Shown here: one piece after another, positions 1 through 64,000 of the stretch
Numbering within the stretch: the first letter of the stretch is position 1
How the letters are laid out: each line of letters starts with the position of its first letter
NCBI RefSeq assembly: GCF_000203915.1
Contig: NC_008390.1
Coordinates: 1,860,001-1,924,000 of the forward strand
DNA: 64,000 nucleotides
Direction of reading: 5' to 3'
Origin: Burkholderia ambifaria AMMD
GTDB lineage: Bacteria > Pseudomonadota > Gammaproteobacteria > Burkholderiales > Burkholderiaceae
Program-made: the position numbers and the translations under genes
The notes under the pieces: generated by a model
Database searches by the model: none
Told to the model about the DNA's origin: nothing
What the model saw: only the letters and a program-made list of their open reading frames with translations

Positions 1-1005
1 CTGGATATACGCCTGCACGCGCTGCTGCTGCGCGGCCGACGCGAGCGCGCCGAGGCGCGTCGTTTCGTCACGCGGATCGCCCGCGACATACGCTTCGGCC
101 GCCTTCTTCGCGATCTCGCGCGCCTCTTCGTAGCGCGCCTCCGGCACGAGCATCCGCGTGTGCGCCGAACAGGTCTGGCCCGCGTTCAGGTAGCACGCGT
201 TGACCGTGCCCTTCACCGCCGCCGCGAAATCGGCATCGTCGAGGATCACCGATGCCGACTTGCCGCCGAGTTCGAGCGCGACACGCTTCACGCCCGCGGC
301 CGCGAGTTCGGCCACGCGCTTGCCGGCACGCGTCGAACCGGTGAACGACACCATGTCGACGTCCGGATCGGTCGCCAGCACCTCGCCGACGACCGGGCCA
401 TACCCGCACACGAGATTGAACACGCCCGGCGGCAGGCCCGCTTCGTGAATCGCTTCGGCGAGCATGAACGCGTTGAGCGGCGCGACTTCGGACGGCTTCA
501 GGACGACGGTGCAGCCGGCCGCGAGTGCCGGTGCGACCTTCAGCGTGATCTGGTTGAGCGGATAATTCCACGGCGTGATCGCCGCGACGACGCCGACCGG
601 CTCGCGCACGACCAGCGAGTTGCCGACCGTCGCCTCGAATTCGAACGATTCGGCGAGCTTCGCGTACGCCTTCCAGTTGTAGATCGGGCCGCCGACCTGG
701 ATCGCGCGCGACAGCTTGATCGGCATTCCGACTTCGCCGGTGATCGACTGCGCGAGTTCCTCGCTGCGCGCCTGCAGGCGCTCGACGATCTTGCGCAGGT
801 AGCCCGCGCGCGTCGCGGCCGGCGTCGCGGCCCATGCGTCGAATGCCGCGCGCGCCGCGCGGATTGCATCCTGCGCGTCCGACGCGACGCCTTCGGGGAT
901 CCGGCCGATCACGGCCTCGGTACCCGAGTCGATCACGTCGATCGTGCCCGTGCCGGCCGGTTTGCGCCATGCGCCGTCGATGTAGAACTGGTCGTAGATT
1001 TTCAT
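1..1005 (-). CDS. Aldehyde dehydrogenase family protein, N-terminal 335 residues (runs off the left edge)
   Basis: Reading the minus strand from an ATG at 1005 gives an open frame to base 1 that begins [18 protein letters not shown]. It contains the ALDH landmarks: the NAD-site stretch with TPWNYPL, the ELGGKS motif with the general-base Glu, and NAGQTCSAH with the catalytic Cys. A strong GGAGG lies about 9 bases upstream of the ATG (complement of 1015-1019). The family is normally about 475-500 residues, so the C-terminal third lies outside the window. It is an NAD(P)-dependent oxidation of an aldehyde to an acid; the substrate cannot be told. The next gene, at 1273, is divergent. Confidence 0.9.
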
Positions 1006-1272
1006 CGTTTTCCGCCTCCAGGGAAGCCGACATTCTAGCGAGCGTTTCCGTCCGCTGGTGTGACGATTGACAGCCATTCGAAAGGACCCGGCGCTATCGC
1101 GCCCTTGCTGTGCCGCCGGCGACGCAGGCCGGCGCGCCCTCCGCGCAGCCGCCGCCGCGTCAGGATCCGCCCGGGTGCGCGGGCAGGCTCGCATCGTGCT
1201 ATGTTTTTATTATCGGCATCGGCCCGTTGCGGCCGGCGCCGCCCGGAATCGACGCATTTCGTGAGCGCTGCC

Positions 1273-1638
1273 ATGTCCGACGCATCCCACACTCTCGGCT
1301 CGCAAGACCGCCTGGAACTGCTTTGCTGGCTCACCTGCGGCAATCTCGGCGCGTTTTACCTCAACGAATCGTGGCCGGACGCCACGTTCCAGGTCCAGGC
1401 CGCGCACCGCTGGCTCGACCGCCATCACCGTCAGGCCGACTGGCTCGCGGTCGCCCGGCTCGCGGCGCTCGCGCAGGACATCGCGAAGCGGCATGCGGGG
1501 TTCGTCGACGCGTCGTGGGCGCGCGACGCAGTGGAGGAAATCGTCGATACCGACGATCTCGACTATCGGGCGAAACTCGTGCAATGGGTGTACGAAGACT
1601 GCTGCAAGGCGCTCGCGGACAAGCGGCTGGCCGATTGA
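1273..1638 (+). CDS. Conserved hypothetical protein, 121 aa
   Basis: The ATG at 1273 opens a 121-residue acidic, tryptophan-rich soluble protein starting MSDASHTLGSQDRLELLC. No signal peptide, membrane segment or known catalytic motif is visible. The frame extends upstream without a stop but the sequence there becomes arginine-rich and unlike coding DNA, so the ATG at 1273 is preferred. It stands alone, divergent from the aldehyde dehydrogenase and convergent with the siderophore operon. The 149-bp gap after it shows no clear terminator. Function unknown. Confidence 0.6.
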   Translation: MSDASHTLGSQDRLELLCWLTCGNLGAFYLNESWPDATFQVQAAHRWLDRHHRQADWLAVARLAALAQDIAKRHAGFVDASWARDAVEEIVDTDDLDYRAKLVQWVYEDCCKALADKRLAD

Positions 1639-1787
1639 GCCGCATCTGGAGCCGCATGCGTGCAGGCGGCTCACTCGCTATGCGCATAGGTTTTATCGTC
1701 GATGCGGACGCAGCAGCCGGAATCGCTGGCGCGGTATGGTGCACGCGCACCGCCCGCTGAGCCGGCGCGCGCGATGCGCGAAAACCG

Positions 1788-3026
1788 TCACGCCGCCGGC
1801 GAGCGCGCCCCAACGCCGCATGTCGCGACGCATACGGCCGCGAGCACCACGCCGATCGACACGAACGGCGCCGCCGGATGCAGTTCGTACAGCATCGTGC
1901 CGGCCAGCGGTGCGACGACCATGCTGAGCCCTTGCGCCATCGACATCGTACCCGCACACGCGGCCTGCTCGTGCGCTTCAACGCGGGTGCTCGCGAGCGC
2001 CGCGACCGCGGGAAATGCTGCGCCCATCCCGCACGCCGCCACGAAGTAGCTCGCGCACAGCAGCATCGGGTGCCCGGCCGGTGCGGCCAGCGTCGACACG
2101 AACCCGATGCCACCCGCCAGCGCGCCCCACCGCAGCCATTGGAGCGGCGCGACCGCACGCAGGCGGCCGACCACCGACTGCGCCGCGATCAGCCCGATGC
2201 CGGCGCTGCCAAGCACGTAGCCGGCCACCATCGACGCGTCGCCCGTTCGCACGTGCAGCCGGTCGATCACGTAAAAGCCGAGCACGCTGTTCGCGATCAT
2301 CACCGCGCTGTACAGCGCGAACGCGCTGCACCACGGCAGGCGCACGCGCGGATCAGTCGGCTTCAGCCGCGGCGACGCCCGCCGCACTGCATGCGCGCCG
2401 TCGTCGCGCAGCCGTCGCAGCCCCGCCAGTCCCGCGAGCGGCAGGAGCGCGAAAACGGCGAGCGCGAGCGTCATGTCGAACCCGGCCAACCAGCCCGCAA
2501 GCGGCGGCGCGAGCACCATCCCGATCGCACCCGCTGCACCGAATCGCGCGATCACGGCCGCGCGCCCCGTGGCCGGCGTCCGGTCCGCGATCCACGCCAT
2601 GGCCGCGACGGGCAGCCCCGCATAACAACCGCCCATCGCCGCGCGCGTGACGAGCAGCGCGGCAAAGCCCACCCATACCGGCGGCACGGCGCTGCCGCCG
2701 TCGCGTAACGCCCAGCCAACGTAGCCGGTCAGCAGCAGCGAACTCGCAACGAAGCCGCCGATCGCCGCGCGCATCGCCGGCAGCCGCCCGCGGGTGTCCG
2801 CCACGCGCCCCCAGCGCGGCGCGGCGATCATCCACACGAGCCCGACGATGCCGATGATCGCGCCGACGTGCAGTGGCTCGAGATGCATGCGCCGCGCCAT
2901 CGGTCCGGCGATCGTGACGAATACATAGGTGCCGGCCACCATCGCGAAATTGGCGAGCAGCAGCGGCAGGAAAGACCTGCCGGCATCGGCCGGCGTAGGC
3001 AGCGAATCAGCGGAAGTCGTCGACAT
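1788..3026 (-). CDS. MFS transporter, probable catechol siderophore exporter (EntS-like role)
   Basis: A 412-residue protein with about 12 hydrophobic segments and the short glycine-rich, arginine-containing loops of the major facilitator superfamily (for example the ARWGRVADTRGR loop after helix 2). It is the last gene of the siderophore operon, 54 bp after entA. Enterobactin-type clusters usually carry an MFS exporter (EntS), so export of the finished catechol siderophore is the natural reading, though import of the ferric complex cannot be excluded from sequence. The start at 3026 (MSTTSADSLP) is preferred over an in-frame ATG at 3062, because a GGA-containing site precedes it and the extra N-terminus is not hydrophobic. 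Confidence 0.85.
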   Translation of the reverse strand: MSTTSADSLPTPADAGRSFLPLLLANFAMVAGTYVFVTIAGPMARRMHLEPLHVGAIIGIVGLVWMIAAPRWGRVADTRGRLPAMRAAIGGFVASSLLLTGYVGWALRDGGSAVPPVWVGFAALLVTRAAMGGCYAGLPVAAMAWIADRTPATGRAAVIARFGAAGAIGMVLAPPLAGWLAGFDMTLALAVFALLPLAGLAGLRRLRDDGAHAVRRASPRLKPTDPRVRLPWCSAFALYSAVMIANSVLGFYVIDRLHVRTGDASMVAGYVLGSAGIGLIAAQSVVGRLRAVAPLQWLRWGALAGGIGFVSTLAAPAGHPMLLCASYFVAACGMGAAFPAVAALASTRVEAHEQAACAGTMSMAQGLSMVVAPLAGTMLYELHPAAPFVSIGVVLAAVCVATCGVGARSPAA

Positions 3027-3080
3027 AAGGTGTTCCGATGAAAGAAGGTAAGCGTCGTGCAACGGAAGGCGGACGGGCGA

Positions 3081-3875
3081 TCACACGCCGAGCGTCGCGC
3101 CGCCGTCGACGCACAGCGTGTGCAGTGTCACGTGGCGCGCGGCATCGGACAGCAGGAACAGCACGGTGCCGGCTATGTCGTCGGGGGCCGCAATGCGGCC
3201 GAGCGGGATGCCCGTGCGATAGGTTTCGAGCGAACCCGCGATGACGCCCGCCGGGCCTTCCGGGCCGCGCCACAGTTGGCGCTGCATCGGCGTGTCGGTC
3301 GAACCCGGCGCGACGATGTTGCAGCGAATGCCGTGGCCGGCCAGTTCCAGGCCGAGGCAGCGCGTAAACTGATGCGCGGCGGCCTTCGACGCGGCGTAGG
3401 CGGCCATCTGCGTGCGCGGCACGAGCGCTGCATTCGACCCGACAGTCACGATGCTGCCCGCGCGCCGCTCGATCATGTGCTGTGCGACCGCGCGCGACAG
3501 GTGGAACACGCCATGCGCGTTCACTGCGAAGCAATGCGCCCAGTCGTCGTCGGTCAGGGACGTCGCGGCCGCGAGCCGCAGCACGCCGGCGACGTTCGCG
3601 AGCATGCCGATCGGGCCGACCGTCCCCTCCACGTGCTCGATCGCCGCGCGCACGGCGCGCGCGTCGGCCACGTCGACCGCGAACGGATGGACGCGGCCCG
3701 GCGCCGGCGGGCGATCCTCGTGCGCACGCGAGAGCGCGTCTGCGTCGATGTCGAACGCGGCGACGTCGACCCCGCACGCGGCGAGCGCGCGAACCACCGC
3801 GGCGCCGATCCCGCGCGCCGCGCCCGTCACGACGGCCACGCCCGCCGGAAATGTCATCTCGGTTTCCCTGCTCAT
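3081..3875 (-). CDS. entA: 2,3-dihydro-2,3-dihydroxybenzoate dehydrogenase (EntA-like SDR)
   Basis: A short-chain dehydrogenase of 264 residues. It has the TGAARGIG cofactor motif near residue 15, the catalytic YAASK motif, and the stretch NIVAPGSTDTPMQRQLW, which is typical of EntA/DhbA. It oxidises 2,3-dihydro-2,3-dihydroxybenzoate to 2,3-dihydroxybenzoate with NAD+, the last step in making the catechol acid. The start codon overlaps the NRPS stop (ATGA at 3872-3875), which indicates translational coupling. An internal Met (3857) is an alternative start that would give 258 residues. Context with entC, entB and entE makes the assignment firm. Confidence 0.93.
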   Translation of the reverse strand: MSRETEMTFPAGVAVVTGAARGIGAAVVRALAACGVDVAAFDIDADALSRAHEDRPPAPGRVHPFAVDVADARAVRAAIEHVEGTVGPIGMLANVAGVLRLAAATSLTDDDWAHCFAVNAHGVFHLSRAVAQHMIERRAGSIVTVGSNAALVPRTQMAAYAASKAAAHQFTRCLGLELAGHGIRCNIVAPGSTDTPMQRQLWRGPEGPAGVIAGSLETYRTGIPLGRIAAPDDIAGTVLFLLSDAARHVTLHTLCVDGGATLGV

Positions 3876-6800
3876 CGATTCGCGTTCCTCATAACGGTTT
3901 CCATGTCGGCCCATGCGGCGAGCCGTTCGGTCAGTGCGGCGCCGATCGCCGCCATCGGCTCGGGATCGGACATCCCGTCGTGCGAGCAGTCGAGCGCCAC
4001 GCAAGTCGTCAACGCCACCGGCCGGAGCGCGGCCCAGCTGTCGGGCGTCGGCGTGCCGGGCCGCTTGCGGGTCGCGTTGAACAGCAGCAGTTCGCCGCCG
4101 TAATGCGGGGGCGGCGCCGCGCGGAACAGGCGCATCTGCCGCAGCGTCGCGCCGACCAGCGCGTCGAGCCCCGCGCCGCCGAGCGCGGCGAACGGGCTGT
4201 TCGCGCGCAGCAGGCGCTGCCGCAGCAGCACGTCGGACAACGCCGCCGTGTCGAAATCGCCGTTCACCGTCAGCAGGATCCGCAGCGCGTCGCCAGTCTC
4301 CGGCTGTGGCTGGGCCGTCCACGCGGACGACGGATAACTGTCCATCAGCGCGAGCACGCCGACCGGCGCGCCGGCGCGTTCGAGGGCCGCGGCGACCGCG
4401 TACGCGAGCGCGCCGCCCACCGACCAGCCGAGCAGGTGGTACGGACCGTCCGGCTGCAGCGCCCGCACGCGCCGCACATAGGTGTCGACGAGCGCGTCGA
4501 AATCGGCCGCGCCGTTCGTGTCGCCGACCGACAGTTGCAGCCCGTCGATCGTCGTGTCGGGCAGGTACGCGGCGACGCGCAGGTAGCTCCACGCGAGGCC
4601 GTCGGCCGGATGGATGCAGATCAGCCGCTGCGCGGGCGCGCCAGCCGTCTGGATCGCGAGATGCGGTGCGAACGCATCACGCTCCGCGCGCGGCCGGTAC
4701 GGCAGCGGCGTACGCAGCGCGGCCGTCAGTGCCGCGACCGTCGCATGGCGGAACAGCATCGACACAGGCACATCGCGACCGAGCGCGGTCGCCAGCCGGG
4801 CGCTCATCTGGATCGCCTGTAACGACTTGCCGCCGATCTCGAAGAAATTCGAATCTGGCGTCAGCGCGACGCCGCCGAGCACGCTGCGCCACGCGTGCAT
4901 CACCTGCCGTTCGAGCGCGTCGGCGCGCGGATCGTCGTCCACGCCGATGCGGCCCGCTATCGCCAGTTGCCGCAATGCGTTGCGATCGGTCTTGCCGTTG
5001 ACGTTGCGCGGCAGCCGTTCGAGCACGTGCCATGCGTCGGGAATCGCCGCGGCCGGCAGCGCGTCGGCGAGCCGCGCCCGCAGCGCGGCCGTGTCGTCGA
5101 CCCCGGCGACGAACGCCGCGAGTGTCGTCACGTCGGCGTCGCCGCGCAGTGCGACGACCGCCGCCTCGCGCACATCCGGCGTGCGCAGCAGCCAGTCCTC
5201 GATCTCGCGCGGATCGATGCGCACGCCGCTGATCTTCACCTCGTGGTCGATCCGGCCGTCGAACACCAGCCGGCCGTCGCGCACGGTGGCGAGATCGCCG
5301 GTCCGGTACGCGCGCACGCCGCTCCCGGGCAGCCTGACGAAGCGCCCGGACGTCAGCGCCGCATTGCCCGGATAGCCTAGCGCAAGCGCATCGCCGCACA
5401 GCACCAGTTCGCCCGTGCGGCCCTCGGCCACCGGATACAGCCGCTCGTCGACGACACACGCGTCGACGCCCGCGCGCGGCGTGCCGATCGGCACCAGCTC
5501 GCCGTCGCGCCAGATCGCGCCGGGGCCACTCACGCAGGCGGCCGTCGCGATGATCGTCGTTTCGGTCGGGCCATAGGTGTTCAGCAGCGCCAGATGCGGC
5601 AGGTGCGCATGCCAGCGCCGGATCCGCTCCGGCAACGCGGCCTCCCCGCCGATGATCGTCAGGCGCACGCCGGCGAGGCGCTGCGCATGGCGTGCGTCCA
5701 GTGCGTGGGCGAGCACGTGCCAGTAAGCGGTCGGCAGATCGAGCACCGTGATGCGGCGGCGTTCGACCTCGGCCGTAAACGCGTCGACCGAGTCGAGCAT
5801 CGCGTCGTCGCGCAATACGAGCGTCGCGCCGTTGCAGAGCGTCGCGAATATCTCCTCGAAGCTCGCATCGAAATGCAGCGGCGCGAACTGCAGCGTGCGG
5901 TCGCCCGGACCGATCCGATACAGGTCGCGCGTGCTCGCGACGAAATGCGCGAGCGCGCCGCGCCCGACCAGCACGCCGTTCGGCCGGCCGGTCGATCCCG
6001 ACGTGTACAGCAGGTACGCGGGCCGGGCCGCATCGGGCGCCACGCACACCACGTCGTGCGGCAACGGCACGCGCGCCGCGTCCAGATCGAGCACCGACCG
6101 CTCGCCCGCGCATTCGCGATACGCATCGCGCGTGATCACCAGTGCGGGCGCCGCATCGGCCAGCATCGCCGCGACGCGCTGCGGCGGTCCGTCCGGATCG
6201 ATCGGCACGATCGTCGCGCCGACCTTCAGCACGGCCAGCATCGCGGCGATCACGTCGGGCGCACGCGGCGCGGCGATCGCGACGCGTGCATTGCACCCCA
6301 CGCCCCGTCGTTCGAGTTCCGTCGCGAGTGCAGCGGCGTCAGCGAGCAACGACCGGTAGTCGATGCGCCGGTCACCGGCCTCGATCGCCGGATGCGACGG
6401 TGCATCGCGCGCGATGCGCTCGATCCTCGCGAGCACGTCGTCGCACGGCCCGGCGATCGGCGCGCCGCGCACGATCGACGGCGCGGGCATCCCCTCGAGC
6501 AACGCGCCGACAGGCGCATCCGGCGCCTGTTCGGCAAATGCGTCGAGCCACTCGGCAAGGTTGCGCGCATGCGCGGCGAGCACGGCCTCGTCGTACGCGT
6601 TCGGGTTCGCTTCCAGCGTCAGGTGCCACGCGCCGCCACGCACGGTGAGCGTCACGTTCAGATCCTTCACCGGGCCACCGCTCACCGCGCGCGTATCGCT
6701 CGCGAGCCCGTGGAACACGACCCGGCGTTCGAACGGCATCACGTTGACGGCCTGATTGAACAGGAACGCGTTGCGCTCCAGCAGCCCGAGATCGCCGCGA

Positions 6801-7786
6801 ATCCAGCCGTACCGGTAATACAGATGCGGCCGGATCGCGCGCAGGCGCGCCGCGCATTCGCGCGCGAGCGCACGCGGCGAGCGTTCGGCGTCGACGTGCA
6901 TGCGCAGCGGCACGATGTTCATCGCCATGCACGGCACGCCGAGCGCCGGCGTGCCAAGCCGGTTCATCACCGGCAGCCCGAGCGTCAGGTCGCGCTGGCC
7001 GCCCTGCTTCGCGAGCCAGATGCCGACCGCGCACAGCAGCCACGCATTCCAGTCGACGTCGACTCGCTCGGCGGCCGCGCGCAGCGCGTGCACGCGGTCG
7101 GCGTCGAGCACGCGCGTCGCTCGCCGCGCGTCGGCGGCGATGTCCTGTTTCGGCGCGAGTACGAGCGGCGCGGGCACGTCGCGCAGATGCGCACGCCAGA
7201 ACGCGCGATCGGCATCGAAGCCGCCGTCGGCGCGATAACGCGCCTCGGCCTCCACAACGCGATCCAGCCGCCAGTCGGGCAGCGCCGGCAGCGGCCCGCC
7301 GCCGACGCGCGCGTTGTAGCGGGCGCCCACGGCCTGCTGCAGCAGCCCGTAGCCGAAGCCGTCGAGCGCGATGTGATGCACCTGCAGATACCACCAGTGC
7401 CGGGTCGGCGACAGCCGCAGCAGCGCGGTACGGTACAGCGGATCGGCTGTCACGTCGCAGCAGACCGACAGCGACGCCTGCATCCACGCGTGCGCCGCCT
7501 GCACGGGATCGGCTTGCGCCGACAGGTCGACGAGCGGCAAGCGCGTGCGCGGCGTCCGGCGCGCCTGCCACAGCGCATCGTCCTGCCACACGAACCGCAT
7601 GTGCAGCGCGTCGGCGTGATCGAGCACGGCCTCGACGCTGTCGGTCAGCGCGGCGACGTCGAGCGCGCCGTCGAGCTCGACGGTCTCGGCCGTCAGATAG
7701 CCCGGATCGTCGGAGTCGACCTGTTGCGCGACCCAGATTCCGTATTGCGCGGAAGTCGCGCGGATCGGCAAGGATTCGTTTTTCAT
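3872..7786 (-). CDS. Single-module nonribosomal peptide synthetase C-A-T-TE for a catechol siderophore
   Basis: 1304 residues, the size and architecture of EntF. Condensation domain: HHIALDG at 137-143. Adenylation domain: LLYTSGSTGRPNG at 592-604, FDASFEE from 639, NTYGPTETT at 736-744, NGK with the catalytic Lys at 932. Carrier protein: GGKSLQ with Ser988. Thioesterase: GWSVGG around 1120-1125 and a C-terminal CSHDGM. The A-domain pocket reads D640, A641, E644, D683, I711, G713, T737, I745, I746, K932. Acidic residues at the 239- and 278-equivalent positions are usual for Lys/Orn-type substrates and differ from the serine code of EntF. I infer acylation of a diamino acid, probably lysine, by dihydroxybenzoate. 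The usual Lys of the A3 loop is Asn603. The start at 7786 (MKNESLPIRA) is fixed by the beginning of C-domain homology; longer frames upstream are noise. Confidence 0.93.
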   Translation of the reverse strand: MKNESLPIRATSAQYGIWVAQQVDSDDPGYLTAETVELDGALDVAALTDSVEAVLDHADALHMRFVWQDDALWQARRTPRTRLPLVDLSAQADPVQAAHAWMQASLSVCCDVTADPLYRTALLRLSPTRHWWYLQVHHIALDGFGYGLLQQAVGARYNARVGGGPLPALPDWRLDRVVEAEARYRADGGFDADRAFWRAHLRDVPAPLVLAPKQDIAADARRATRVLDADRVHALRAAAERVDVDWNAWLLCAVGIWLAKQGGQRDLTLGLPVMNRLGTPALGVPCMAMNIVPLRMHVDAERSPRALARECAARLRAIRPHLYYRYGWIRGDLGLLERNAFLFNQAVNVMPFERRVVFHGLASDTRAVSGGPVKDLNVTLTVRGGAWHLTLEANPNAYDEAVLAAHARNLAEWLDAFAEQAPDAPVGALLEGMPAPSIVRGAPIAGPCDDVLARIERIARDAPSHPAIEAGDRRIDYRSLLADAAALATELERRGVGCNARVAIAAPRAPDVIAAMLAVLKVGATIVPIDPDGPPQRVAAMLADAAPALVITRDAYRECAGERSVLDLDAARVPLPHDVVCVAPDAARPAYLLYTSGSTGRPNGVLVGRGALAHFVASTRDLYRIGPGDRTLQFAPLHFDASFEEIFATLCNGATLVLRDDAMLDSVDAFTAEVERRRITVLDLPTAYWHVLAHALDARHAQRLAGVRLTIIGGEAALPERIRRWHAHLPHLALLNTYGPTETTIIATAACVSGPGAIWRDGELVPIGTPRAGVDACVVDERLYPVAEGRTGELVLCGDALALGYPGNAALTSGRFVRLPGSGVRAYRTGDLATVRDGRLVFDGRIDHEVKISGVRIDPREIEDWLLRTPDVREAAVVALRGDADVTTLAAFVAGVDDTAALRARLADALPAAAIPDAWHVLERLPRNVNGKTDRNALRQLAIAGRIGVDDDPRADALERQVMHAWRSVLGGVALTPDSNFFEIGGKSLQAIQMSARLATALGRDVPVSMLFRHATVAALTAALRTPLPYRPRAERDAFAPHLAIQTAGAPAQRLICIHPADGLAWSYLRVAAYLPDTTIDGLQLSVGDTNGAADFDALVDTYVRRVRALQPDGPYHLLGWSVGGALAYAVAAALERAGAPVGVLALMDSYPSSAWTAQPQPETGDALRILLTVNGDFDTAALSDVLLRQRLLRANSPFAALGGAGLDALVGATLRQMRLFRAAPPPHYGGELLLFNATRKRPGTPTPDSWAALRPVALTTCVALDCSHDGMSDPEPMAAIGAALTERLAAWADMETVMRNANR

Positions 7787-7830
7787 CAGCAGGCTTGCTC
7801 CGAAGTTCGTTGAGCCGGAGGCGGGCCGCG

Positions 7831-8157
7831 TCACGCGCCCCGCTCCCATGCGACCACCAGCGCCCGGTTGCGCGACATCAGCACCAGGTGCTCGTCCATC
7901 ACGTACTGGATCTGCTCGAGCCGCTCCGAAGAATCGGCTTCGCAGCGCAGCTGCAGCATGTCGTCGGTGCGCAGCATCCGGCAGACGCCGTACGGGAAAT
8001 CGATGGTCGCGCGATGTTCGTCGAACACGACGGGTACCTTGATCGCGTAGTGCTTGCACAGCTTGAACAGCACGCGGTCGGCCTGCGGCACCGACACCTG
8101 CGCCGTGCTCACGAACGACGCCGGACGCGCATCGGGCATCCCCGGATGCGCCGTCAT
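7831..8157 (-). CDS. DUF2218-family small protein in the siderophore operon
   Basis: 108 residues. The core matches what I recall of the DUF2218 family: LFKLCKHYAIKVPV, then IDFPYGVCRML, then an acidic middle, then a DEHL near the C-terminus. The family is often found beside siderophore genes but has no established biochemical role. The start ATG at 8157 overlaps the entB stop (ATGA at 8154-8157), so it is translated with entB and sits just before the NRPS. It is small and soluble with no signal peptide. A role as an assembly or iron-handling accessory is only inference from position. The longer frame upstream is a shadow of entB. Confidence 0.82.
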   Translation of the reverse strand: MTAHPGMPDARPASFVSTAQVSVPQADRVLFKLCKHYAIKVPVVFDEHRATIDFPYGVCRMLRTDDMLQLRCEADSSERLEQIQYVMDEHLVLMSRNRALVVAWERGA

Positions 8158-9029
8158 GCGCTCACCTGCGCCGCGCGCTGCAGCACCTGCGTCCATGCGC
8201 CTAGCGTCGGCTGCTCGGCGAGCTGGACGAACGTGACGTCGTAGCCTTGCGCGCGCCACTGCTCGACGAGCGTCATCATCCGGATCGAATCGAGCCCGCA
8301 ATCGATCAGATTGTCGTGCTCGCGCAGGTCGGCGGCCGGTATCCGCAGGCTGCGGGCGACCTGCGCCGCGATTGCGACCAGCATGGGTGCAGAATCATCC
8401 GCCGGCGCGACGCCTACGAGCGCGTCCGTGGTCACCGCCATCCCGCAGCGGCCCGCCACGTAGTCGAGCGCCATTCGGTGCTCGCGCTCGGAGAAATCCG
8501 CGAGCGCGTCGGCGACGAAGAACGGCTGCACGTCGCGCATGAACGCATCGCAAGCGGTCATCAGACAGCCGATGTGCGCATAGATCCCGCAAATCGCAAG
8601 CTGGTCGCGCGCCTGCTCGCGCAGGCACGTCTCGAGCGGCGAGCGCCGGAACGCGCTGTAGCGCCACTTGTCGAGCACCGTATCGCCGGACGCCGGTGCG
8701 AGCGCGTCGCAGATCGCCGCGCGCGACGGCTGCGCGGTGAGGCCCGGCCCCCACATGTCGGTCAGGAGCGCCCGGTCGGCCGCCGCCTGAGTCGCCGGCT
8801 GCGCGGTGTAGTAGACCGGCATCCCGGCCGCACGCGCGAAATCGATCAAGCGGCGTACATGCGCGACGAGCGTCGGCACGGGCGCGGCCGCACGGTCATA
8901 GAAGTCGAGGAAGTAATCCTGCATGTCGTGCACGAGCAGCGCCGCGCGGTGCGGGTCGAACCGCCAGTTCACGCGGTTCGCCGGCAGCTCGGCCGGCATC
9001 GGATAGGAAGCGATTTTCGGAATGGCCAT
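8154..9029 (-). CDS. entB: Isochorismatase with C-terminal aryl carrier protein domain (EntB-like)
   Basis: 291 residues, two domains. Residues 1-205 are an isochorismatase: [10 protein letters not shown] with Asp35, [14 protein letters not shown] with Lys121, and YAHIGC around 150-155 form the hydrolase site that converts isochorismate to 2,3-dihydro-2,3-dihydroxybenzoate and pyruvate. Residues 215-291 are an aryl carrier protein with the phosphopantetheine Ser248 in GLDSIRMM, which receives dihydroxybenzoate from EntE and passes it to the NRPS. The bifunctional layout is the same as E. coli EntB (285 residues). It lies 48 bp after entE and overlaps the next gene by an ATGA. Confidence 0.95.
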
Positions 9030-9077
9030 GATGGACAGGATTGGAATGGAGGAATCGACCGGACGTCGCCGCGCCCG

Positions 9078-10694
9078 TCAAGCGGCGGCGGCGAGCCGAT
9101 CCGCGATGTGCTGTCGAAGCGCGCGCTTGTCGATCTTGCCGACCGGCGTTTTCGGGAATGCGTCGACGAATTCGATCCGGTCGGGCACCTTGTACGCCGC
9201 CACGCCCTGCTCACGCACGAAGCGCACGAGATCCGCCGCGGCCGGCGCCGGCACGCCGCGAATCACGTACGCACAACTGCGTTCGCCGAGATACGGGTCG
9301 GGCATCGCGACCAGCGCCGCGTCGACGACACCCGGATGCGCGAGCAGCAGGTGTTCGATCTCCTCGGCCGGGATCTTCTCGCCGCCGCGGTTGATCTGGT
9401 CTTTCGCGCGCCCCTCGACGACGATCTGGCCGCCCGCCGTCAGGCGGACGCGATCGCCGGTGCGATAGAAGCCGTCCGCCGTGAACGCGCGCGCGTTGTG
9501 CGCGGCTGCGTCGTAGTAGCCGCGGATCGTGTACGGGCCGCGCGTCAGCAGATGGCCGACCTCACCGGGTGCGACCGGGCGGTCGTCGTCGTCGACGATG
9601 CGGACCTCGTCGTCCGGCGAGATCGGGCGCCCCTGCGTGGCGATCACCACGTCGCGCGGATCGTCGAGCCGCGTGTAGTTGACGAGCCCTTCGGCCATCC
9701 CGAACACCTGCTGCAATTGCGCGCCGAAGCCGTCGGCCGCGCGGGCCGCGAGCGCCGGATCGAAGCGCGCGCCGCCGACCTGCACGAGTTCGAGGCTCGC
9801 GAGCGCGCCGCGCCGCTGCCCGGCCGCTGCCAACCACACGGGCACGAGTGGCGGCACCAGTGCCGCCACTGTCACGCGCTCGCGCTCGATCAGCGGGAAC
9901 GCGGCATCAGGGCTCGCGCCGTCGCTCAGCACGACGGTGCCGCCGGCATCGAAGACGCCGAGCGAACCCGGCGAACTCAGCGCATAGTTATGCGCGGCCG
10001 GCAGCGCCGCGAGATAGACGCTGCGCTCGGTCAGCCCGCAAATGCGCGCGCTCTCGCGCACGCTGTACAGATAGTCGTCGTGCGTGCGCGGGATCAGCTT
10101 TGGCGTACCCGTGCTGCCACCCGACAGTTGCAGGAACGCGACCTCGTGCGCGCCGGGCCCCGGCGGCAGCGCGACGTCGGGCGTCGGCTCCGGCAGTGCG
10201 ACGCGCGTATTGCCGGGCGCGGTGAACAGCATGTGGCGCAGCGTCGGCGCGTCGGCGCGGATCTCGCTCGCGAGCGCCCTGTAGTCGAACCCGTCGTGCC
10301 GTTCCGCCGCGACATAGGCGACCGCGCCCGCGTGCCGGCAAAAGTAGCCGATCTCGCGCCGGCGATGCGCGGGCAGCGCAAACACCGGCAGTGCGCCGAT
10401 CCGGAACAGCGCGAACGTCACCGCGAAGAAAGCGACGCAGTTCGGCAACTGCACGACGACGCGCTCGCCCGGCACGATCCCGCACGCGGTCAACGCACGG
10501 GCCGTGCGCTCGGCTTCCGCCGCGAACGTCCGGTACGACCAGCGCAGGTCGCCCTGTACGAGCGCGACGCGTTCGGCGTGCCGCGCGACGCGTTCGTCGA
10601 ACCATTGCGCGAACGACTGGCCGAGCCAGTACCCCTTCTGCCGATACGCCTCGGCGAACGCGTCCGGCCACGGCGTGCATTTCGCGGACGTCAT
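9078..10694 (-). CDS. entE: 2,3-dihydroxybenzoate-AMP ligase (EntE-like)
   Basis: 538 residues, starting [18 protein letters not shown], in the ANL superfamily of adenylating enzymes. The phosphate-binding loop [10 protein letters not shown] is at 190-199 and the hinge region [14 protein letters not shown] lies near the C-terminus. The substrate pocket carries [10 protein letters not shown]; the Asn and Ser at positions equivalent to N235 and S240 of DhbE are those of enzymes that take 2,3-dihydroxybenzoate, whereas salicylate ligases have Cys at the latter. It adenylates dihydroxybenzoate and loads the EntB carrier domain. The start overlaps the entC stop (10691-10694). Confidence 0.95.
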
Positions 10695-11875
10695 GCGAAC
10701 TCCCGCGCGGCGCCCGTTGCGGCATCGCGATCGATACCGAGCGCATCCAGCATCGTCCGGAACTTGGCGGCGGTTTCCGCGCGTTCGCCGTCGGGCGTCG
10801 ATTCGCCGACCACGCCCGCGCCCGCATAGAGCCGCAGCGTGCGGTCGAACGCTTCGGCGCAGCGGATCGTGACGACCCACTCGCCGTCGCCCCGTGCGTC
10901 GACCCAGCCGAGCATCCCCGCGTAGAAGCCGCGATCGAACGGCTCGGCATCGCGAATGCAGTCGCGCGCCGCCGCGCGCGGCGCGCCGCAGACGGCGGGC
11001 GTCGGATGCAGCGCGAGTGCGAGCGTCAACGCATCCGCATCGGTTTCGCCGCACACCTCGGTCGACAGATGCCACATCGTTTCCGTATGGACGAGCGACG
11101 GGCGTGCCGGCACGTCGAGCCGCCGACACAGCGGCGCGAGGTTCTCGCGCACGGCTTCGACGACGACCCGGTGCTCGTCGAGATCCTTCGCGGACGCCAG
11201 CAGCGCCTGCGCGCGGCGCCGGTCCTCGACCGGATCACGGCTGCGCGGCGCGGAGCCCGCGAGCGGATTCGCGCGCACGACGCTGCCGAAGCGGTTCACG
11301 AGCAGCTCCGGGCTCGCGCCCAGCAGCGTGCGACCCGCGCCGAGATCCACGGAGAACGTATAGCCGTGCGGATTACACGACGCCAGCCGCGCGACGAGCG
11401 CCGCAACGTCGACCGGTGCGTCGCCGGTCGCCTCCAGCGTGCGCGCCAGCACCACCTTGTCGAGCTCGCCCGCGCGAATCCTGGCGACCGCCTGCGCGAC
11501 CGCGTCCGCATAGGCATCCGCGGCCGGCACCTCGCGCGTCGCGTAGCGCGTACCGGCCGGCACGGCTGCCCGCTGCGCGCCGAGTGGCCGCGCGCGCAGC
11601 ATCGTGCGCGCGACCCGCAGCACGGCCGGCGCGTCGACGTCGAACGGCACCGCACCGACTACCGCCGCGCCCGCGTGGCCGTCGGCCCGCGCGCGCTGCA
11701 ACGCGTGGTTCACGCGCGCCGCGAGCGGTGCGTTCGCATGCGGGATCGCCTCCGCGACATCGCAGACCAGCAGCGTATGCGCGGGCGTTGCGAGAAACAG
11801 CGGGGTATCCGCGCGATACACACCCCACACGCTATGGGGTACTAATAATTCATCAGGTCGGGAAATCGCATTCAT
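10691..11875 (-). CDS. entC: Isochorismate synthase (EntC-like)
   Basis: 394 residues, starting [18 protein letters not shown]. The C-terminal two thirds is a chorismate-binding domain with [18 protein letters not shown] and [17 protein letters not shown], matching EntC/DhbC/MenF. It isomerises chorismate to isochorismate, the committed step into dihydroxybenzoate. It starts 44 bp after the stop of the TonB-dependent receptor, with GGAGGCAA just ahead of the ATG (complement of 11878-11887). That gap is too short for an independent regulated promoter to be obvious, so entC is probably co-transcribed with the receptor. The upstream frame in the same register is a shadow of the receptor gene. 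Confidence 0.94.
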
Positions 11876-11919
11876 GATATTGCCTCCAGATTGAATGAGC
11901 CGGCGCGCCGGCCATGCCG

Positions 11920-14118
11920 TCACATTTCCGCGGTCATGCTCACTGCGATGCGGCGCCCCTGGTCGACGAGCCAGTTGCCGCTCAGCCCGGTCGTGCGCGT
12001 GCGATCGTCGATCGGCACCATCTTGTTGGTCAGGTTCAGCACCGCGAAATTGACCGAGAAACGCTTGTCGATCCGGTAGCGCCCGCCGAGATCGAAGGTC
12101 GTCGTCGACGGCCGCTCGCGCACGCCCTGCGCGCCGTTGCGGAACGCGGCCCAGTATTCGCTGCCGCTGTAGTTCGCCGTTGCGTAGAGATCGAGCTTGG
12201 CTGTCGGCGTCCAGTCGACCTGCACGTTGAATTTGTGCTTCGGCGTCTTGTCGAGCGGATAGCCGTCGAGCGAACTGCCGTTGAACGCCTTCTCGCCGCT
12301 GCCCTCCCGCCGCGATTCGGTCAGCGTGTATCCACCCGACATCTTCAGCGTGCGCGACAGGCGCGTGCCCGCGCCGATCTCGAGCCCGTACAGCTTGACC
12401 CGGTCGATGTTGTCGTACACGTAGATGTTGCGGCCCGGCGAGCGCGGATCGGCGTTGCCCGTGTCGTAGCTCGCCACCTTGTTCTTGAACAGGTTGTTGA
12501 ACAGCGTCAGGCCCGCGTACGTGTCGCCAAGGTCGTAGCGCACGCCGAGTTCCTCGGTCAGGCTCGTCTCCGGCTTGAGATCCGGATTGCCGCACAGCGT
12601 GCCGGGGACCGCGCCCGCCGCGCCACCCGACGTCATGCAGTAGCCGGCCGTGCTCTGGCGCAGCGAGGGCGGACGGAAACCGGTCGATACGCCGCCGCGC
12701 ACCGTCCATGCGTTGCTGAGCTGGTACACGCCGTAGACGCGCGGGCTCACGTGGCTCCCGTAGCGATCGTCGTGATCGAGTCGCACGCCGGTCGTCAGCG
12801 TGAGGCGGGCGTTGAAGAAGTAGTCGTTCTCGCCGAACAGCGCCCACGCGTTGCGTGCGACGCGATCCGCATTGGCCCCATGCCCTTTCGGCACCGCGTC
12901 CTGCACGCTCACGCCCGACAGCCTCGACCAGATGTGCTGGCCGCCCACGGTCATGATGTTGCGCTCGCCCCACCACGGCACCGCGGTCTTGGCTTCCAGG
13001 ATCGTGTCGGTCAGCGCGGGCTTGACCGGCGAACGCCCGGCCGGCGTCCACTGGTCCTGCACGCCGCGCTCGCCGTACAGCGACACCGTCGTGTCGCCGA
13101 AGCCCCAGCGGCCGTCGTGCGTGATGCCCCAGTAATCGCGGACATGACGCGTCTCCGTGAGCGCGGTGGCCGCCGTGCGCGGCGTGAGCGGCGCGGCGCT
13201 CTTGCCCGGCGTGCTGAGATAGGTGAGCTGCTCGCGCCCAACGTTCACGCTCACGTCCTGGTTGCTCACGGGTTTCGCGGACAACTTCACGTCGAAGCTG
13301 CCGATCCGTTGCCCGTTCGCCCCGCCCGTTCCGCTGTTCGGGTAGTAGATGTCGTCTTCGCCGCGATGCAGGAGACGCCCCGATGCCTGCAGCCCGAGCA
13401 CGTCGGATTTCAGCGGGCCGCCGAGCCAGAAGTCGACGCTCTGCGTGTCGCCCTGGTTCGATTCGAGCTGCCACACACTGCCGGCCGTGATCGTGCCGCC
13501 CCAGCGCTTCGGCACCTTGCGCGTGATCACGTTGATCACGCCGCCCATCGCGTCGGCGCCGTACAGCGACGACATCGGCCCGCGCACGACCTCGATCCGC
13601 TCGATCGCGGACAGCGGCGGCATCAGGTTCGACTGCACGCCCGCCGTGCCGCGGTTCATCGTTTCGCGCGTGTTCTGGCGACGGCCGTCGACGAGAATCA
13701 GCGTGTACTCGCCCGGCATCCCGCGAATCGAGATGTCCTGGTCGTTCGGCGATGCACCGACGACGCTCACGCCCTCGACGTTGGCGACGATCTCGGCGAC
13801 CGACGTATACGGCTTCGCCTCGATCTCTTCCCGGGTGATCACCGAAATGCTCGCGGGCGCCTCGCGGATCGCCTGCTCGCGGCGGCTCGCCGTGACGACG
13901 ATCTCCTTCATCGCGGCCGGATCGGCGGCGGCCTCCGGCGACGCGGATTTGTCCGGCTTGGCCGGCTTGGCCGGCTTGGCCGGTGTGGCGACGGCGGACG
14001 CGGCGGCGGGTTCCGCCGTTGCGTCAGGCGTCTGCGCCCACGCGCACGGCGCACTCATCAGATACAGACCGGCGACGACGACCGGCTTCAATACAAAGCT
14101 TGCGGCTTGACTCGACAT
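11920..14118 (-). CDS. TonB-dependent outer-membrane receptor for a catecholate siderophore
   Basis: 732 residues with a signal peptide ending near SAPCAWAQ, then an Ala/Pro/Lys-rich linker, a plug domain (EIVVTASRREQAIREAPAS, then RGMPGEYTLILVDGRR and IERIEVVRGPMSSLYGADAM) and a 22-strand-type barrel ending in a hydrophobic aromatic-poor strand. The plug pattern resembles FepA/IrgA/CfrA catecholate receptors. It leads the biosynthetic operon and has a Fur box 26 bp upstream of its start. The linker is encoded by a short tandem DNA repeat around 13955-13985 (three copies of a 9-10 base unit), giving PAKPAKPAKPDK. Expected substrate: the ferric form of the siderophore made by the same operon. 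Confidence 0.92.
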   Translation of the reverse strand: MSSQAASFVLKPVVVAGLYLMSAPCAWAQTPDATAEPAAASAVATPAKPAKPAKPDKSASPEAAADPAAMKEIVVTASRREQAIREAPASISVITREEIEAKPYTSVAEIVANVEGVSVVGASPNDQDISIRGMPGEYTLILVDGRRQNTRETMNRGTAGVQSNLMPPLSAIERIEVVRGPMSSLYGADAMGGVINVITRKVPKRWGGTITAGSVWQLESNQGDTQSVDFWLGGPLKSDVLGLQASGRLLHRGEDDIYYPNSGTGGANGQRIGSFDVKLSAKPVSNQDVSVNVGREQLTYLSTPGKSAAPLTPRTAATALTETRHVRDYWGITHDGRWGFGDTTVSLYGERGVQDQWTPAGRSPVKPALTDTILEAKTAVPWWGERNIMTVGGQHIWSRLSGVSVQDAVPKGHGANADRVARNAWALFGENDYFFNARLTLTTGVRLDHDDRYGSHVSPRVYGVYQLSNAWTVRGGVSTGFRPPSLRQSTAGYCMTSGGAAGAVPGTLCGNPDLKPETSLTEELGVRYDLGDTYAGLTLFNNLFKNKVASYDTGNADPRSPGRNIYVYDNIDRVKLYGLEIGAGTRLSRTLKMSGGYTLTESRREGSGEKAFNGSSLDGYPLDKTPKHKFNVQVDWTPTAKLDLYATANYSGSEYWAAFRNGAQGVRERPSTTTFDLGGRYRIDKRFSVNFAVLNLTNKMVPIDDRTRTTGLSGNWLVDQGRRIAVSMTAEM

Positions 14119-14143
14119 GGTGGCGCTTTCGACGTTTCGTAAT

Positions 14144-14162
14144 GTGATTGATTCTCATTTGC
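14144..14162 (-). promoter_or_regulatory. Fur box upstream of the receptor-siderophore operon
   Basis: On the minus strand this reads gcaaatgagaatcaatcac, matching 13 of 19 positions of the Fur consensus GATAATGATAATCATTATC, with the central AATGAGAATCA block intact. It lies 26 bp upstream of the receptor ATG, where Fe-Fur would block the promoter of the whole minus-strand operon. Inference from motif and context only. Confidence 0.75.
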
Positions 14163-14235
14163 ATTATGAAACATGTAATCCACCGAAATCTTTGCGTAAG
14201 CATCGAAGTCGTTTGAGCGCCGTCGCCGGCCGTCG

Positions 14236-15207
14236 TCAGCGCTTGTCGCTGCGTCGCGCGAGCGTCGGCGTGACGCCGAAGCGGCGCTTGTAGGCCGTCG
14301 CGAAGTTCGCGGCGCTCGTGTAGCCGGCCAGCGCTGCGGCCTGCTTGACGCTCACCGCGTCGCGTTCGAGCGCGAGCCGCGCGCGTTGCAGATGATGTTC
14401 GCGGACGAAGTCGAACACGGTCGTGCCGTAGGCCGCACGAAACTGGCGCTGCATCGCGTTCGCGCTCATCCCGGCGTGCCGTGCGATGTCGTCGATCGAC
14501 AGTGCCTGCGCCGCGTCGCTCGCGAGGAACGCGCGCAGTTCGGCCATCCGTCGATAGTCGCGCGAGCCGAGCGACGCGTCCGCCGCCTGTGCCGCGTCGG
14601 TCTCGAGCGGCGTGAACGCCTCGGCGAGCAGTTCGAGCACGCGGCTCTCCAGATAGATCGCCTGCAGCATCGGCTGATAGGCGGGTGGCCGCACGATCTG
14701 CTCGGCGAGCGCCGTCGCGCGCGGCGTCGGCTGCCAGAAGCGGATCGCGAGATGGGCGGACAGCATCGTGCCGAGCTGTTCCGGCAGGACACCGCGGCTG
14801 GCTGCCTGCAGATGGCCGAGCCATTCGCCCGACATCGCGAGGCTCAGCCGCCGCGCGTAACCGCCCTTGCTGAGCCGCCTGCGGAACGTGTCCGGCTCGA
14901 CGGCGTTGAGCAGGAACGACTGCATCCGCACCGCGGGCCGCACGGCGTCACGATCCGCGCGACCGGTGCGGCGCCCGTCGGTCGTCAACACCACGCGCCG
15001 GCTGCCGTACGACACGTCGAGTGCGCCCTCGAGCAGCAGCACGAGATGCAGGCCCGGTGAACACTGCCCCGACATCACGGCGTCGAATTCGTCCGTTGCA
15101 TCGTCCGAATGGATCCGCAGCCCGGGCCGCACCTCGCGGATCCGCGCGACGTGCGCGTCGTGTCGGTTCCGATCGGAATGGAAAGCGGCTGGCGTCAGCG
15201 CTGTCAT
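14236..15207 (-). CDS. AraC-family transcriptional regulator (PchR-like)
   Basis: 323 residues. The C-terminal ~100 residues form a double helix-turn-helix typical of AraC proteins: ALSIDDIARHAGMSANAMQRQF and then VSVKQAAALAGYTSAANF followed by YKRRFGVTP. The long N-terminal domain resembles PchR-type regulators that sense a ferric siderophore. The start at 15207 (MTALTPAAFHSD) is preferred because a run of six G lies about ten bases upstream; a longer frame to 15285 has no such site. Placed upstream of the receptor on the same strand and divergent from the uptake operon, it probably activates one or both when the siderophore is present. Confidence 0.88.
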   Translation of the reverse strand: MTALTPAAFHSDRNRHDAHVARIREVRPGLRIHSDDATDEFDAVMSGQCSPGLHLVLLLEGALDVSYGSRRVVLTTDGRRTGRADRDAVRPAVRMQSFLLNAVEPDTFRRRLSKGGYARRLSLAMSGEWLGHLQAASRGVLPEQLGTMLSAHLAIRFWQPTPRATALAEQIVRPPAYQPMLQAIYLESRVLELLAEAFTPLETDAAQAADASLGSRDYRRMAELRAFLASDAAQALSIDDIARHAGMSANAMQRQFRAAYGTTVFDFVREHHLQRARLALERDAVSVKQAAALAGYTSAANFATAYKRRFGVTPTLARRSDKR

Positions 15208-15304
15208 GTCGTCATACCCCCCGCGCGCAGGCCTCGTGCGCCTGCACAAACTATTTTCGCGTTCAATCAAACATCCGACGCCCATGCCACGGCCCCGGCT
15301 CGGC

Positions 15305-15333
15305 TACAATTAAATGAGAATTATTCTCATTTA
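15305..15333 (+). promoter_or_regulatory. Promoter -10 (TACAAT) and Fur palindrome for the uptake operon
   Basis: Bases 15311-15333 form a perfect inverted repeat with 11-base arms around one central base (arm taaatgagaat), an excellent Fur box. A TACAAT hexamer at 15305-15310 fits a -10 element directly abutting it, so bound Fur would occlude RNA polymerase. No convincing -35 is visible, which fits a need for activator help. The site lies in the divergent gap between the AraC gene and the binding-protein gene and may serve both. Confidence 0.85.
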
Positions 15334-15351
15334 TATCGTATCGGGAGTCAC

Positions 15352-16491
15352 GTGAAAAAGACAAGCGGAATGTGGGCCATGCTGGGCGTATGGCTGTGCG
15401 GGTGGCTCGTGGTGCATACCGCGCGGGCGGACACGACGACCGTCACCGACCTGGCCGGGCGGCAGGTCCGGATTCCCGCGCGCGTCGAGCGCGTGCTGCT
15501 CGGCGAGGGCCGCCTGCTGCCGGCGCTGGCGGTGGTCGACGGCGACGATCCGACGCGCCGCCTCGTTGGCATGATGGGTGACTTCGAGCAACTCGATCCC
15601 GCGAGCTACGCGCAATGGCTCGCGCGCTTCCCGCGCCTGAAGGACGTGCCGCGCATCGGACGCTCGCAGACCGGCAGCTTCAGCGACGAGCGCGCGCTCG
15701 CGCTGCGTCCTCAGGTTGCGATCTTCGGGCTCGGCGGCGGCCACGGCCCCGGCGAGCGCGATCGCGAAACGCTCGCGCGGCTCGAGGCGGCCGGCGTCGC
15801 GATCGTGTTCGTCGACTTCCGGCACGACCCGCTCGTCAACACGCCGCGCAGCATCGCGCTGCTCGGCCAGGTATTCGGCTCGCCGCAGCGCGCGGCGGAA
15901 TTCAACGCGTACTGGCAACAGCAGCTCGACCTCGTCCGCACGCGGCTCGCGACCGCCCACCCGGCCGCGCCGAGCGTGTTCCTCGAAAGCCGCGTCGGCC
16001 TGTCGAGCGACTGCTGCGACACGATGACCGGCATGATGGGCCGCCTCCTCGACGCCGCCGGCGGCAACAACGTCGCGAAAGGCCGCGTGCCCGGCGAGCA
16101 CGGCACGCTGAACCCCGAATACCTGCTGAGCCGCCAGCCCGATTTCTACATCGGCACCGCGATTGGCTCGCTCCAGACGCTGCAAAGCGCGCCGCAACGC
16201 ATCGCGCTCGGCGCCGGCGTGCCGCACGACGCCGCCGTCCGCTCGCTCGACCGGTCGCTGAAGCGGCCGCAGATCACGCGGCTGCGCGCGGTCCGTGAGC
16301 GGCGTGCGTATGCGATCTGGCATCACTTCTACAATTCACCGTTCAACGTCGTCGCCGTGCAGGTGATGGCCAAGTGGCTGCATCCGGCACTGTTCACCGA
16401 TCTCGATCCGCGCACCACGTTCGACACGATGGTGCGACGCTTCCAGCCCGTTCCGCTTCAAGGCGAATACTGGATGCAGGAAGGATCCTGA
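15352..16491 (+). CDS. Periplasmic ferric-siderophore binding protein (FecB/FepB type)
   Basis: 379 residues starting at a GTG preceded by GGGAG. The N-terminus has a basic start and a hydrophobic core (MWAMLGVWLCGWLVV) ending at ARA-D, a signal peptide. The mature part begins TTTVTDLAGRQVRIPARVERV, the usual opening of TroA/BtuF-fold iron-complex binding proteins. It delivers the ferric complex to the permease encoded two genes on. ATG starts further upstream lie within the regulator region and lack homology. First gene of a four-gene plus-strand operon behind the Fur palindrome. Confidence 0.88.
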   Translation: MKKTSGMWAMLGVWLCGWLVVHTARADTTTVTDLAGRQVRIPARVERVLLGEGRLLPALAVVDGDDPTRRLVGMMGDFEQLDPASYAQWLARFPRLKDVPRIGRSQTGSFSDERALALRPQVAIFGLGGGHGPGERDRETLARLEAAGVAIVFVDFRHDPLVNTPRSIALLGQVFGSPQRAAEFNAYWQQQLDLVRTRLATAHPAAPSVFLESRVGLSSDCCDTMTGMMGRLLDAAGGNNVAKGRVPGEHGTLNPEYLLSRQPDFYIGTAIGSLQTLQSAPQRIALGAGVPHDAAVRSLDRSLKRPQITRLRAVRERRAYAIWHHFYNSPFNVVAVQVMAKWLHPALFTDLDPRTTFDTMVRRFQPVPLQGEYWMQEGS

Positions 16492-16492
16492 C

Positions 16493-17434
16493 ATGCGCAT
16501 GCCCGCCTCCTCCATGCGCCGCGCCCTCCTCGTTGCCGGATTGGCCGGCCCGCTCGGCGGCCGGCTCGCGCCCGCCTGTGCCGCCGATGCACCTGCGTGG
16601 CCCGGCCTCGACGCCGCGTCCCCGGTCTTCGTGCCGGACAGCCGCCAGTTCGACGTGACGATCGCCGGCCGCACGCGGCGCCTGTTCGTCGCGTTGCCGG
16701 CCGAGCGTTCCGGCGCGGCGCCCCATCCCGTGCTCACCGTGCTCGACGGCAATGCGCTGTTCCCGCTCGCGGCGCAGCTCACCCGCAATCGCCGCGCACG
16801 GCCGGACGGCACGCGCGACGCCGAGGCCGTCGTGATCGGCATCGGCTATCCGGTCGACGGGCCCTACGACATGGCCGCGCGCGCCGACGACTACACGCTC
16901 GCGCCGTTGCCGAACGGCCGCGGCGTCGTCGCGGACCGCTTTCTCGACTTCATCGAGCACGACCTGCAGCCGTGGCTCGCCCGCCAGTTGCCGGTCGATC
17001 CCGAGCGGCAGACGCTGTTCGGTCACTCGTACGGCGGCCTGCTGACGCTGTACGCGATGCTCACGCGCGCGCACCTGTTTCGGCGCTACGTGGCCGCAAG
17101 CCCGTCGATCTGGTGGGGCGAGCGCGCGCTGCTGCCCTATGCCGACCGGTTCGCCGCGCAAACCGCCCCGCTCGCATGGCCGCTGCGCGTCCTCGTGACC
17201 GCAGGCAGCCTCGAGGAAGGCGCACCGAACCCCGACGCCGAACGGATGCGCCGCCAGCAGGCGCGCAAGCAGGTCAGTTCCGCCCGCGACTTCATCGCGC
17301 GCGTGGGCGGCCGCCCCGGGCTCGACGCCGCGTTCCAGCTGATCGACGGCGAGGATCACGGCGGCGTCGTGCTGCCGAGTCTCGCGCTTGCGTCACGCGT
17401 GGTGTTCGAGCCCGCGTCCGGAGCGCTCGCATGA
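16493..17434 (+). CDS. Exported alpha/beta hydrolase, probable siderophore esterase (IroE/Fes-like family)
   Basis: 313 residues. An N-terminal signal (MRRALLVAGLAGPLGG after a basic start; the twin Arg suggests possible Tat export) ends near PACAADA. The hydrolase core has the nucleophile elbow GHSYGG (Ser179) and a C-terminal DGEDHGG with the likely catalytic His. The family includes IroE/BesA-type esterases that open ferric catecholate siderophores. It begins one base after the binding-protein stop and overlaps the permease start by ATGA. If the siderophore is an amide, as I infer for a lysine product, an esterase here is puzzling; it may process a different xenosiderophore or a salicyl/seryl ester. 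Confidence 0.82.
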   Translation: MRMPASSMRRALLVAGLAGPLGGRLAPACAADAPAWPGLDAASPVFVPDSRQFDVTIAGRTRRLFVALPAERSGAAPHPVLTVLDGNALFPLAAQLTRNRRARPDGTRDAEAVVIGIGYPVDGPYDMAARADDYTLAPLPNGRGVVADRFLDFIEHDLQPWLARQLPVDPERQTLFGHSYGGLLTLYAMLTRAHLFRRYVAASPSIWWGERALLPYADRFAAQTAPLAWPLRVLVTAGSLEEGAPNPDAERMRRQQARKQVSSARDFIARVGGRPGLDAAFQLIDGEDHGGVVLPSLALASRVVFEPASGALA

Positions 17435-18495
17435 GCACGACGACCCCCGTTTCGCCTTCGTCGCTGCGACTTCGCTATCGCGCAGTCGCCGCGCGGCGTG
17501 TCGGTGCGCTGGCCGCGCTCGCATGCGTGCTCGTCGCGCTGCTCGTCGTCGACGTCTCGACCGGCCCATCGCCGTTTCCGCTCGCCGATGTGGTCGGCGG
17601 CCTGTTCCGGCCCGACGGGCTGCCGCTCGAACAGCGCGTGATCCTGTGGGACGTGCGGCTGCCCTATGCGCTGATGGCCGTGCTCGTCGGCGCGTCGCTC
17701 GGGTTCGCCGGCGCCGAAATGCAGACCGTGCTGAACAACCCGCTCGCGAGTCCGTTCACGCTCGGCATGTCGGCCGCCGCGAGCGTGGGCGCGTCGCTCG
17801 TCGTGATTTCCGGCTGGCACCTCGTGCTGTGGAACGAGAACGTCGCGCTGTCGCTCGGCGCGTTCGCGTGCGCGTGCGTCGCGACGCTGCTGATCGTCTG
17901 GCTCGCGTGGCGCCACGGCGCGACGACCGAAACCGTCGTGCTGTTCGGCATCGGCCTGATGTTCAGCTTCGAGGCCCTGCAGTGGCTGCTGCAGTTCATC
18001 GCCGACGCAAATGCGTTGCAGCAGATCGTGTTCTGGAGCATGGGCAGCCTGGCGCGCTCGACGTGGGGCAAGATCGCGCTGTTGACCTGCGTGTTCACCA
18101 CCTGCACGCTGTGGGCGAGCGTCGACGTCGCGTCGTTGACGGCGCTGCGCGCCGGCGACGAGCAAGCGCGCAGCATGGGTATCTCGGTCGAGCGGCTGCG
18201 GCTCGTCGCGCTCGCGCGCATCAGCCTGCTGTCCGCGACGGCGCTGTCGTTCGTCGGCACGATCGGTTTCGTCGGCCTCGTCGGGCCGCACGTCGCGCGG
18301 CTGCTGGTCGGCGACGAGCATCGCTACTACCTGCCGGGCGCGGCGCTCGCCGGCGCGATCATGCTGGCCAGCGCGTCCGTGCTCAGCAAGACGCTGATCC
18401 CCGGCGTGACGCTGCCGATCGGCATCATCACCGCGCTGGTCGGCGTGCCGTTGTTCATGCTGCTCGTCAGCCGGCGCGGGAGGCTCCATGGCTGA
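17431..18495 (+). CDS. FecCD-type iron-siderophore ABC transporter permease
   Basis: 354 residues with about nine to ten hydrophobic helices and family motifs: VRLPYALMAVLVGASLGFAG, then NPLASPFTLGMS, and near the C-terminus GTIGFVGLVGPHVAR. It is the inner-membrane channel of the uptake system. It overlaps the esterase stop by four bases and the ATPase start by eight, so the three are translationally coupled. Only one permease gene is present, so it must act as a homodimer, as BtuC does. Confidence 0.93.
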   Translation: MSTTTPVSPSSLRLRYRAVAARRVGALAALACVLVALLVVDVSTGPSPFPLADVVGGLFRPDGLPLEQRVILWDVRLPYALMAVLVGASLGFAGAEMQTVLNNPLASPFTLGMSAAASVGASLVVISGWHLVLWNENVALSLGAFACACVATLLIVWLAWRHGATTETVVLFGIGLMFSFEALQWLLQFIADANALQQIVFWSMGSLARSTWGKIALLTCVFTTCTLWASVDVASLTALRAGDEQARSMGISVERLRLVALARISLLSATALSFVGTIGFVGLVGPHVARLLVGDEHRYYLPGAALAGAIMLASASVLSKTLIPGVTLPIGIITALVGVPLFMLLVSRRGRLHG

Positions 18496-19297
18496 GCCGA
18501 TGCTGCATCTCGACGCGCTGTGCGTCCGCTACGGCGCCCGGGTCGTGCTCGACGGGCTGTCGCTCGCGCCGGTCGAGCCGGGCACGACGGTCGGGCTGCT
18601 CGGGCCGAACGGCGTCGGCAAGTCGACGCTGCTGCGCGCACTGGCACGGCTTGCGTCCCCGACCGGTCGCGCGACATTCGGCAGCTTCGACCTGCTGGAC
18701 GGGTCGCGCCGCGAACACACGCGGCAGGTCGGCTATCTGCCGCAGACCTTGCCGCAACCGTCGTCGCTACTCGTGTACGAAGCCGTGCGCAGCGCGTTGC
18801 GCGCCACCTGCGGCGGCCTGTCCGACGCGACGCGCGACCGGCGCTTGCAACAGGTGTTCACGCGGCTGCGGCTGCACCCGCTGGCAATGTCGCCACTCGA
18901 CCGGTTGTCGGGTGGCCAGCGGCAGATGGTCGGGCTCGCGCAGGTGCTCGTGCGCGACACGCCGCTGCTGCTGCTCGACGAACCGACCAGCGCGCTCGAC
19001 CTGCGCTGGCAATTGCTCGCCCTTGAGGCGGTGGGCGAGGCGGCCCGCCAGCGTGGCGCAATCGTGCTGGTCGCGATGCACGACCTGAATCTCGCCTCGC
19101 GATTCTGCGACCGGCTCGTGCTGCTGAGCGCCGACGGACTCGTCGCGGACGGCGCGCCGGCCGACGTGCTGACGCCGCCGAACCTGCGGCGCGCGTACCG
19201 CGTCGATGCAAGGGTCGAACGCACGGCGTCGGGCGATTATGTCGCGCTGGCAGAGCGGGCAATTCCGGACGAGCCGGCGCTTGCTTGCGACAATTGA
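18488..19297 (+). CDS. Iron-siderophore ABC transporter ATP-binding protein (FepC/FecE type)
   Basis: 269 residues. Walker A GPNGVGKST near residue 40, the ABC signature LSGGQRQM, and Walker B LLLLDEPTSALDL, followed by an H-loop VAMHDLNLASRFCD typical of the FecE/BtuD branch. It powers import through the permease it overlaps. Last gene of the uptake operon; the 125 bp that follow hold no obvious terminator before the deacetylase gene. Confidence 0.94.
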   Translation: MAEPMLHLDALCVRYGARVVLDGLSLAPVEPGTTVGLLGPNGVGKSTLLRALARLASPTGRATFGSFDLLDGSRREHTRQVGYLPQTLPQPSSLLVYEAVRSALRATCGGLSDATRDRRLQQVFTRLRLHPLAMSPLDRLSGGQRQMVGLAQVLVRDTPLLLLDEPTSALDLRWQLLALEAVGEAARQRGAIVLVAMHDLNLASRFCDRLVLLSADGLVADGAPADVLTPPNLRRAYRVDARVERTASGDYVALAERAIPDEPALACDN

Positions 19298-19422
19298 GCG
19301 ATTCGACGCTTGAGCACGGGCGGTTGCGCGCGCATGCTTTCGCTCGCTAACAACGCACGACCGATCGGCCTCCGGATTGCGCTATCGTTCAGGTTCCACT
19401 CACACGACGCGCCGTCCACGCG

Positions 19423-19998
19423 ATGTCCATTCACCTCAGTTTCGACGACGGCCCCGGCCCGTCGACGCCGTCGTTGCTCGACGTCCTGCGCGACGCATCG
19501 TGCAAGGCGACCTTCTTCCTGCTCGGCACGAACCTGGCGGGCGCGCTCGACGTCGCGGCGAGAATGGCGCACGAAGGCCACCGGCTCGGCAATCACACCC
19601 GTTCGCACGCGAGACCGGGCGCGCTGGCGGACGACGTGCTGATCGACGAGATCGAGGCAACCGACGCGCTGATTCGCGAGGCCTGCCGCCGCGCCGGCGT
19701 TCCTGCGCCGGACGCGATCCCGCTGCGCCTTCCGTACGGGTTGATGCCGCGGGACAATCGCGCAGCCGTGCTCGCGCGCCTGCAACGCGAACACACCGGC
19801 TGGACCGCGATACTGGATGACTGGCAGCGGCCGGCGCCGTCACCGCAGGCGCTATTCGACGCAATGTGCGCGCATGTCGACGCGAGCGCGGCGCGGCATC
19901 GCGACGTGCTGTTCTGCATGCACGACGGATCGCGGCACGGCGAAGCGCGGCCCAACACGGTCGAAGCCGTGCGCCTGTTCCTGAATCGGCAGCGCTGA
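19423..19998 (+). CDS. Polysaccharide deacetylase (NodB-homology) protein, short
   Basis: 191 residues. It begins MSIHLSFDDGPGPSTPSLLDVL, the first NodB motif with the metal-ligand and catalytic Asp pair, followed by GHRLGNHTRSHARP, which supplies the two His ligands. This family removes acetyl groups from N-acetylated sugars. It is close to the minimum length for a functional NodB domain and has no signal peptide, so it would act in the cytoplasm. It stands between the siderophore locus and the unusual cluster on the other side, and converges with the phosphotransferase at 20011. Whether it belongs to either is unclear. Confidence 0.85.
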   Translation: MSIHLSFDDGPGPSTPSLLDVLRDASCKATFFLLGTNLAGALDVAARMAHEGHRLGNHTRSHARPGALADDVLIDEIEATDALIREACRRAGVPAPDAIPLRLPYGLMPRDNRAAVLARLQREHTGWTAILDDWQRPAPSPQALFDAMCAHVDASAARHRDVLFCMHDGSRHGEARPNTVEAVRLFLNRQR

Positions 19999-20010
19999 CA
20001 CGACTACCGG

Positions 20011-21003
20011 CTAGCTTTCGGGCGCCGCCTCGTCCAGCAACTGGCGCCAGCCGCCGAGAAATCCGATGCCCGGCCCCGGCATCCACAGGCCGCGCTGCGC
20101 GGCTTCGAGATGGATCAGCGTCTGGTCCGCGCAGAACAGCACCCTCAGCGCATCCCGCCTCACGCGCATCCAGTCCGGTGCAGCGTCAGGCCGCGTCGCT
20201 GCGTAGGCTTGCAGGCCGGCTTCCCATCGCCGTGCATCGAATACGAAGCGATCGTCCCTGGCCGCATCGCGCGACAGCGCGAACAACGCAAAGGCCGCCT
20301 CGAGCCATTGCGCGCCCTGCCCCACATCGTCGAAATCCAGCACGCCGTTCACCGCATTGCCCACATACAGCAGGTTACCCGCGTGATAGTCGCCGTGCAG
20401 CCAGTGCACCGGCCCCGTCAGCCAGCGTGCGGCGGCGTCGAGATGCGCGCGGATTCGCCGGATCACCGTGGCGTAGTCACGGCCCAGATCGCCCGCCAAC
20501 GACGGCATCGCCCGTGCGGCGACGCGCGCATGACGCGCCGACAGCCACGCCAGCGGTGCCGATTCGCTTACGGGTATCGACGCCAGTGCCGCATGCAGAT
20601 GCGCGAGCGCACGCATCGCATCGACCGCGCCGGCCTGCGCATCGTCGGGCAGGCCGGGACGTCCGTCGATATGCTCGAACAGGTGCAGCCAGCTTCCATC
20701 GGCGGCCTGCACACCGGTTTGCGCATCCACGGTCGGCCGCAGCCGCGGCAGCGCGGGCAATGTCGGCGCCGTGCGCAAACCGCCGAGACGCCCGAGTATC
20801 GACGCCTCGCGACGCACCTGCCCGACCGGCTTGCCGGACCACGACACGCGCAGCACCGTGCGCCCCGCGGCGCACTCGACGAGGTACGTTTTGTTAGTAT
20901 GGCCCGACGCCAGCGCCTGCAGGCGCGCCGGCGCGATGTTCCAGTACCGGTGAAGCCACGGTTCCAGCGTTTTCACGTCATTCCTACTCGTTGCATTGAC
21001 CAT
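20011..21003 (-). CDS. Aminoglycoside phosphotransferase (APH)-family kinase, copy 1
   Basis: 330 residues. The kinase-like catalytic loop is HGDYHAGN at 203-210 and the metal-binding DFDD at 223-226, as in APH, homoserine kinase II and choline kinase families. An N-terminal lobe with GHTNKTYLV (33-42) resembles the nucleotide-binding loop. The start ATG (21003-21001) shares the tetranucleotide CATG with the start of the divergent gene at 21002, so no intergenic promoter exists unless one of the true starts is internal. The second copy at 24805 has the same length and the loop at the same residue numbers. Substrate unknown; a hydroxyl of a sugar or amino alcohol is typical. Confidence 0.85.
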   Translation of the reverse strand: MVNATSRNDVKTLEPWLHRYWNIAPARLQALASGHTNKTYLVECAAGRTVLRVSWSGKPVGQVRREASILGRLGGLRTAPTLPALPRLRPTVDAQTGVQAADGSWLHLFEHIDGRPGLPDDAQAGAVDAMRALAHLHAALASIPVSESAPLAWLSARHARVAARAMPSLAGDLGRDYATVIRRIRAHLDAAARWLTGPVHWLHGDYHAGNLLYVGNAVNGVLDFDDVGQGAQWLEAAFALFALSRDAARDDRFVFDARRWEAGLQAYAATRPDAAPDWMRVRRDALRVLFCADQTLIHLEAAQRGLWMPGPGIGFLGGWRQLLDEAAPES

Positions 21004-21691
21004 GTCAGAGCGTCCTTCGGCCCGCATGCGGGACATCAACATCGAATGGCTGACGCGCGCCGCCGAATTCGACCATCTGTTCCAGACGCGCTGGCTCGGC
21101 GAGCGCTTCTTCCATCTGCCCGGCGACATGCTCGCCCTGCAGGAACTGATCTGGCGCGCGCGTCCCGACTGCATCGTGCAGACCGGCATCGCGGCGGGCG
21201 GCGGCGTCGTATTCTCCGCGTCGATGCTGGAATTGACGGGTGGCCACGGCCGTGTGGTCGCGATCGAACCGCGCCTGCGCGACGAGGTCAGGCAGCGCCT
21301 GCAATCGCACCGGCTCGCCCATCGCATGGTGCTGATCGAAGGCGAATCGTGCGCAACCGACACGCTCGCATCGGTACGCGCGCGGATCGGCGACGGCGCG
21401 CGCGTGATGGCGATCCTCGATCTCACGCATACGCACGCGCACGTGCTGCGCGAACTCGCCTGCTATGCGCCGCTCGTGACGCCCGGCAGCTACGCGATCG
21501 TGATGGATACCATCATGGAGTATCTGCCCGAGTCGATGTTCGACGGCAAGCCGTACGGCAGAGGCAACAACCCGGCCACGGCCGTGCATGCGTTTCTCGC
21601 CGGCGACGACCGGTTCGAAGTCGACCACGACATCGAGGACCGCGTGCTCATGACGCTGTCGCCAGGCGGCTTCCTGAAGCGAGTGCGCTGA
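21002..21691 (+). CDS. CmcI-like (cephalosporin hydroxylase family) enzyme, probable SAM-dependent O-methyltransferase
   Basis: 229 residues. The Rossmann-type site reads IVQTGIAAGGGVVFSASML (58-76) with AIEP at 87-90 and a metal-type ILDLTHTHAHV, followed by YAIVMDT and, near the C-terminus, YGRGNNPATAVHAFL. This is the pattern of the CmcI / rhamnosyl O-methyltransferase family, in which several members methylate sugars or polyketides despite the hydroxylase name. It starts in the CATG shared with the APH gene on the other strand; an internal ATG (MRDINIEW, 21026) is an alternative. Its last 44 bases overlap the 3' end of the glycosyltransferase gene on the opposite strand. Confidence 0.83.
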   Translation: MSERPSARMRDINIEWLTRAAEFDHLFQTRWLGERFFHLPGDMLALQELIWRARPDCIVQTGIAAGGGVVFSASMLELTGGHGRVVAIEPRLRDEVRQRLQSHRLAHRMVLIEGESCATDTLASVRARIGDGARVMAILDLTHTHAHVLRELACYAPLVTPGSYAIVMDTIMEYLPESMFDGKPYGRGNNPATAVHAFLAGDDRFEVDHDIEDRVLMTLSPGGFLKRVR

Positions 21692-22853
21692 TCAGGCGGG
21701 CGGCCTGCGCCGAACCGTCGCGCGCGTAGCTCGCGCGGATCCGCGCCGCCTGCTCGCGCAACGATCCGGGACGCAACAGGCGTTCGAGCGCGTCGGCAAT
21801 CTCCGCGACGCCGGCCTGCTGCAGATCGAGCACGCACCCCGCGCCGGCCCGCTCGACGAAGTGCGCCGAATGGAACTGGTCGTTGCAGAACGGCGACAGC
21901 AGCATCGGCACGCCGCACGCGAGCGACTCCATCACCGAATTCGCGCCGCCATGGCTGACGAACGCGTGCGTGCGCCGCAGCAGCGCCAGCTGCGGCGCGT
22001 AACGCACCGCGACGACGCGCTCGTCATCGACCGGCAGCAAATCCGAATCGGCCAGTTCGCCCACCGACAGCACCAGTTGCGCCGACGTCGTGCGCGTCGC
22101 GTCGATGACTTTCGCGAACAGCTCCGGGTGGTAGTAAAGCTGGCTGCCGAGCGACATGTAGACGAGCGGGCGATCCGCGTCGAGGCGTTCCCACGGGAAC
22201 GCCGTCTCGTCGCCGCGCGGGCCCGAAGGCATCGCCGGGCCGACCAGTTCGACACCGGGCGGCGGCGTACCGACCAGCGCGTCGGTCGTGAACGCGAGCG
22301 TCAGATGCGGCGACAGGATGTCGCAACCGCGAAAACGCGCGTCGAGACCGTAGCGCGCGAACAGGCGCGTGCGTTCCGGCTCGAGCCATCGCACCGTACG
22401 GAGCAGTTCCGAATCGAGCGCGTCGGGTAGCACCGGATTCAGCGAATTGGACATCGAGACCCACGGCAGCCCTTCCAGCTCGGCAGCGATCGCCGCGGCG
22501 TAGAGCAGCGGATCGATCACGACCACGTCGGGCTGCCATTCGCGCAGCACGGCGCGGATGCCGTCCACCTGAGCGGGCGCGAGGTCGATCAGCAGCGTGC
22601 GGATCCAGTGCCTCAGCCAGTCGGCGTCGCGAATGTTCGCGGCGAAGCTCGCGCCGCGCGACAGGTCGTGGCGTTCAGGCGTCTCGCGCGGCCCGACGAA
22701 TGCAAAGCCGCCGGCGCCGTCGAGCTGCGCGCTGATGTCGGCCGGCGCGTAGAACGCGACGTCGCAGCCGGCCGCGCGCAGATGCTGGGCCGGGCCGATG
22801 CACGGATTGACGTGGCCCTTCTCGGGCACCACGCAGAACAGGATGCGTTTCAT
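21648..22853 (-). CDS. MGT-type UDP-dependent glycosyltransferase (GT1)
   Basis: 401 residues, starting MKRILFCVVPEKGHVNPC, the typical opening of the macrolide-glycosyltransferase (GT-B) family, where GHVNP is the conserved acceptor-side motif. In the C-terminal half VYMSLGSQ and HGGANSVMESLACGVP mark the nucleotide-sugar site. It would attach a sugar to a small-molecule acceptor in the cytoplasm. The start at 22853 is 8 bases after the stop of the ligase gene; an in-frame ATG at 22883 would overlap that gene and lacks homology. Last gene of the five-gene operon. Confidence 0.9.
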   Translation of the reverse strand: MKRILFCVVPEKGHVNPCIGPAQHLRAAGCDVAFYAPADISAQLDGAGGFAFVGPRETPERHDLSRGASFAANIRDADWLRHWIRTLLIDLAPAQVDGIRAVLREWQPDVVVIDPLLYAAAIAAELEGLPWVSMSNSLNPVLPDALDSELLRTVRWLEPERTRLFARYGLDARFRGCDILSPHLTLAFTTDALVGTPPPGVELVGPAMPSGPRGDETAFPWERLDADRPLVYMSLGSQLYYHPELFAKVIDATRTTSAQLVLSVGELADSDLLPVDDERVVAVRYAPQLALLRRTHAFVSHGGANSVMESLACGVPMLLSPFCNDQFHSAHFVERAGAGCVLDLQQAGVAEIADALERLLRPGSLREQAARIRASYARDGSAQAARLISALASGSRLATAS

Positions 22854-22860
22854 GGGCGAC

Positions 22861-23928
22861 TCAGGTTGAGCGATGCGCGGCATCGAGATGAAGGCGATCG
22901 AGATGATCGAGGATCAGCGTCAGCGTGACCCACAGCACGCGCTCGGTATCCGCCTGCAACGTGGGCGCGGCCAGACCGAGCGTGTCGGCCAGTGCACGCG
23001 TGCGGTCGCGATCGAGCAGCGGCGCGAGATCCATCGCCGGTGCGAGCCGCCCGCGCTTCGGGCCGTGCACGAGACGGTCCGGCAGGTTCAGGCGCGCACC
23101 GAGATCGCGCAGGCACTGCTTGTTCGGGTCGGGTGCGATGCTCGTCAGATGCGCGACGACGTCGGCATCGACGAACGGCGGATGCAGATCGACCGACGCC
23201 TCGTCGAACAACGCATGGCACAGCGGCAGATAGTTGGCCGACCGGTCGCGGCGCAAGACCTGATCCGCGCCGTCGCCGGTGATCGCCACCTCGACGCCGT
23301 CCGCGGCGATCGCCTCGGCCAGCAGCAGCTTCGCGACCGGGTGCAGGTTGAACATCGGCTCCTCGACCGCATGGGTCGTTCTCGGCAGCGCCGCGACGAA
23401 GTCGGCCTCGTTCGCGCGCACGATCTTCACGTTCGCCTGCATCTGCGCGGCGAGTTCGAGCGCCGCGTCGAGTTCGCAGTAGTCGGGCATGTCGGTCGCG
23501 AGGATATAGGACGTCACGTGCCGCTGGGCGCCGAGTTCGCGCAGCAACGCGAGCAGCAGCGCCGAATCGAGCCCGCCGCTCAGCGCCAGCGCGACGCGCT
23601 TGCCGCTGTCGAGCGCGCGTTGCAGCGATGCGCGCAGCACGGTGTCCAGATCGGCATGCCGGGGCCGCTCGGGCGCCGGCCGCACCGCCAGGCCGTGCGG
23701 CGCCCGGATCAGTGCATGACCGGGCGGCACCGCGAGCACGTCGCGCAGCACCGTGCGGCCGATCAGGCGCTGGCCGCTCAGGTAGCCCGCGATGGCGGCC
23801 GGGTCCGGCGCGCCGGCCGCTTGCCCCGACGCCTGCAGGACGGCGCGGATGCCGGACGCCGCCACGCCGCTGCGCGGATGGTAGTGCAGACGATCGAAAC
23901 CGAACGGGTCGCGCGTGCCGACGATCAT
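22861..23928 (-). CDS. Asparagine-synthetase-like ATP-dependent amide ligase lacking the glutaminase site
   Basis: 355 residues. Residues 1-35 (GTRDPFGFDRLHYHPRSG) match only the tail of the class II glutamine amidotransferase domain; the N-terminal catalytic Cys2 is absent. The synthetase domain is complete: SGGLDS PP-loop at 117-122 and EVAITGDGADQV further on. Without glutaminase it should use free ammonia or another amine, as beta-lactam synthetase and lasso-peptide cyclases do for internal amines. It begins inside the stop of the radical SAM gene (23925-23928). A partner carboxylate substrate cannot be named. Confidence 0.85.
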   Translation of the reverse strand: MIVGTRDPFGFDRLHYHPRSGVAASGIRAVLQASGQAAGAPDPAAIAGYLSGQRLIGRTVLRDVLAVPPGHALIRAPHGLAVRPAPERPRHADLDTVLRASLQRALDSGKRVALALSGGLDSALLLALLRELGAQRHVTSYILATDMPDYCELDAALELAAQMQANVKIVRANEADFVAALPRTTHAVEEPMFNLHPVAKLLLAEAIAADGVEVAITGDGADQVLRRDRSANYLPLCHALFDEASVDLHPPFVDADVVAHLTSIAPDPNKQCLRDLGARLNLPDRLVHGPKRGRLAPAMDLAPLLDRDRTRALADTLGLAAPTLQADTERVLWVTLTLILDHLDRLHLDAAHRST

Positions 23929-24803
23929 GGATAACGAGCCTTCAAGGTGTCCACTTCAATGCGTTTCAGGATGCGATGCGGCGCGACCGGCGCGCTGCCG
24001 CCGCGGCAATGCAGGCATGCTTCGAGCGGTGCCTCGCGCTGCAGATAGGCGAGCATCGCATCGAGCATGCCGGCGTCATCGCGCAGCGGCAGGCCGTCGG
24101 CCTGGAAATCCTTCTCGCCCTTGTAGAGCGTATGGAAATGCGCCGGACGCGTACACGTGTAGAACATGCCGTCGCGAATCATATGGCAGCGCTCGCGGAT
24201 CCAGCAATCGTGATAGAGACGCCGCGCGTCGTCGCGATCCGTGCCGGGCTGTGCACGATTCATCGTCGTGAACACGTCCTGCACCTTCCAGTTCAGGCGC
24301 ACGTCGAAACGCGCGGCCTGGTGCTCGACATGCGCGATCAGGTCGGGCGAAAGCGCCGGCTTCGGATAGCGGGAGATGGTGAGCGCATCCACCGCTTGCC
24401 AGAACGCGTCCGGCATCTCGCCGAGCTTCAGGCCGTTCGTCGTGACGGAGATTTCGGGCGCGATGCCCGTGCCGCGCACGCGTTCGACGAGTTCGACGAG
24501 CGCCGGGTGCAACAGCGGTTCGCCGCCGACCAGCTTGAAAATGCGCGGGCTCAGCACCTTCGCGGCCTTGCGCAGATCGGACTCTATCGATTCGGGGCTC
24601 GCATACCACTCGGGCAGCAGCGGCGACAGCGAGCAGCATTCCGCGCAGGTCAGGTTGCAGTGGTCGACGATATGCGCTTCCAGCGAGCGCGTCCGGACGC
24701 GCCCATCGGCGACGCGGTAGTCGCGATCCAGCGGCGGCGGGAAGACATGCTGTCGCTCGCCGGAGCGCGGCGGATTCGGGATGGTGTTCGGATTCGCACT
24801 CAC
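23925..24803 (-). CDS. Radical SAM enzyme with SPASM-like C-terminal cysteines
   Basis: 292 residues. The [4Fe-4S] motif is CNLTCAEC with Cys49, Cys53 and Cys56, followed by an extra Cys57. GGEPL at 93-97 binds SAM. The C-terminal part has Cys200, Cys206, Cys217, Cys263 and Cys266, with CLHCRGG at 263-269, resembling the auxiliary-cluster (SPASM/twitch) region. Members modify peptides, sugars or cyclitols by radical chemistry. No precursor-peptide gene is evident nearby, so a small-molecule substrate seems more likely. It starts two bases after the stop of the APH gene and overlaps the ligase gene by ATGA. Confidence 0.9.
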   Translation of the reverse strand: MSANPNTIPNPPRSGERQHVFPPPLDRDYRVADGRVRTRSLEAHIVDHCNLTCAECCSLSPLLPEWYASPESIESDLRKAAKVLSPRIFKLVGGEPLLHPALVELVERVRGTGIAPEISVTTNGLKLGEMPDAFWQAVDALTISRYPKPALSPDLIAHVEHQAARFDVRLNWKVQDVFTTMNRAQPGTDRDDARRLYHDCWIRERCHMIRDGMFYTCTRPAHFHTLYKGEKDFQADGLPLRDDAGMLDAMLAYLQREAPLEACLHCRGGSAPVAPHRILKRIEVDTLKARYP

Positions 24804-24804
24804 T

Positions 24805-25797
24805 TCAGCTTCCTGCTTCCACGCAACGGGAAAAGAAATCGATCAGACGCTCGCGCGCGTCCACCATCGCGGACGCCATGGTCACCGCGCCGCTCAGGTG
24901 CGACGCGAAGCGCGACGGATCGTCGAGCCAGCCTTGCACGACCCACAGCTTGAGCGCGTGCTGCAGGCACGCGGCATCGACGGCCCACGCGAGGTGCGCG
25001 GGATTCACCGGCCGGACCCGGCCATACGCGCGCACGAAGGCTGCCGCCAGATGCGGCGCCTCCAGCGGCAAATGATTCAGGCATCGCACCAGTTCGTATT
25101 CGCGCGGCGCGCCGATCGATGCCTCCCAGTCGAGAATCAGCGGCGGCAGCGTGCCCGTGAACAGATAGTTGAACTGGTTGTAGTCGTTGTGAATCGGATG
25201 CTGCGGATCGTCGGCGGGAAACGCGTCGAGACTGCCCGGATAGTAGCGCTCGAGCATGCGCAGCGCGAGATCGACATAGCGACGCAGGTCCGCGCCGCCG
25301 TCGTTCGCGTGCGCACGATCCCGTGCGTCGAGCAGGCTGCGGCGCACCGCGTCCGCATCGATCGCGGTCAGCCGCGCGCGGATCGTGTCGAGCGACGGCA
25401 GATGCAGCCGGTCGAGGCTCAGGTGCAGCGCGGCCAGACTCGCGCCGAGCGCATTCCACTCGGCTGGCGAAAATGTATCGTAGGTTCTGAACTGCCCGGC
25501 TTCCCAGCGCGTGAGCATCGCGTGCGAGTCCTGCCCCGTCCACAGCGATGCGCCGGCTGTCGTGCGTTTCAGCGTCTGGACACGAACGCGGGCATCGCCG
25601 TGCATTTCCAGATGCGCAAGGACGGCGGCCTCCCTGGCCGCGCGCGCATGGTGTTCGAGCGCATAGAGCTTGACTGCCACACCGCCGCTGTCAGCCGGCA
25701 GATACCACACGCGTTCGCTGACCTGGCGCGGTGCGTCGCTTCGGCCGAGCGCGTAGGCGTCGCGAATCTCGTCAAAGGGGATCGCAAGCCGGTCCAT
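24805..25797 (-). CDS. Aminoglycoside phosphotransferase (APH)-family kinase, copy 2
   Basis: 330 residues. The catalytic loop is HNDYNQFN at 203-210 and the metal site ILDWE at 221-225; the second residue of the loop is Asn, not the more usual Gly. The N-lobe stretch VAVKLYALEHHARAAREAAVL carries the ATP Lys and helix Glu. Its length and the position of the loop equal those of copy 1, suggesting related roles, but the two share little sequence outside the motifs. It abuts the FkbM stop with no gap and ends one base before the radical SAM start. Substrate unknown. Confidence 0.87.
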   Translation of the reverse strand: MDRLAIPFDEIRDAYALGRSDAPRQVSERVWYLPADSGGVAVKLYALEHHARAAREAAVLAHLEMHGDARVRVQTLKRTTAGASLWTGQDSHAMLTRWEAGQFRTYDTFSPAEWNALGASLAALHLSLDRLHLPSLDTIRARLTAIDADAVRRSLLDARDRAHANDGGADLRRYVDLALRMLERYYPGSLDAFPADDPQHPIHNDYNQFNYLFTGTLPPLILDWEASIGAPREYELVRCLNHLPLEAPHLAAAFVRAYGRVRPVNPAHLAWAVDAACLQHALKLWVVQGWLDDPSRFASHLSGAVTMASAMVDARERLIDFFSRCVEAGS

Positions 25798-26547
25798 TCA
25801 GATGTGCTCCGCCGGCCCGTGTCGATACGGATGACCGGTCAGGAACGTGTTGTGTCCGACGTAGCGGAGCTTGTACATCGCCGGCCGGAACAGCACCGAT
25901 GGATCGTTGTTCGCGATGCCGAGCAGCGGGTACAGGTCCTGCCGTACGAAGAACGCGTTGTTGCCCATGTCGTCGCAGCAGACGAGTTCATAGCCCTTCC
26001 GCCTGCCGAGATGAACGAGCGATTCGAGGCTTGCACCGTAGTAGGTCGAGCCATCCCATTCGTGGTCCGGATTGAAGCACATGACCCAGCGTTCGGGCGG
26101 CGTGTAGTACGGGTTGTATTCGATCACGACGATGCGCGGCTGAAACGCTTGCAGGCCGCACCACACCCAGTAATCGTTGCCGTCGATGTCGATCGACAGC
26201 AGGTCGAAGTCGGCCGGCGTGTTCGCATCGGCGAGCAGTTGATCGACCGTATCGGGTTGGACGCGGTCCTGATACAGACGGACGCGCTCCGCGCCCGCGT
26301 AGTGGGCGGCAAGCTTGCCGAACCGATATGCGCTGCCTTCCACCAGCACGCCGGCCCAATCCTGTTCGTGCAGCAGCCGCGCGGTGTTGCTGTTGCGAAG
26401 GCCGTCGCTCGCGCCGATGTCGACGCAGAAGCGGTTGGCGGGCGCGATCCGCTCCATCAGGCGCGCCAGGATGCCCTCCTCGGTGCCCTGCGCGTAAAGG
26501 CTTTGCGCAAGGCCGGACAGGTCGAGCGGGAGGGGATGGTCCTGCAT
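25798..26547 (-). CDS. FkbM-family SAM-dependent methyltransferase
   Basis: 249 residues. The SAM motif is CVDIGASDG at 41-49, followed by an acidic VLVEGS strand, LLSIDIDGNDYWVW and IVVIEYNPYY, the usual order in FkbM O-methyltransferases, which act on polyketides, sugars or polysaccharide termini. It is the first gene of the five-gene operon. About 125 bp separate its ATG from the stranded ybiT terminator, room for a promoter, but I see no clear -35/-10 pair. A plain AGGGG-poor leader precedes the ATG. Confidence 0.88.
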   Translation of the reverse strand: MQDHPLPLDLSGLAQSLYAQGTEEGILARLMERIAPANRFCVDIGASDGLRNSNTARLLHEQDWAGVLVEGSAYRFGKLAAHYAGAERVRLYQDRVQPDTVDQLLADANTPADFDLLSIDIDGNDYWVWCGLQAFQPRIVVIEYNPYYTPPERWVMCFNPDHEWDGSTYYGASLESLVHLGRRKGYELVCCDDMGNNAFFVRQDLYPLLGIANNDPSVLFRPAMYKLRYVGHNTFLTGHPYRHGPAEHI

Positions 26548-26672
26548 CGAGGGACGGCTCCGGGTCGAAATGGGGAATGATGAATGGCGTTCGGCGGTAA
26601 TTTACCCGAAGTCGGTCAACGGGAGGAAACCGGAATTCGCGATGCGGCCGGCCCCGGCCGCGAGCGGAAATG

Positions 26673-26706
26673 AAAAAACCCGCATCGACACTGCTGTCGA
26701 TGCGGG
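26673..26706 (-). terminator. Original ybiT Rho-independent terminator, now separated from the gene
   Basis: A perfect 12-bp stem (arm cccgcatcgaca, 26679-26690 with 26695-26706) and a four-base loop, followed on the minus strand by six T (A-run at 26673-26678). It sits about 84 bp beyond the left copy of the ybiT 3' end, exactly where a terminator for the uninterrupted gene would be. Confidence 0.88.
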
Positions 26707-26789
26707 CTTGATGCGCTTGTGACGGTTCGCTCCGGGCGTTCTGGTCGGTGCCGCACCGGAACTCATGCGCGGAGGAAACCTCCGGGCAC

Positions 26790-26915
26790 TTACTCCTGCC
26801 CCTGACTTGTCAGGAATTCCTCGTAATTGCCACCGAAGTCGTACAGCGTACCGTCCGTGCGCACTTCGATGATCCGGTTCGCCAGCCCGCTCACGAACTC
26901 GCGGTCGTGCGACAC
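26790..26915 (-). repeat. Left direct repeat (attL-like), remnant of the ybiT 3' end
   Basis: 126 bases that match 29717-29842 at all but four positions (26807, 26817, 26901, 26904), with an 83-base identical core at 26818-26900. It still encodes the C-terminal ~42 codons of YbiT and its TAA, but has no upstream gene. It marks the left boundary of the island. Confidence 0.93.
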
Positions 26916-27052
26916 CCGATCCCGTTCATGTTTTTAATCAATCCCTTCCCTGCCTGTCCGCAACCTTCGCCAGCAAGGGATCCGTTACGCGTCGCGATGA
27001 GGAACCTGGCGCAAGGAATCCCAATCGCTATCATACGCAGCGAGAGAGCAAA

Positions 27053-27562
27053 TCATTCAGGGCTGCGCTCTTTCTGGAAGTACTCCCGGTATGTATCAAG
27101 CACGGCCCAGAAAGCATCACGGAGCCACACGGGCTTATCATCAACATCGAGGATGAGGTATTCCGTCCCTAGGGAGTCTCCAACGCGCGACACCCCAGTG
27201 AAGAAACCCCGCTTGATTCTTTTCCCGTATGCCGGCCTCGTTTTACCATCGAGCGTATGATGCTTAGCATTGTTTGCCGCGCTGATGACTGCTCGAAACG
27301 CCTCGAGCCCGTGGATTTTGAGAACCAGCGCTTCCTCCGCCGAGCGCCCAGCCTCATCCTTGGCGGCAAGTTTTTCTCTGACATTTTCCTTTGTCCCGTT
27401 CTTGACCAGCCAATCAAGTAAGTGGAACAGGGTCACGGAAACAAGAAACGCGTTCACGGGCGTTTGCGCTGCGTAGAACGCCGTGTACTGCTCACATGCG
27501 AGGCCGAATAAATCACTTGCAGAAAGATCAAAGAAGCCCTCCGCCGGAAAACTCTGCTCCAT
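27053..27562 (-). CDS. Island hypothetical protein, 169 aa
   Basis: 169 residues starting MEQSFPAEGFFDLSASD. A predicted soluble alpha/beta protein with aromatic-rich helices and several Lys/Arg residues; the middle has AANNAKHHTLDGKTRPAYGKR. No signal peptide or known motif is recognised. The codon use is less GC-biased than the flanking chromosome, consistent with acquisition. The start overlaps the trailing frame of the decayed recombinase region. Function unknown. Confidence 0.6.
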   Translation of the reverse strand: MEQSFPAEGFFDLSASDLFGLACEQYTAFYAAQTPVNAFLVSVTLFHLLDWLVKNGTKENVREKLAAKDEAGRSAEEALVLKIHGLEAFRAVISAANNAKHHTLDGKTRPAYGKRIKRGFFTGVSRVGDSLGTEYLILDVDDKPVWLRDAFWAVLDTYREYFQKERSPE

Positions 27563-27638
27563 AGTCGCTCATCTCATGACGATTACCGGTAAATCGCGAT
27601 GATAGGCCGAAGATGGGCAAAAAGAAAAGGCGGGAATC

Positions 27639-27911
27639 CTTCACCCCCAGACCTGCCAGCGCCTCTTCCGTAGCACTCACGTCCATCGCGTTGCCCAGTC
27701 GGTCCTGCTTGGTAACGTCCACGACATCGCCTAACTCCATACGGTCCACCAAGCGTGCGAAGCCGAGACGCTCGGAGGCAGTGACGGAACTGCTAATTAA
27801 TTCGTCCACATGCGCCATTTTTCGATAGCGAACCCGTTCAATCTCTGGACGTTGGTTCTCGGTGGATGGTCATGGGGGGAGATACGGCAGTAAACGTACA
27901 CCTGTACGCAA
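27639..27911 (-). pseudogene. Decayed serine recombinase (resolvase/invertase N-terminal domain)
   Basis: On the minus strand, fragments in different frames recall a resolvase: VYVYCRIS near 27880-27908 (the usual start with the catalytic region YxRxS), STENQRPEIERV near 27845, then ASERLGFARLVDRMELGDVV and TKQDRLGNAMDV down to 27639. The canonical DRLGRN has lost its Arg, at least one frameshift separates the pieces, the in-frame copy begins with a stop, and the DNA-binding C-terminus is gone. It is probably a relic of the island's former recombinase. The frame continues to 27528 as unrelated sequence. Confidence 0.6.
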
Positions 27912-28006
27912 TAAGCGTCCGAGTCTTATGCCATGCCCGAACAGCTTACAAACGAACTTTCGTACGCCCCTGACTGCCGATATTCGAAAGGGAACGGTTT
28001 TGGAAA

Positions 28007-28495
28007 CTATTGCCCACTTCGGATTTGCTCGACATCAAGTCGACAACGGAGTTCGATTAATGTCAGCGTTAATTCGAGCGACTTTAGCTGCTTCTTGAAC
28101 GCCAGCACCCCCAGAATGATTGCCGCCATCCCGGTAGCAGCTTGCGCCCCGTAGTCCGACCACGATAATGGGCGTTGGACTTGAATCAAGGTCAGCGCAC
28201 TTAGTATTAAAGCCACTCCCGAAAGCAGTAGATTCCATACAGCGTCAAGTTGCAGGTTATTTCGCTCGGCCAAGACGAAGGGAATTCGATGGCGGAAACG
28301 CACAAGTTCGTCAACCTGCTTGGTTCGCGCCTCTTGCACGCGTACGGAGCGATTTGCCCAAATCCCCGTGAGCTTACCAGAGCACGAGTCAAGAACTCGA
28401 ACAAGATAGGTCCCCGCCACTCCGACGATGAGGCCGGCAGCAACCACGCTGAACCACCACTCACCAGATGATAAAGACTGAAGAATTTTATCCAT
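28007..28495 (-). CDS. Island membrane protein, 162 aa
   Basis: 162 residues starting MDKILQSLSSGEWWFSVV. Three hydrophobic segments (about 12-34, 86-105 and 114-132) are separated by a long charged loop rich in Arg and Glu, then a short charged C-terminal helix. It looks like a small inner-membrane protein. No family recognised. It lies within the ybiT island and has base use like the other island genes. Confidence 0.6.
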   Translation of the reverse strand: MDKILQSLSSGEWWFSVVAAGLIVGVAGTYLVRVLDSCSGKLTGIWANRSVRVQEARTKQVDELVRFRHRIPFVLAERNNLQLDAVWNLLLSGVALILSALTLIQVQRPLSWSDYGAQAATGMAAIILGVLAFKKQLKSLELTLTLIELRCRLDVEQIRSGQ

Positions 28496-28594
28496 TGCTA
28501 TCGAACGCGTTAACCAATGTGAACGGTGCGGTCAAATGCCCCCAGCGGGCCCATTTGAGGCCCGTGAGAGCATCTCGTGCTGGCGATATTAGCC

Positions 28595-29137
28595 CTAGCC
28601 GAATGCCACGAGCGCAGCCACCAGAAGCGCGACGATGGCGCTAGGCTTGGCTATTTCTATCAAGTAACTCTTCCAGACAAACCCTGAACCGAAAACAGAC
28701 GAGCAAACGCGAAGCGGCACTCTTCCGTAAAAGATATATCTATTGCCGTTCCGCTCGACCATATACCACGCACACGGGATGAGCGGGATGAACAAAAAAC
28801 AGAACGATGACAGCGATAATCCGATGACCCGACCGTCTATCATAACTATTGGAACAAACCCCGCCATACCCATTCCGCAACCATTGATGCGGTAGAGATT
28901 AAACGGCCCTCTGGTCTTGACCATTCCCCCAGTCAACTCATGAGTGGTCGCCGCGTCGATTAGATGCACGGTTCCAGGCTGAGCGGGAGGAAGTTGGCGA
29001 CGCTGAAACACATGCTTGATTGATGTCGCAGCCTTCCTAAACAGCTCTTTGCGCGCGACCGGAAACCCACAACTCGGACATGCCTTCGCGCTTGTAGATA
29101 CGTCGTGACCGCATTCAGGACAGTTGATGAGCGCCAT
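28595..29137 (-). CDS. Zinc-ribbon membrane protein of the island, 180 aa
   Basis: 180 residues. The N-terminus MALINCPECGHDVSTSAKACPSCG carries two CxxC knuckles spaced as in zinc-ribbon (double-ribbon) proteins. A helix-rich middle follows, then hydrophobic segments near residues 110-128 and at the C-terminus (IAKPSAIVALLVAALVAFG). The layout, a cytoplasmic zinc ribbon on a membrane tail, occurs in several mobile-element and stress proteins of unknown role. It lies 8 bp after the 103-aa gene, probably in one unit with it. Confidence 0.68.
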   Translation of the reverse strand: MALINCPECGHDVSTSAKACPSCGFPVARKELFRKAATSIKHVFQRRQLPPAQPGTVHLIDAATTHELTGGMVKTRGPFNLYRINGCGMGMAGFVPIVMIDGRVIGLSLSSFCFLFIPLIPCAWYMVERNGNRYIFYGRVPLRVCSSVFGSGFVWKSYLIEIAKPSAIVALLVAALVAFG

Positions 29138-29145
29138 CCCAGCCC

Positions 29146-29457
29146 CTACAGACCTTCAGGTCGAATAGCATCAAGGGCTTGCGTGGCTGTCATTCCGCGT
29201 TTGTAGGCAGTAAAGCCGTTATGTCCTCCATCAATAGAGAAGCCCACATCGCGCACGGCCTTAACGTCATATCCCAGCGCGCTTGCTATCTCGTTATAGC
29301 CATACGAGCGAACAGGCTCTTGCTGCTCGTATAGAAGCCCGTTGACGTAATTTTCCACGGCTGCGGCAATCTCATTAAAGTCAGCCGCCTTACGCTTTTT
29401 CCGCGCATCCTTGCCCCGATAGCCGTCTCTCCTAACGGATACTGGATAAGTAACCAT
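29146..29457 (-). CDS. Island hypothetical protein, 103 aa, possible DNA-binding helix-turn-helix
   Basis: 103 residues from the ATG at 29457 (a GTG two codons upstream is possible); GGGGTG lies just ahead. Basic N-terminus VSVRRDGYRGKDARKKRKAAD, then a helical stretch YNEIASALGYDVKAVRDVGF that could form a helix-turn-helix, ending FTAYKRGMTATQALDAI. No named family recognised. First gene of the island's minus-strand cargo, next to the right repeat, a common place for regulators. Confidence 0.55.
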   Translation of the reverse strand: MVTYPVSVRRDGYRGKDARKKRKAADFNEIAAAVENYVNGLLYEQQEPVRSYGYNEIASALGYDVKAVRDVGFSIDGGHNGFTAYKRGMTATQALDAIRPEGL

Positions 29458-29548
29458 ACGCACCCCGTGCTGTTATCAGTTCTGTAAGAAAAATCGAAGT
29501 TGATACTAGCACCATTGCGCGCAAACTGGCTAAGTGCGCATAAACGAG

Positions 29549-29583
29549 AAGGCCCACACCGACAAACTGCCGATGTGGGCCTT
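29549..29583. terminator. Hairpin between island cargo and the ybiT stop
   Basis: A 13-bp stem with one mismatch (arms aaggcccacaccg and cgatgtgggcctt) around a nine-base loop. T-runs on both sides are short, so termination would be modest. It lies about 135 bp downstream of ybiT on the minus strand and could act as its substitute terminator. Confidence 0.5.
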
Positions 29584-29644
29584 TCGTATTTCTGGCGGTA
29601 CGCCTTACGCGCTCCGCCTAGTGTCCTCTAGAGAGCCCCTGCCG

Positions 29645-29683
29645 TTGTCCCAACGGGACAATTCCGTAGGACAACCCGGGACA
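29645..29683. repeat. Cluster of short inverted and direct TTGTCC/GGGACA repeats at the right island junction
   Basis: Bases 29645-29661 are a palindrome with 7-bp arms (ttgtccc, gggacaa) around AAC. Two more GGACA-type copies follow within about 25 bp (aggacaa and gggacac). The block ends about 35 bp before the right repeat. Such arrays are typical protein-binding sites; here a recombinase or regulator of the island is the likely user. Confidence 0.45.
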
Positions 29684-29716
29684 CATGAAGGGCTGTCTTG
29701 GAACAAACCGGCGGTT

Positions 29717-29842
29717 TTACTCCTGCCCCTGACTCGTCAGGAACTCCTCGTAATTGCCACCGAAGTCGTACAGCGTACCGTCCGTGCGCACTTCGATGAT
29801 CCGGTTCGCCAGCCCGCTCACGAACTCACGATCGTGCGACAC
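29717..29842 (-). repeat. Right direct repeat (attR-like) forming the 3' end of ybiT
   Basis: The 126-base partner of 26790-26915. It is in frame with ybiT and includes its TAA stop at 29717-29719, so the gene is not broken by the insertion. Confidence 0.93.
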
Positions 29843-31309
29843 GAAGATCAGCGTGCCTTCGAACTGCTCGAGCGCGATCTGCAGCGACTCGATCGACTCC
29901 ATGTCCATGTGGTTGGTCGGCTCGTCCATCAGCAGCACGTTGTGGCGGCCGAGCATCAGCTTGCCCCAGATCATGCGGCCCTTCTCGCCGCCCGACAGCA
30001 CCTTCACCGACTTCTTGATGTCGTCCGACGAAAACAGCAGGCGGCCCAGCGTGCCGCGCACCATCGTCTCGTCATCGCCATCCTTGCGGTACTGGTCGAT
30101 CCAGTCCATCAGCGTGATGTCGTTCGGGAACTCCTCGTACGTATCCTGCGGCATGTAGCCGACATTCGCGTTCTCGGACCACTTCACCGTGCCGTGATCG
30201 AGCGGCAGCGCGCCGAGCAGCGAACGCAGCAGCGTCGTCTTCCCCGCGCCGTTCTCGCCGATGATCGCAATGCGCTCGCCCGGCTGCACCGACAGGTTGA
30301 AGTTCTGGAAGATCGTGCGCTCGTACTTCTTCGTGATGTCTTCGGCAACCACCGCGACGTTGTGCAGCTTCTTCTCGAACTCGAAGCGGATGAACGGGTT
30401 CTGACGCGACGACGGCTTGAATTCCTCGATCTTGATCTTGTCGATCTGCTTCGCCCGGCTCGTTGCCTGGCGAGCCTTCGACTTGTTCGCCGAGAAGCGG
30501 CGCACGAAGTCCTGCAGCTCGGCCACGCGTTCCTTCGCCCGCGTGTTCGCCGCGGCCTGGCGCTCGCGCGCCTGTGCCGATGCGAGCATGTAGTCGTCGT
30601 AGTTGCCCGGCCAGACCTTCAGCGTGCCGAAGTCCATGTCGGCCATGTGCGTGCACACCGAGTTCAGGAAGTGACGATCGTGCGAGATGATGATCATCGT
30701 CGAGTTGTACTCGTTGAGCGTTTGCTCGAGCCAACGGATCGAGTTGATGTCGAGGTTGTTGGTCGGTTCGTCGAGCAGCAGCACGTCCGGCTTCGAGAAC
30801 AGCGCCTGCGCGAGCAGCACGCGCAGCTTCCAGCCCGGCGCGACGTCGGCCATCGTGCCGGTGTGGAACTTCTCCTCGATGCCGATGCCGAGCAGCAGCG
30901 CGCCCGCGCGCGCCTCGGCGTCGTAGCCGCCGTATTCGGCGAACTTGCCTTCGAGCTCGGCCGCGTGCATGTAGTCGTCGTCGGTGGCTTCCGGGTTCGC
31001 GTAGATCGCGTCGCGCTCGGTCATCGCGGCCCACATCTCGGTGTGACCCATCATCACGACGTCGAGCACGCGCACGTCTTCATACGCGAACTGGTCCTGG
31101 CGCAGCTTGCCCAGACGCACGTTCGGCTCCAGCGCGACGTTGCCGCCGCTCGGCTCGAGGTCGCCGCCGAGGATCTTCATGAAGGTCGACTTGCCACAGC
31201 CGTTCGCGCCGATCAGACCATAGCGGTTGCCCTCGCCGAATTTGACCGAGATATTCTCGAACAAGGGCTTCGGCCCGAATTGCATCGTGATGTTGGCAGT
31301 AGAAAGCAC
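29717..31309 (-). CDS. ybiT: ABC-F family ribosome-associated ATPase YbiT
   Basis: 530 residues, the same length as E. coli YbiT. Two ABC domains: Walker [10 protein letters not shown] and GENGAGKTT, Walker [12 protein letters not shown] and [11 protein letters not shown], separated by a charged coiled linker with [21 protein letters not shown], a hallmark of this branch. The start [20 protein letters not shown] aligns with YbiT from its first residues. ABC-F proteins bind the ribosomal E site and modulate translation. It has no membrane domain. Its last ~42 codons come from the right repeat of the island. Confidence 0.95.
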
Positions 31310-31476
31310 GGCAGGTCCCGTAAGAGAGAAATCGACGGAAAACCGTGTATTTTAGCAGGTGTCGGAGAAACTGCCGACCACGCCGCCGCGGCACCCGCGC
31401 TACGGTCGTTGCCCGGTGCCCGCTGCCCCGTCAACACGACGGCATACGCGCCATCGCCGTCACACCGGAACCCCGC

Positions 31477-31929
31477 ATGCCAACCAGCCAGCTTCGAGAA
31501 CAACTCGTCGGCGCATGGCGCCTCGTTTCCTACGAAATCCGCCCGCGCGACGGCGGCACCGTCACCTACCCGCTCGGCCGCGACGCGCGCGGCTGGATCC
31601 TGTACACGCCGGACGGCTACATGTCCGCGCAGTTGATGGCGCCCGGCCGCCCGCCTTATGCGGACGGCGACCTGCAGGGCGGCAGCGTCGAGGAACGCGC
31701 CGCCGCCGCCCACGGCTACATCGCATATTCAGGCCCTTTTAACGTCGACGACGACGGCACGCTGACCCATGAAATGGACGTGAGCCTGTATCCGAACTGG
31801 ATCGGCAACGTCCAGCAGCGGGTTGTCAGTATCGACGGCGACCGGATGCAACTCGGCACCGCCGGGCCCGTCGTCATCAACGGCCGGGAGGTTGACGCGG
31901 TACTCGTCTGGGTGCGCGCCCGCCGCTGA
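31477..31929 (+). CDS. Lipocalin-like domain protein, 150 aa
   Basis: 150 residues. Opening [18 protein letters not shown], then [16 protein letters not shown] and, later, [18 protein letters not shown] follow the pattern of the lipocalin-like domain (PF13924 type), small beta-barrel proteins often found beside enzymes. No signal peptide. The start at 31477 is the first ATG with family homology; the upstream frame is arginine-rich. Ligand unknown. Divergent from ybiT. Confidence 0.8.
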
Positions 31930-32058
31930 GCAGCGGCCGCTGGAGCTACCGCGCGACGGCGGCGGGACCTAGAGGCGGCAACCGGGAGCGGCGCCCCAAC
32001 GAGCGCGGCCGGTCAGCGCGGCACCGTGCCGTCCCGCCTGCCCCACCGCCGTCGCCGG

Positions 32059-34356
32059 TCACTTGCCGGCTTTCGCCGCTTCTTTCTCCGCCGCCTTGGC
32101 CTTCATCTGCGCGAACAGCTGCGAACACGGCACGTCGCGGTTGTTGCTCGGCGCGATCAGCGGAATCAGCGCCGCGAACGGGTTGATCAGCCCGAGCCCG
32201 ACCGCCGCGCCGGCGCGCAGCGCGAGCGCGCCCGCCTCGACGCCGACCTTCGGGTTCTTGAACGTGCCCTTCGCGTACAGCGGCGAGCGCAGCGAGAAGA
32301 TCCGGAAACCCTTCGTGTGCGGATGGATCTTCAGGTCGACCGATTCGTCGCGCAGGTTGACCGGGCCGTCGACGTTGATCAGCGCGTCGTCCGTATCGAG
32401 CGCGAAGACCTTCGGGTCGAGGATGCCGTCATTCGCGACGAAATCGAACGCCGCGCAATTGATCTTCACGTCGCGGGTGCCGAACAGCTTCTCGTAGACG
32501 ACGTTCGCGACGTTCAGGCCCGCCGCCTCCATCAGCAGCAGGCTGATGCGGCCGTCGGTGATGAGCGCCTTCACCTCGCCGGTCGACGTCGCGGCGAGCG
32601 CGGCCGGCGAGTTGCCGGTCGCCGACAGCGACGCGTCGCCGTTGATCTCGCCGAGCGCGGTCTGCATCACCTTCTGCGTCGGGAACAGCTGCTTGAGCTT
32701 CAGATGGCGCGCGCTCAGCGTGAAACGGCCCTTGAGCGGCGTGCGGCTGCCGTCGAGATGCGCATTCGTCGCGAGCGTGCCGCCAGCGACGCCGAATTGC
32801 AGCGGCTCGAGCGTCAGCACGCCGTCCTGCAGCAGGATGTGCGTGTACAGGTTGGTGATCGGCAACTGCGGGCTCTTGATCAGCCTGCGGCCGGTGAATT
32901 TCACGTCCGCGTCGATCGCGCTCCAGCGCTCGGTGCGGAACGCCGCGACCGGCAGCACGCGGTCCGGCGGCTGGCGCGTCGTGTCGCCGCGCTTCGCCTT
33001 GCTCGCGGGAGAATCGGCGCCGATCACCGGCGCGAGGTCGGAGAACTGCAGCAGGTTCGACACGACTTCGCCCGACAGCTTCGGCCGCGGCTTGCGCTGC
33101 GCCCAGGTGAGCGTGCCGTGCAGATCGCTGCCGCCGACGCGGCCCTTGAAGTTCTCGTAGCGGAACGTGCTCGTGGGCGGATTGAAGTTGCCGATCAGCC
33201 GTCCGTCGGTCGCATACGGCGGCGTGTCGGGCAGCGTGATGCCGGTGAGCTGATAGAGGTGCGACATCGACGTGCCCTGCAGCCACAGCCGCAGGTTCAG
33301 TGCCGCGAGATGCCGCGGATCGGTCAGCGTGCCGACGATCGCGAGCCGCGTATCGCCGGCCTTCACGTCGGCCTGCAGCGGGAACGGCTGCGTCGCGCTC
33401 TCGACCGCCAGCACGCCGCCCACCTTGCCGGTGCCGGTCACCGGCACGTTCTTGTAGCGGCCGTCGACCTTGAGGCCGAACGCGTACGTCGGCTCCGACT
33501 TCGCGGGTACCGCGGCCCCGGATGCGCCGCTCGCGGCGGATGCCGGCACGGCCGTCGATGCTGACGAGACCGGCCTGGCCGCGGAGGCAGACGCCGCCCC
33601 CGATGCGACCACGGGCGTCGACGCCGCGCTTGCGCCCTGTGCCGCGGATGCACCCGACCCGGCGGACGCGGCCTCCGCATGCGCCTTTGCGGCCATCTGC
33701 GCGGCCCCCTGCTTGCCGACATGCTGGGCGGACGCCGCGAGCGAGGTCTGTTCCTGCTCCTTCAGCACGTCGCCGATCGGAATCGGATGGCCGAGCGTAT
33801 CCACCGCGATCGTGAGATCGGCCTTGGTGATCGCATCGCGATAGACGATGGTCCCCTTCGCGAACGCGAAGCTGTCGAGCCGCAGGTTCCACCGCGTCGG
33901 CTTGCCCGATTGCTTGAATTCGAAGGTCCACGTGTTGCGGCCATCGGCGAGGCGCTCGAGGTCGACTGCGGGATTGACGGCGTCGATCGACGGAATGACG
34001 ATCTGATGCGTGAAGAGCGGGAGAATCGCGAGATCGAAGTGGGCGGCGTCGAGCGTGACGAACTTCGGGCCCTTCGCCCAGTCGGGGTTGCCGATCTCGA
34101 GCTGCGTGGCCGAGAAGCGCGGCCAGGGCACCCATGCCCGCCAGCCGGTCTCGCCTTGCGGGCGGTGCCAGTCGACCCTGAGATCGCCGTGGATCGCAAA
34201 CGAACGGCCAAGTGCGGTGCTCACATGTTCGTTGACCCACGGTTTCGCGTGGTTCCAGTCGAACGTGAAAATGAAGATGCCGGTTGCCACAATGACCAGT
34301 GCGACGATACCGACAATCCATGCAGCCGACTTGCCAATGGCTCGAGCTAGCGTCAT
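32059..34356 (-). CDS. AsmA-family protein
   Basis: 765 residues. A single N-terminal membrane helix (AAWIVGIVALVIVATGIFIF, 11-30) anchors a large periplasmic part. GRSFAIHGDLRVDW and SATQLEIGNPDW are the AsmA-domain opening; the AsmA_2-type C-terminus includes DGRISLLLMEAAGLNVANVV and ends near FAQMKAKAAEKEAAKAG. These proteins are thought to move phospholipids between membranes. An Ala/Ser-rich linker (218-288) looks like a lineage insertion. The start at 34356 gives a short cytoplasmic leader; a longer frame to 34443 is unlikely. Confidence 0.88.
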   Translation of the reverse strand: MTLARAIGKSAAWIVGIVALVIVATGIFIFTFDWNHAKPWVNEHVSTALGRSFAIHGDLRVDWHRPQGETGWRAWVPWPRFSATQLEIGNPDWAKGPKFVTLDAAHFDLAILPLFTHQIVIPSIDAVNPAVDLERLADGRNTWTFEFKQSGKPTRWNLRLDSFAFAKGTIVYRDAITKADLTIAVDTLGHPIPIGDVLKEQEQTSLAASAQHVGKQGAAQMAAKAHAEAASAGSGASAAQGASAASTPVVASGAASASAARPVSSASTAVPASAASGASGAAVPAKSEPTYAFGLKVDGRYKNVPVTGTGKVGGVLAVESATQPFPLQADVKAGDTRLAIVGTLTDPRHLAALNLRLWLQGTSMSHLYQLTGITLPDTPPYATDGRLIGNFNPPTSTFRYENFKGRVGGSDLHGTLTWAQRKPRPKLSGEVVSNLLQFSDLAPVIGADSPASKAKRGDTTRQPPDRVLPVAAFRTERWSAIDADVKFTGRRLIKSPQLPITNLYTHILLQDGVLTLEPLQFGVAGGTLATNAHLDGSRTPLKGRFTLSARHLKLKQLFPTQKVMQTALGEINGDASLSATGNSPAALAATSTGEVKALITDGRISLLLMEAAGLNVANVVYEKLFGTRDVKINCAAFDFVANDGILDPKVFALDTDDALINVDGPVNLRDESVDLKIHPHTKGFRIFSLRSPLYAKGTFKNPKVGVEAGALALRAGAAVGLGLINPFAALIPLIAPSNNRDVPCSQLFAQMKAKAAEKEAAKAGK

Positions 34357-34507
34357 GGCGGTTCCGTTGTTGTTCTGCAGAGTTTGCGCGCCATGTCGGG
34401 CCCCTCCTGTGAGTGAATCGAACACGACACCGGCGGCTTTCAATCGGTATTATGGCGCACGCTGCGCCAATGCTTCGGCGCCGTTAACGCTTTTTTTCAT
34501 TTGTGAC

Positions 34508-35205
<698 letters not shown>

Positions 35206-35209
<4 letters not shown>

Positions 35210-36009
35210 GCCCGTCGTTGCAGGAGCTGAGTCTCGTCGACGTCGGCATCGCCGCCGGCCTCGTCGCGGTCAACGGCGCGATTTCGGCCGCGCTGTCGCT
35301 CGGCCTCGGGCGCAAGCTCGCGCTCGCTGCCGTGCGCACCGTCGTGCAGCTGCTCGCGATCGGCTACGTGCTCGGCTGGGTGTTCGGCCATCCGCACTGG
35401 AGCGTCGTGCTGCCGATCACCGCGCTGATGACGTTGATCGCCGGCTTTGCGGGCGCCGGTCGCGGCAAGCATGCGTATCGCGGACAACGCGTCGACAGCA
35501 TCGCGTCGATCTGGTTCAGCAGCTGGTTCGTCGCGGCGATCGGCCTGTTCGTCGTGATCCGCATTCATCCGTGGTACACGCCGCAATATGTGATCCCGAT
35601 CCTCGGGATGATCCTCGGCAATACGCTGACGGGCGTGTCGCTCGGCGTCGAGCGGATGATGGAGGAACTGACCGCGCGGCGCGACCGCGTCGAGACCGCA
35701 CTCGCGCTCGGCGCAACGCGCTGGGAAGCCGCGCAGGACGCCGCGCGCCAGGCCGTGCGCGCAGGCATGCTGCCGACGCTCAACCAGATGGCCGTGGTCG
35801 GCGTCGTGAGCCTGCCGGGGATGATGACGGGTCAGGTGCTGGCCGGCCAGTCGCCGCTGCAGGCCGTGCGCTATCAGATCGTGATCATGTTCCTGATCGC
35901 CGCGGCATCCGCGCTCGGTACCGTCGGCGCGGTGCTGATGACGTATCGCCGGCTGTTCTCGGCCGATCACCGCTTTCTCGCGTCGCGGCTAGAGGAGCGC
36001 ACGCCGTGA
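35206..36009 (+). CDS. fetB: UPF0014-family membrane permease, FetB/YbbM type
   Basis: 267 residues with about seven hydrophobic helices and family motifs: VRTVVQLLAIGYVLGWVF, ILGMILGNTLTGVSLG and LPGMMTGQVLAGQSPLQAVRYQI. Starts within the ATPase stop, so the two are coupled. Partner of FetA; the export substrate (iron) is by homology only. Convergent with the lysozyme-inhibitor gene, 55 bp away. Confidence 0.9.
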
Positions 36010-36064
36010 CGCGCGCCGTGACGCGCGCCTGCCGACACGCACGCGGCCTTCGCGCGGCGTGCGG

Positions 36065-36538
36065 TCAGCGCGCCGCGCGGCGCTTTCCGAGCGCCTGACG
36101 CAACGCGGCCGTCACATCGGCATCGGGCGCCAGCCCGTCGACCGACGCGACGAGCCGCACCGCACGCGGCGTCGTCACATAGGCCTGCGCACCGACATAA
36201 CCGCCGCTGCCGGCCGAGCGCGTCGTGACGACGAGCGCCTGCGGCGCACGTGCGCCGAGATCCGCGGTAAACGCATCGGCGACGGTGCCGTCGCGCGCAT
36301 GCAGCACGCCCGTCACGTAGTCGTCCGTATCGAAGCCGGGCGCCGCATGCGCGGTCGAATACACGCGCACCGCATAGCTGCCCGTCGAGCACGGTTCGAG
36401 CGCGCCGCTCGACACGACGGCCGTCTGCTGCCGTGACGGCAGCTCGACTTTTTTCACGAAGCTGCAATCGTCGGCCGCCTGCGCATGGGCGGCGACGAAC
36501 GCAGCGGCCGACAGCAGCGCGCGCATGCGATGTTTCAT
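36065..36538 (-). CDS. Exported PliI-like periplasmic lysozyme inhibitor
   Basis: 157 residues with a clear signal peptide (MKHRMRALLSAAAFVAAHAQA-A). The mature part has GSYAVRVYSTAHAAPGFDTDD, VTGVLHARDGTV and VTTRSAGSGGYVGAQAYV, the pattern I associate with PliI, the periplasmic inhibitor of I-type (invertebrate) lysozyme. Two Cys (in DDCSFV and EPCSTG) may form a disulfide. The start is the ATG at 36538 just ahead of the signal peptide; a frame to 36604 has no hydrophobic leader. Family assignment is from memory of motifs. Confidence 0.6.
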   Translation of the reverse strand: MKHRMRALLSAAAFVAAHAQAADDCSFVKKVELPSRQQTAVVSSGALEPCSTGSYAVRVYSTAHAAPGFDTDDYVTGVLHARDGTVADAFTADLGARAPQALVVTTRSAGSGGYVGAQAYVTTPRAVRLVASVDGLAPDADVTAALRQALGKRRAAR

Positions 36539-36742
36539 GGAATGTCGTTCGGGGAAGGAGGTGGCGGATGTCGCGAGGATAGCGTGACACCTGTGTGACG
36601 TCACGCACGCCGGGCTCGACGAAGTCGAACTTCAAACGATGAAAAGCCCGAAGCCGCGCGCCACGAAACCGTCACGCGCGGCCGTGCAACGCACCGCGAT
36701 TGGTTGCGCGCGCACCGGCCGCGGCCGGCCCGCGCACTGCAC

Positions 36743-37294
36743 TCAGTGCTTGATCGACACCGTCACCCTGGTGCCGTCGCTCATCGTGACCGTCTTCGAA
36801 CCGCCATTGGTCGAAAGCGACACCCACTTGACCTGGCTCACCGACACGACGTCCGGGCATTGCAGCGACTTGCCGCCCGCGCTCGCGTTGCGCGTGCCTT
36901 TCGGCGCGGCCGCCTGGAAGCTCATCTGGACGTTCGCGTTCCCCTTCGCGTCGACCGACGGCGCGAGCCGCACCTGGGTCTGGCGCACCATCGCGCCGTT
37001 CGCGTCGCGCGGCAGGTTGTCGGCGTTCGGGCAACCGTCCGGCATCGCGACCGCGCCGCTCGGCGGCACCGACTTCCAGTTGAAGTCGTCCGTTTCGCCC
37101 GAGCGGATCTTGCGGGTCTCCTGCGTATTGCCGAAGGTCTTCGAGTCGACCTTGACGGTGTATTCGAGCTGCCCTGTCCCGCCGCCCTTCAGGCTGCCCT
37201 TGACCGGCGGCGCCGCGAATACGCTCGCGCTGACGCACGCCGCCACGAACACGGCCGACCACGATGCGGCGACTGACAAGCTGCGTTGGCTCAT
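36743..37294 (-). CDS. Exported hypothetical protein, 183 aa
   Basis: 183 residues preceded by a perfect AAGGAGG seven bases before the ATG. Signal peptide MSQRSLSVAASWSAVFVAACVSASVFA-APP. The mature part is Gly/Ser/Lys-rich, beta-strand-like, with two Cys (DGCPNAD and LQCPDV) suited to a disulfide. No domain recognised. Two pairs of long frames on the other strand are shadows. Confidence 0.75.
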   Translation of the reverse strand: MSQRSLSVAASWSAVFVAACVSASVFAAPPVKGSLKGGGTGQLEYTVKVDSKTFGNTQETRKIRSGETDDFNWKSVPPSGAVAMPDGCPNADNLPRDANGAMVRQTQVRLAPSVDAKGNANVQMSFQAAAPKGTRNASAGGKSLQCPDVVSVSQVKWVSLSTNGGSKTVTMSDGTRVTVSIKH

Positions 37295-37454
37295 GCTGAC
37301 CTCCTTGTAATGCGGCGGCACGCGCGTGCCGCGCGGTTTTCGATGCATGATGCGTTGCCAGTCTACCGCCAAGCGGGATGCAATGCGCCGCAAACGCATC
37401 GGGTGTTACCCCGCTTGCGTTCGCGACGCAGCCGACCTTACGCGCGACGCCGGC

Positions 37455-38471
37455 TCAGAAGCCGCTCAGCACCAGCTTGCCGATCGCGCGCCCGCCCTCG
37501 AGCAATTGATGCGCGCGCCGCACGTTCGCCGCGTTGATCGTGCCGAGCTGCTCGCCGACGGTCGTGCGCAGCGTGCCGCCGTCGACGAGCCGCGCGACCT
37601 CGCTCAGGATCTTGTGCTGCTCGATCATGTCCGGCGTCTCGAACATCGCGCGCGTGAACATGAACTCCCAGTGAAACGCCGCGCTCTTCGCCTTCAGCAG
37701 TTCGACCGGCACCGGCTTGGCGTTCTCGACGATCGTGCAGATGCCGCCCTGCGGCCGGATGACTTCCGCCGCGGCCGGGAAATGATGGTCCGTGTCGTTG
37801 AAGATCAGCACGTAGTCGACCTCCGGATGGCCGATGTCATGCAACTGCGCGGGCAGATCGCCGAAATGGTCGACCACGTCGTCCGCGCCGAGCGAGCGCA
37901 CCCATTCGGTCGACGCCGGGCGCGACGCGGTCGCGATCACGCGCAGCTTGCCGAGCGTCTTCGCGAGCTGGATCGCGATCGACCCCACGCCGCCCGCGCC
38001 GCCGATGATCAGCACCGACTTGCCCGCGTCCGCGCCCTGCGGCGACACGCGCAGCCGGTCGAACAGCGCCTCCCACGCGGTCAGCGCGGTGAGCGGCAGC
38101 GCGGCCGACGCCGCGAAATCGAGCGTGCGCGGCTTGCGTGCGACGATGCGCTCGTCGACCGTGTGGAATTCGCTGTTCGCGCCGGCGCGCGTGATGCTGC
38201 CCGCGTAGAACACCTCGTCGCCGGGCCGAAACAGCGTGACCTCGGCACCGACCGCGACGACCGTGCCCGCCGCGTCCCAGCCGAGCACGCGCGGTACTTC
38301 CTCGATCTGCGCCTTCGGCGCGCGCACCTTGGTGTCGACCGGGTTCACGGAAATCGCCTCGACCTTCACGAGCAGGTCGCGCGGGCCCGGCACCGGTTGC
38401 GGCAGTTCCACGTCGAGCAGCGCCTGCGGGTCGTCGATCGGCAGGTAACGGGTCAGTCCAACGGCTTTCAT
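37455..38471 (-). CDS. Zinc-type alcohol dehydrogenase / quinone oxidoreductase family protein
   Basis: 338 residues of the medium-chain dehydrogenase superfamily. NPVDTKVRAP, PRVLGWDAAGTVVAVG and GDEVFYAGS in the catalytic domain; GGAGGVGSIAIQLAK in the NADPH fold. The catalytic-zinc Cys/His set is missing, as in zeta-crystallin-like quinone oxidoreductases. Two tandem ATG occur (38474 and 38471); the second is at better distance (7 bases) from AAGGAG. Divergent from a LysR gene across a palindrome, so probably controlled by it in response to an electrophile. Confidence 0.88.
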   Translation of the reverse strand: MKAVGLTRYLPIDDPQALLDVELPQPVPGPRDLLVKVEAISVNPVDTKVRAPKAQIEEVPRVLGWDAAGTVVAVGAEVTLFRPGDEVFYAGSITRAGANSEFHTVDERIVARKPRTLDFAASAALPLTALTAWEALFDRLRVSPQGADAGKSVLIIGGAGGVGSIAIQLAKTLGKLRVIATASRPASTEWVRSLGADDVVDHFGDLPAQLHDIGHPEVDYVLIFNDTDHHFPAAAEVIRPQGGICTIVENAKPVPVELLKAKSAAFHWEFMFTRAMFETPDMIEQHKILSEVARLVDGGTLRTTVGEQLGTINAANVRRAHQLLEGGRAIGKLVLSGF

Positions 38472-38564
38472 CATGAAGCTCCTTCAGGGAAATCCGGCGG
38501 GCCGCGGCGCAGCCCCCATGCATGCCATCGTAGGCCGCCCGATCCTTCGAGAAAACCGCTATAT

Positions 38565-38585
38565 TTCCTGAAACATTTTCAGGAA
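38565..38585. promoter_or_regulatory. LysR-type operator between the oxidoreductase and its regulator
   Basis: Inverted repeat with perfect 9-bp arms (ttcctgaaa / tttcaggaa) around CAT, containing a T-N11-A spacing. It ends 10 bp before the LysR start codon and its right arm supplies the only Shine-Dalgarno-like AGGAA, so binding should repress the regulator while controlling the divergent gene. Confidence 0.75.
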
Positions 38586-38595
38586 TTTCAGAACA

Positions 38596-39537
38596 ATGAG
38601 TGCCGATCCGATTCCGGCCCCCGACAAGCCGCTCGACCTGCTCGACGTCGGCCTGTTCGTGCGCGCCGCGCTGCTCGCGAACGTGACGGCCGCCGGGCGC
38701 GAGTTCGGCGTGTCGGCCGCGGTCGCCAGCGCGCGCATCGCGCAGCTCGAGCGCCAGCTCGGCGCGCGATTGCTGCACCGCACCACCCGCCGCATCAGCC
38801 TCACGCAGGACGGCGAGGTCTTCATGGCCCGGGCCGAGGCGCTGCTGTCGGCCGCCGACGCCGCGCGGGCGTCGGTCGGCCACGGCCGCAGCGAGCCGTA
38901 TGGACGGCTGAAGGTGTCGATGTCGTCGTCGTTCGGCCGCCAGCACGTCGCGCCCGTGATTCCCGCGTTCCTGCGCCGCTACCCGTCCGTGTCGCTGGAC
39001 CTGCGGCTCTCCGACGAGATCGTCGATCTCGTCGACGACGGCTACGACGTCGCGATCCGCCTCGGCGCGCTGAAGGATTCGACGCTGGTCGCGCGCAAGC
39101 TCGCCGCGAACCGGCGCGTGCTGTGTTGCTCGCCCGCGTATCTCGCCGAACACGGGACGCCGCGCCATCCTGCCGACCTCGCGCAGCACGAATGCGTGAT
39201 CCTCGGCGACCAGCGCGACTGGTCGTTCGTCACGCCGCAGGGCCCGCTCACCGTGCGGGTCGGCGGCCGGCTCGTCGCGAGCAACGGCGAGGCGATCCGC
39301 GAAGCGCTCGTCGACGGCTTCGGCATCGCGATCAAGTCGACCTGGGACGTCGGCCCGCTGCTCGCGGACGGCACGCTCGTCACCGTGCTCGACGACTACC
39401 CGTTCGCGCAGGACGTCGCGATCTGGGCCGTCTACCCGAGCCGCGCGCACGTGCCGCTGAAGACGCTCGCGTTCATCGCGTTCCTGGCCGAACACTTCGG
39501 CGATCCACCCTACTGGGATCGCGCGGACGAACGCTGA
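38596..39537 (+). CDS. LysR-family transcriptional regulator
   Basis: 313 residues. N-terminal winged helix-turn-helix (DVGLFVRAALLANVTAAGRE, then ASARIAQLERQLGARLLHRT), followed by the periplasmic-binding-protein-like effector domain with LKVSMSSSFGRQHVAPVIP and ending in PPYWDRADER. The DxPPYW end and the domain order are of the CrgA/DmlR-type LTTR group. Divergently paired with the oxidoreductase. Confidence 0.93.
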   Translation: MSADPIPAPDKPLDLLDVGLFVRAALLANVTAAGREFGVSAAVASARIAQLERQLGARLLHRTTRRISLTQDGEVFMARAEALLSAADAARASVGHGRSEPYGRLKVSMSSSFGRQHVAPVIPAFLRRYPSVSLDLRLSDEIVDLVDDGYDVAIRLGALKDSTLVARKLAANRRVLCCSPAYLAEHGTPRHPADLAQHECVILGDQRDWSFVTPQGPLTVRVGGRLVASNGEAIREALVDGFGIAIKSTWDVGPLLADGTLVTVLDDYPFAQDVAIWAVYPSRAHVPLKTLAFIAFLAEHFGDPPYWDRADER

Positions 39538-39726
39538 ACGCCGTCCGGCGAGCGGCGCTGGCGGCGGCGCTGGCCGGCCATCCGCGGCGATCCGGCCGCG
39601 AGCGGATACCAACCGGCTACAATGGCGCGTTCGCGACGCAGCGGCCCGACGCCGGACAGGGCCCGCGTTCGCAGGCGGCCGCATGCCGGCCGCGCACGCG
39701 TTTCATTCGCTTTCAATCATTCCGCC

Positions 39727-40572
39727 ATGACCCACAACCTCGTCATCCAGAGTCTCGCGCCGCTGTCGGACGCGCATCACAAACCGCTGCTCGCGCTGTC
39801 GCGCGGCACCCGCATCGTGCAGACCGACGAACATGCGCTGCGCATCGAAAACGCGAACCCCGCGCAGCGTCTCGACATCGACGCGTACTGCGGCACGCAT
39901 GCGCTCGACTTCGGCTTCGTCGAAGCCGGCCGCACGCTCGGCGACTTCGGGCTCGCCGTGATGGACATGGATTCGACGCTGATCACGATCGAATGCATCG
40001 ACGAGATCGCCGATTTCTGCGGGCTGAAGACGCAGGTCGCGGAGATCACCGACGCGGCGATGCGCGGCGAGATCCGCGACTTCAACGAAAGCCTCACGCG
40101 CCGCGTCGCGCTGCTCGCGGGGCTCGACGCGCACGCGCTCGAGCGCGTGTACGAGGAACGGCTGCAGTTGTCGCCGGGCGCCGAGAAGATGCTCGCCGGC
40201 GTGAAGGCCGCGGGCCTGAAGACGCTGCTCGTATCGGGCGGCTTCACGTTCTTCACCGAGCGCCTGAAGGCACGTCTCGGCATCGACTTCGCGCATGCGA
40301 ACACGCTCGAGATCGTCGACGGCAAGCTGACCGGCAAGGTGCTCGGCGAAATCGTCAATGCGGACGTGAAGGCGCGCCTGCTGCGCGAGACCTGCGCTTC
40401 GCTCGGCATCGAGCCTACCCGCGCGATCGCAATGGGCGACGGGTCGAACGACATGAAGATGATGGCCGAAGCCGGGCTGTCGGTCGCGTTCCACGCGAAG
40501 CCCGTCGTGCGCGGTGCGGCCACCGTCGCATTCGACCATGTCGGCCTCGACGGGCTGCTGCGGCTGTTCTGA
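39727..40572 (+). CDS. serB: Phosphoserine phosphatase
   Basis: 281 residues. HAD-superfamily site DMDSTLI with the nucleophilic Asp, SGGFTFF as motif II, and GDGSNDMKMM as motif IV; the order and KLTGKVLGEIV region match SerB. It makes L-serine from phosphoserine, the last step of the main serine pathway. The N-terminal ~80 residues form a degenerate ACT-like region. Monocistronic, closed by a strong terminator. Confidence 0.95.
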   Translation: MTHNLVIQSLAPLSDAHHKPLLALSRGTRIVQTDEHALRIENANPAQRLDIDAYCGTHALDFGFVEAGRTLGDFGLAVMDMDSTLITIECIDEIADFCGLKTQVAEITDAAMRGEIRDFNESLTRRVALLAGLDAHALERVYEERLQLSPGAEKMLAGVKAAGLKTLLVSGGFTFFTERLKARLGIDFAHANTLEIVDGKLTGKVLGEIVNADVKARLLRETCASLGIEPTRAIAMGDGSNDMKMMAEAGLSVAFHAKPVVRGAATVAFDHVGLDGLLRLF

Positions 40573-40593
40573 TCCGCGCAAGCCACCCATGAA

Positions 40594-40637
40594 AAACGCC
40601 GGCGCGAGGTTGCCTCACGCCGGCGTCGTGTTTTTTT
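40594..40637. terminator. Bidirectional terminator between serB and the cystathionine beta-lyase gene
   Basis: GC-rich stem (arms acgccggcg and cgccggcgt, extended by cgagg/cctca) with A-run on the left and seven T at 40631-40637, so it can serve both convergent genes. Confidence 0.85.
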
Positions 40638-40649
40638 GCCGCAGTTTCG

Positions 40650-41834
40650 TTATCGGCCGAGCGTAGCCTGCATCGCACGCTCGATGTCCGCGCGCAGGTC
40701 GGCTTCGTCCTCGAGACCGACGTAGAAGCGCACCAGCGTGCCGCGATGCGGCCAGTCTGCACGCATCGACGCGACGTCGTAAGGCATCGCGAGGCTGCAT
40801 GCGCCGCCCCAGCTCCAGCCGATCGCGAACAGCTCGAGCGCCTCGACGAAACGATCGATCTGCTCGCTGCTGTAGCGTTCGTCGAATACCACAGAGAACA
40901 GCCCGCCCGCGCCGGTGAAGTCGCGCACGAACGACGCGTGTCCCGGGCAATCGGCCAACTGCGGATGGAGCACGGCCGCGATCTCCGGCCGCGCCTTCAG
41001 CCACTGCGCGAGCGCCAGCGCGCTCTTGCTGTGTGCATCGAAGCGCACCTGCATGCTCGGCAGGCTGCGCAGCACGAGCGAGCAATCGTCGACCGAAACG
41101 CCGATCCCGCAGCGCATCCGCGCGAGCTTCAGTTGCGCGTGCAGCTCGGCGTTCGCGGTGATCGTCGCGCCCATCAGCACGTCGCTGCCGCCCGATTGAT
41201 ACTTGGTCAGCGCCTGCACCGAGATGTCGACGCCATGCTCGAACGGCTTGAACGCGAGCCCGGCCGAATACGTGTTGTCGATCGCGGTGACGATGCCGCG
41301 CGCCTGCGCGACCGTCGTGATCGCGCGCACGTCGGGCACTTCCATCGTCACCGAACCCGGCGCCTCGATCCAGATCAAGCGCGTGTTCGGCTGGATCAGC
41401 TCGGCAATTCCAGCGCCGACGAGCGGATCGTAGAAGCGTACGGTGATGCCGAAATCCTTCGCGAGCCAGTTACCGAAATCGGCGTTCGGCCCGTAGACGT
41501 TGTGCGGGATCAGCACGTCGTCGCCCGCCTTCACGATCCCGAAATAGACGTTCATGATCGCCGCGAGGCCCGACGGCTGCAGCAGCGCATGCGTGCCGCC
41601 CTCGATCTCGGCCAGCCGCTGCGCGAGCGCCAGCGACGTCGGGGTCGCGTGCAGGCCGTAGCGCCACTGGTTGTCGTTGTGCCAGACCAGCGCGCGCATC
41701 GTCGCGAGATCGGGGAACACGACCGTCGATGCACGCGCAACCGGCGGCACGAACGAACGGAAGCCGTCCGGAATGACGTCGTCGGGTTGAACGATGCGGG
41801 TCTGGAGTGCGCGCTTCGGAGTGGATGCAGTCAT
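40650..41834 (-). CDS. metC: Cystathionine beta-lyase (PLP-dependent, trans-sulfuration family)
   Basis: 394 residues. PLP fold type I: YGLHATPTSLALAQRLAEIEGG, NTYSAGLAFKPFEHG and ALTKYQSGGSDVLMG with the Schiff-base Lys; R-rich GPTRI-like region near the end (GTLVRFYVGLEDEADLRADI). Members split cystathionine to homocysteine, or related C-S chemistry; the alternative is cystathionine gamma-synthase. The start MTASTPKRAL is preferred over an ATG 57 bases upstream. Confidence 0.85.
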   Translation of the reverse strand: MTASTPKRALQTRIVQPDDVIPDGFRSFVPPVARASTVVFPDLATMRALVWHNDNQWRYGLHATPTSLALAQRLAEIEGGTHALLQPSGLAAIMNVYFGIVKAGDDVLIPHNVYGPNADFGNWLAKDFGITVRFYDPLVGAGIAELIQPNTRLIWIEAPGSVTMEVPDVRAITTVAQARGIVTAIDNTYSAGLAFKPFEHGVDISVQALTKYQSGGSDVLMGATITANAELHAQLKLARMRCGIGVSVDDCSLVLRSLPSMQVRFDAHSKSALALAQWLKARPEIAAVLHPQLADCPGHASFVRDFTGAGGLFSVVFDERYSSEQIDRFVEALELFAIGWSWGGACSLAMPYDVASMRADWPHRGTLVRFYVGLEDEADLRADIERAMQATLGR

Positions 41835-41945
41835 GGCAGGAGGCCCGGGGAAAGGCCGTTCGGTTGCGGAATGTGTCGCTAGATTAGCCAAATTCGGCGC
41901 GGTTGGCCCGGTACAATGCGCGCCGCGCGCACCGAGCCAGCGCGC

Positions 41946-42488
41946 TCAGTCGTCGGTGCGCAGGTTGACGATGCCGCTGACCGTCTCGATTTCCTGCACG
42001 CGGCCGTCGCGTACCTGCAGCGCCGCGCGCTTGCCCGGCGCCGCGCGCAGCACGACCGGTTGCGGATCCGATTCGTCCGAGTTCATCCGGTCGGCCTTCA
42101 GCTCGCCCGTCGAATCGAAGCGCCCGATCCACACGCCCGTGATGTTCGTGCCGTCGTTCGATTCCTCGATTTCGAGTGTGTCGCCGTCGCGATCGCCGGC
42201 GAGCAGGATCACCTCGCCCGTATCGGTGAACTGGTATTCGCCGTGCACGCCTTCCTCGTCCGTCTTCGGGCCGAGATGCGCGACGATCGGCCGGTCGCCG
42301 AGCGTGCCCTCGTAGCGCGGCAGGCGGGCGAATTCCGGGTTCGGCCGCAGCGGCCGTACGGGCGCCGCTTCATCCTGCTGCGCGCCCGGCGCGACGGGCT
42401 GAGCCGCGACCATGCCGGGCATCGCGAGGCCCGCCGCCAGCGCGCCGGCGATCAACAGCGCCCGTTGCCATTCCAGATATCGACCCAC
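41946..42488 (-). CDS. Exported hypothetical protein, 180 aa
   Basis: 180 residues. Hydrophobic leader (ALLIAGALAAGLAMPGMVAAQP) after MGRYLEWQR, a signal peptide or anchor. The mature part is acidic, beta-rich with EYQFTDTGEVILLAGDRDGD and GVWIGRFDSTGELKADR. No family recognised. About 20 bp downstream of its start lies a short C-terminal extension-like frame without a clear start codon, not annotated. Confidence 0.7.
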   Translation of the reverse strand: MGRYLEWQRALLIAGALAAGLAMPGMVAAQPVAPGAQQDEAAPVRPLRPNPEFARLPRYEGTLGDRPIVAHLGPKTDEEGVHGEYQFTDTGEVILLAGDRDGDTLEIEESNDGTNITGVWIGRFDSTGELKADRMNSDESDPQPVVLRAAPGKRAALQVRDGRVQEIETVSGIVNLRTDD

Positions 42489-42677
42489 CTTGTGTTGCTC
42501 CCTTGCTTCAGATTCGCTCGAAAAACGCGGCGATGAGTTGCTCGTCGCCGATGTACATCGTCACGAGCGTATAGCCGCCGCCGATGCGGTATGCGTGCCG
42601 CCCGCCCCCGTTCAGGTCGCGCGCGCCATCCGAAGGTTCGAATGAGCGCAGCGCATGGCCGGCGTGCGGGATCCGCG

Positions 42678-43604
42678 TCAGCCGTGCATCAGACGTTCCA
42701 CCGCATCGCGGTGCGGAATCGGCGCGACCGCACCGTAGCCCGTCGTCGACAGCGCTGCCGCCGCGTTCGCATAACGTGCGGCCGTGAACGGATCGTCGCC
42801 GGCGACGATCCGCGCGACGAACGCGCCGCCGAAGCAGTCGCCCGCGCCCGTCGCGTCGACGGCCTCGACCGCGAAGCCCGGCACCACGCGCCGTTCGTTC
42901 GGGGTCGCGACATACGCGCCTTCCTTGCCGAGCTTCAGCGCGACAACCTGCGGCCCGTGCTCGAGCATCGCATCGACGATCGCGTCGCGATCGTTCGCGC
43001 CCGTGAGCGCCGTGACGTCGTCCCAGCTCGGCAGGCAGATGTCCGTCTGGCGCAGCGCCTCGCGCATCACCGCGCGGGCGCGCGGCAGCGGCCACAGCTT
43101 CAGGCGCAGGTTCGTGTCGAAGCTGATCTGCGCGCCGTTGCTGCGCGCATGGTCGATCGCCGCGAACGCGGCGTCGCACGCGGCCGCGCTGATCGCGAGG
43201 CTGATGCCCGACAGGTGCACGGCCTTCGCCGCGGCCAGCGCGTCGAGCGGCAGGTCGGCCACCGTGTAGCGGCTCGCCGCGGAGCCCGCGCGCAGATAGT
43301 CGAACTGATGGCCGTCGGCGCCGTGCGTGACGAAATACACGCCGGTCGGCGCCGCGCGGTCGATCCGCACGTAGGTCGTGTCGACGTGTTCCGCCGCCCA
43401 CATGCCGGTCAGCAAGCGGCCGAACGGATCGTCACCGATCGCCGACACGAAGCCCGTCGACGCGCCCTGGCGCGCCGCGGCGATGCAGAAGTTCGACGTG
43501 TCGCCGCCGAAGCCCTGTAGGAACTCAGGACGGCCCGGTTGCGACTGGTTGAATTCGATCATCGCCTCGCCGAGCGCGAGGATCTCCGGAAATGCGGCGG
43601 TCAT
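42678..43604 (-). CDS. kdgK: 2-dehydro-3-deoxygluconokinase (PfkB family)
   Basis: 308 residues. GGDTSNFCIAAARQG near the N-terminus and the PfkB signature VDATGAGDCFGGAF near the C-terminus, with the anion-hole/base in DATGAGD. Close to KdgK: phosphorylates KDG in sugar-acid catabolism. Starts three bases after the rimO stop, on the same strand, so likely co-transcribed. Confidence 0.88.
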   Translation of the reverse strand: MTAAFPEILALGEAMIEFNQSQPGRPEFLQGFGGDTSNFCIAAARQGASTGFVSAIGDDPFGRLLTGMWAAEHVDTTYVRIDRAAPTGVYFVTHGADGHQFDYLRAGSAASRYTVADLPLDALAAAKAVHLSGISLAISAAACDAAFAAIDHARSNGAQISFDTNLRLKLWPLPRARAVMREALRQTDICLPSWDDVTALTGANDRDAIVDAMLEHGPQVVALKLGKEGAYVATPNERRVVPGFAVEAVDATGAGDCFGGAFVARIVAGDDPFTAARYANAAAALSTTGYGAVAPIPHRDAVERLMHG

Positions 43605-43607
43605 CGC

Positions 43608-44969
43608 TTACACCTCGCCCCACAGGTCGTGGCCGTCCGCGCCCGTGATCTTCACCGACACGAAATCGCCGACCTTGTAGCGCTTCGACGCCTTCGTCGC
43701 CGGCTCGACATAGACGACGCCGTCGATCTCCGGCGCATCCGCCGCCGTGCGGCCGATGCCGCCTTCCGCGCTGACTTCGTCGATCAGCACCTTGAGGGTC
43801 TTGCCGACCTTGCGCTGGATGCGCTGCGCCGACACTTCCTCGGCGACTTCCATGAAGCGCGCGCGGCGCTCTTCGCGAACGTCGTCCGGCAGCGCGCCGT
43901 CCAGTTCGTTCGCGCTCGCGCCTTCGACCGGCGAATACGCAAAGCAGCCGACGCGATCGAGTTCCGCCTCGCGGATGAAGTCGAGCAGCGTTTCGAACTG
44001 CTCTTCCGTCTCGCCCGGGAAGCCGGCGATGAAGGTGCTGCGGATCGTCAGGTCCGGGCAGATCTCGCGCCACTTCTGCACGCGCTCGAGCACTTTCTCC
44101 GCGTTGGCCGGGCGCTTCATGCGCTTCAGCACTTCCGGATGCGCGTGCTGGAACGGCACGTCCAGATACGGCAGCACGTGGCCCTTGAACGGGCCGTCGG
44201 CCATCAGCGGAATGACTTCGTCGACGCTCGGATACGGATACACGTAGTGCAGGCGCACCCATGCGCCGTACTGCGCGGCGAGTTCGCCGAGCGCGGCGAC
44301 CAGATCCGTCATGCGAGTCTTGATCGGCTTGCCGTTCCAGAAGCCCGTGCGGTACTTCACGTCGACGCCGTACGCGCTCGTGTCCTGCGAAATCACGAGC
44401 AGTTCCTTCACGCCCGACTTGAACAGGTTCTCCGCCTCGAGCATCACTTCGGCGACCGGGCGCGACACGAGGTCGCCGCGCATCGACGGGATGATGCAAA
44501 ACGTGCAGCGGTGGTTGCAGCCTTCGGAGATCTTCAGGTATGCGTAGTGGCGCGGCGTGAGCTTGATGCCGGCGGCCGGCACGAGATCGACGAACGGGTC
44601 GTGCGGCTTCGGCAGGTGCGAATGCACGGCCTGCATCACTTCGCCCACCGCGTGCGGGCCGGTGACGGCGAGCACCTTCGGATGGACTTCCTCGATGAGG
44701 TTCGAGCCGCTCGCGCTCGACTTCGCGCCGAGGCAGCCGGTGACGATCACCTTGCCGTTCTCGGTCAGTGCTTCGCCGATCGCATCGAGGCTTTCCTGCA
44801 CCGCTTCGTCGATGAAACCGCAGGTGTTGACGACGACGAGGTCGGCGCCGTCGTACGTGCCGGAGATTTCATAACCTTCGGCGCGCAGCTGCGTGATGAT
44901 TTGTTCGGAGTCGACGAGGGCTTTCGGGCACCCGAGCGATACGAAGCCTACTTTGGGGGACTGAGACAT
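43608..44969 (-). CDS. rimO: Ribosomal protein S12 methylthiotransferase RimO
   Basis: 453 residues. UPF0004 domain with [25 protein letters not shown] and GCLGAKS, each giving one Cys of the auxiliary cluster; radical SAM motif [19 protein letters not shown]-terminal TRAM domain ([11 protein letters not shown] ... [16 protein letters not shown]). It adds a methylthio group to Asp89 of ribosomal protein S12. Length and motifs match the family throughout. Confidence 0.97.
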
Positions 44970-45357
44970 CTGGAATGTGGGGGCGTGGCGGCAAAAGCGT
45001 GAGTTTACAGCTATTTATGGGCGGCGAGCCAAAATGAGCGGCTGGCGACGGCATGGACCGCCCGCTCGAATACGCGACATGATGGGCGACGTGTCACGAA
45101 TCGTGAGTTTGATACGACCCTTTCATTTCGGGGAGGGCTGTCCGCATACCACCAGCGCCACGTCCGGCAACGCGCGCTCGGCGTGTTCCTGCGCGCATTC
45201 GCCGGCATCGGCGCCGGCCGGTCCGGCCTCTCGCTGATGGAGGGCGGCTGCGTCGTCGACACCAGCTTGCGGTCGCGCAACAATCGCCGCGGATTCGCGG
45301 CGCTGCCATGCGAAAATCGAAGCCATCGCTCTCTTCCATCCACTCAACGGGCCTCGC
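44970..45357. other. Gene-free interval, 388 bp
   Basis: Frames on both strands are arginine/serine-rich and lack start-site or family support. The rimO promoter must lie at its left end. I see no RNA gene or repeat. Confidence 0.5.
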
Positions 45358-45612
45358 ATGACCACCCACATCACGATCGAATTCACCGAGCACGCGGCAG
45401 AAGCCATCGGTGAGCAAACCAGCACCAGCTTCTCCTACGACCAGGGTGCCCACGTGCCGCAGCCCGGCGATTTCGTCGAGCTCGAAAATTCCCGGCAGAC
45501 GTTTTTCGTGATCGGCCGCGTGTTTTCGCTCAAGGCCAACTACAGCGCGGTCAAGCTCGTTCTCGATCTACCGCCGTCGGATGGCGAAGACGGATTCGAT
45601 CCGGCGTCGTGA
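45358..45612 (+). CDS. Conserved small hypothetical protein, 84 aa
   Basis: 84 residues starting MTTHITIEFTEHAAEAIGEQ. Acidic, mostly beta-strand pattern with VPQPGDFVELENSRQTFFVIGRVF, resembling small barrel proteins. No signal peptide. GCCTCGC precedes the ATG with no good ribosome site. Unknown function; retained because its codon use and composition are protein-like. Confidence 0.55.
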   Translation: MTTHITIEFTEHAAEAIGEQTSTSFSYDQGAHVPQPGDFVELENSRQTFFVIGRVFSLKANYSAVKLVLDLPPSDGEDGFDPAS

Positions 45613-45677
45613 CGCATCCAGTCCCGTGACGAAATCGCAAAAAGTCCACCGAAGCAGGCCCGTACTCGATCCGATGC

Positions 45678-46085
45678 TCACTTCGGATACGTCGCGGCCG
45701 TCAGGCACCGGTTGAACCAGATCGCCTCGTCGCCATCGCCGACCAGCCACCGCGCCGCATCGAGTTGCGGCCGGCCGGTTGTCGGCGCAGCCGCGTGACT
45801 ATCGCTATCCACCGTACCCGAACGCACGCAGCCTGCGCGCCGCCGTTATCGCGTGCCTCCGCCAGCGCCTCGCAGAACGCCACCGGGCGAAGCTTCCCAC
45901 CATCGACCGCACTCACCGCGCGGTACTGACAAACCGCACCGGCGACCCAATCCTCGCTCCGGCTGCCGACACGTGCACGATCCTGCACGAGTACCACACC
46001 GAAACACGCCTATGAAACGGTTGCGCCCGGCGGCACGCTCGTCGATGGCCTTGCGCACTTCGTCGGTGGCGGCTGCCAGCCTCAA
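45678..46085 (-). pseudogene. Apparent decayed gene (possible LprI/DUF1311-type protein)
   Basis: On the minus strand, a coherent C-terminus (DAARWLVGDGDEAIWFNRCL, then TAATYPK and a TGA at 45678-45680) is separated by a frameshift near 45800-45830 from an upstream frame with GGKLRPVAFCEALAEARDN, itself shifted from LAAATDEVRKAIDERAAG near 46070. The three pieces together read like one small protein with Cys residues. A sequencing indel or true decay are both possible. The family guess is weak. Confidence 0.35.
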
Positions 46086-46089
46086 TACC

Positions 46090-46442
46090 TAAGGCAATTA
46101 TTCAAAAAAAATCGGCCGAGCAAATAAAAATAAAATAAAAACACAAACCGCGCCACAACCAAAAATCATAAAACAACAATGATCGGTAGATTTATTTTGC
46201 TCCAACCATCATTAACCCCAGCCTTTGCCGGACCGCACAACACACAATTCACCAGAATATTTTAAAACACTCAACAATCCACAAAAACCATTGCCAAATC
46301 CGCCACTCCCATTCAACACCCAATTAATCTCAGATATATTTCACGTCGATCAGACATCGGCGCCTGTTCGACCAGCCAATACTGAACCGTGCATTACCTG
46401 CATCACAACCCAAGCAATCCACTCATTCACCAAGGAAAGACC
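46090..46442. other. AT-rich leader upstream of the small secreted protein
   Basis: About 350 bp with runs of A and T, the lowest GC in the window outside the ybiT island. No protein-like frame. Possible promoter and H-NS/MvaT-type silencing target. AAGGAAAG lies six bases before the next ATG. Confidence 0.5.
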
Positions 46443-46718
46443 ATGAGAAAACTCGCGGCCACCCTCGTTTTCGCCATGATGCTTGCCGCATCCTCGCACG
46501 CCTCCGCGGAATCGCTTTGCAAGGCAGGTAAGATCGACAAGATCGAAACCGATACGAGCGGCAACCTCCTCGTATCCATCAACGACGGCATTTACTCGTT
46601 CAGTGCCAAGGAAGTTTTTCCGATCATCTACTCGGCATTTTCCGAAAATAGAAATCTCTTTATTTACGGAAATAACTGCGCGAACGGATCGGCGGCAAGC
46701 CGCTTCGCGATTCGATAA
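46443..46718 (+). CDS. Small secreted protein, 91 aa
   Basis: 91 residues. Signal peptide MRKLAATLVFAMMLAASSHASA-ES, then a ~70-residue mature protein with two Cys (LCKAG and NNCANG) that probably form a disulfide, in a beta-rich pattern (IDKIETDTSGNLLVSIND). A good ribosome site precedes the ATG. It resembles small beta-fold secreted proteins of unknown role in Burkholderia. Sits behind an AT-rich leader. Confidence 0.7.
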   Translation: MRKLAATLVFAMMLAASSHASAESLCKAGKIDKIETDTSGNLLVSINDGIYSFSAKEVFPIIYSAFSENRNLFIYGNNCANGSAASRFAIR

Positions 46719-46777
46719 GCCGGCCGAAAATCCGGCCATCGGCATCTTTTACAATCAGCGCTTTATCTGATATTCGA

Positions 46778-46799
46778 CCGACCGGGCTTTGCCGGTCGG
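46778..46799 (+). terminator. Candidate terminator after the small secreted protein
   Basis: Perfect 8-bp stem (ccgaccgg / ccggtcgg) with a six-base loop, 60 bp after the stop. The downstream T-tract is weak (cttgtgcgtttt). Confidence 0.45.
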
Positions 46800-46970
46800 C
46801 CTTGTGCGTTTTAATCTGCACTGATGTGCTACGGTACGACAACGCCCATGCACTCGCGGGCAATGCCACCGGGCGGACAATCATTCCGCGACGCGCCCCG
46901 TTACCGTCCCGCACGAGCCGTCCCGCGCGATGCCGGCGCGACACTTTGCGCGTCCACACCGGATCGCCGC

Positions 46971-47537
46971 TTACTTCTTCTCCGGCTCCGTCGCGCCCGG
47001 TTGCTTGAACGGGAACGTGTTGAACATCGACTTCGCCTGGTTCTGCATCTGCTCCTGCATCTGCACGAACATGTTCTTCGACTGCTCGATGTAGCTCGTC
47101 ATCATCCCTTGCATCATCGGCGCCTGCATGTTCATGAACTGCGACCAGACTTCCGGATTCATCGCGTTGCCTTCGTACAGGTTCTTCGACTGATCCGTCA
47201 GCTTGTTCTGGATGTCGATGAACGCCTGGATGTTCTTTTCCAGGTACGTGCCCATCATGCCCTGCATCGCATGACCGTAGAAACGGATGATCTGCGACAG
47301 CATCGACGACGAGAACATCGGCACGCCGCCACTCTCCTCCTCGAGGATGATCTGCAGCAGGATGCTGCGCGTCAGGTCTTCGTTGGATTTCGCATCGACG
47401 ACCTTGAAGTCCTCTTGTTCCAGCACGAGTTGCTTGACGTCGGTCAGCGTGATGTACGTGCTCGTCTCGGTATCGTAGAGCCGGCGGTTCGGGTACTTCT
47501 TGATGAGCCGCTCGGCCGTTTTCTTTGTAGTAGTCAT
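46971..47537 (-). CDS. phaR: Polyhydroxyalkanoate synthesis repressor PhaR
   Basis: 188 residues. N-terminal PHB/PHA accumulation regulator DNA-binding domain with RLIKKYPNRRLYDTETSTYI and TLTDVKQLV; then ILLQIILEEESGG and a Met/Gln-rich C-terminal region. It binds nascent PHA granules and represses phasin and pha genes. The ATG at 47537 (MTTTKKTAER) is chosen over an upstream frame. Last gene of the pha locus. Confidence 0.95.
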   Translation of the reverse strand: MTTTKKTAERLIKKYPNRRLYDTETSTYITLTDVKQLVLEQEDFKVVDAKSNEDLTRSILLQIILEEESGGVPMFSSSMLSQIIRFYGHAMQGMMGTYLEKNIQAFIDIQNKLTDQSKNLYEGNAMNPEVWSQFMNMQAPMMQGMMTSYIEQSKNMFVQMQEQMQNQAKSMFNTFPFKQPGATEPEKK

Positions 47538-47655
47538 GTAACGCCTTTGAGTGCAGCGTAGCGCAAGTGACAAATCCCCGCCGCCCGGATCCGGGAGGCG
47601 GGGGCTTTCGGAAACGCCAGGCTGCGCGGCCAACCGGGCCCGGGCAGCCCGACGT

Positions 47656-48396
47656 TCAGCCCATGTGCAGGCCGCCGTTCAGCGAGAAGTCGGCGCCCGT
47701 CGAGAAACCGGATTCGTTCGACGCGAGCCACGCGACGATCGAACCGATTTCCTCCGGCGCGCCAAGACGACGCACCGGGATCGTCGCGACGATCTTCTCG
47801 AGCACGTCCGGACGGATCGCCTTCACCATGTCGGTGCCGATGTAGCCGGGCGAAACGGTGTTGACCGTCACGCCCTTCGTTGCGACTTCCTGCGCGAGCG
47901 ACATCGTGAAACCATGGATGCCGGCCTTCGCGGTCGAGTAGTTCGTCTGCCCGAATTGCCCCTTCTGGCCATTCACCGACGAAATGTTGATGATCCGGCC
48001 CCAGCCGCGCTCGACCATGCCGTCGATCACCTGCTTCGTCACGTTGAACAGGCTCGTCAGGTTGGTGTCGATCACGGCCGTCCAGTCTTCGTGCGTCATC
48101 TTGCGGAACACGACGTCGCGCGTGATGCCCGCGTTGTTGACCAGCACGTCGATCTCGCCGACTTCGGCCTTGACCTTGTCGAACGCTGCCTTGGTCGAGT
48201 CCCAGTCGCCGACGTTGCCTTCCGACGCGATGAAATCGTAGCCGAGCGCCTTCTGGTCCTCGAGCCATTTCACACGGCGCGGCGAGTTCGGGCCGCAACC
48301 CGCGACCACCTTGAAGCCGTCTTTCAACAGACGCTGGCAGATGCTGGTGCCGATGCCGCCCATCCCGCCCGTTACGTACGCAATTCGCTGAGACAT
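47656..48396 (-). CDS. phaB: Acetoacetyl-CoA reductase PhaB
   Basis: 246 residues, SDR family. TGGMGGIGTSICQRL cofactor motif, NNAGIT, the catalytic Ser (NISSVNGQKGQ) and YSTAK, and FSTGADFSLNGGLHMG at the C-terminus, matching PhaB closely. Uses NADPH to make (R)-3-hydroxybutyryl-CoA. GGAG lies about eight bases before the ATG. Confidence 0.96.
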   Translation of the reverse strand: MSQRIAYVTGGMGGIGTSICQRLLKDGFKVVAGCGPNSPRRVKWLEDQKALGYDFIASEGNVGDWDSTKAAFDKVKAEVGEIDVLVNNAGITRDVVFRKMTHEDWTAVIDTNLTSLFNVTKQVIDGMVERGWGRIINISSVNGQKGQFGQTNYSTAKAGIHGFTMSLAQEVATKGVTVNTVSPGYIGTDMVKAIRPDVLEKIVATIPVRRLGAPEEIGSIVAWLASNESGFSTGADFSLNGGLHMG

Positions 48397-48456
48397 AAAT
48401 CTCACTCCATTTTTTGGTTTCGAGACCCGCCGGAGGCCCCTCTGACTTCACGTGGT

Positions 48457-48482
48457 GCCGGCCGAAGCCGCAATCGGCCGGC
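48457..48482 (-). other. GC-rich hairpin in the phaA-phaB spacer
   Basis: Perfect 9-bp arms (gccggccga / tcggccggc) with an eight-base loop and no T-run. In this place it would more likely stabilise or attenuate the polycistronic mRNA than terminate it. Confidence 0.45.
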
Positions 48483-48515
48483 GCACGGATTGGTTTGGCG
48501 TTGACGGACGACCGG

Positions 48516-49697
48516 TTACGGACGTTCGACCGCGAGTGCGACACCCATCCCGCCGCCGATGCACAGCGACGCCAGACCGCGCTTCGCATCGCGCTTGACC
48601 ATCTCGTGCAGCAGCGTCACCAGGATCCGGCAGCCCGACGCGCCGATCGGGTGACCGATCGCGATCGCCCCGCCGTTCACGTTCACCTTCGACGTGTCCC
48701 AGCCCATCTGCTTGTGCACGGCCAGCGCCTGCGCCGCGAATGCTTCGTTGATTTCCATCAGGTCCAGGTCGCCCGGCGTCCAGCCCGCACGCTCCAGCGC
48801 GCGGCGCGAGGCCGGCACCGGCCCCATGCCCATCACGCTCGGATCCACGCCCGCATTCGCGTACGCCTTGATCCGCGCCAGCGGCGTCAGACCCAGCGCC
48901 GCCGCCTTCTGCGCCGACATCACCAGCACCGCCGCCGCGCCGTCGTTCAGCCCCGACGCGTTCGCCGCCGTCACCGTGCCTTCCTTCGCGAACGCCGGCT
49001 TCAGGCCCGCCAGCGATTCCGCCGTCACGCCGTGACGCACGAACTCGTCGGTCGCGAACTGCAGCGGCTCGCCCTTGCGCTGCGGAATCGACACCGGCAC
49101 GATCTCGTCGTTGAAGCGGCCGGCCTTCTGCGCGGCTTCCGCCTTGTTCTGCGACAGCGCCGCGAACGCATCCTGCTCTTCGCGCGTGATCCCGTATTCC
49201 TTCGCGACGTTCTCCGCCGTGATGCCCATGTGGTACTGGTTGTACACGTCCCACAGGCCGTCGACGATCATCGTGTCGACCAGCTTCGCGTCACCCATCC
49301 GGAACCCGTCGCGCGAGCCCGGCAGCACGTGCGGCGCCGCGCTCATGTTTTCCTGGCCGCCCGCGATCACGATCTCCGCGTCGCCCGCCGCGATCGCGTT
49401 CGCCGCCAGCATCACGGCCTTCAGGCCTGAGCCGCACACCTTGTTGATCGTCATGCCCGGCACCGCGCTCGGCAGGCCGGCCTTGATCAGCGACTGACGC
49501 GCCGGGTTCTGCCCCGAGCCGGCCGCCAGCACCTGCCCCATGATCACTTCGCTCACCTGCTCGGGCTTCACGCCCGAGCGCTCCAGCACCGCGCGAATCA
49601 CCGTCGCGCCCAGTTCCGGTGCCGCGATCTTCGCGAGCGAGCCGCCGAATTTGCCGACCGCGGTCCGCGCGGCCGATACGATCACTACGTCCGTCAT
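48516..49697 (-). CDS. phaA: Acetyl-CoA acetyltransferase (beta-ketothiolase) PhaA
   Basis: 393 residues. Catalytic Cys in [14 protein letters not shown], the GGQENMS stretch, NEAFAAQAL, and the C-terminal [14 protein letters not shown] with His and CIGGGMG with Cys. GGAGGAAAGGGAA precedes the ATG at 49697. Condenses two acetyl-CoA, the first step of PHB synthesis. Confidence 0.96.
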
Positions 49698-49796
49698 TTC
49701 CCTTTCCTCCAGGCCCGCACGACACGGCGCATCGTTACCGGCCCTGTTAAAAAAACTGCGGTGCACCGGACAGCGTGCGCTGCCGTCCGGCTTTCG

Positions 49797-51671
49797 TCAA
49801 TCGCGCTGCAACACGTAACGGCCCGGCGCCGGCTCGATCACCGGGAACTGCGCGGAACCGGGCTGGGCAGGCGGCGCCACCTTGCGGCCGCCGTACTGAT
49901 CGAGCCATTCGACCCAGGTCGTCCACCAACTGCCCGGCTGCTCGGTCGCGCCGGCAAGCCAGTCGTCCGCGGATTCGGGCAGGTCGCCTTCGTTGACCCA
50001 GAAGCTGCGCTTCTTCTTCGCCGGCGGATTGATCACGCCCGCGATGTGACCCGACGCGCCCAGCACGAACTTCAGCGGGCCCGTCAGGATCGACGTCGAC
50101 GCGTAGGCCGTCTGCCACGGCACGATGTGATCCTCGCGCGACCCGTAGATGAAGGTCGGCACGTCGATGCGCGACAGGTCGACGGATTCGCCGCACACGG
50201 TCAGCGCGCCCGGCACGCGGAGCTTGTTCTCGAGATAGGTATTGCGCAGGTACCACGCGTACATCGGACCGGGCAGGCTCGTCGAGTCGCTGTTCCAGTA
50301 CAGCAGGTCGAACGGCGCGGGCGTGCGGCCCTTCAGATAGTTGTCGACGACGTAGTTCCACACGAGGTCGTTCGGCCGCAGGAACGAGAACGTGTTCGCG
50401 AACTCGACGCCGCGCATCAGCCCCGGCGCCGTGCCGTTCTTGCCGCCGATGGTCTGCTCGCGCATCTGCACGTGCGCCTCGTCGACGAACACGTCGAGGA
50501 TGCCGGTGTCGGTGAAGTCGAGCATCGCGGTCAGCAGCGTCATCGACGCGGCCGGATGTTCGCCGCGCGCGGCGAGCACCGCCAGCGCGGTCGCGAGCAT
50601 CGTGCCGCCGACGCAGAAGCCGAGCGTGTTGATCTGCTCGCGGCCGCTGACCTGCTGCACCGCGTCGATCGCGGCGAGCAGCCCTTCGTTCATGTAGTCG
50701 TCCCACGTCTTGTGCGCGACCGATGCATCGGCGTTGCGCCACGACACGAGGAACACCTGATGGCCGCTCGACAGCGCATGCGCGACGAGCGAATTCTCGG
50801 GCTGCAGGTCGAGGATGTAGAACTTGTTGATGCACGGCGGCACGATCAGCAGCGGCCGCTCGAACACCTTGTCCGTCTTCGGCGAGTACTGGATCAGCTG
50901 GATCAGGTCGTTCTCGTAGACGACCGCGCCTTCGGTGCACCCGAGGTTCTTGCCGACCACGAATTGCGATTCGTCGGTCTGCGAAATCTTGCCGCGCTGC
51001 ATGTCGCCGAGCAGGTTCATCATCCCCTGCCGCAGGCTTTCGCCCTGCGTCTCGAGGATCGACTTCTGGGCATCGGGATTGAGCGCGAGGAAGTTGCTCG
51101 GCGCGGCGGCGGCCGTCCATTGCTGGACGGAGAAACGAATGCGTTCGCGCGTCTTCGGATCGGTCTCGAGCGCGTCGGCCAGTTCCTGCAGGTAGCGCGC
51201 GTTGAGCAGATACCACGCCGCCGCGAACGCATGCGCGGGCGAGGCCTTCCACGCATCCGAGCTGAAGCGGCGGTCCTTCAGTTCGGGCGACTCGAGCTTC
51301 GCGGCGGCCGCCTGCTGCATCAGCGTCACGCAGTCGCGCGCATAGTCGGCCTGCAACTTCTGGAGCCGTTCGGGCGAGATCGCGGCTGCCGGCAGCTTCA
51401 GCCCCGCAAACGGAGACGCCATGCCGCCGAAGCTGCTCAGATCGGGCATCGACGGCATCTGGAACGGAAGCGATGTCGGGAACTGGAATGCGGCGAACGG
51501 GTTCGCGGTGGTCGCGGCCGTGGCGGCCCGTGCCGGATCGGCGAAACCACGCCAGGCATTCAGCCATGCTTCGAACATCTGCTGCATCGGCTGGACCGCC
51601 TGGCCGAATCCGGCGCTGCCTGCGGAAGTGCCCGCCTGAGCGGACGTCGACGAATTTTTCGATGCTGTCAT
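49797..51671 (-). CDS. phaC: Class I polyhydroxyalkanoate synthase PhaC
   Basis: 624 residues. The lipase-like box is GFCVGG with the catalytic Cys353; a catalytic Asp in DVPTFIYGSREDHIVPW and His in GASGHIAG follow. A long N-terminal region (1-100), Ala/Pro/Met-rich, is typical of class I enzymes. Polymerises (R)-3-hydroxybutyryl-CoA. First gene of phaC-phaA-phaB-phaR. Between it and phaA a stem followed on the minus strand by seven T (A-run 49749-49755) may act as a partial terminator. Confidence 0.96.
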   Translation of the reverse strand: MTASKNSSTSAQAGTSAGSAGFGQAVQPMQQMFEAWLNAWRGFADPARAATAATTANPFAAFQFPTSLPFQMPSMPDLSSFGGMASPFAGLKLPAAAISPERLQKLQADYARDCVTLMQQAAAAKLESPELKDRRFSSDAWKASPAHAFAAAWYLLNARYLQELADALETDPKTRERIRFSVQQWTAAAAPSNFLALNPDAQKSILETQGESLRQGMMNLLGDMQRGKISQTDESQFVVGKNLGCTEGAVVYENDLIQLIQYSPKTDKVFERPLLIVPPCINKFYILDLQPENSLVAHALSSGHQVFLVSWRNADASVAHKTWDDYMNEGLLAAIDAVQQVSGREQINTLGFCVGGTMLATALAVLAARGEHPAASMTLLTAMLDFTDTGILDVFVDEAHVQMREQTIGGKNGTAPGLMRGVEFANTFSFLRPNDLVWNYVVDNYLKGRTPAPFDLLYWNSDSTSLPGPMYAWYLRNTYLENKLRVPGALTVCGESVDLSRIDVPTFIYGSREDHIVPWQTAYASTSILTGPLKFVLGASGHIAGVINPPAKKKRSFWVNEGDLPESADDWLAGATEQPGSWWTTWVEWLDQYGGRKVAPPAQPGSAQFPVIEPAPGRYVLQRD

Positions 51672-52036
51672 TACCTGCCTTACCGGTGATTCGTGAGCGT
51701 CAATCGTGAAATCCTGCTCGCGCGCGGCGTGCCGGCTGCGAGCCGGGCCGTCATGCTCTGGAGAGGCGTCTCCAGATTCTGCCGCAGTGCGGTATTTTTA
51801 TCATTATCGTTTTCCCCATGTGAAGGCCTGGGTCAAACCACTGAACGTTTCTGCCCGGAGATAATCCGCGCGCAACAGGCGGGACAAGGCTTCCGGCGAA
51901 CCCTCAAATATTTTGGTTGACTTGACTTCGGGATTATTCATTCGGTTGTCCATGCAACGCCGCATTGCCGCGCCAATATCGAGATAAACCGATTTTGCAG
52001 CGCAACAAACCACGCGCGCAAGCGCGCGATCCGTCG
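51672..52036. promoter_or_regulatory. phaC upstream region, 365 bp
   Basis: No gene that I can support. It holds a 7-bp-arm inverted repeat ctggaga/tctccag at 51758-51775 in the expected leader, and GATAATGATAA on the minus strand (51798-51808), matching the first 11 bases of the Fur consensus. Presumably carries the pha promoter. Confidence 0.5.
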
Positions 52037-52876
52037 TCAATCGGCCAGCCAGATCGCCGCCGCCATGCGGCCGGTCACGCGGTCGCGCCGATATGAATAG
52101 AAGCGCGTGCGTTCGGTGACCGTGCAGGCGGACCGGCCGCTCACGTGCGCAACACCTGCACGCGCGAGGCGCAGGCGCGCGAGCGCGTACAGGTCGGCGA
52201 GGAACTTGCCGGGCGCGCCGTCGATCGCGACGAACGCTTGCCGCGTCCCATCATGCTCCGACTGCGCAGCCGTGTCGAGAAACGCGTCGCGCACGTCGGC
52301 GCCGACTTCGAACGCCTGCGGGCCGATCGCGGGCCCGAGGTACGCATGGATTTCATCCGTCGCGCCGCCGGCGAGCGCCGCAACGCGAGCCGCGGTCTGT
52401 TCGATGATGCCGGCCGCGAGCCCGCGCCAGCCGGCGTGCGCGGCGCCGACCGCGCGGCCCTGCGCGTCGCACAGCAGCACCGGCAGGCAATCCGCGACCA
52501 TCACGACACACACCGCGCCCACGCGGTCCGTCACGCTCGCGTCGGCCTGGACGGGCGCCGCGGCATCCGGCGCGGCGTCGATCACCTCGTCCGCGCGCAC
52601 GATCCGCGCGCCGTGAACCTGCTCGAGCCACGCCGCGCGCGACTGGCCGGCCAGCGCGAGCAAGCGCGCGCGATTCGCGGCGACATGGGCCGGATCGTCA
52701 CCGGTATGCAAGCCGAGATTCATCCCGCCCGGCAACGCGGCGCCGTCCCGCCAGCGCCCGTACGGGCCTTCGCTCACACCGCCGTCGCGCGTCGTGATCA
52801 GCGCGCGAACGCGTGGTGACACCTGCCAGTCGGGCTGTACGCAGTCCTGCCACGTCAACGGCGCCAGGTTCGTCAT
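52037..52876 (-). CDS. pgeF: YfiH-family (PgeF) multi-copper-like laccase-domain protein
   Basis: 279 residues. Motifs VHGARIVRADE, DCLPVLLCDAQGRAVGAAHAGWRGLAAG and CTVTERTRFYSYRRD typify the YfiH family, with its His-Cys-His metal site; members are now thought to correct peptidoglycan errors. ATG at 52876 lies 9 bases after GGAGGAG, better than the GTG at 52882. Directly after rluD on the same strand. Confidence 0.93.
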   Translation of the reverse strand: MTNLAPLTWQDCVQPDWQVSPRVRALITTRDGGVSEGPYGRWRDGAALPGGMNLGLHTGDDPAHVAANRARLLALAGQSRAAWLEQVHGARIVRADEVIDAAPDAAAPVQADASVTDRVGAVCVVMVADCLPVLLCDAQGRAVGAAHAGWRGLAAGIIEQTAARVAALAGGATDEIHAYLGPAIGPQAFEVGADVRDAFLDTAAQSEHDGTRQAFVAIDGAPGKFLADLYALARLRLARAGVAHVSGRSACTVTERTRFYSYRRDRVTGRMAAAIWLAD

Positions 52877-52882
52877 CGGCAC

Positions 52883-54100
52883 TCACTCCTCCTCGTCGTC
52901 GTCCGGATCCGACTCGTCGTCGTAATCCTGATATTCGCCGGCGAAATCGTCATCGTCGTAGACGCCTTCGTCATCGTCGAATTCCTCGCTGGCCTGCCCG
53001 AAACCGAGCGCCGCGATGAGCGCGTTCATGTCGTCCGGCAACGGGCAGCGCCACTGCATCGTCTTGCCCGTGAGCGGATGCACGAGGCCGAGCCGCCACG
53101 CATGCAGCGCCTGCCGCGCGAACCCGTCCGGCAGCGGCGCGACCGAGCGCTTGCCGCGCGCGCGGCCGTACACCGGATCGCCGAGCAGCGGATGCCCGAC
53201 ATGCGCGCAGTGCACGCGGATCTGGTGCGTGCGGCCGGTTTCGAGGTCGCACTGGATCGCGGACACCGGCTGACGTTGCCACAGGCATGTGTCAACCGTA
53301 CGGAAATGCGTGCGCGCGGGCTTGCCCGACGCACCGGTGACGACGGCCATGCGCGTGCGCTCGCGCGGATCGCGGCCGATCGGCGCGTCGATCGTGCCGT
53401 CTTCGGGCATCGTGCCCCACACGAGCGCGAAATAGCGGCGCTTCACCGTGCGCGCCTGCAGCTGGCGCACGAGGTCGGTCTGCGCGGCAAGCGTGCGTGC
53501 GACCACCATCAGGCCGGACGTTTCCTTGTCGAGCCGGTGCACGATCCCGGCACGCGGCAGGCCGGCCGCGGCGTCGCCATAGCGATGCAGCAGCCCGTTG
53601 AGGATCGTGCCGCTCCAGTTGCCGGCGGCGGGATGGACGACGACGCCGGCCGGCTTGTTGATGACGAGGAGCGCGTCGTCCTCGTAGATCACGTCGAGCG
53701 GCACCGGCTCCGGCGTGAACGCCAGCTGCTCCGGCAGCAGGTCGGGCACGAGCTCGATCCTGGCGCCGAGCGGCACCGGCTGGCGGATCTTCGCCGGCGC
53801 GCCGTCGATCAGCACGCGCTGCGCCTCGATCCAGCTCTGCAGGCGGCTGCGGGAGAATTCGGGGAATAGCTGGGCAAGCGCCTTGTCCAGGCGTTCGCCC
53901 GCGAGCGACAGCGGCACTTCGACGACGCGCGGCGTCTCATCGGCCGCCGCGGACGGCACGACAGGCGGTTGCATCGCGCCTGCGGCCAGGCCGTCATCGG
54001 GAGAATCCCCCGATGCGGCGTCGGCGGGCCGATCGCTTGGGCTATAATCTTCGCGATTTGACTTGCCCCGCGGGGCATTCTGCGAACTTGAACGGGTCAT
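52883..54100 (-). CDS. rluD: 23S rRNA pseudouridine synthase RluD
   Basis: 405 residues. S4 domain ([19 protein letters not shown]), catalytic region [18 protein letters not shown] with the nucleophilic Asp, and [22 protein letters not shown]. Modifies U1911/1915/1917 of 23S rRNA. The N-terminus is an extra ~50 disordered residues and the last ~35 form a strongly acidic Asp/Glu/Tyr tail, unlike the E. coli enzyme (326 residues). Divergent from bamD by 41 bp. Confidence 0.95.
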
Positions 54101-54141
54101 TTAGACTGGGTCACCGAGACTTGAAGCTAGGACATGCGAGC

Positions 54142-54966
54142 ATGATGAATTCGACCAAACGTACGGCCAAAACCGTCGCCGCCCGAGCTGCGGCGGTAGC
54201 GGCCGCGGCCCTCATCGCCGGCTGCCACGGCTTACCGCAGAAGCAGGACGAGACGGCTACCTGGTCGAACAACAAATTATACTCAGAGGCCCAGGATGCA
54301 CTGTCCGGCGGCGACTGGGGCAAGTGCGCGAAATATTTCGAATCGCTGCAAGGCCGCGATCCGTTCGGCCATTTCGCGCAACAGGCGCAGATCAACGTCG
54401 CGTACTGCAACTGGAAGGACAACGAAGCGGCAGCCGCCGACCAGGCCGTCGACCGCTTCATCCAGCTGCACCCGGATCACCCGGATATCCCGTACGCGTA
54501 CTACCTGAAGGGGATGATCCACTTCAACGACGATCTCGGCCTGTTCGGCCGCTTCTCGGGCCAGGACATGAGCGAGCGCGATCCGCAGGCACTGCGCGAA
54601 TCGTACGACGCGTTCAAGGTCGTCGTCGACCGCTACCCGAAGAGCAAGTATGCGCCCGACGCCGCGGCGCGGATGCGCTACATCGTCAACGCGCTCGCGT
54701 CGCACGAAGTCCACGCGGCCGACTACTACTATCGGCGCGGCGCCTACGTCGCGGCAATCAACCGCGCGCAGCTCGCGATCAAGGACTACAAGGGCGCGCC
54801 GGCGATCGAGGACGCGCTGCACATCATGATCCTGTCGTACGGCAAGCTGAACCAGCCGCAACTCGCGGAAGACACGAAGCGCGTGCTCGCGGGCACCTTC
54901 CCGGACAGCCCGTACATCACCGGCCATTCGCGCCCCGGCACGAAGAAGTCGTGGTGGCAGTTCTGA
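54142..54966 (+). CDS. bamD: Outer-membrane assembly lipoprotein BamD
   Basis: 274 residues. Lipobox LIAGC near residue 28 after a short hydrophobic leader, then tetratricopeptide-like repeats (YSEAQDALSGGDWGKCAKYF, YAYYLKGMIHFND and others). Essential part of the Bam complex. Tandem ATG at 54142 and 54145; the first is used. Ends in a strong bidirectional terminator. Confidence 0.95.
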   Translation: MMNSTKRTAKTVAARAAAVAAAALIAGCHGLPQKQDETATWSNNKLYSEAQDALSGGDWGKCAKYFESLQGRDPFGHFAQQAQINVAYCNWKDNEAAAADQAVDRFIQLHPDHPDIPYAYYLKGMIHFNDDLGLFGRFSGQDMSERDPQALRESYDAFKVVVDRYPKSKYAPDAAARMRYIVNALASHEVHAADYYYRRGAYVAAINRAQLAIKDYKGAPAIEDALHIMILSYGKLNQPQLAEDTKRVLAGTFPDSPYITGHSRPGTKKSWWQF

Positions 54967-54982
54967 GCGACGCTCGCTGCAC

Positions 54983-55013
54983 AAAAAAACCCGGCCATCG
55001 AGCCGGGTTTTTT
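54983..55013. terminator. Bidirectional terminator, bamD and the DinG-like helicase gene
   Basis: Stem aaacccggc/gccgggttt flanked by seven A on the left and six T on the right, six-base loop. Confidence 0.92.
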
Positions 55014-55044
55014 ATTGGCGCCGCCCGTAGCGGGCGGCGGTGCG

Positions 55045-57288
55045 TCACGCGCGCTTTTGCGCGCGATGTTCGTCGAAGAAGTCCTGCACGACCGCGATCT
55101 CGCGCGTGCGCTTGAACGGCGGCAGGCTCTGCCAGATCCGGCGGCCGTACGGCTTGTCGACCAGCCGCGTGTCGCAGATCATCAGCACGCCGCGATCTGT
55201 CTCCGCGCGAATCAGGCGGCCCGCGCCCTGCTTCAGCGTGATCACGGCCTGCGGCAACTGGTGAACCGCGAACGGGCTCAAGCCCTTCTTCGTTAGCGCA
55301 TCGAGTCGCGCGGCGAGCACCGGATCGTCGGGCGGCGCGAACGGCAGCTTGTCGATCACGACGAGCGACAGCGCGTCGCCGCGCACGTCGACACCTTCCC
55401 AGAAGCTCTGGCTGCCGACGAGGATCGCATTGCCGTACGAACGGAAGCGGTCGAGCAGCTCGGTGCGGCTGGCATCGCCCTGCACCAGCAGCGGCGTGTT
55501 CCAGCCGCGCGACTCGATCACGTCGCGCAGCTTTGACGCGATCCGGTCGACCGCGCGCAGCGTCGTGCATAGCATGAAGACGCCGCCGCCCGACGCCTCG
55601 ATCGCCGGCAGCGCCGCATCGAATACGGCGTCGGTAAACGCCGGCGACGACGGCTGCGGCAGGTTGCGCGGCACGTACAGCAGGCCCTGCGTCTGATAGT
55701 CGAACGGGCTCGCGAGCGTCATCGAGCGCCGCGAGCTGAGGCCCATCTGGGCCGCGTAGTGCGTGAAGTCGCCGCGCACCGACAGCGTCGCCGACGTGAA
55801 GACCCACGCGCGCGGCACGCCGGCGCGCTGCTTCGCGAAGATCGGCGCGACCGACAACGGCGTCTCGTGCAGCTGGACGGTATGCGCGAATACTTCGACC
55901 CAGCGCACCTTCTCGTTCGGGTCGTCGGCAGCCGCCTTGTCGCCGGCTGCCGCGGCATCGGCCTGCGCGGCCGCTTGCGCCGCGCCGGGCGCGACCCAGC
56001 CCGCGAGCAGGTCCTGCAGCTCGCGCGCGCGCCGCAGGCACGCACCGAGCGATTCCGCCCGCTCGGCCTGGCTCGCGAGCGCCGATGCGAGCGCATCGAG
56101 CGCCGCTTCGAGCGCGTCGAGCGCGCCGAACATCGGGTGATCGTCGCCCAGTTGCGCGAGCGACATGCGCACGATCTGGTCGTTCGCGAACGCGAGGCGC
56201 AGATCGCGCGCCGCGCGTTCGAGATCGCCGCCGAGCTTCACCCACTCGACCGCATCGCGCGCATGGCTCAGGCCTTCGGCGACCGTGTCGCGTGCGAGTT
56301 CGAGGATCTGCGTGGTCGACAGCGTCTCGCCGAAGAACAGCGTCGCCGTCTCCGGCAGCTGGTGCGCTTCGTCGAAGATCACCGTGTTCGCGTTCGGCAG
56401 CAGCTCGGCCATCCCGGTGTCGCGCAGCATGATGTCCGCGAAGAACAGGTGATGGTTGACGACGACGACGTCGGCCTGCTGCGCCTCGCGCCGCGCCTGC
56501 ATCACGAAGCACTCCTTGTAATGCGGGCACTCCTGGCCGAGGCAGTTGTCGCGCGTCGACGTGACCATCGACCACACCGGCGCCGTCTCCGGCACGCTCG
56601 CGAGCTCGGCCTTGTCGCCGCTTTTCGTGATCTTCGCGAACCGGACGATTTCCTGCAGGTAGGCGGTGTCCTGTCGCGACGGCAGGCGGCCGTTGTCGGC
56701 CGTGCGCTGCAGATAGTAATGGCACAGGTAGTTCGAGCGGCCCTTGAGCATCGCGACCGTCACCGGCACCGCGAGCGCGTTGCGCACGGTCGGGATGTCG
56801 CGCTGGAACAGCTGGTCCTGCAAGTGCTTCGTGCCGGTCGACACGATCACCTTTCCGCCCCACAGCATCGCGGGCACCAGGTATGCATAGGTCTTGCCGG
56901 TACCGGTGCCGGCCTCGACGATCAGCGTGTTGTCGCCGGCGTCGCTGTCGGTGTCGGCCGCCGCAGCGTCCGCCACGGATTCGGCCGCCTTGTCGCCTTC
57001 GCCGAGGCGGCGCGCGGGCCGCTTGCGGGTTTCGAAGATTTCGGGTTCGGGCAACCGGCGCGCGGACGCCTCCATCGCGGACGCGACCGCGCGCGCCATC
57101 TCGATCTGCGACTGACGCGGATGATAGCCGTCGAGCGCGCGCGCAAGCAGTCCGCCTTCACCGAAGATCGTGTCGAGTTCGTCGACGCGCTTGCGGCTCA
57201 GCTCGAACGTGCCTTCGGGCGCACGAACGCGCCCGGCAGACGACGCGTCAGGCCGGGCATCGGGGTTGGCTTCAAGCGGTGAATTCAA
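55045..57288 (-). CDS. ATP-dependent DNA helicase, DinG/YoaA type
   Basis: 747 residues. Q/Walker A EAGTGTGKTYAYLVP, an Fe-S region with four Cys (C-HYY ... CLGQEC-HYKEC), DEAH in VIFDEAHQLPE, and C-terminal helicase motifs GSQSFWEGVD and QGAGRLIR. XPD-like 5'-3' helicase; the Asp/Ala-rich insertion near 100-125 and length fit YoaA/DinG. Role in DNA repair. YoaA versus DinG is unsettled. Confidence 0.92.
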   Translation of the reverse strand: MNSPLEANPDARPDASSAGRVRAPEGTFELSRKRVDELDTIFGEGGLLARALDGYHPRQSQIEMARAVASAMEASARRLPEPEIFETRKRPARRLGEGDKAAESVADAAAADTDSDAGDNTLIVEAGTGTGKTYAYLVPAMLWGGKVIVSTGTKHLQDQLFQRDIPTVRNALAVPVTVAMLKGRSNYLCHYYLQRTADNGRLPSRQDTAYLQEIVRFAKITKSGDKAELASVPETAPVWSMVTSTRDNCLGQECPHYKECFVMQARREAQQADVVVVNHHLFFADIMLRDTGMAELLPNANTVIFDEAHQLPETATLFFGETLSTTQILELARDTVAEGLSHARDAVEWVKLGGDLERAARDLRLAFANDQIVRMSLAQLGDDHPMFGALDALEAALDALASALASQAERAESLGACLRRARELQDLLAGWVAPGAAQAAAQADAAAAGDKAAADDPNEKVRWVEVFAHTVQLHETPLSVAPIFAKQRAGVPRAWVFTSATLSVRGDFTHYAAQMGLSSRRSMTLASPFDYQTQGLLYVPRNLPQPSSPAFTDAVFDAALPAIEASGGGVFMLCTTLRAVDRIASKLRDVIESRGWNTPLLVQGDASRTELLDRFRSYGNAILVGSQSFWEGVDVRGDALSLVVIDKLPFAPPDDPVLAARLDALTKKGLSPFAVHQLPQAVITLKQGAGRLIRAETDRGVLMICDTRLVDKPYGRRIWQSLPPFKRTREIAVVQDFFDEHRAQKRA

Positions 57289-57343
57289 GGCAAGCGTTCC
57301 TGTGTCCAGCGCCGAGGCGGCGCCGGCGCTTGCCAGGCCGCGC

Positions 57344-57559
57344 TCAGGCGCGCTTATCCGGTTCCAGCTGCGATTGCAGCAAAATGATTTTGTCCTTGGC
57401 TGCCAGCTTTTCCTTCTTCAGCCGGTGCAGCGTAATGTCGTCGATGTCGGAGTGTCCTTCCTTCAGCTCGATCTCTCGAGCGAGCTGCTGGTGCTGCTCC
57501 TGCAATGCTGCCAAACGGTTGTGCAATTCCTGCTGCTGTTCCGTGGGACGGTTTTGCAT
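57344..57559 (-). CDS. DUF465 (YdcH-family) small coiled-coil protein, 71 aa
   Basis: 71 residues: one long amphipathic helix (QQQELHNRLAALQEQHQQLA) followed by RLKKEKLAAKDKIILL, the DUF465 pattern. GGAGG sits six bases before the ATG. The much longer frame upstream is a shadow of the next gene. Role unknown. Confidence 0.88.
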   Translation of the reverse strand: MQNRPTEQQQELHNRLAALQEQHQQLAREIELKEGHSDIDDITLHRLKKEKLAAKDKIILLQSQLEPDKRA

Positions 57560-57636
57560 ATGCGCCTCCTCATCGAAGCAGCGCGCCGACTGGCGTGCCG
57601 GCACGCATGAGACTGAGTCCGGATCAATCCGATACG

Positions 57637-58389
57637 TTACTGCCCCTGCTGTTGCTGCTGCTTGGCCTTTTGGGCCGCTTCCTGCTGACGCCGCTCGACA
57701 TCGGCCTTGTGCTGCGCGGCTTCCTTCTGCTTCTGCTCGTAGCGCGTGGCGTTGTCCGCCCGCTCCTGCGCCTTCTGCGCAGCCTGCTGGTGCGCCTGGT
57801 CGAGCTTGCGCTGGAAGTCGGCCTGCTTCTGGTCGTAGGCCTGCTTGCTCGCGGCATGCTGCGGTGCTTCCGCGCCGCGCTGCGCCCGCTTCAGTGCATT
57901 CTGCTCCTGCTTGTCGCGGAACGCAGCCGCGTTGGCCGCGTCGTTCGCCGCGCGCTGCGGCGCTTCCGCCGCATTCTGCGCCTGCTTCAGCGCCTGCTGC
58001 TGGTCGCGCTGCTGCGCCCGCACCGCACGCTGCTCGTCGTCGAGCGCGAGCTGCTCCTGGCGGATGCTCGCCCGCTCCTCGCGCATCCGGTCGCGCGCAT
58101 TGCCGAGACAGTGATTGACGAAGAACTTGCTGTAGCAATCGTGCTCCGCCACCGCATAACGATAATCGTTTTCCGCTGAGCGTTGATTGAGCACTTTTTG
58201 ACGGGCGTCAAAATCCTGCGTGGCGGAGGCTGCGACGGGCACGGCGGCAGCGGCGTCAGGCGCGCTTGCGCCCGATGCCTGTGCGTACGCGACGGTGGAC
58301 CCGGCGGACAAAGCCGCGGCAAGCGCTGCGCCGAGCGCGACGAGAGAAATGCGGGAAGTTGGCAATGTCGTAGGAAAGCTGCGGGACAT
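57637..58389 (-). CDS. Exported Gln/Ala-rich coiled-coil protein, 250 aa
   Basis: Signal peptide ending at AYAQA-S, then a mature part with two Cys (EHDCYSK and NHCLGN) and a long Gln/Ala/Lys/Glu-rich coiled coil down to the C-terminus ([10 protein letters not shown]). Burkholderia exports such proteins to the periplasm; function unknown. Upstream of the DUF465 gene on the same strand, spacer 77 bp. Confidence 0.8.
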
Positions 58390-58547
58390 GTGTCAAATTC
58401 TATCACCCCCGGCTGGACGCTCCGCCATTTATGGCAAAATGCCCCGCTTCACCCACCCGCGGCATCTGGTCCGGCGGGCCCGTCTCGCAGCCCGCCGCGC
58501 GGTCTGCCGGCCCGCGCCGCGATTTCAGCAGGCACATCATCCACGAC

Positions 58548-60872
58548 ATGACGGAAACCGTAGCACTCAAGATCGTACAGCGCATCGCCACCGAACTGTC
58601 CGTCCAGCCGCGCCAGGTCGCGGCGGCCGTGCAACTCCTCGACGAAGGCTCGACCGTTCCGTTCATTGCCCGGTACCGCAAGGAAGTGACGGGCAACCTG
58701 GACGACACGCAGCTGCGCCAGCTCGAGGAGCGCCTCCTGTATCTGCGCGAACTCGAGGATCGCCGCGCGACGATCCTGTCGAGCATCGACGAACAGGGCA
58801 AGCTGACCGACGAACTGCGCGCCGCGATCGACGCGGCCGACAGCAAGCAGGTGCTCGAAGACCTTTATCTGCCGTACAAGCCGAAGCGCCGCACGCGCGC
58901 GCAGATCGCCCGCGAAGCCGGCCTCGAGCCGCTCGCGCAGGCGCTGCTCGCGAATCCGCTGCTCGACCCGCAGGCCGAAGCCGCCGCGTACGTCGATGCC
59001 GACAAGGGTGTCGCCGACGTGAAGGCCGCGCTCGACGGCGCGCGCGACATCCTGTCCGAACAGTTCGGCGAAACGGCCGAGCTGCTCGGCAAGCTGCGCG
59101 ACTATCTGCACAGCCAGGGCGTCGTGTCGTCGGCCGTGGTCGAAGGCAAGGAAAACGAGGAAGGCGAGAAATTCCGCGACTACTACGACTACGCTGAGAC
59201 GATCCGGACCGTGCCGTCGCACCGCGCGCTCGCGCTGTTCCGCGGCCGCAACGCCGGTGTGCTGACCGTCAAGCTGGGCCTCGGCGAGGAGCTCGACGCG
59301 CAGGTTCCGCATCCCGGCGAAGCGATGATCGCGCGCCATTTCGGGATCGCGAACCAGAACCGTCCCGCCGACAAGTGGCTGTCCGACGTGTGCCGCTGGT
59401 GCTGGCGCGTGAAGGTGCAGCCGCACATCGAGAACGAACTGCTCACGCAACTGCGTGAAACGGCGGAAGCCGAGGCGATCCGCGTGTTCGCGCGCAACCT
59501 GAAGGACCTGCTGCTGGCCGCGCCGGCCGGCCCGAAGGCCGTGATCGGTCTCGACCCCGGCCTGCGCACGGGCGTGAAGGTCGCCGTGGTCGACCGCACC
59601 GGCAAGCTGCTCGCGACCGACACGATCTACCCGCACGAGCCGCGCCGCGACTGGGACGGCTCGCTCGCGAAGCTCGCGCGCATCGCCGCGCAGACGCAGG
59701 CCGAGCTGATCAGCATCGGCAACGGCACCGCGTCCCGTGAAACCGACAAGCTCGCGAGCGAGCTGATCTCGAAGCACCCCGAACTGCGGCTGCAGAAGAT
59801 CGTCGTGTCGGAAGCCGGCGCGTCGGTCTACTCGGCGTCCGAGCTGGCCGCGAAGGAATTCCCGGAACTCGACGTGTCGCTGCGCGGCGCCGTGTCGATC
59901 GCGCGCCGTCTGCAGGATCCGCTCGCCGAGCTCGTGAAGATCGAGCCGAAGGCGATCGGCGTCGGCCAGTACCAGCACGACGTGAACCAGCGCGAACTCG
60001 CCCGCTCGCTCGACGCGGTCGTCGAGGATTGCGTGAACGCGGTCGGCGTTGACGCGAATACCGCGTCGGTCGCGCTGCTGGCACGCGTATCGGGCCTGAA
60101 TGCGACGCTCGCGCGCAACATCGTCGACTATCGCGACGCGAATGGGCCGTTCCCGTCGCGCGACCATCTGCGCAAGGTGCCGCGCCTCGGCGACAAGACC
60201 TTCGAACAGGCCGCCGGCTTCCTGCGCATCAACGGCGGCGAGAATCCGCTCGACCGGTCGTCGGTCCACCCGGAGGCCTACCCGGTCGTCGAACGGATCC
60301 TCGCGAAGATCAACAAGCGCATCGATGACGTGCTCGGCAGCCGCGACGCGCTGTCCGGACTGTCGCCGACGGAATTTGTTGACGAACGTTTCGGCCTGCC
60401 GACCGTGCGCGACATCCTGTCCGAACTCGAAAAACCGGGTCGCGACCCGCGGCCCGAATTCAAGACCGCCACGTTCCGCGACGGCGTCGAGAAGGTGTCC
60501 GATCTGATGCCCGGCATGCTCCTCGAAGGGGTCGTGACGAACGTCGCGGCGTTCGGCGCGTTCGTGGATATCGGCGTGCACCAGGACGGCCTCGTCCACG
60601 TGTCGGCGATGTCGACGAAGTTCATCAAGGATCCGCACGAAGTCGTGAAGGCCGGCCAGGTCGTCAAGGTCAAGGTGCTCGACGTCGACGTGAAGCGTCA
60701 GCGCATTGCGCTGACGATGCGCCTCGACGACGAAGCGGCCGCGCCCGGCATGGCGTCGCGCAGCAGTCAGGAGCGCGGCAATGCCGGCCGCGGCGCGGCC
60801 CGCCCGCAGCGTTCGCGCGAGCCGGAACCGGCCGGTGCGATGGCCGCGGCGTTCGCGAAGCTGAAGCGCTGA
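58548..60872 (+). CDS. tex: RNA-binding transcription accessory protein Tex
   Basis: 774 residues. Tex N-terminal domain ([20 protein letters not shown]), YqgF RNase-H-like core ([19 protein letters not shown]), helix-hairpin-helix ([19 protein letters not shown]) and a C-terminal S1 domain ([20 protein letters not shown]). The start [14 protein letters not shown] at 58548 is family-typical; the longer frame is not. Involved in transcription and stress tolerance. Confidence 0.97.
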
Positions 60873-60896
60873 ACGCGCGAAGGTCGTCCACGCACG

Positions 60897-60926
60897 AAAA
60901 AAAGCCCGCCGACAGGCGGGCTTTTT
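60897..60926. terminator. Bidirectional terminator between tex and kup
   Basis: Stem aaagcccgcc / ggcgggcttt with GACA loop, A-run left and T-run right; serves both convergent genes. Confidence 0.95.
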
Positions 60927-60983
60927 CATGGCGCGGCAAGCGCACTGCCGAATTGGGCCGCATTCGCGGCCCGCGCGCTCCGG

Positions 60984-62897
60984 TCAGATCTCGATCTTGG
61001 TGCCGAGCTCGACGACGCGGTTCGCCGGAATCGAGAAGAAGTCGGTCGGCTTCGCCGCGTTCTGATGCATCCACGCGAACACACGCTCGCGCCAGATCGA
61101 CATGCCGGGCAGATGCGTCGGCACGACCGTTTCGCGCGCGAGGAAAAACGACGTGTCCATCAGCTCGAACGTCATGTCGTGCGAGCGGCCGAATTCCTCG
61201 AGCACGGCCTTCACGTCCGGCGTCTCGTTGAAGCCGTACTGGGCCTTGACGATGTACAGGCCGCCACCCGCATCGCGCGAACTCAGGCGCGTGTCGTCGC
61301 GCACGTACGGAATGTCGCGCGTGACGAACGTCAGGAAGATGGTCCGCTCGTGGAGGACCTTGTTGTGCTTCAGGTTGTGCAGCAGGCTCACGGGCACGAG
61401 CTTGTCGTTGCCGGTCAGGTAGATCGCGGTGCCCGACACGCGGTGCGGCGGATGCGCGAGCAGCCCTTGCAGGAACGGCTCGAGCGGGATACCGTCCGCG
61501 GCCGTGCGCTCCTTGACGATGTGGCGGCCCTTGTACCAGGTCATCAGCAGGAAGAACAGCAGCGCGCCGATGCCGAGCGGCAGCCAGCCGCCCTGCGCGA
61601 CCTTCAGCAGGTTTGCGCCGAAGAAGCCGAGGTCGATCGCGAGGAACACCGCGATGATCGCGCCGACGAGCAGCCGGTTCCAGTTCCACACCTTCACCAT
61701 CACGACGCACGCCAGCACGGTGGTGATGACCATCGTCGCCGTCACCGCGATACCGTACGCGGCCGCCAGGTTGTCGGAGCTCTTGAAGCCGATCACGATG
61801 CAGAGGATCACGAACAGCAGCAGCCAGTTCACGACCGGCACGTAGATCTGGCCGATCGCCAGCTCGGACGTATGCAGCACCTTCATGCGCGGCACGTAGC
61901 CGAGCTGGATCGCCTGCGACGTCAGCGAATACGCGCCCGAGATCACGGCCTGCGACGCGATCACGGTCGCGACCGTCGACAGCACGACGAGCGGCAGCAA
62001 CCCCCATTCGGGCGCCAGCAGGAAGAACGGGTTTTCGATCGCTTTCGGGTTCTGGATCAGCAGCGCGCCCTGGCCGAAGTAGTTCAGCACGAGCGACGGC
62101 ATCACGAGCCCGTACGCGGCGAGGCGGATCGGCTTCGCGCCAAAGTGGCCCATGTCCGCGTAGAGCGCTTCCGCACCGGTCAGCACCAGCACGACCGAAC
62201 CCAGCACGACATAGGCCTGCAACAGGTGGTCGGCCATGAACGATGCCGCGTAGTACGGATTGATCGCCGCGATGATGCCCGGCACGCGCGCGATGTGGTA
62301 CACGCCGAGTGCCGCGATCACGATGAACCACACGACCATGATCGGGCCGAACAGCTTGCCGACCAGCGCGGTGCCGTGGCGCTGGATCCAGAACAGCGCG
62401 ATCAGGATCACGATCGTGATCGGCAGCACGAGGTGGGACAAGTGCGGTGTCGCGATTTCGAGACCTTCGACCGCCGACATCACCGAGATCGCCGGTGTGA
62501 TCACCGCGTCCCCGTAGAACATGCACGCGCCGAATATCCCGAGCGCCATCAGCGCGCCCGCGACGCGGGTCTTCGGGTCGAGCGGCCGCAGCGACAGGGC
62601 CATCAGCGCGAGCACGCCGCCCTCGCCGTTGTTGTCGGCCCGCATCACGAACAGCAGATATTTGATGCCGACCACGAGGATGATCGCCCAGAACAGCAGC
62701 GAGATCACCCCCAGGATCGAGCTTTCGGTCAGCGGGATGCCGTGTGCGGGGCTGAACGCCTCCTTCAGCGCATACAGCGGGCTCGTCCCGATGTCGCCGA
62801 ACACCACGCCGATGGCCGCTATCGCAAGCGCCCGCATCGAGTGTTGGTGCGTCGAATGCGCATGGGCTGCGTCGGTCGCCTGGATCGTGTCGTTCAT
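60984..62897 (-). CDS. kup: Low-affinity K+ uptake protein Kup
   Basis: 637 residues with about 12 hydrophobic helices. [38 protein letters not shown] and VYKGRHIV match Kup, a K+/H+ symporter. The first ~25 residues are His-rich ([11 protein letters not shown]), a possible pH-sensing segment. Monocistronic. Confidence 0.95.
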
Positions 62898-63115
62898 ATG
62901 AAGCGTAATAATCGGGTCCGGTCGGACAAAACGAGCGCTATTCTACTCGCGCCCCCCTGAAACACCGCCCTGCCGTGTTGCCCTGACACCACGTGATCCA
63001 CGCCGCGCATGCAATCCCGCGCAAGCTGTGGCAGGGCTGCCATCATAGCCGGGCCCGCGCCGTCTGCCTACCGCGAACGGCCGATCGACGCGACCGCCGG
63101 CCTTCCGCGCCAATG

Positions 63116-63139
63116 AAAAACGGCGCCGCAAGCGGCGCC
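63116..63139 (-). terminator. Terminator after the phosphoribosyltransferase gene
   Basis: Perfect 9-bp stem (cggcgccgc / gcggcgccg, two-base loop) followed on the minus strand by five T. Confidence 0.85.
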
Positions 63140-63170
63140 GTACAAGGCTTTCGTTCGATCGGCGGGGCGC

Positions 63171-63767
63171 TTACGCGCCCGAACCGTCGCGCTGCGCGCG
63201 ACCACGCTTGATCCACGCCTCGAGGTTGTGCGGACGAACGGTGTCCCACTCTTCGAACGGCTGATGAATCCACGGGTTCGTCGGCAGATACTGCGTGTGA
63301 TAGTCGGGCTTCACCTTCGAGCAACCCTTGTACCAGAGTACGGCCGAACGCACGGCCGTGACGGCCGGATAGCGCTCCTTGAGATGCTCCTGCACGCGCG
63401 CGAGCGTGACGCCCGAATCGACGAGATCGTCGACCAGCAGCACGTTGCCCGCGAGCTGGCCGCGCGTCATCGTGATGTACTGCGCGATGTCGAGCTCACC
63501 CTGCTCGGTGCCGGCCGCTTCGCGGTACGAACTCGTCGCGAGGATCGCGAGCGGGACGTCATAGATGCGCGAGAGCTGATCGCCGACACGCAGACCGCCG
63601 CGCGCGAGGCACAGGATCTGGTCGAACTTCCAGCCCGATGCATGCACCTGGAGCGCGAGCAGCTCGATCAGACGATGGTATTCGTCCCAGCCTACCCACA
63701 GGTTCTTGTCGTCGTTGCGCGGATCGGTCATCAAGTCTGCCGCCGTCATCGTGATTTGCTGCGTCAT
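63171..63767 (-). CDS. Purine-type phosphoribosyltransferase
   Basis: 198 residues. The PRPP motif is NVLLVDDLVDSGVTL; FDQILCLARGGLRVGDQLS resembles the family's substrate loop. Placed 8 bp downstream of purA on the same strand, so it is likely a hypoxanthine/xanthine/guanine-type salvage enzyme; which base is not determined. Start MTQQITMTAADLM at 63767. Confidence 0.85.
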   Translation of the reverse strand: MTQQITMTAADLMTDPRNDDKNLWVGWDEYHRLIELLALQVHASGWKFDQILCLARGGLRVGDQLSRIYDVPLAILATSSYREAAGTEQGELDIAQYITMTRGQLAGNVLLVDDLVDSGVTLARVQEHLKERYPAVTAVRSAVLWYKGCSKVKPDYHTQYLPTNPWIHQPFEEWDTVRPHNLEAWIKRGRAQRDGSGA

Positions 63768-63775
63768 GCTGAAAA

Positions 63776-64000
63776 TTACACCTTGAACGGATGGCGGAGC
63801 AGGATCGTTTCGTCGCGATCCGGGCCGGTCGAAACCATGTCGACCGGCACGCCGGCCACTTCCTGGACACGGGTCAGGTAGGCCTGCGCATTCGCCGGCA
63901 GCGCGTCCCACGTCTTGATGCCGACGGTGCTTTCCTTCCAGCCGGCGAAGGTTTCGTACACGGGCTCGCAACGCGCGACATCGGCCGCACCGCGCGGCAG
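63776..64000 (-). CDS. purA: Adenylosuccinate synthetase, C-terminal 74 residues (runs off the right edge)
   Basis: The frame ends [19 protein letters not shown] with a TAA at 63776-63778; upstream [18 protein letters not shown] and [20 protein letters not shown] match the conserved C-terminus of PurA, which makes adenylosuccinate from IMP, Asp and GTP. The rest of the gene lies outside the window. Confidence 0.93.

Follow-up and report, generated by a model that had tools for sequence, protein, structure and literature searches.

Eight genes at positions 19423 to 26547 of the window (the whole 64,000-nucleotide stretch analyzed here) form one conserved unit, which our tests showed to be either whole or absent. 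Of the four contigs of the 7.53-Mb genome of Burkholderia ambifaria AMMD, contig 2 holds the window. From the enzyme families we infer the class of the product: the eight genes may well form a minimal but complete pathway to a specialized metabolite, a soluble glycoside containing an aminosugar. The set fits such a glycoside with one inverted sugar center, an amide, methyl groups, and a phosphate.

Arrangement of the eight genes

The eight genes, read from the head of the main operon, and one nearby hairpin are as follows.

25798..26547, minus strand: FkbM-type methyltransferase-like protein, 249 aa, heading the main operon (PF05050, 27.7 bits, cut-off 22.7)
24805..25797, minus strand: APH1, predicted APH-fold small-molecule kinase, 330 aa (kinase motifs and predicted APH fold)
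23925..24803, minus strand: twitch radical SAM protein of the HygY/SpeY type, 292 aa (PF04055), predicted sugar epimerase (Cys206)
22861..23928, minus strand: Asn-synthetase-like amide ligase without a glutaminase domain, 355 aa (PF00733, 92.1 bits)
21648..22853, minus strand: GT1-type UDP-sugar glycosyltransferase, 401 aa (PF00201, UDPGT, 70.9 bits)
21026..21691, plus strand: CmcI/rhamnosyl-O-methyltransferase-like protein, 221 aa (PF04989, RMNT_CmcI, 208.2 bits)
20011..21003, minus strand: APH2, APH-family kinase, about 330 aa (PF01636, 75.6 bits on a longer frame; gene call)
19423..19998, plus strand: NodB-type (CE4) polysaccharide deacetylase, 191 aa, the eighth member, just outside 20011..26547 (PF01522, 78.9 bits)
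26676..26709, minus strand: terminator-like hairpin upstream of the operon (consensus scan)

The five minus-strand genes from 26547 to 21648 are separated by exactly 0, 1, -4, and 7 bp (with the glycosyltransferase starting at 22853), as the first-pass annotation of this DNA had described. That annotation counted seven genes; its view of them as a single unit stands, and the count becomes eight with the CE4 deacetylase at 19423-19998. Its family labels for the FkbM, Asn ligase, CmcI-like, and second APH proteins agree with the Pfam matches listed above (PF05050, PF00733, PF04989, and PF01636), and its description of a set of tailoring enzymes holds for the block, inside which no NRPS, PKS, or precursor-peptide gene was found. 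The block likewise contains no aminocyclitol gene, sugar-nucleotide gene, exporter, or regulator. No description of the eight-gene cluster was found in the literature, judging by titles and the openings of abstracts.

Two plus-strand genes are interleaved among the six minus-strand genes, a layout that resembles noncontiguous operons and in which a transcript of either strand may therefore be antisense to genes of the other. The glycosyltransferase and CmcI-like genes run into each other at their 3' ends; the overlap is 44 bp in the window and in seven of eight relatives, and 47 bp in the remaining one. In the window the starts of the APH2 and CmcI-like genes stand back to back with 22 bp between them, and the ends of the APH2 and deacetylase genes are 12 bp apart. 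The APH2 open frame extends to 471 aa, with its first part running antisense through the CmcI-like gene, so that 20011-21003 (330 aa) is the best reading of this gene.

Most of the hairpin at 26676..26709 is retained when the window is aligned with seven relatives, and it probably belongs to the preceding ABC-F (ettA-like) gene or to its 3' remnant. Over the whole region the terminator consensus scan gave no excess relative to shuffled sequences, and a promoter scan found nothing at the head of the operon and no excess over shuffles.

Conservation and distribution of the block

Related loci in named genomes were collected with the AsnB-like protein as query, which places this gene in all 23 of them by construction. 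In 22 of the 23, all eight genes lie within 7.1-7.4 kb, in identical order and on the same strands; the remaining locus (L030) is cut off by a contig end within AsnB and retains the five genes from that point onward. According to the record titles, the loci come from Burkholderia, Paraburkholderia, Trinickia, and Bordetella. The comparison of neighborhoods that had been proposed at first pass thus finds the genes recurring as a block.

Across 65 genomes of the genus we searched for four genes, each with its own query. The AsnB-like, FkbM, CmcI-like, and deacetylase genes are found in the identical 31 genomes and are absent from the other 34, so that homologs are not confined to single, unlinked occurrences, the contrary outcome that the earlier annotation had named. 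G418, one of the 31, has its matches on two contigs. The conserved order and the joint presence or absence are well beyond chance, though the genomes, being related, are not independent, and the pattern reflects joint inheritance or loss rather than 31 independent events.

In the wider family the AsnB-like gene is present in 24 of 299 genomes and 4 of 25 genera. Thin samples of the higher ranks yielded no further block: in the class, AsnB was matched at E 1e-40 in 1 of 369 genomes, which is the own genome, and the radical SAM profile at E 1e-30 in 2 of 369; in the order, 2 of 349 were matched; and in the phylum, at E 1e-50, the 1 match among 349 is again the own genome. Plasmids gave no DNA match and no AsnB match, one radical SAM match, and three FkbM matches (34-38% identity), and viral contigs gave nine weak radical SAM relatives.

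The flanks of the block, where examined, vary from genus to genus. In Bordetella ansorpii they include P450-reductase, TctC, IclR, and symporter genes, and in P. bannensis an alpha/beta-hydrolase gene and an MFS gene. One flanking gene scanned at another locus (L025) encodes a full-length asparagine synthase.

Enzyme families and closest known systems

The assignment of the radical SAM enzyme to the carbohydrate-acting HygY/SpeY family is firm, and it points to aminosugar chemistry. The protein carries the CxxxCxxC motif (CNLTCAEC at 49) and, past the motif region, five cysteines (200, 206, 217, 263, and 266). Four of these, C200, C217, C263, and C266, align with C175, C194, C240, and C243 of a Streptomyces HygY-like protein and are taken here to be auxiliary-cluster ligands. 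The label "radical SAM/SPASM" given earlier is retained in its first half (PF04055); SPASM denotes a seven-cysteine C-terminal region with two auxiliary clusters, and the pattern of five cysteines instead of seven led us to reject it in favor of the twitch type.

By both sequence and fold the protein matches SpeY, the "Twitch Radical SAM Dehydrogenase" of structures 7wzv, 7wzx, and 7x0b (33% identity over 259 residues), and it has the overall SpeY fold. SpeY belongs to the spectinomycin pathway; a reading of 7wzv as AprD4 was dropped, as the structure title names SpeY. SpeY differs in having Ser at the site of Cys206, which aligns with Cys183 of the Streptomyces HygY-like protein, a number that we take to be that of the HygY cysteine itself. 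On this one deciding cysteine, the block protein is predicted to be an epimerase and not a dehydrogenase. The Cys206 motif is present in 119 of the 120 homologs listed (the best 120 of 551), the exception being a 202-aa sequence. Two radical SAM relatives, L058 (G034) and L059 (G813), which have no other block gene within 20 and 17 kb, respectively (tblastn, E 1e-4), share this cysteine, and it may thus be general to the family.

A region of the Streptomyces sp. SAT1 plasmid NZ_CP016083, which by our own reading is a hygromycin B-type cluster, resembles the block in having a related twitch radical SAM (HygY-like) protein (37%), a glycosyltransferase gene, and an APH-type kinase gene (APH(7'')-Ia). 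However, the radical SAM protein is the only one of the eight block proteins with a match there (tblastn, E 1e-4), and no FkbM, CmcI-like, AsnB-like, or CE4 match was obtained; the region also has aminotransferase, dehydrogenase, and ABC-transporter genes, which the block lacks.

The Asn-synthetase-like ligase shares the PP-loop synthetase domain of asparagine synthetase B and related amide ligases (SGGLDS at 117), but it differs from them in lacking an N-terminal glutaminase domain with its Cys nucleophile. Its N-terminus reads MIVGTRDPFGF, with no N-terminal Cys; the protein has 355 residues, and its TIGR01536 alignment begins no earlier than model position 137 (91 bits, against a cut-off of 267). 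Since the glutaminase part is absent, the enzyme would more likely join an amine than form a primary amide. The product forecast at first pass, a glycosylated, methylated, amide-bearing compound, is still a fair prediction.

The glycosyltransferase has the motifs GHVNP at 13, HGGANS at 301, and DQ at 325. It had been labeled MGT, of which the UDPGT/GT1 family membership (PF00201) is borne out; macrolide glycosylation was rejected, since the protein scores below the cut-offs of the NCBIfam macrolide-glycosyltransferase models (132.7 of 260 and 88.4 of 700 bits). The deacetylase matches the CE4 Pfam model and has the catalytic motifs FDD at 7, HTRSH at 58, RLPY at 102, and LFCMHD at 163, except that DDW stands in place of the pattern D..W; this is the one exception among the active-site motifs sought in the block proteins, all others having been found. 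Its likeness to NodB and other CE4 deacetylases extends to these CE4-like motifs and to a NodB model score of 81.6 bits, below the cut-off of 240, but NodC and NodA are absent from the block, in which the deacetylase is linked to GT1 and radical SAM enzymes.

The CmcI-like protein scores 208.2 bits with PF04989 against a cut-off of 23.2, and 64.3 of 400 bits with NF045824 (rhamnosyl O-methyltransferase); by these scores it belongs to the superfamily and not to the NF045824 equivalog. Its match to the solved CmcI structure is weak (E 0.00026), and a PDB sequence search with the FkbM protein gave no match at E 0.1. APH1 matched no Pfam or NCBIfam model and found only chance-level matches in the PDB sequence search. 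The APH label that it had been given keeps the support of its kinase motifs, among them a Brenner motif, and of a predicted APH fold, in a model of moderate quality with the catalytic stretch below pLDDT 50, and on these grounds it is a predicted APH-fold kinase. APH2 scores 75.6 bits with PF01636 (cut-off 23.2) and has HGDYHAGN at 203 and DFD at 223; the evidence for it also includes an alignment of nine sequences. Its PDB sequence search gave no match at E 1e-6.

Proposed product and alternative explanations

In the pathway we propose, the GT1 enzyme would use a UDP-sugar to glycosylate a small acceptor with a hexose, perhaps GlcNAc, and the CE4 deacetylase would free an amine by removing an N-acetyl group. 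At a carbinol carbon of the sugar bound to it, the twitch radical SAM enzyme would abstract hydrogen, and Cys206 may help hydrogen return to the opposite face, inverting the center; HygY inverts at C2'. The AsnB-like ligase would couple an amine to a carboxylate that it activates with ATP, methyl groups would be added by the FkbM and CmcI-like proteins, and the two APH-fold kinases would phosphorylate hydroxyls, for activation or self-protection. Domain families say little about substrates. The own genome has one PF01761 (DHQ synthase) place, presumably aroB, and no PF01658 (inositol-1-phosphate synthase), and the block has no cyclitol synthase. A classical 2-deoxystreptamine or inositol aminoglycoside is therefore unlikely and was set aside; likewise a self-made aminocyclitol acceptor is unlikely, and a scavenged cyclitol is a possible one.

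FkbM, CmcI-like, NodB-like, and AsnB-like proteins occur in surface-glycan clusters, and family-2 glycosyltransferases are found close to two distant relatives of the radical SAM protein, as might be expected if the block decorated an O-antigen, a capsule, or a Nod-factor-like oligosaccharide. We regard this as unlikely: the block lacks a flippase, a polymerase, and a NodC-type glycosyltransferase, its own glycosyltransferase is GT1, SpeY is the nearest match to its radical SAM protein, and none of the 13 flanking genes scanned (a minority of those at seven related loci) is typical of O-antigen clusters.

The same low probability attaches to an intracellular solute or cofactor, as opposed to an exported antibiotic or signal. 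Mycothiol and bacillithiol are made by the logic of glycosyltransferase, deacetylase, and amide ligase; all three families are in the block, and the lack of an exporter or regulator leaves room for a product that stays in the cell. The patchy distribution (31 of 65 genomes) argues against it, however, and the block has more than the known schemes for such compounds call for: two kinases, a radical SAM enzyme, and two methyltransferase-like proteins.

The presence of APH and MGT-like families might also suggest an island for drug inactivation by APH kinases and a macrolide-type glycosyltransferase, which we consider very improbable, as the glycosyltransferase falls far under the resistance-model cut-offs and enzymes of biosynthetic type share the same presence and absence. 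It is hardly credible that the block supplies the tailoring half of the catechol-siderophore-type cluster adjoining it in the window (about 3.9-19.3 kb), and the linkage was rejected, since the uptake genes of that cluster occur in the fetched flank of only 7 of the 23 loci (L010, L014, L015, L016, L020, L021, and L024).

If the block does encode a soluble aminosugar glycoside, it would be a compact proteobacterial route to an aminosugar natural product, present in 31 of the 65 sampled genomes of the genus; such chemistry is known chiefly in actinomycetes. Rule-based cluster finders may overlook the block, since a core NRPS, PKS, or cyclitol gene is missing from it. More tentatively, the eight genes could represent a new Gram-negative aminoglycoside-like class without an aminocyclitol, yielding a radical-epimerized, amidated, methylated, and phosphorylated aminosugar glycoside, with an FkbM/radical SAM core that extends beyond the Burkholderiales to the Luteibacter and Deltaproteobacteria homologs, among which no whole block was seen.

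Relatives at E 0.001 or better numbered 551 for the radical SAM protein, 181 for the AsnB-like protein (from 7998 scored candidates sharing most words), and 5908 for FkbM, the best 120 of each being listed. Among these, comparison of the listed contig sizes (118, 120, and 120 values) gave 28 equal-size contigs for radical SAM and AsnB, 21 for radical SAM and FkbM, 23 for AsnB and FkbM, and 12 for all three, which suggests, short of proof, that the homologs share contigs. Source names among the listed homologs include Luteibacter for all three proteins, Rhodanobacteraceae for radical SAM and AsnB, Deltaproteobacteria for radical SAM and FkbM, and Paraliomyxa for radical SAM. One distant FkbM homolog (P0298), a single sequence without the nucleotidyltransferase half, has an AadA_C domain (aminoglycoside adenylyltransferase C-terminal; E 6.5e-25) in front, a fusion that speaks for the proposed product class. 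Its source contig is listed as 9945, and one radical SAM homolog and one AsnB homolog are on contigs of that listed size.

ABC-F gene end upstream of the block

Genomic islands appear to insert at the 3' end of an ABC-F gene: remnants of this gene end lie at one position both in the window and in five related loci. The segment of the window concerned contains the following features:

26790-26915, copy of the ABC-F 3' end, 126 bp, directly upstream of the eight-gene sugar-metabolite block
27053-29137, low-GC insert with short ORFs, GC 53-56%
29717-31285, intact ABC-F gene, putatively ettA-like

The copy is 96.8% identical to the 3' end of the intact gene, and the two are separated by ~2.8 kb of low-GC DNA. 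The equivalent remnants in the related loci (L008, L012, L013, L015, and L017) are 60 to 126 bp long. Three ORFs from the insert were scanned against Pfam; one has a zinc ribbon, and the other two matched no Pfam family.

Siderophore-type genes beside the block

3872-19297, catechol-siderophore-type cluster

Pfam families in this cluster include an isochorismatase-ArCP, an AraC regulator, a periplasmic binding protein, an esterase, and an ABC ATPase; one further gene is NRPS-sized, as judged by length only. The uptake genes of this cluster are close to the block in 7 of the 23 related loci.

Opposite-strand packing and homologues of block genes

21648-21691, overlap between the convergently oriented glycosyltransferase and CmcI-like genes, 44 bp, conserved

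Opposite-strand block genes are also packed very tightly at 21003-21026 and 19998-20011. Together with the conserved overlap, this arrangement suggests that the block may yield interleaved antisense transcripts.

P0298, a distant homologue of the block's FkbM protein from a contig with a listed length of 9945, carries the C-terminal domain of an aminoglycoside adenylyltransferase in front of its FkbM part. In Trinickia soli (L025, 14667-16439), the block is adjoined by a gene for a full-length asparagine synthase of the glutamine type.
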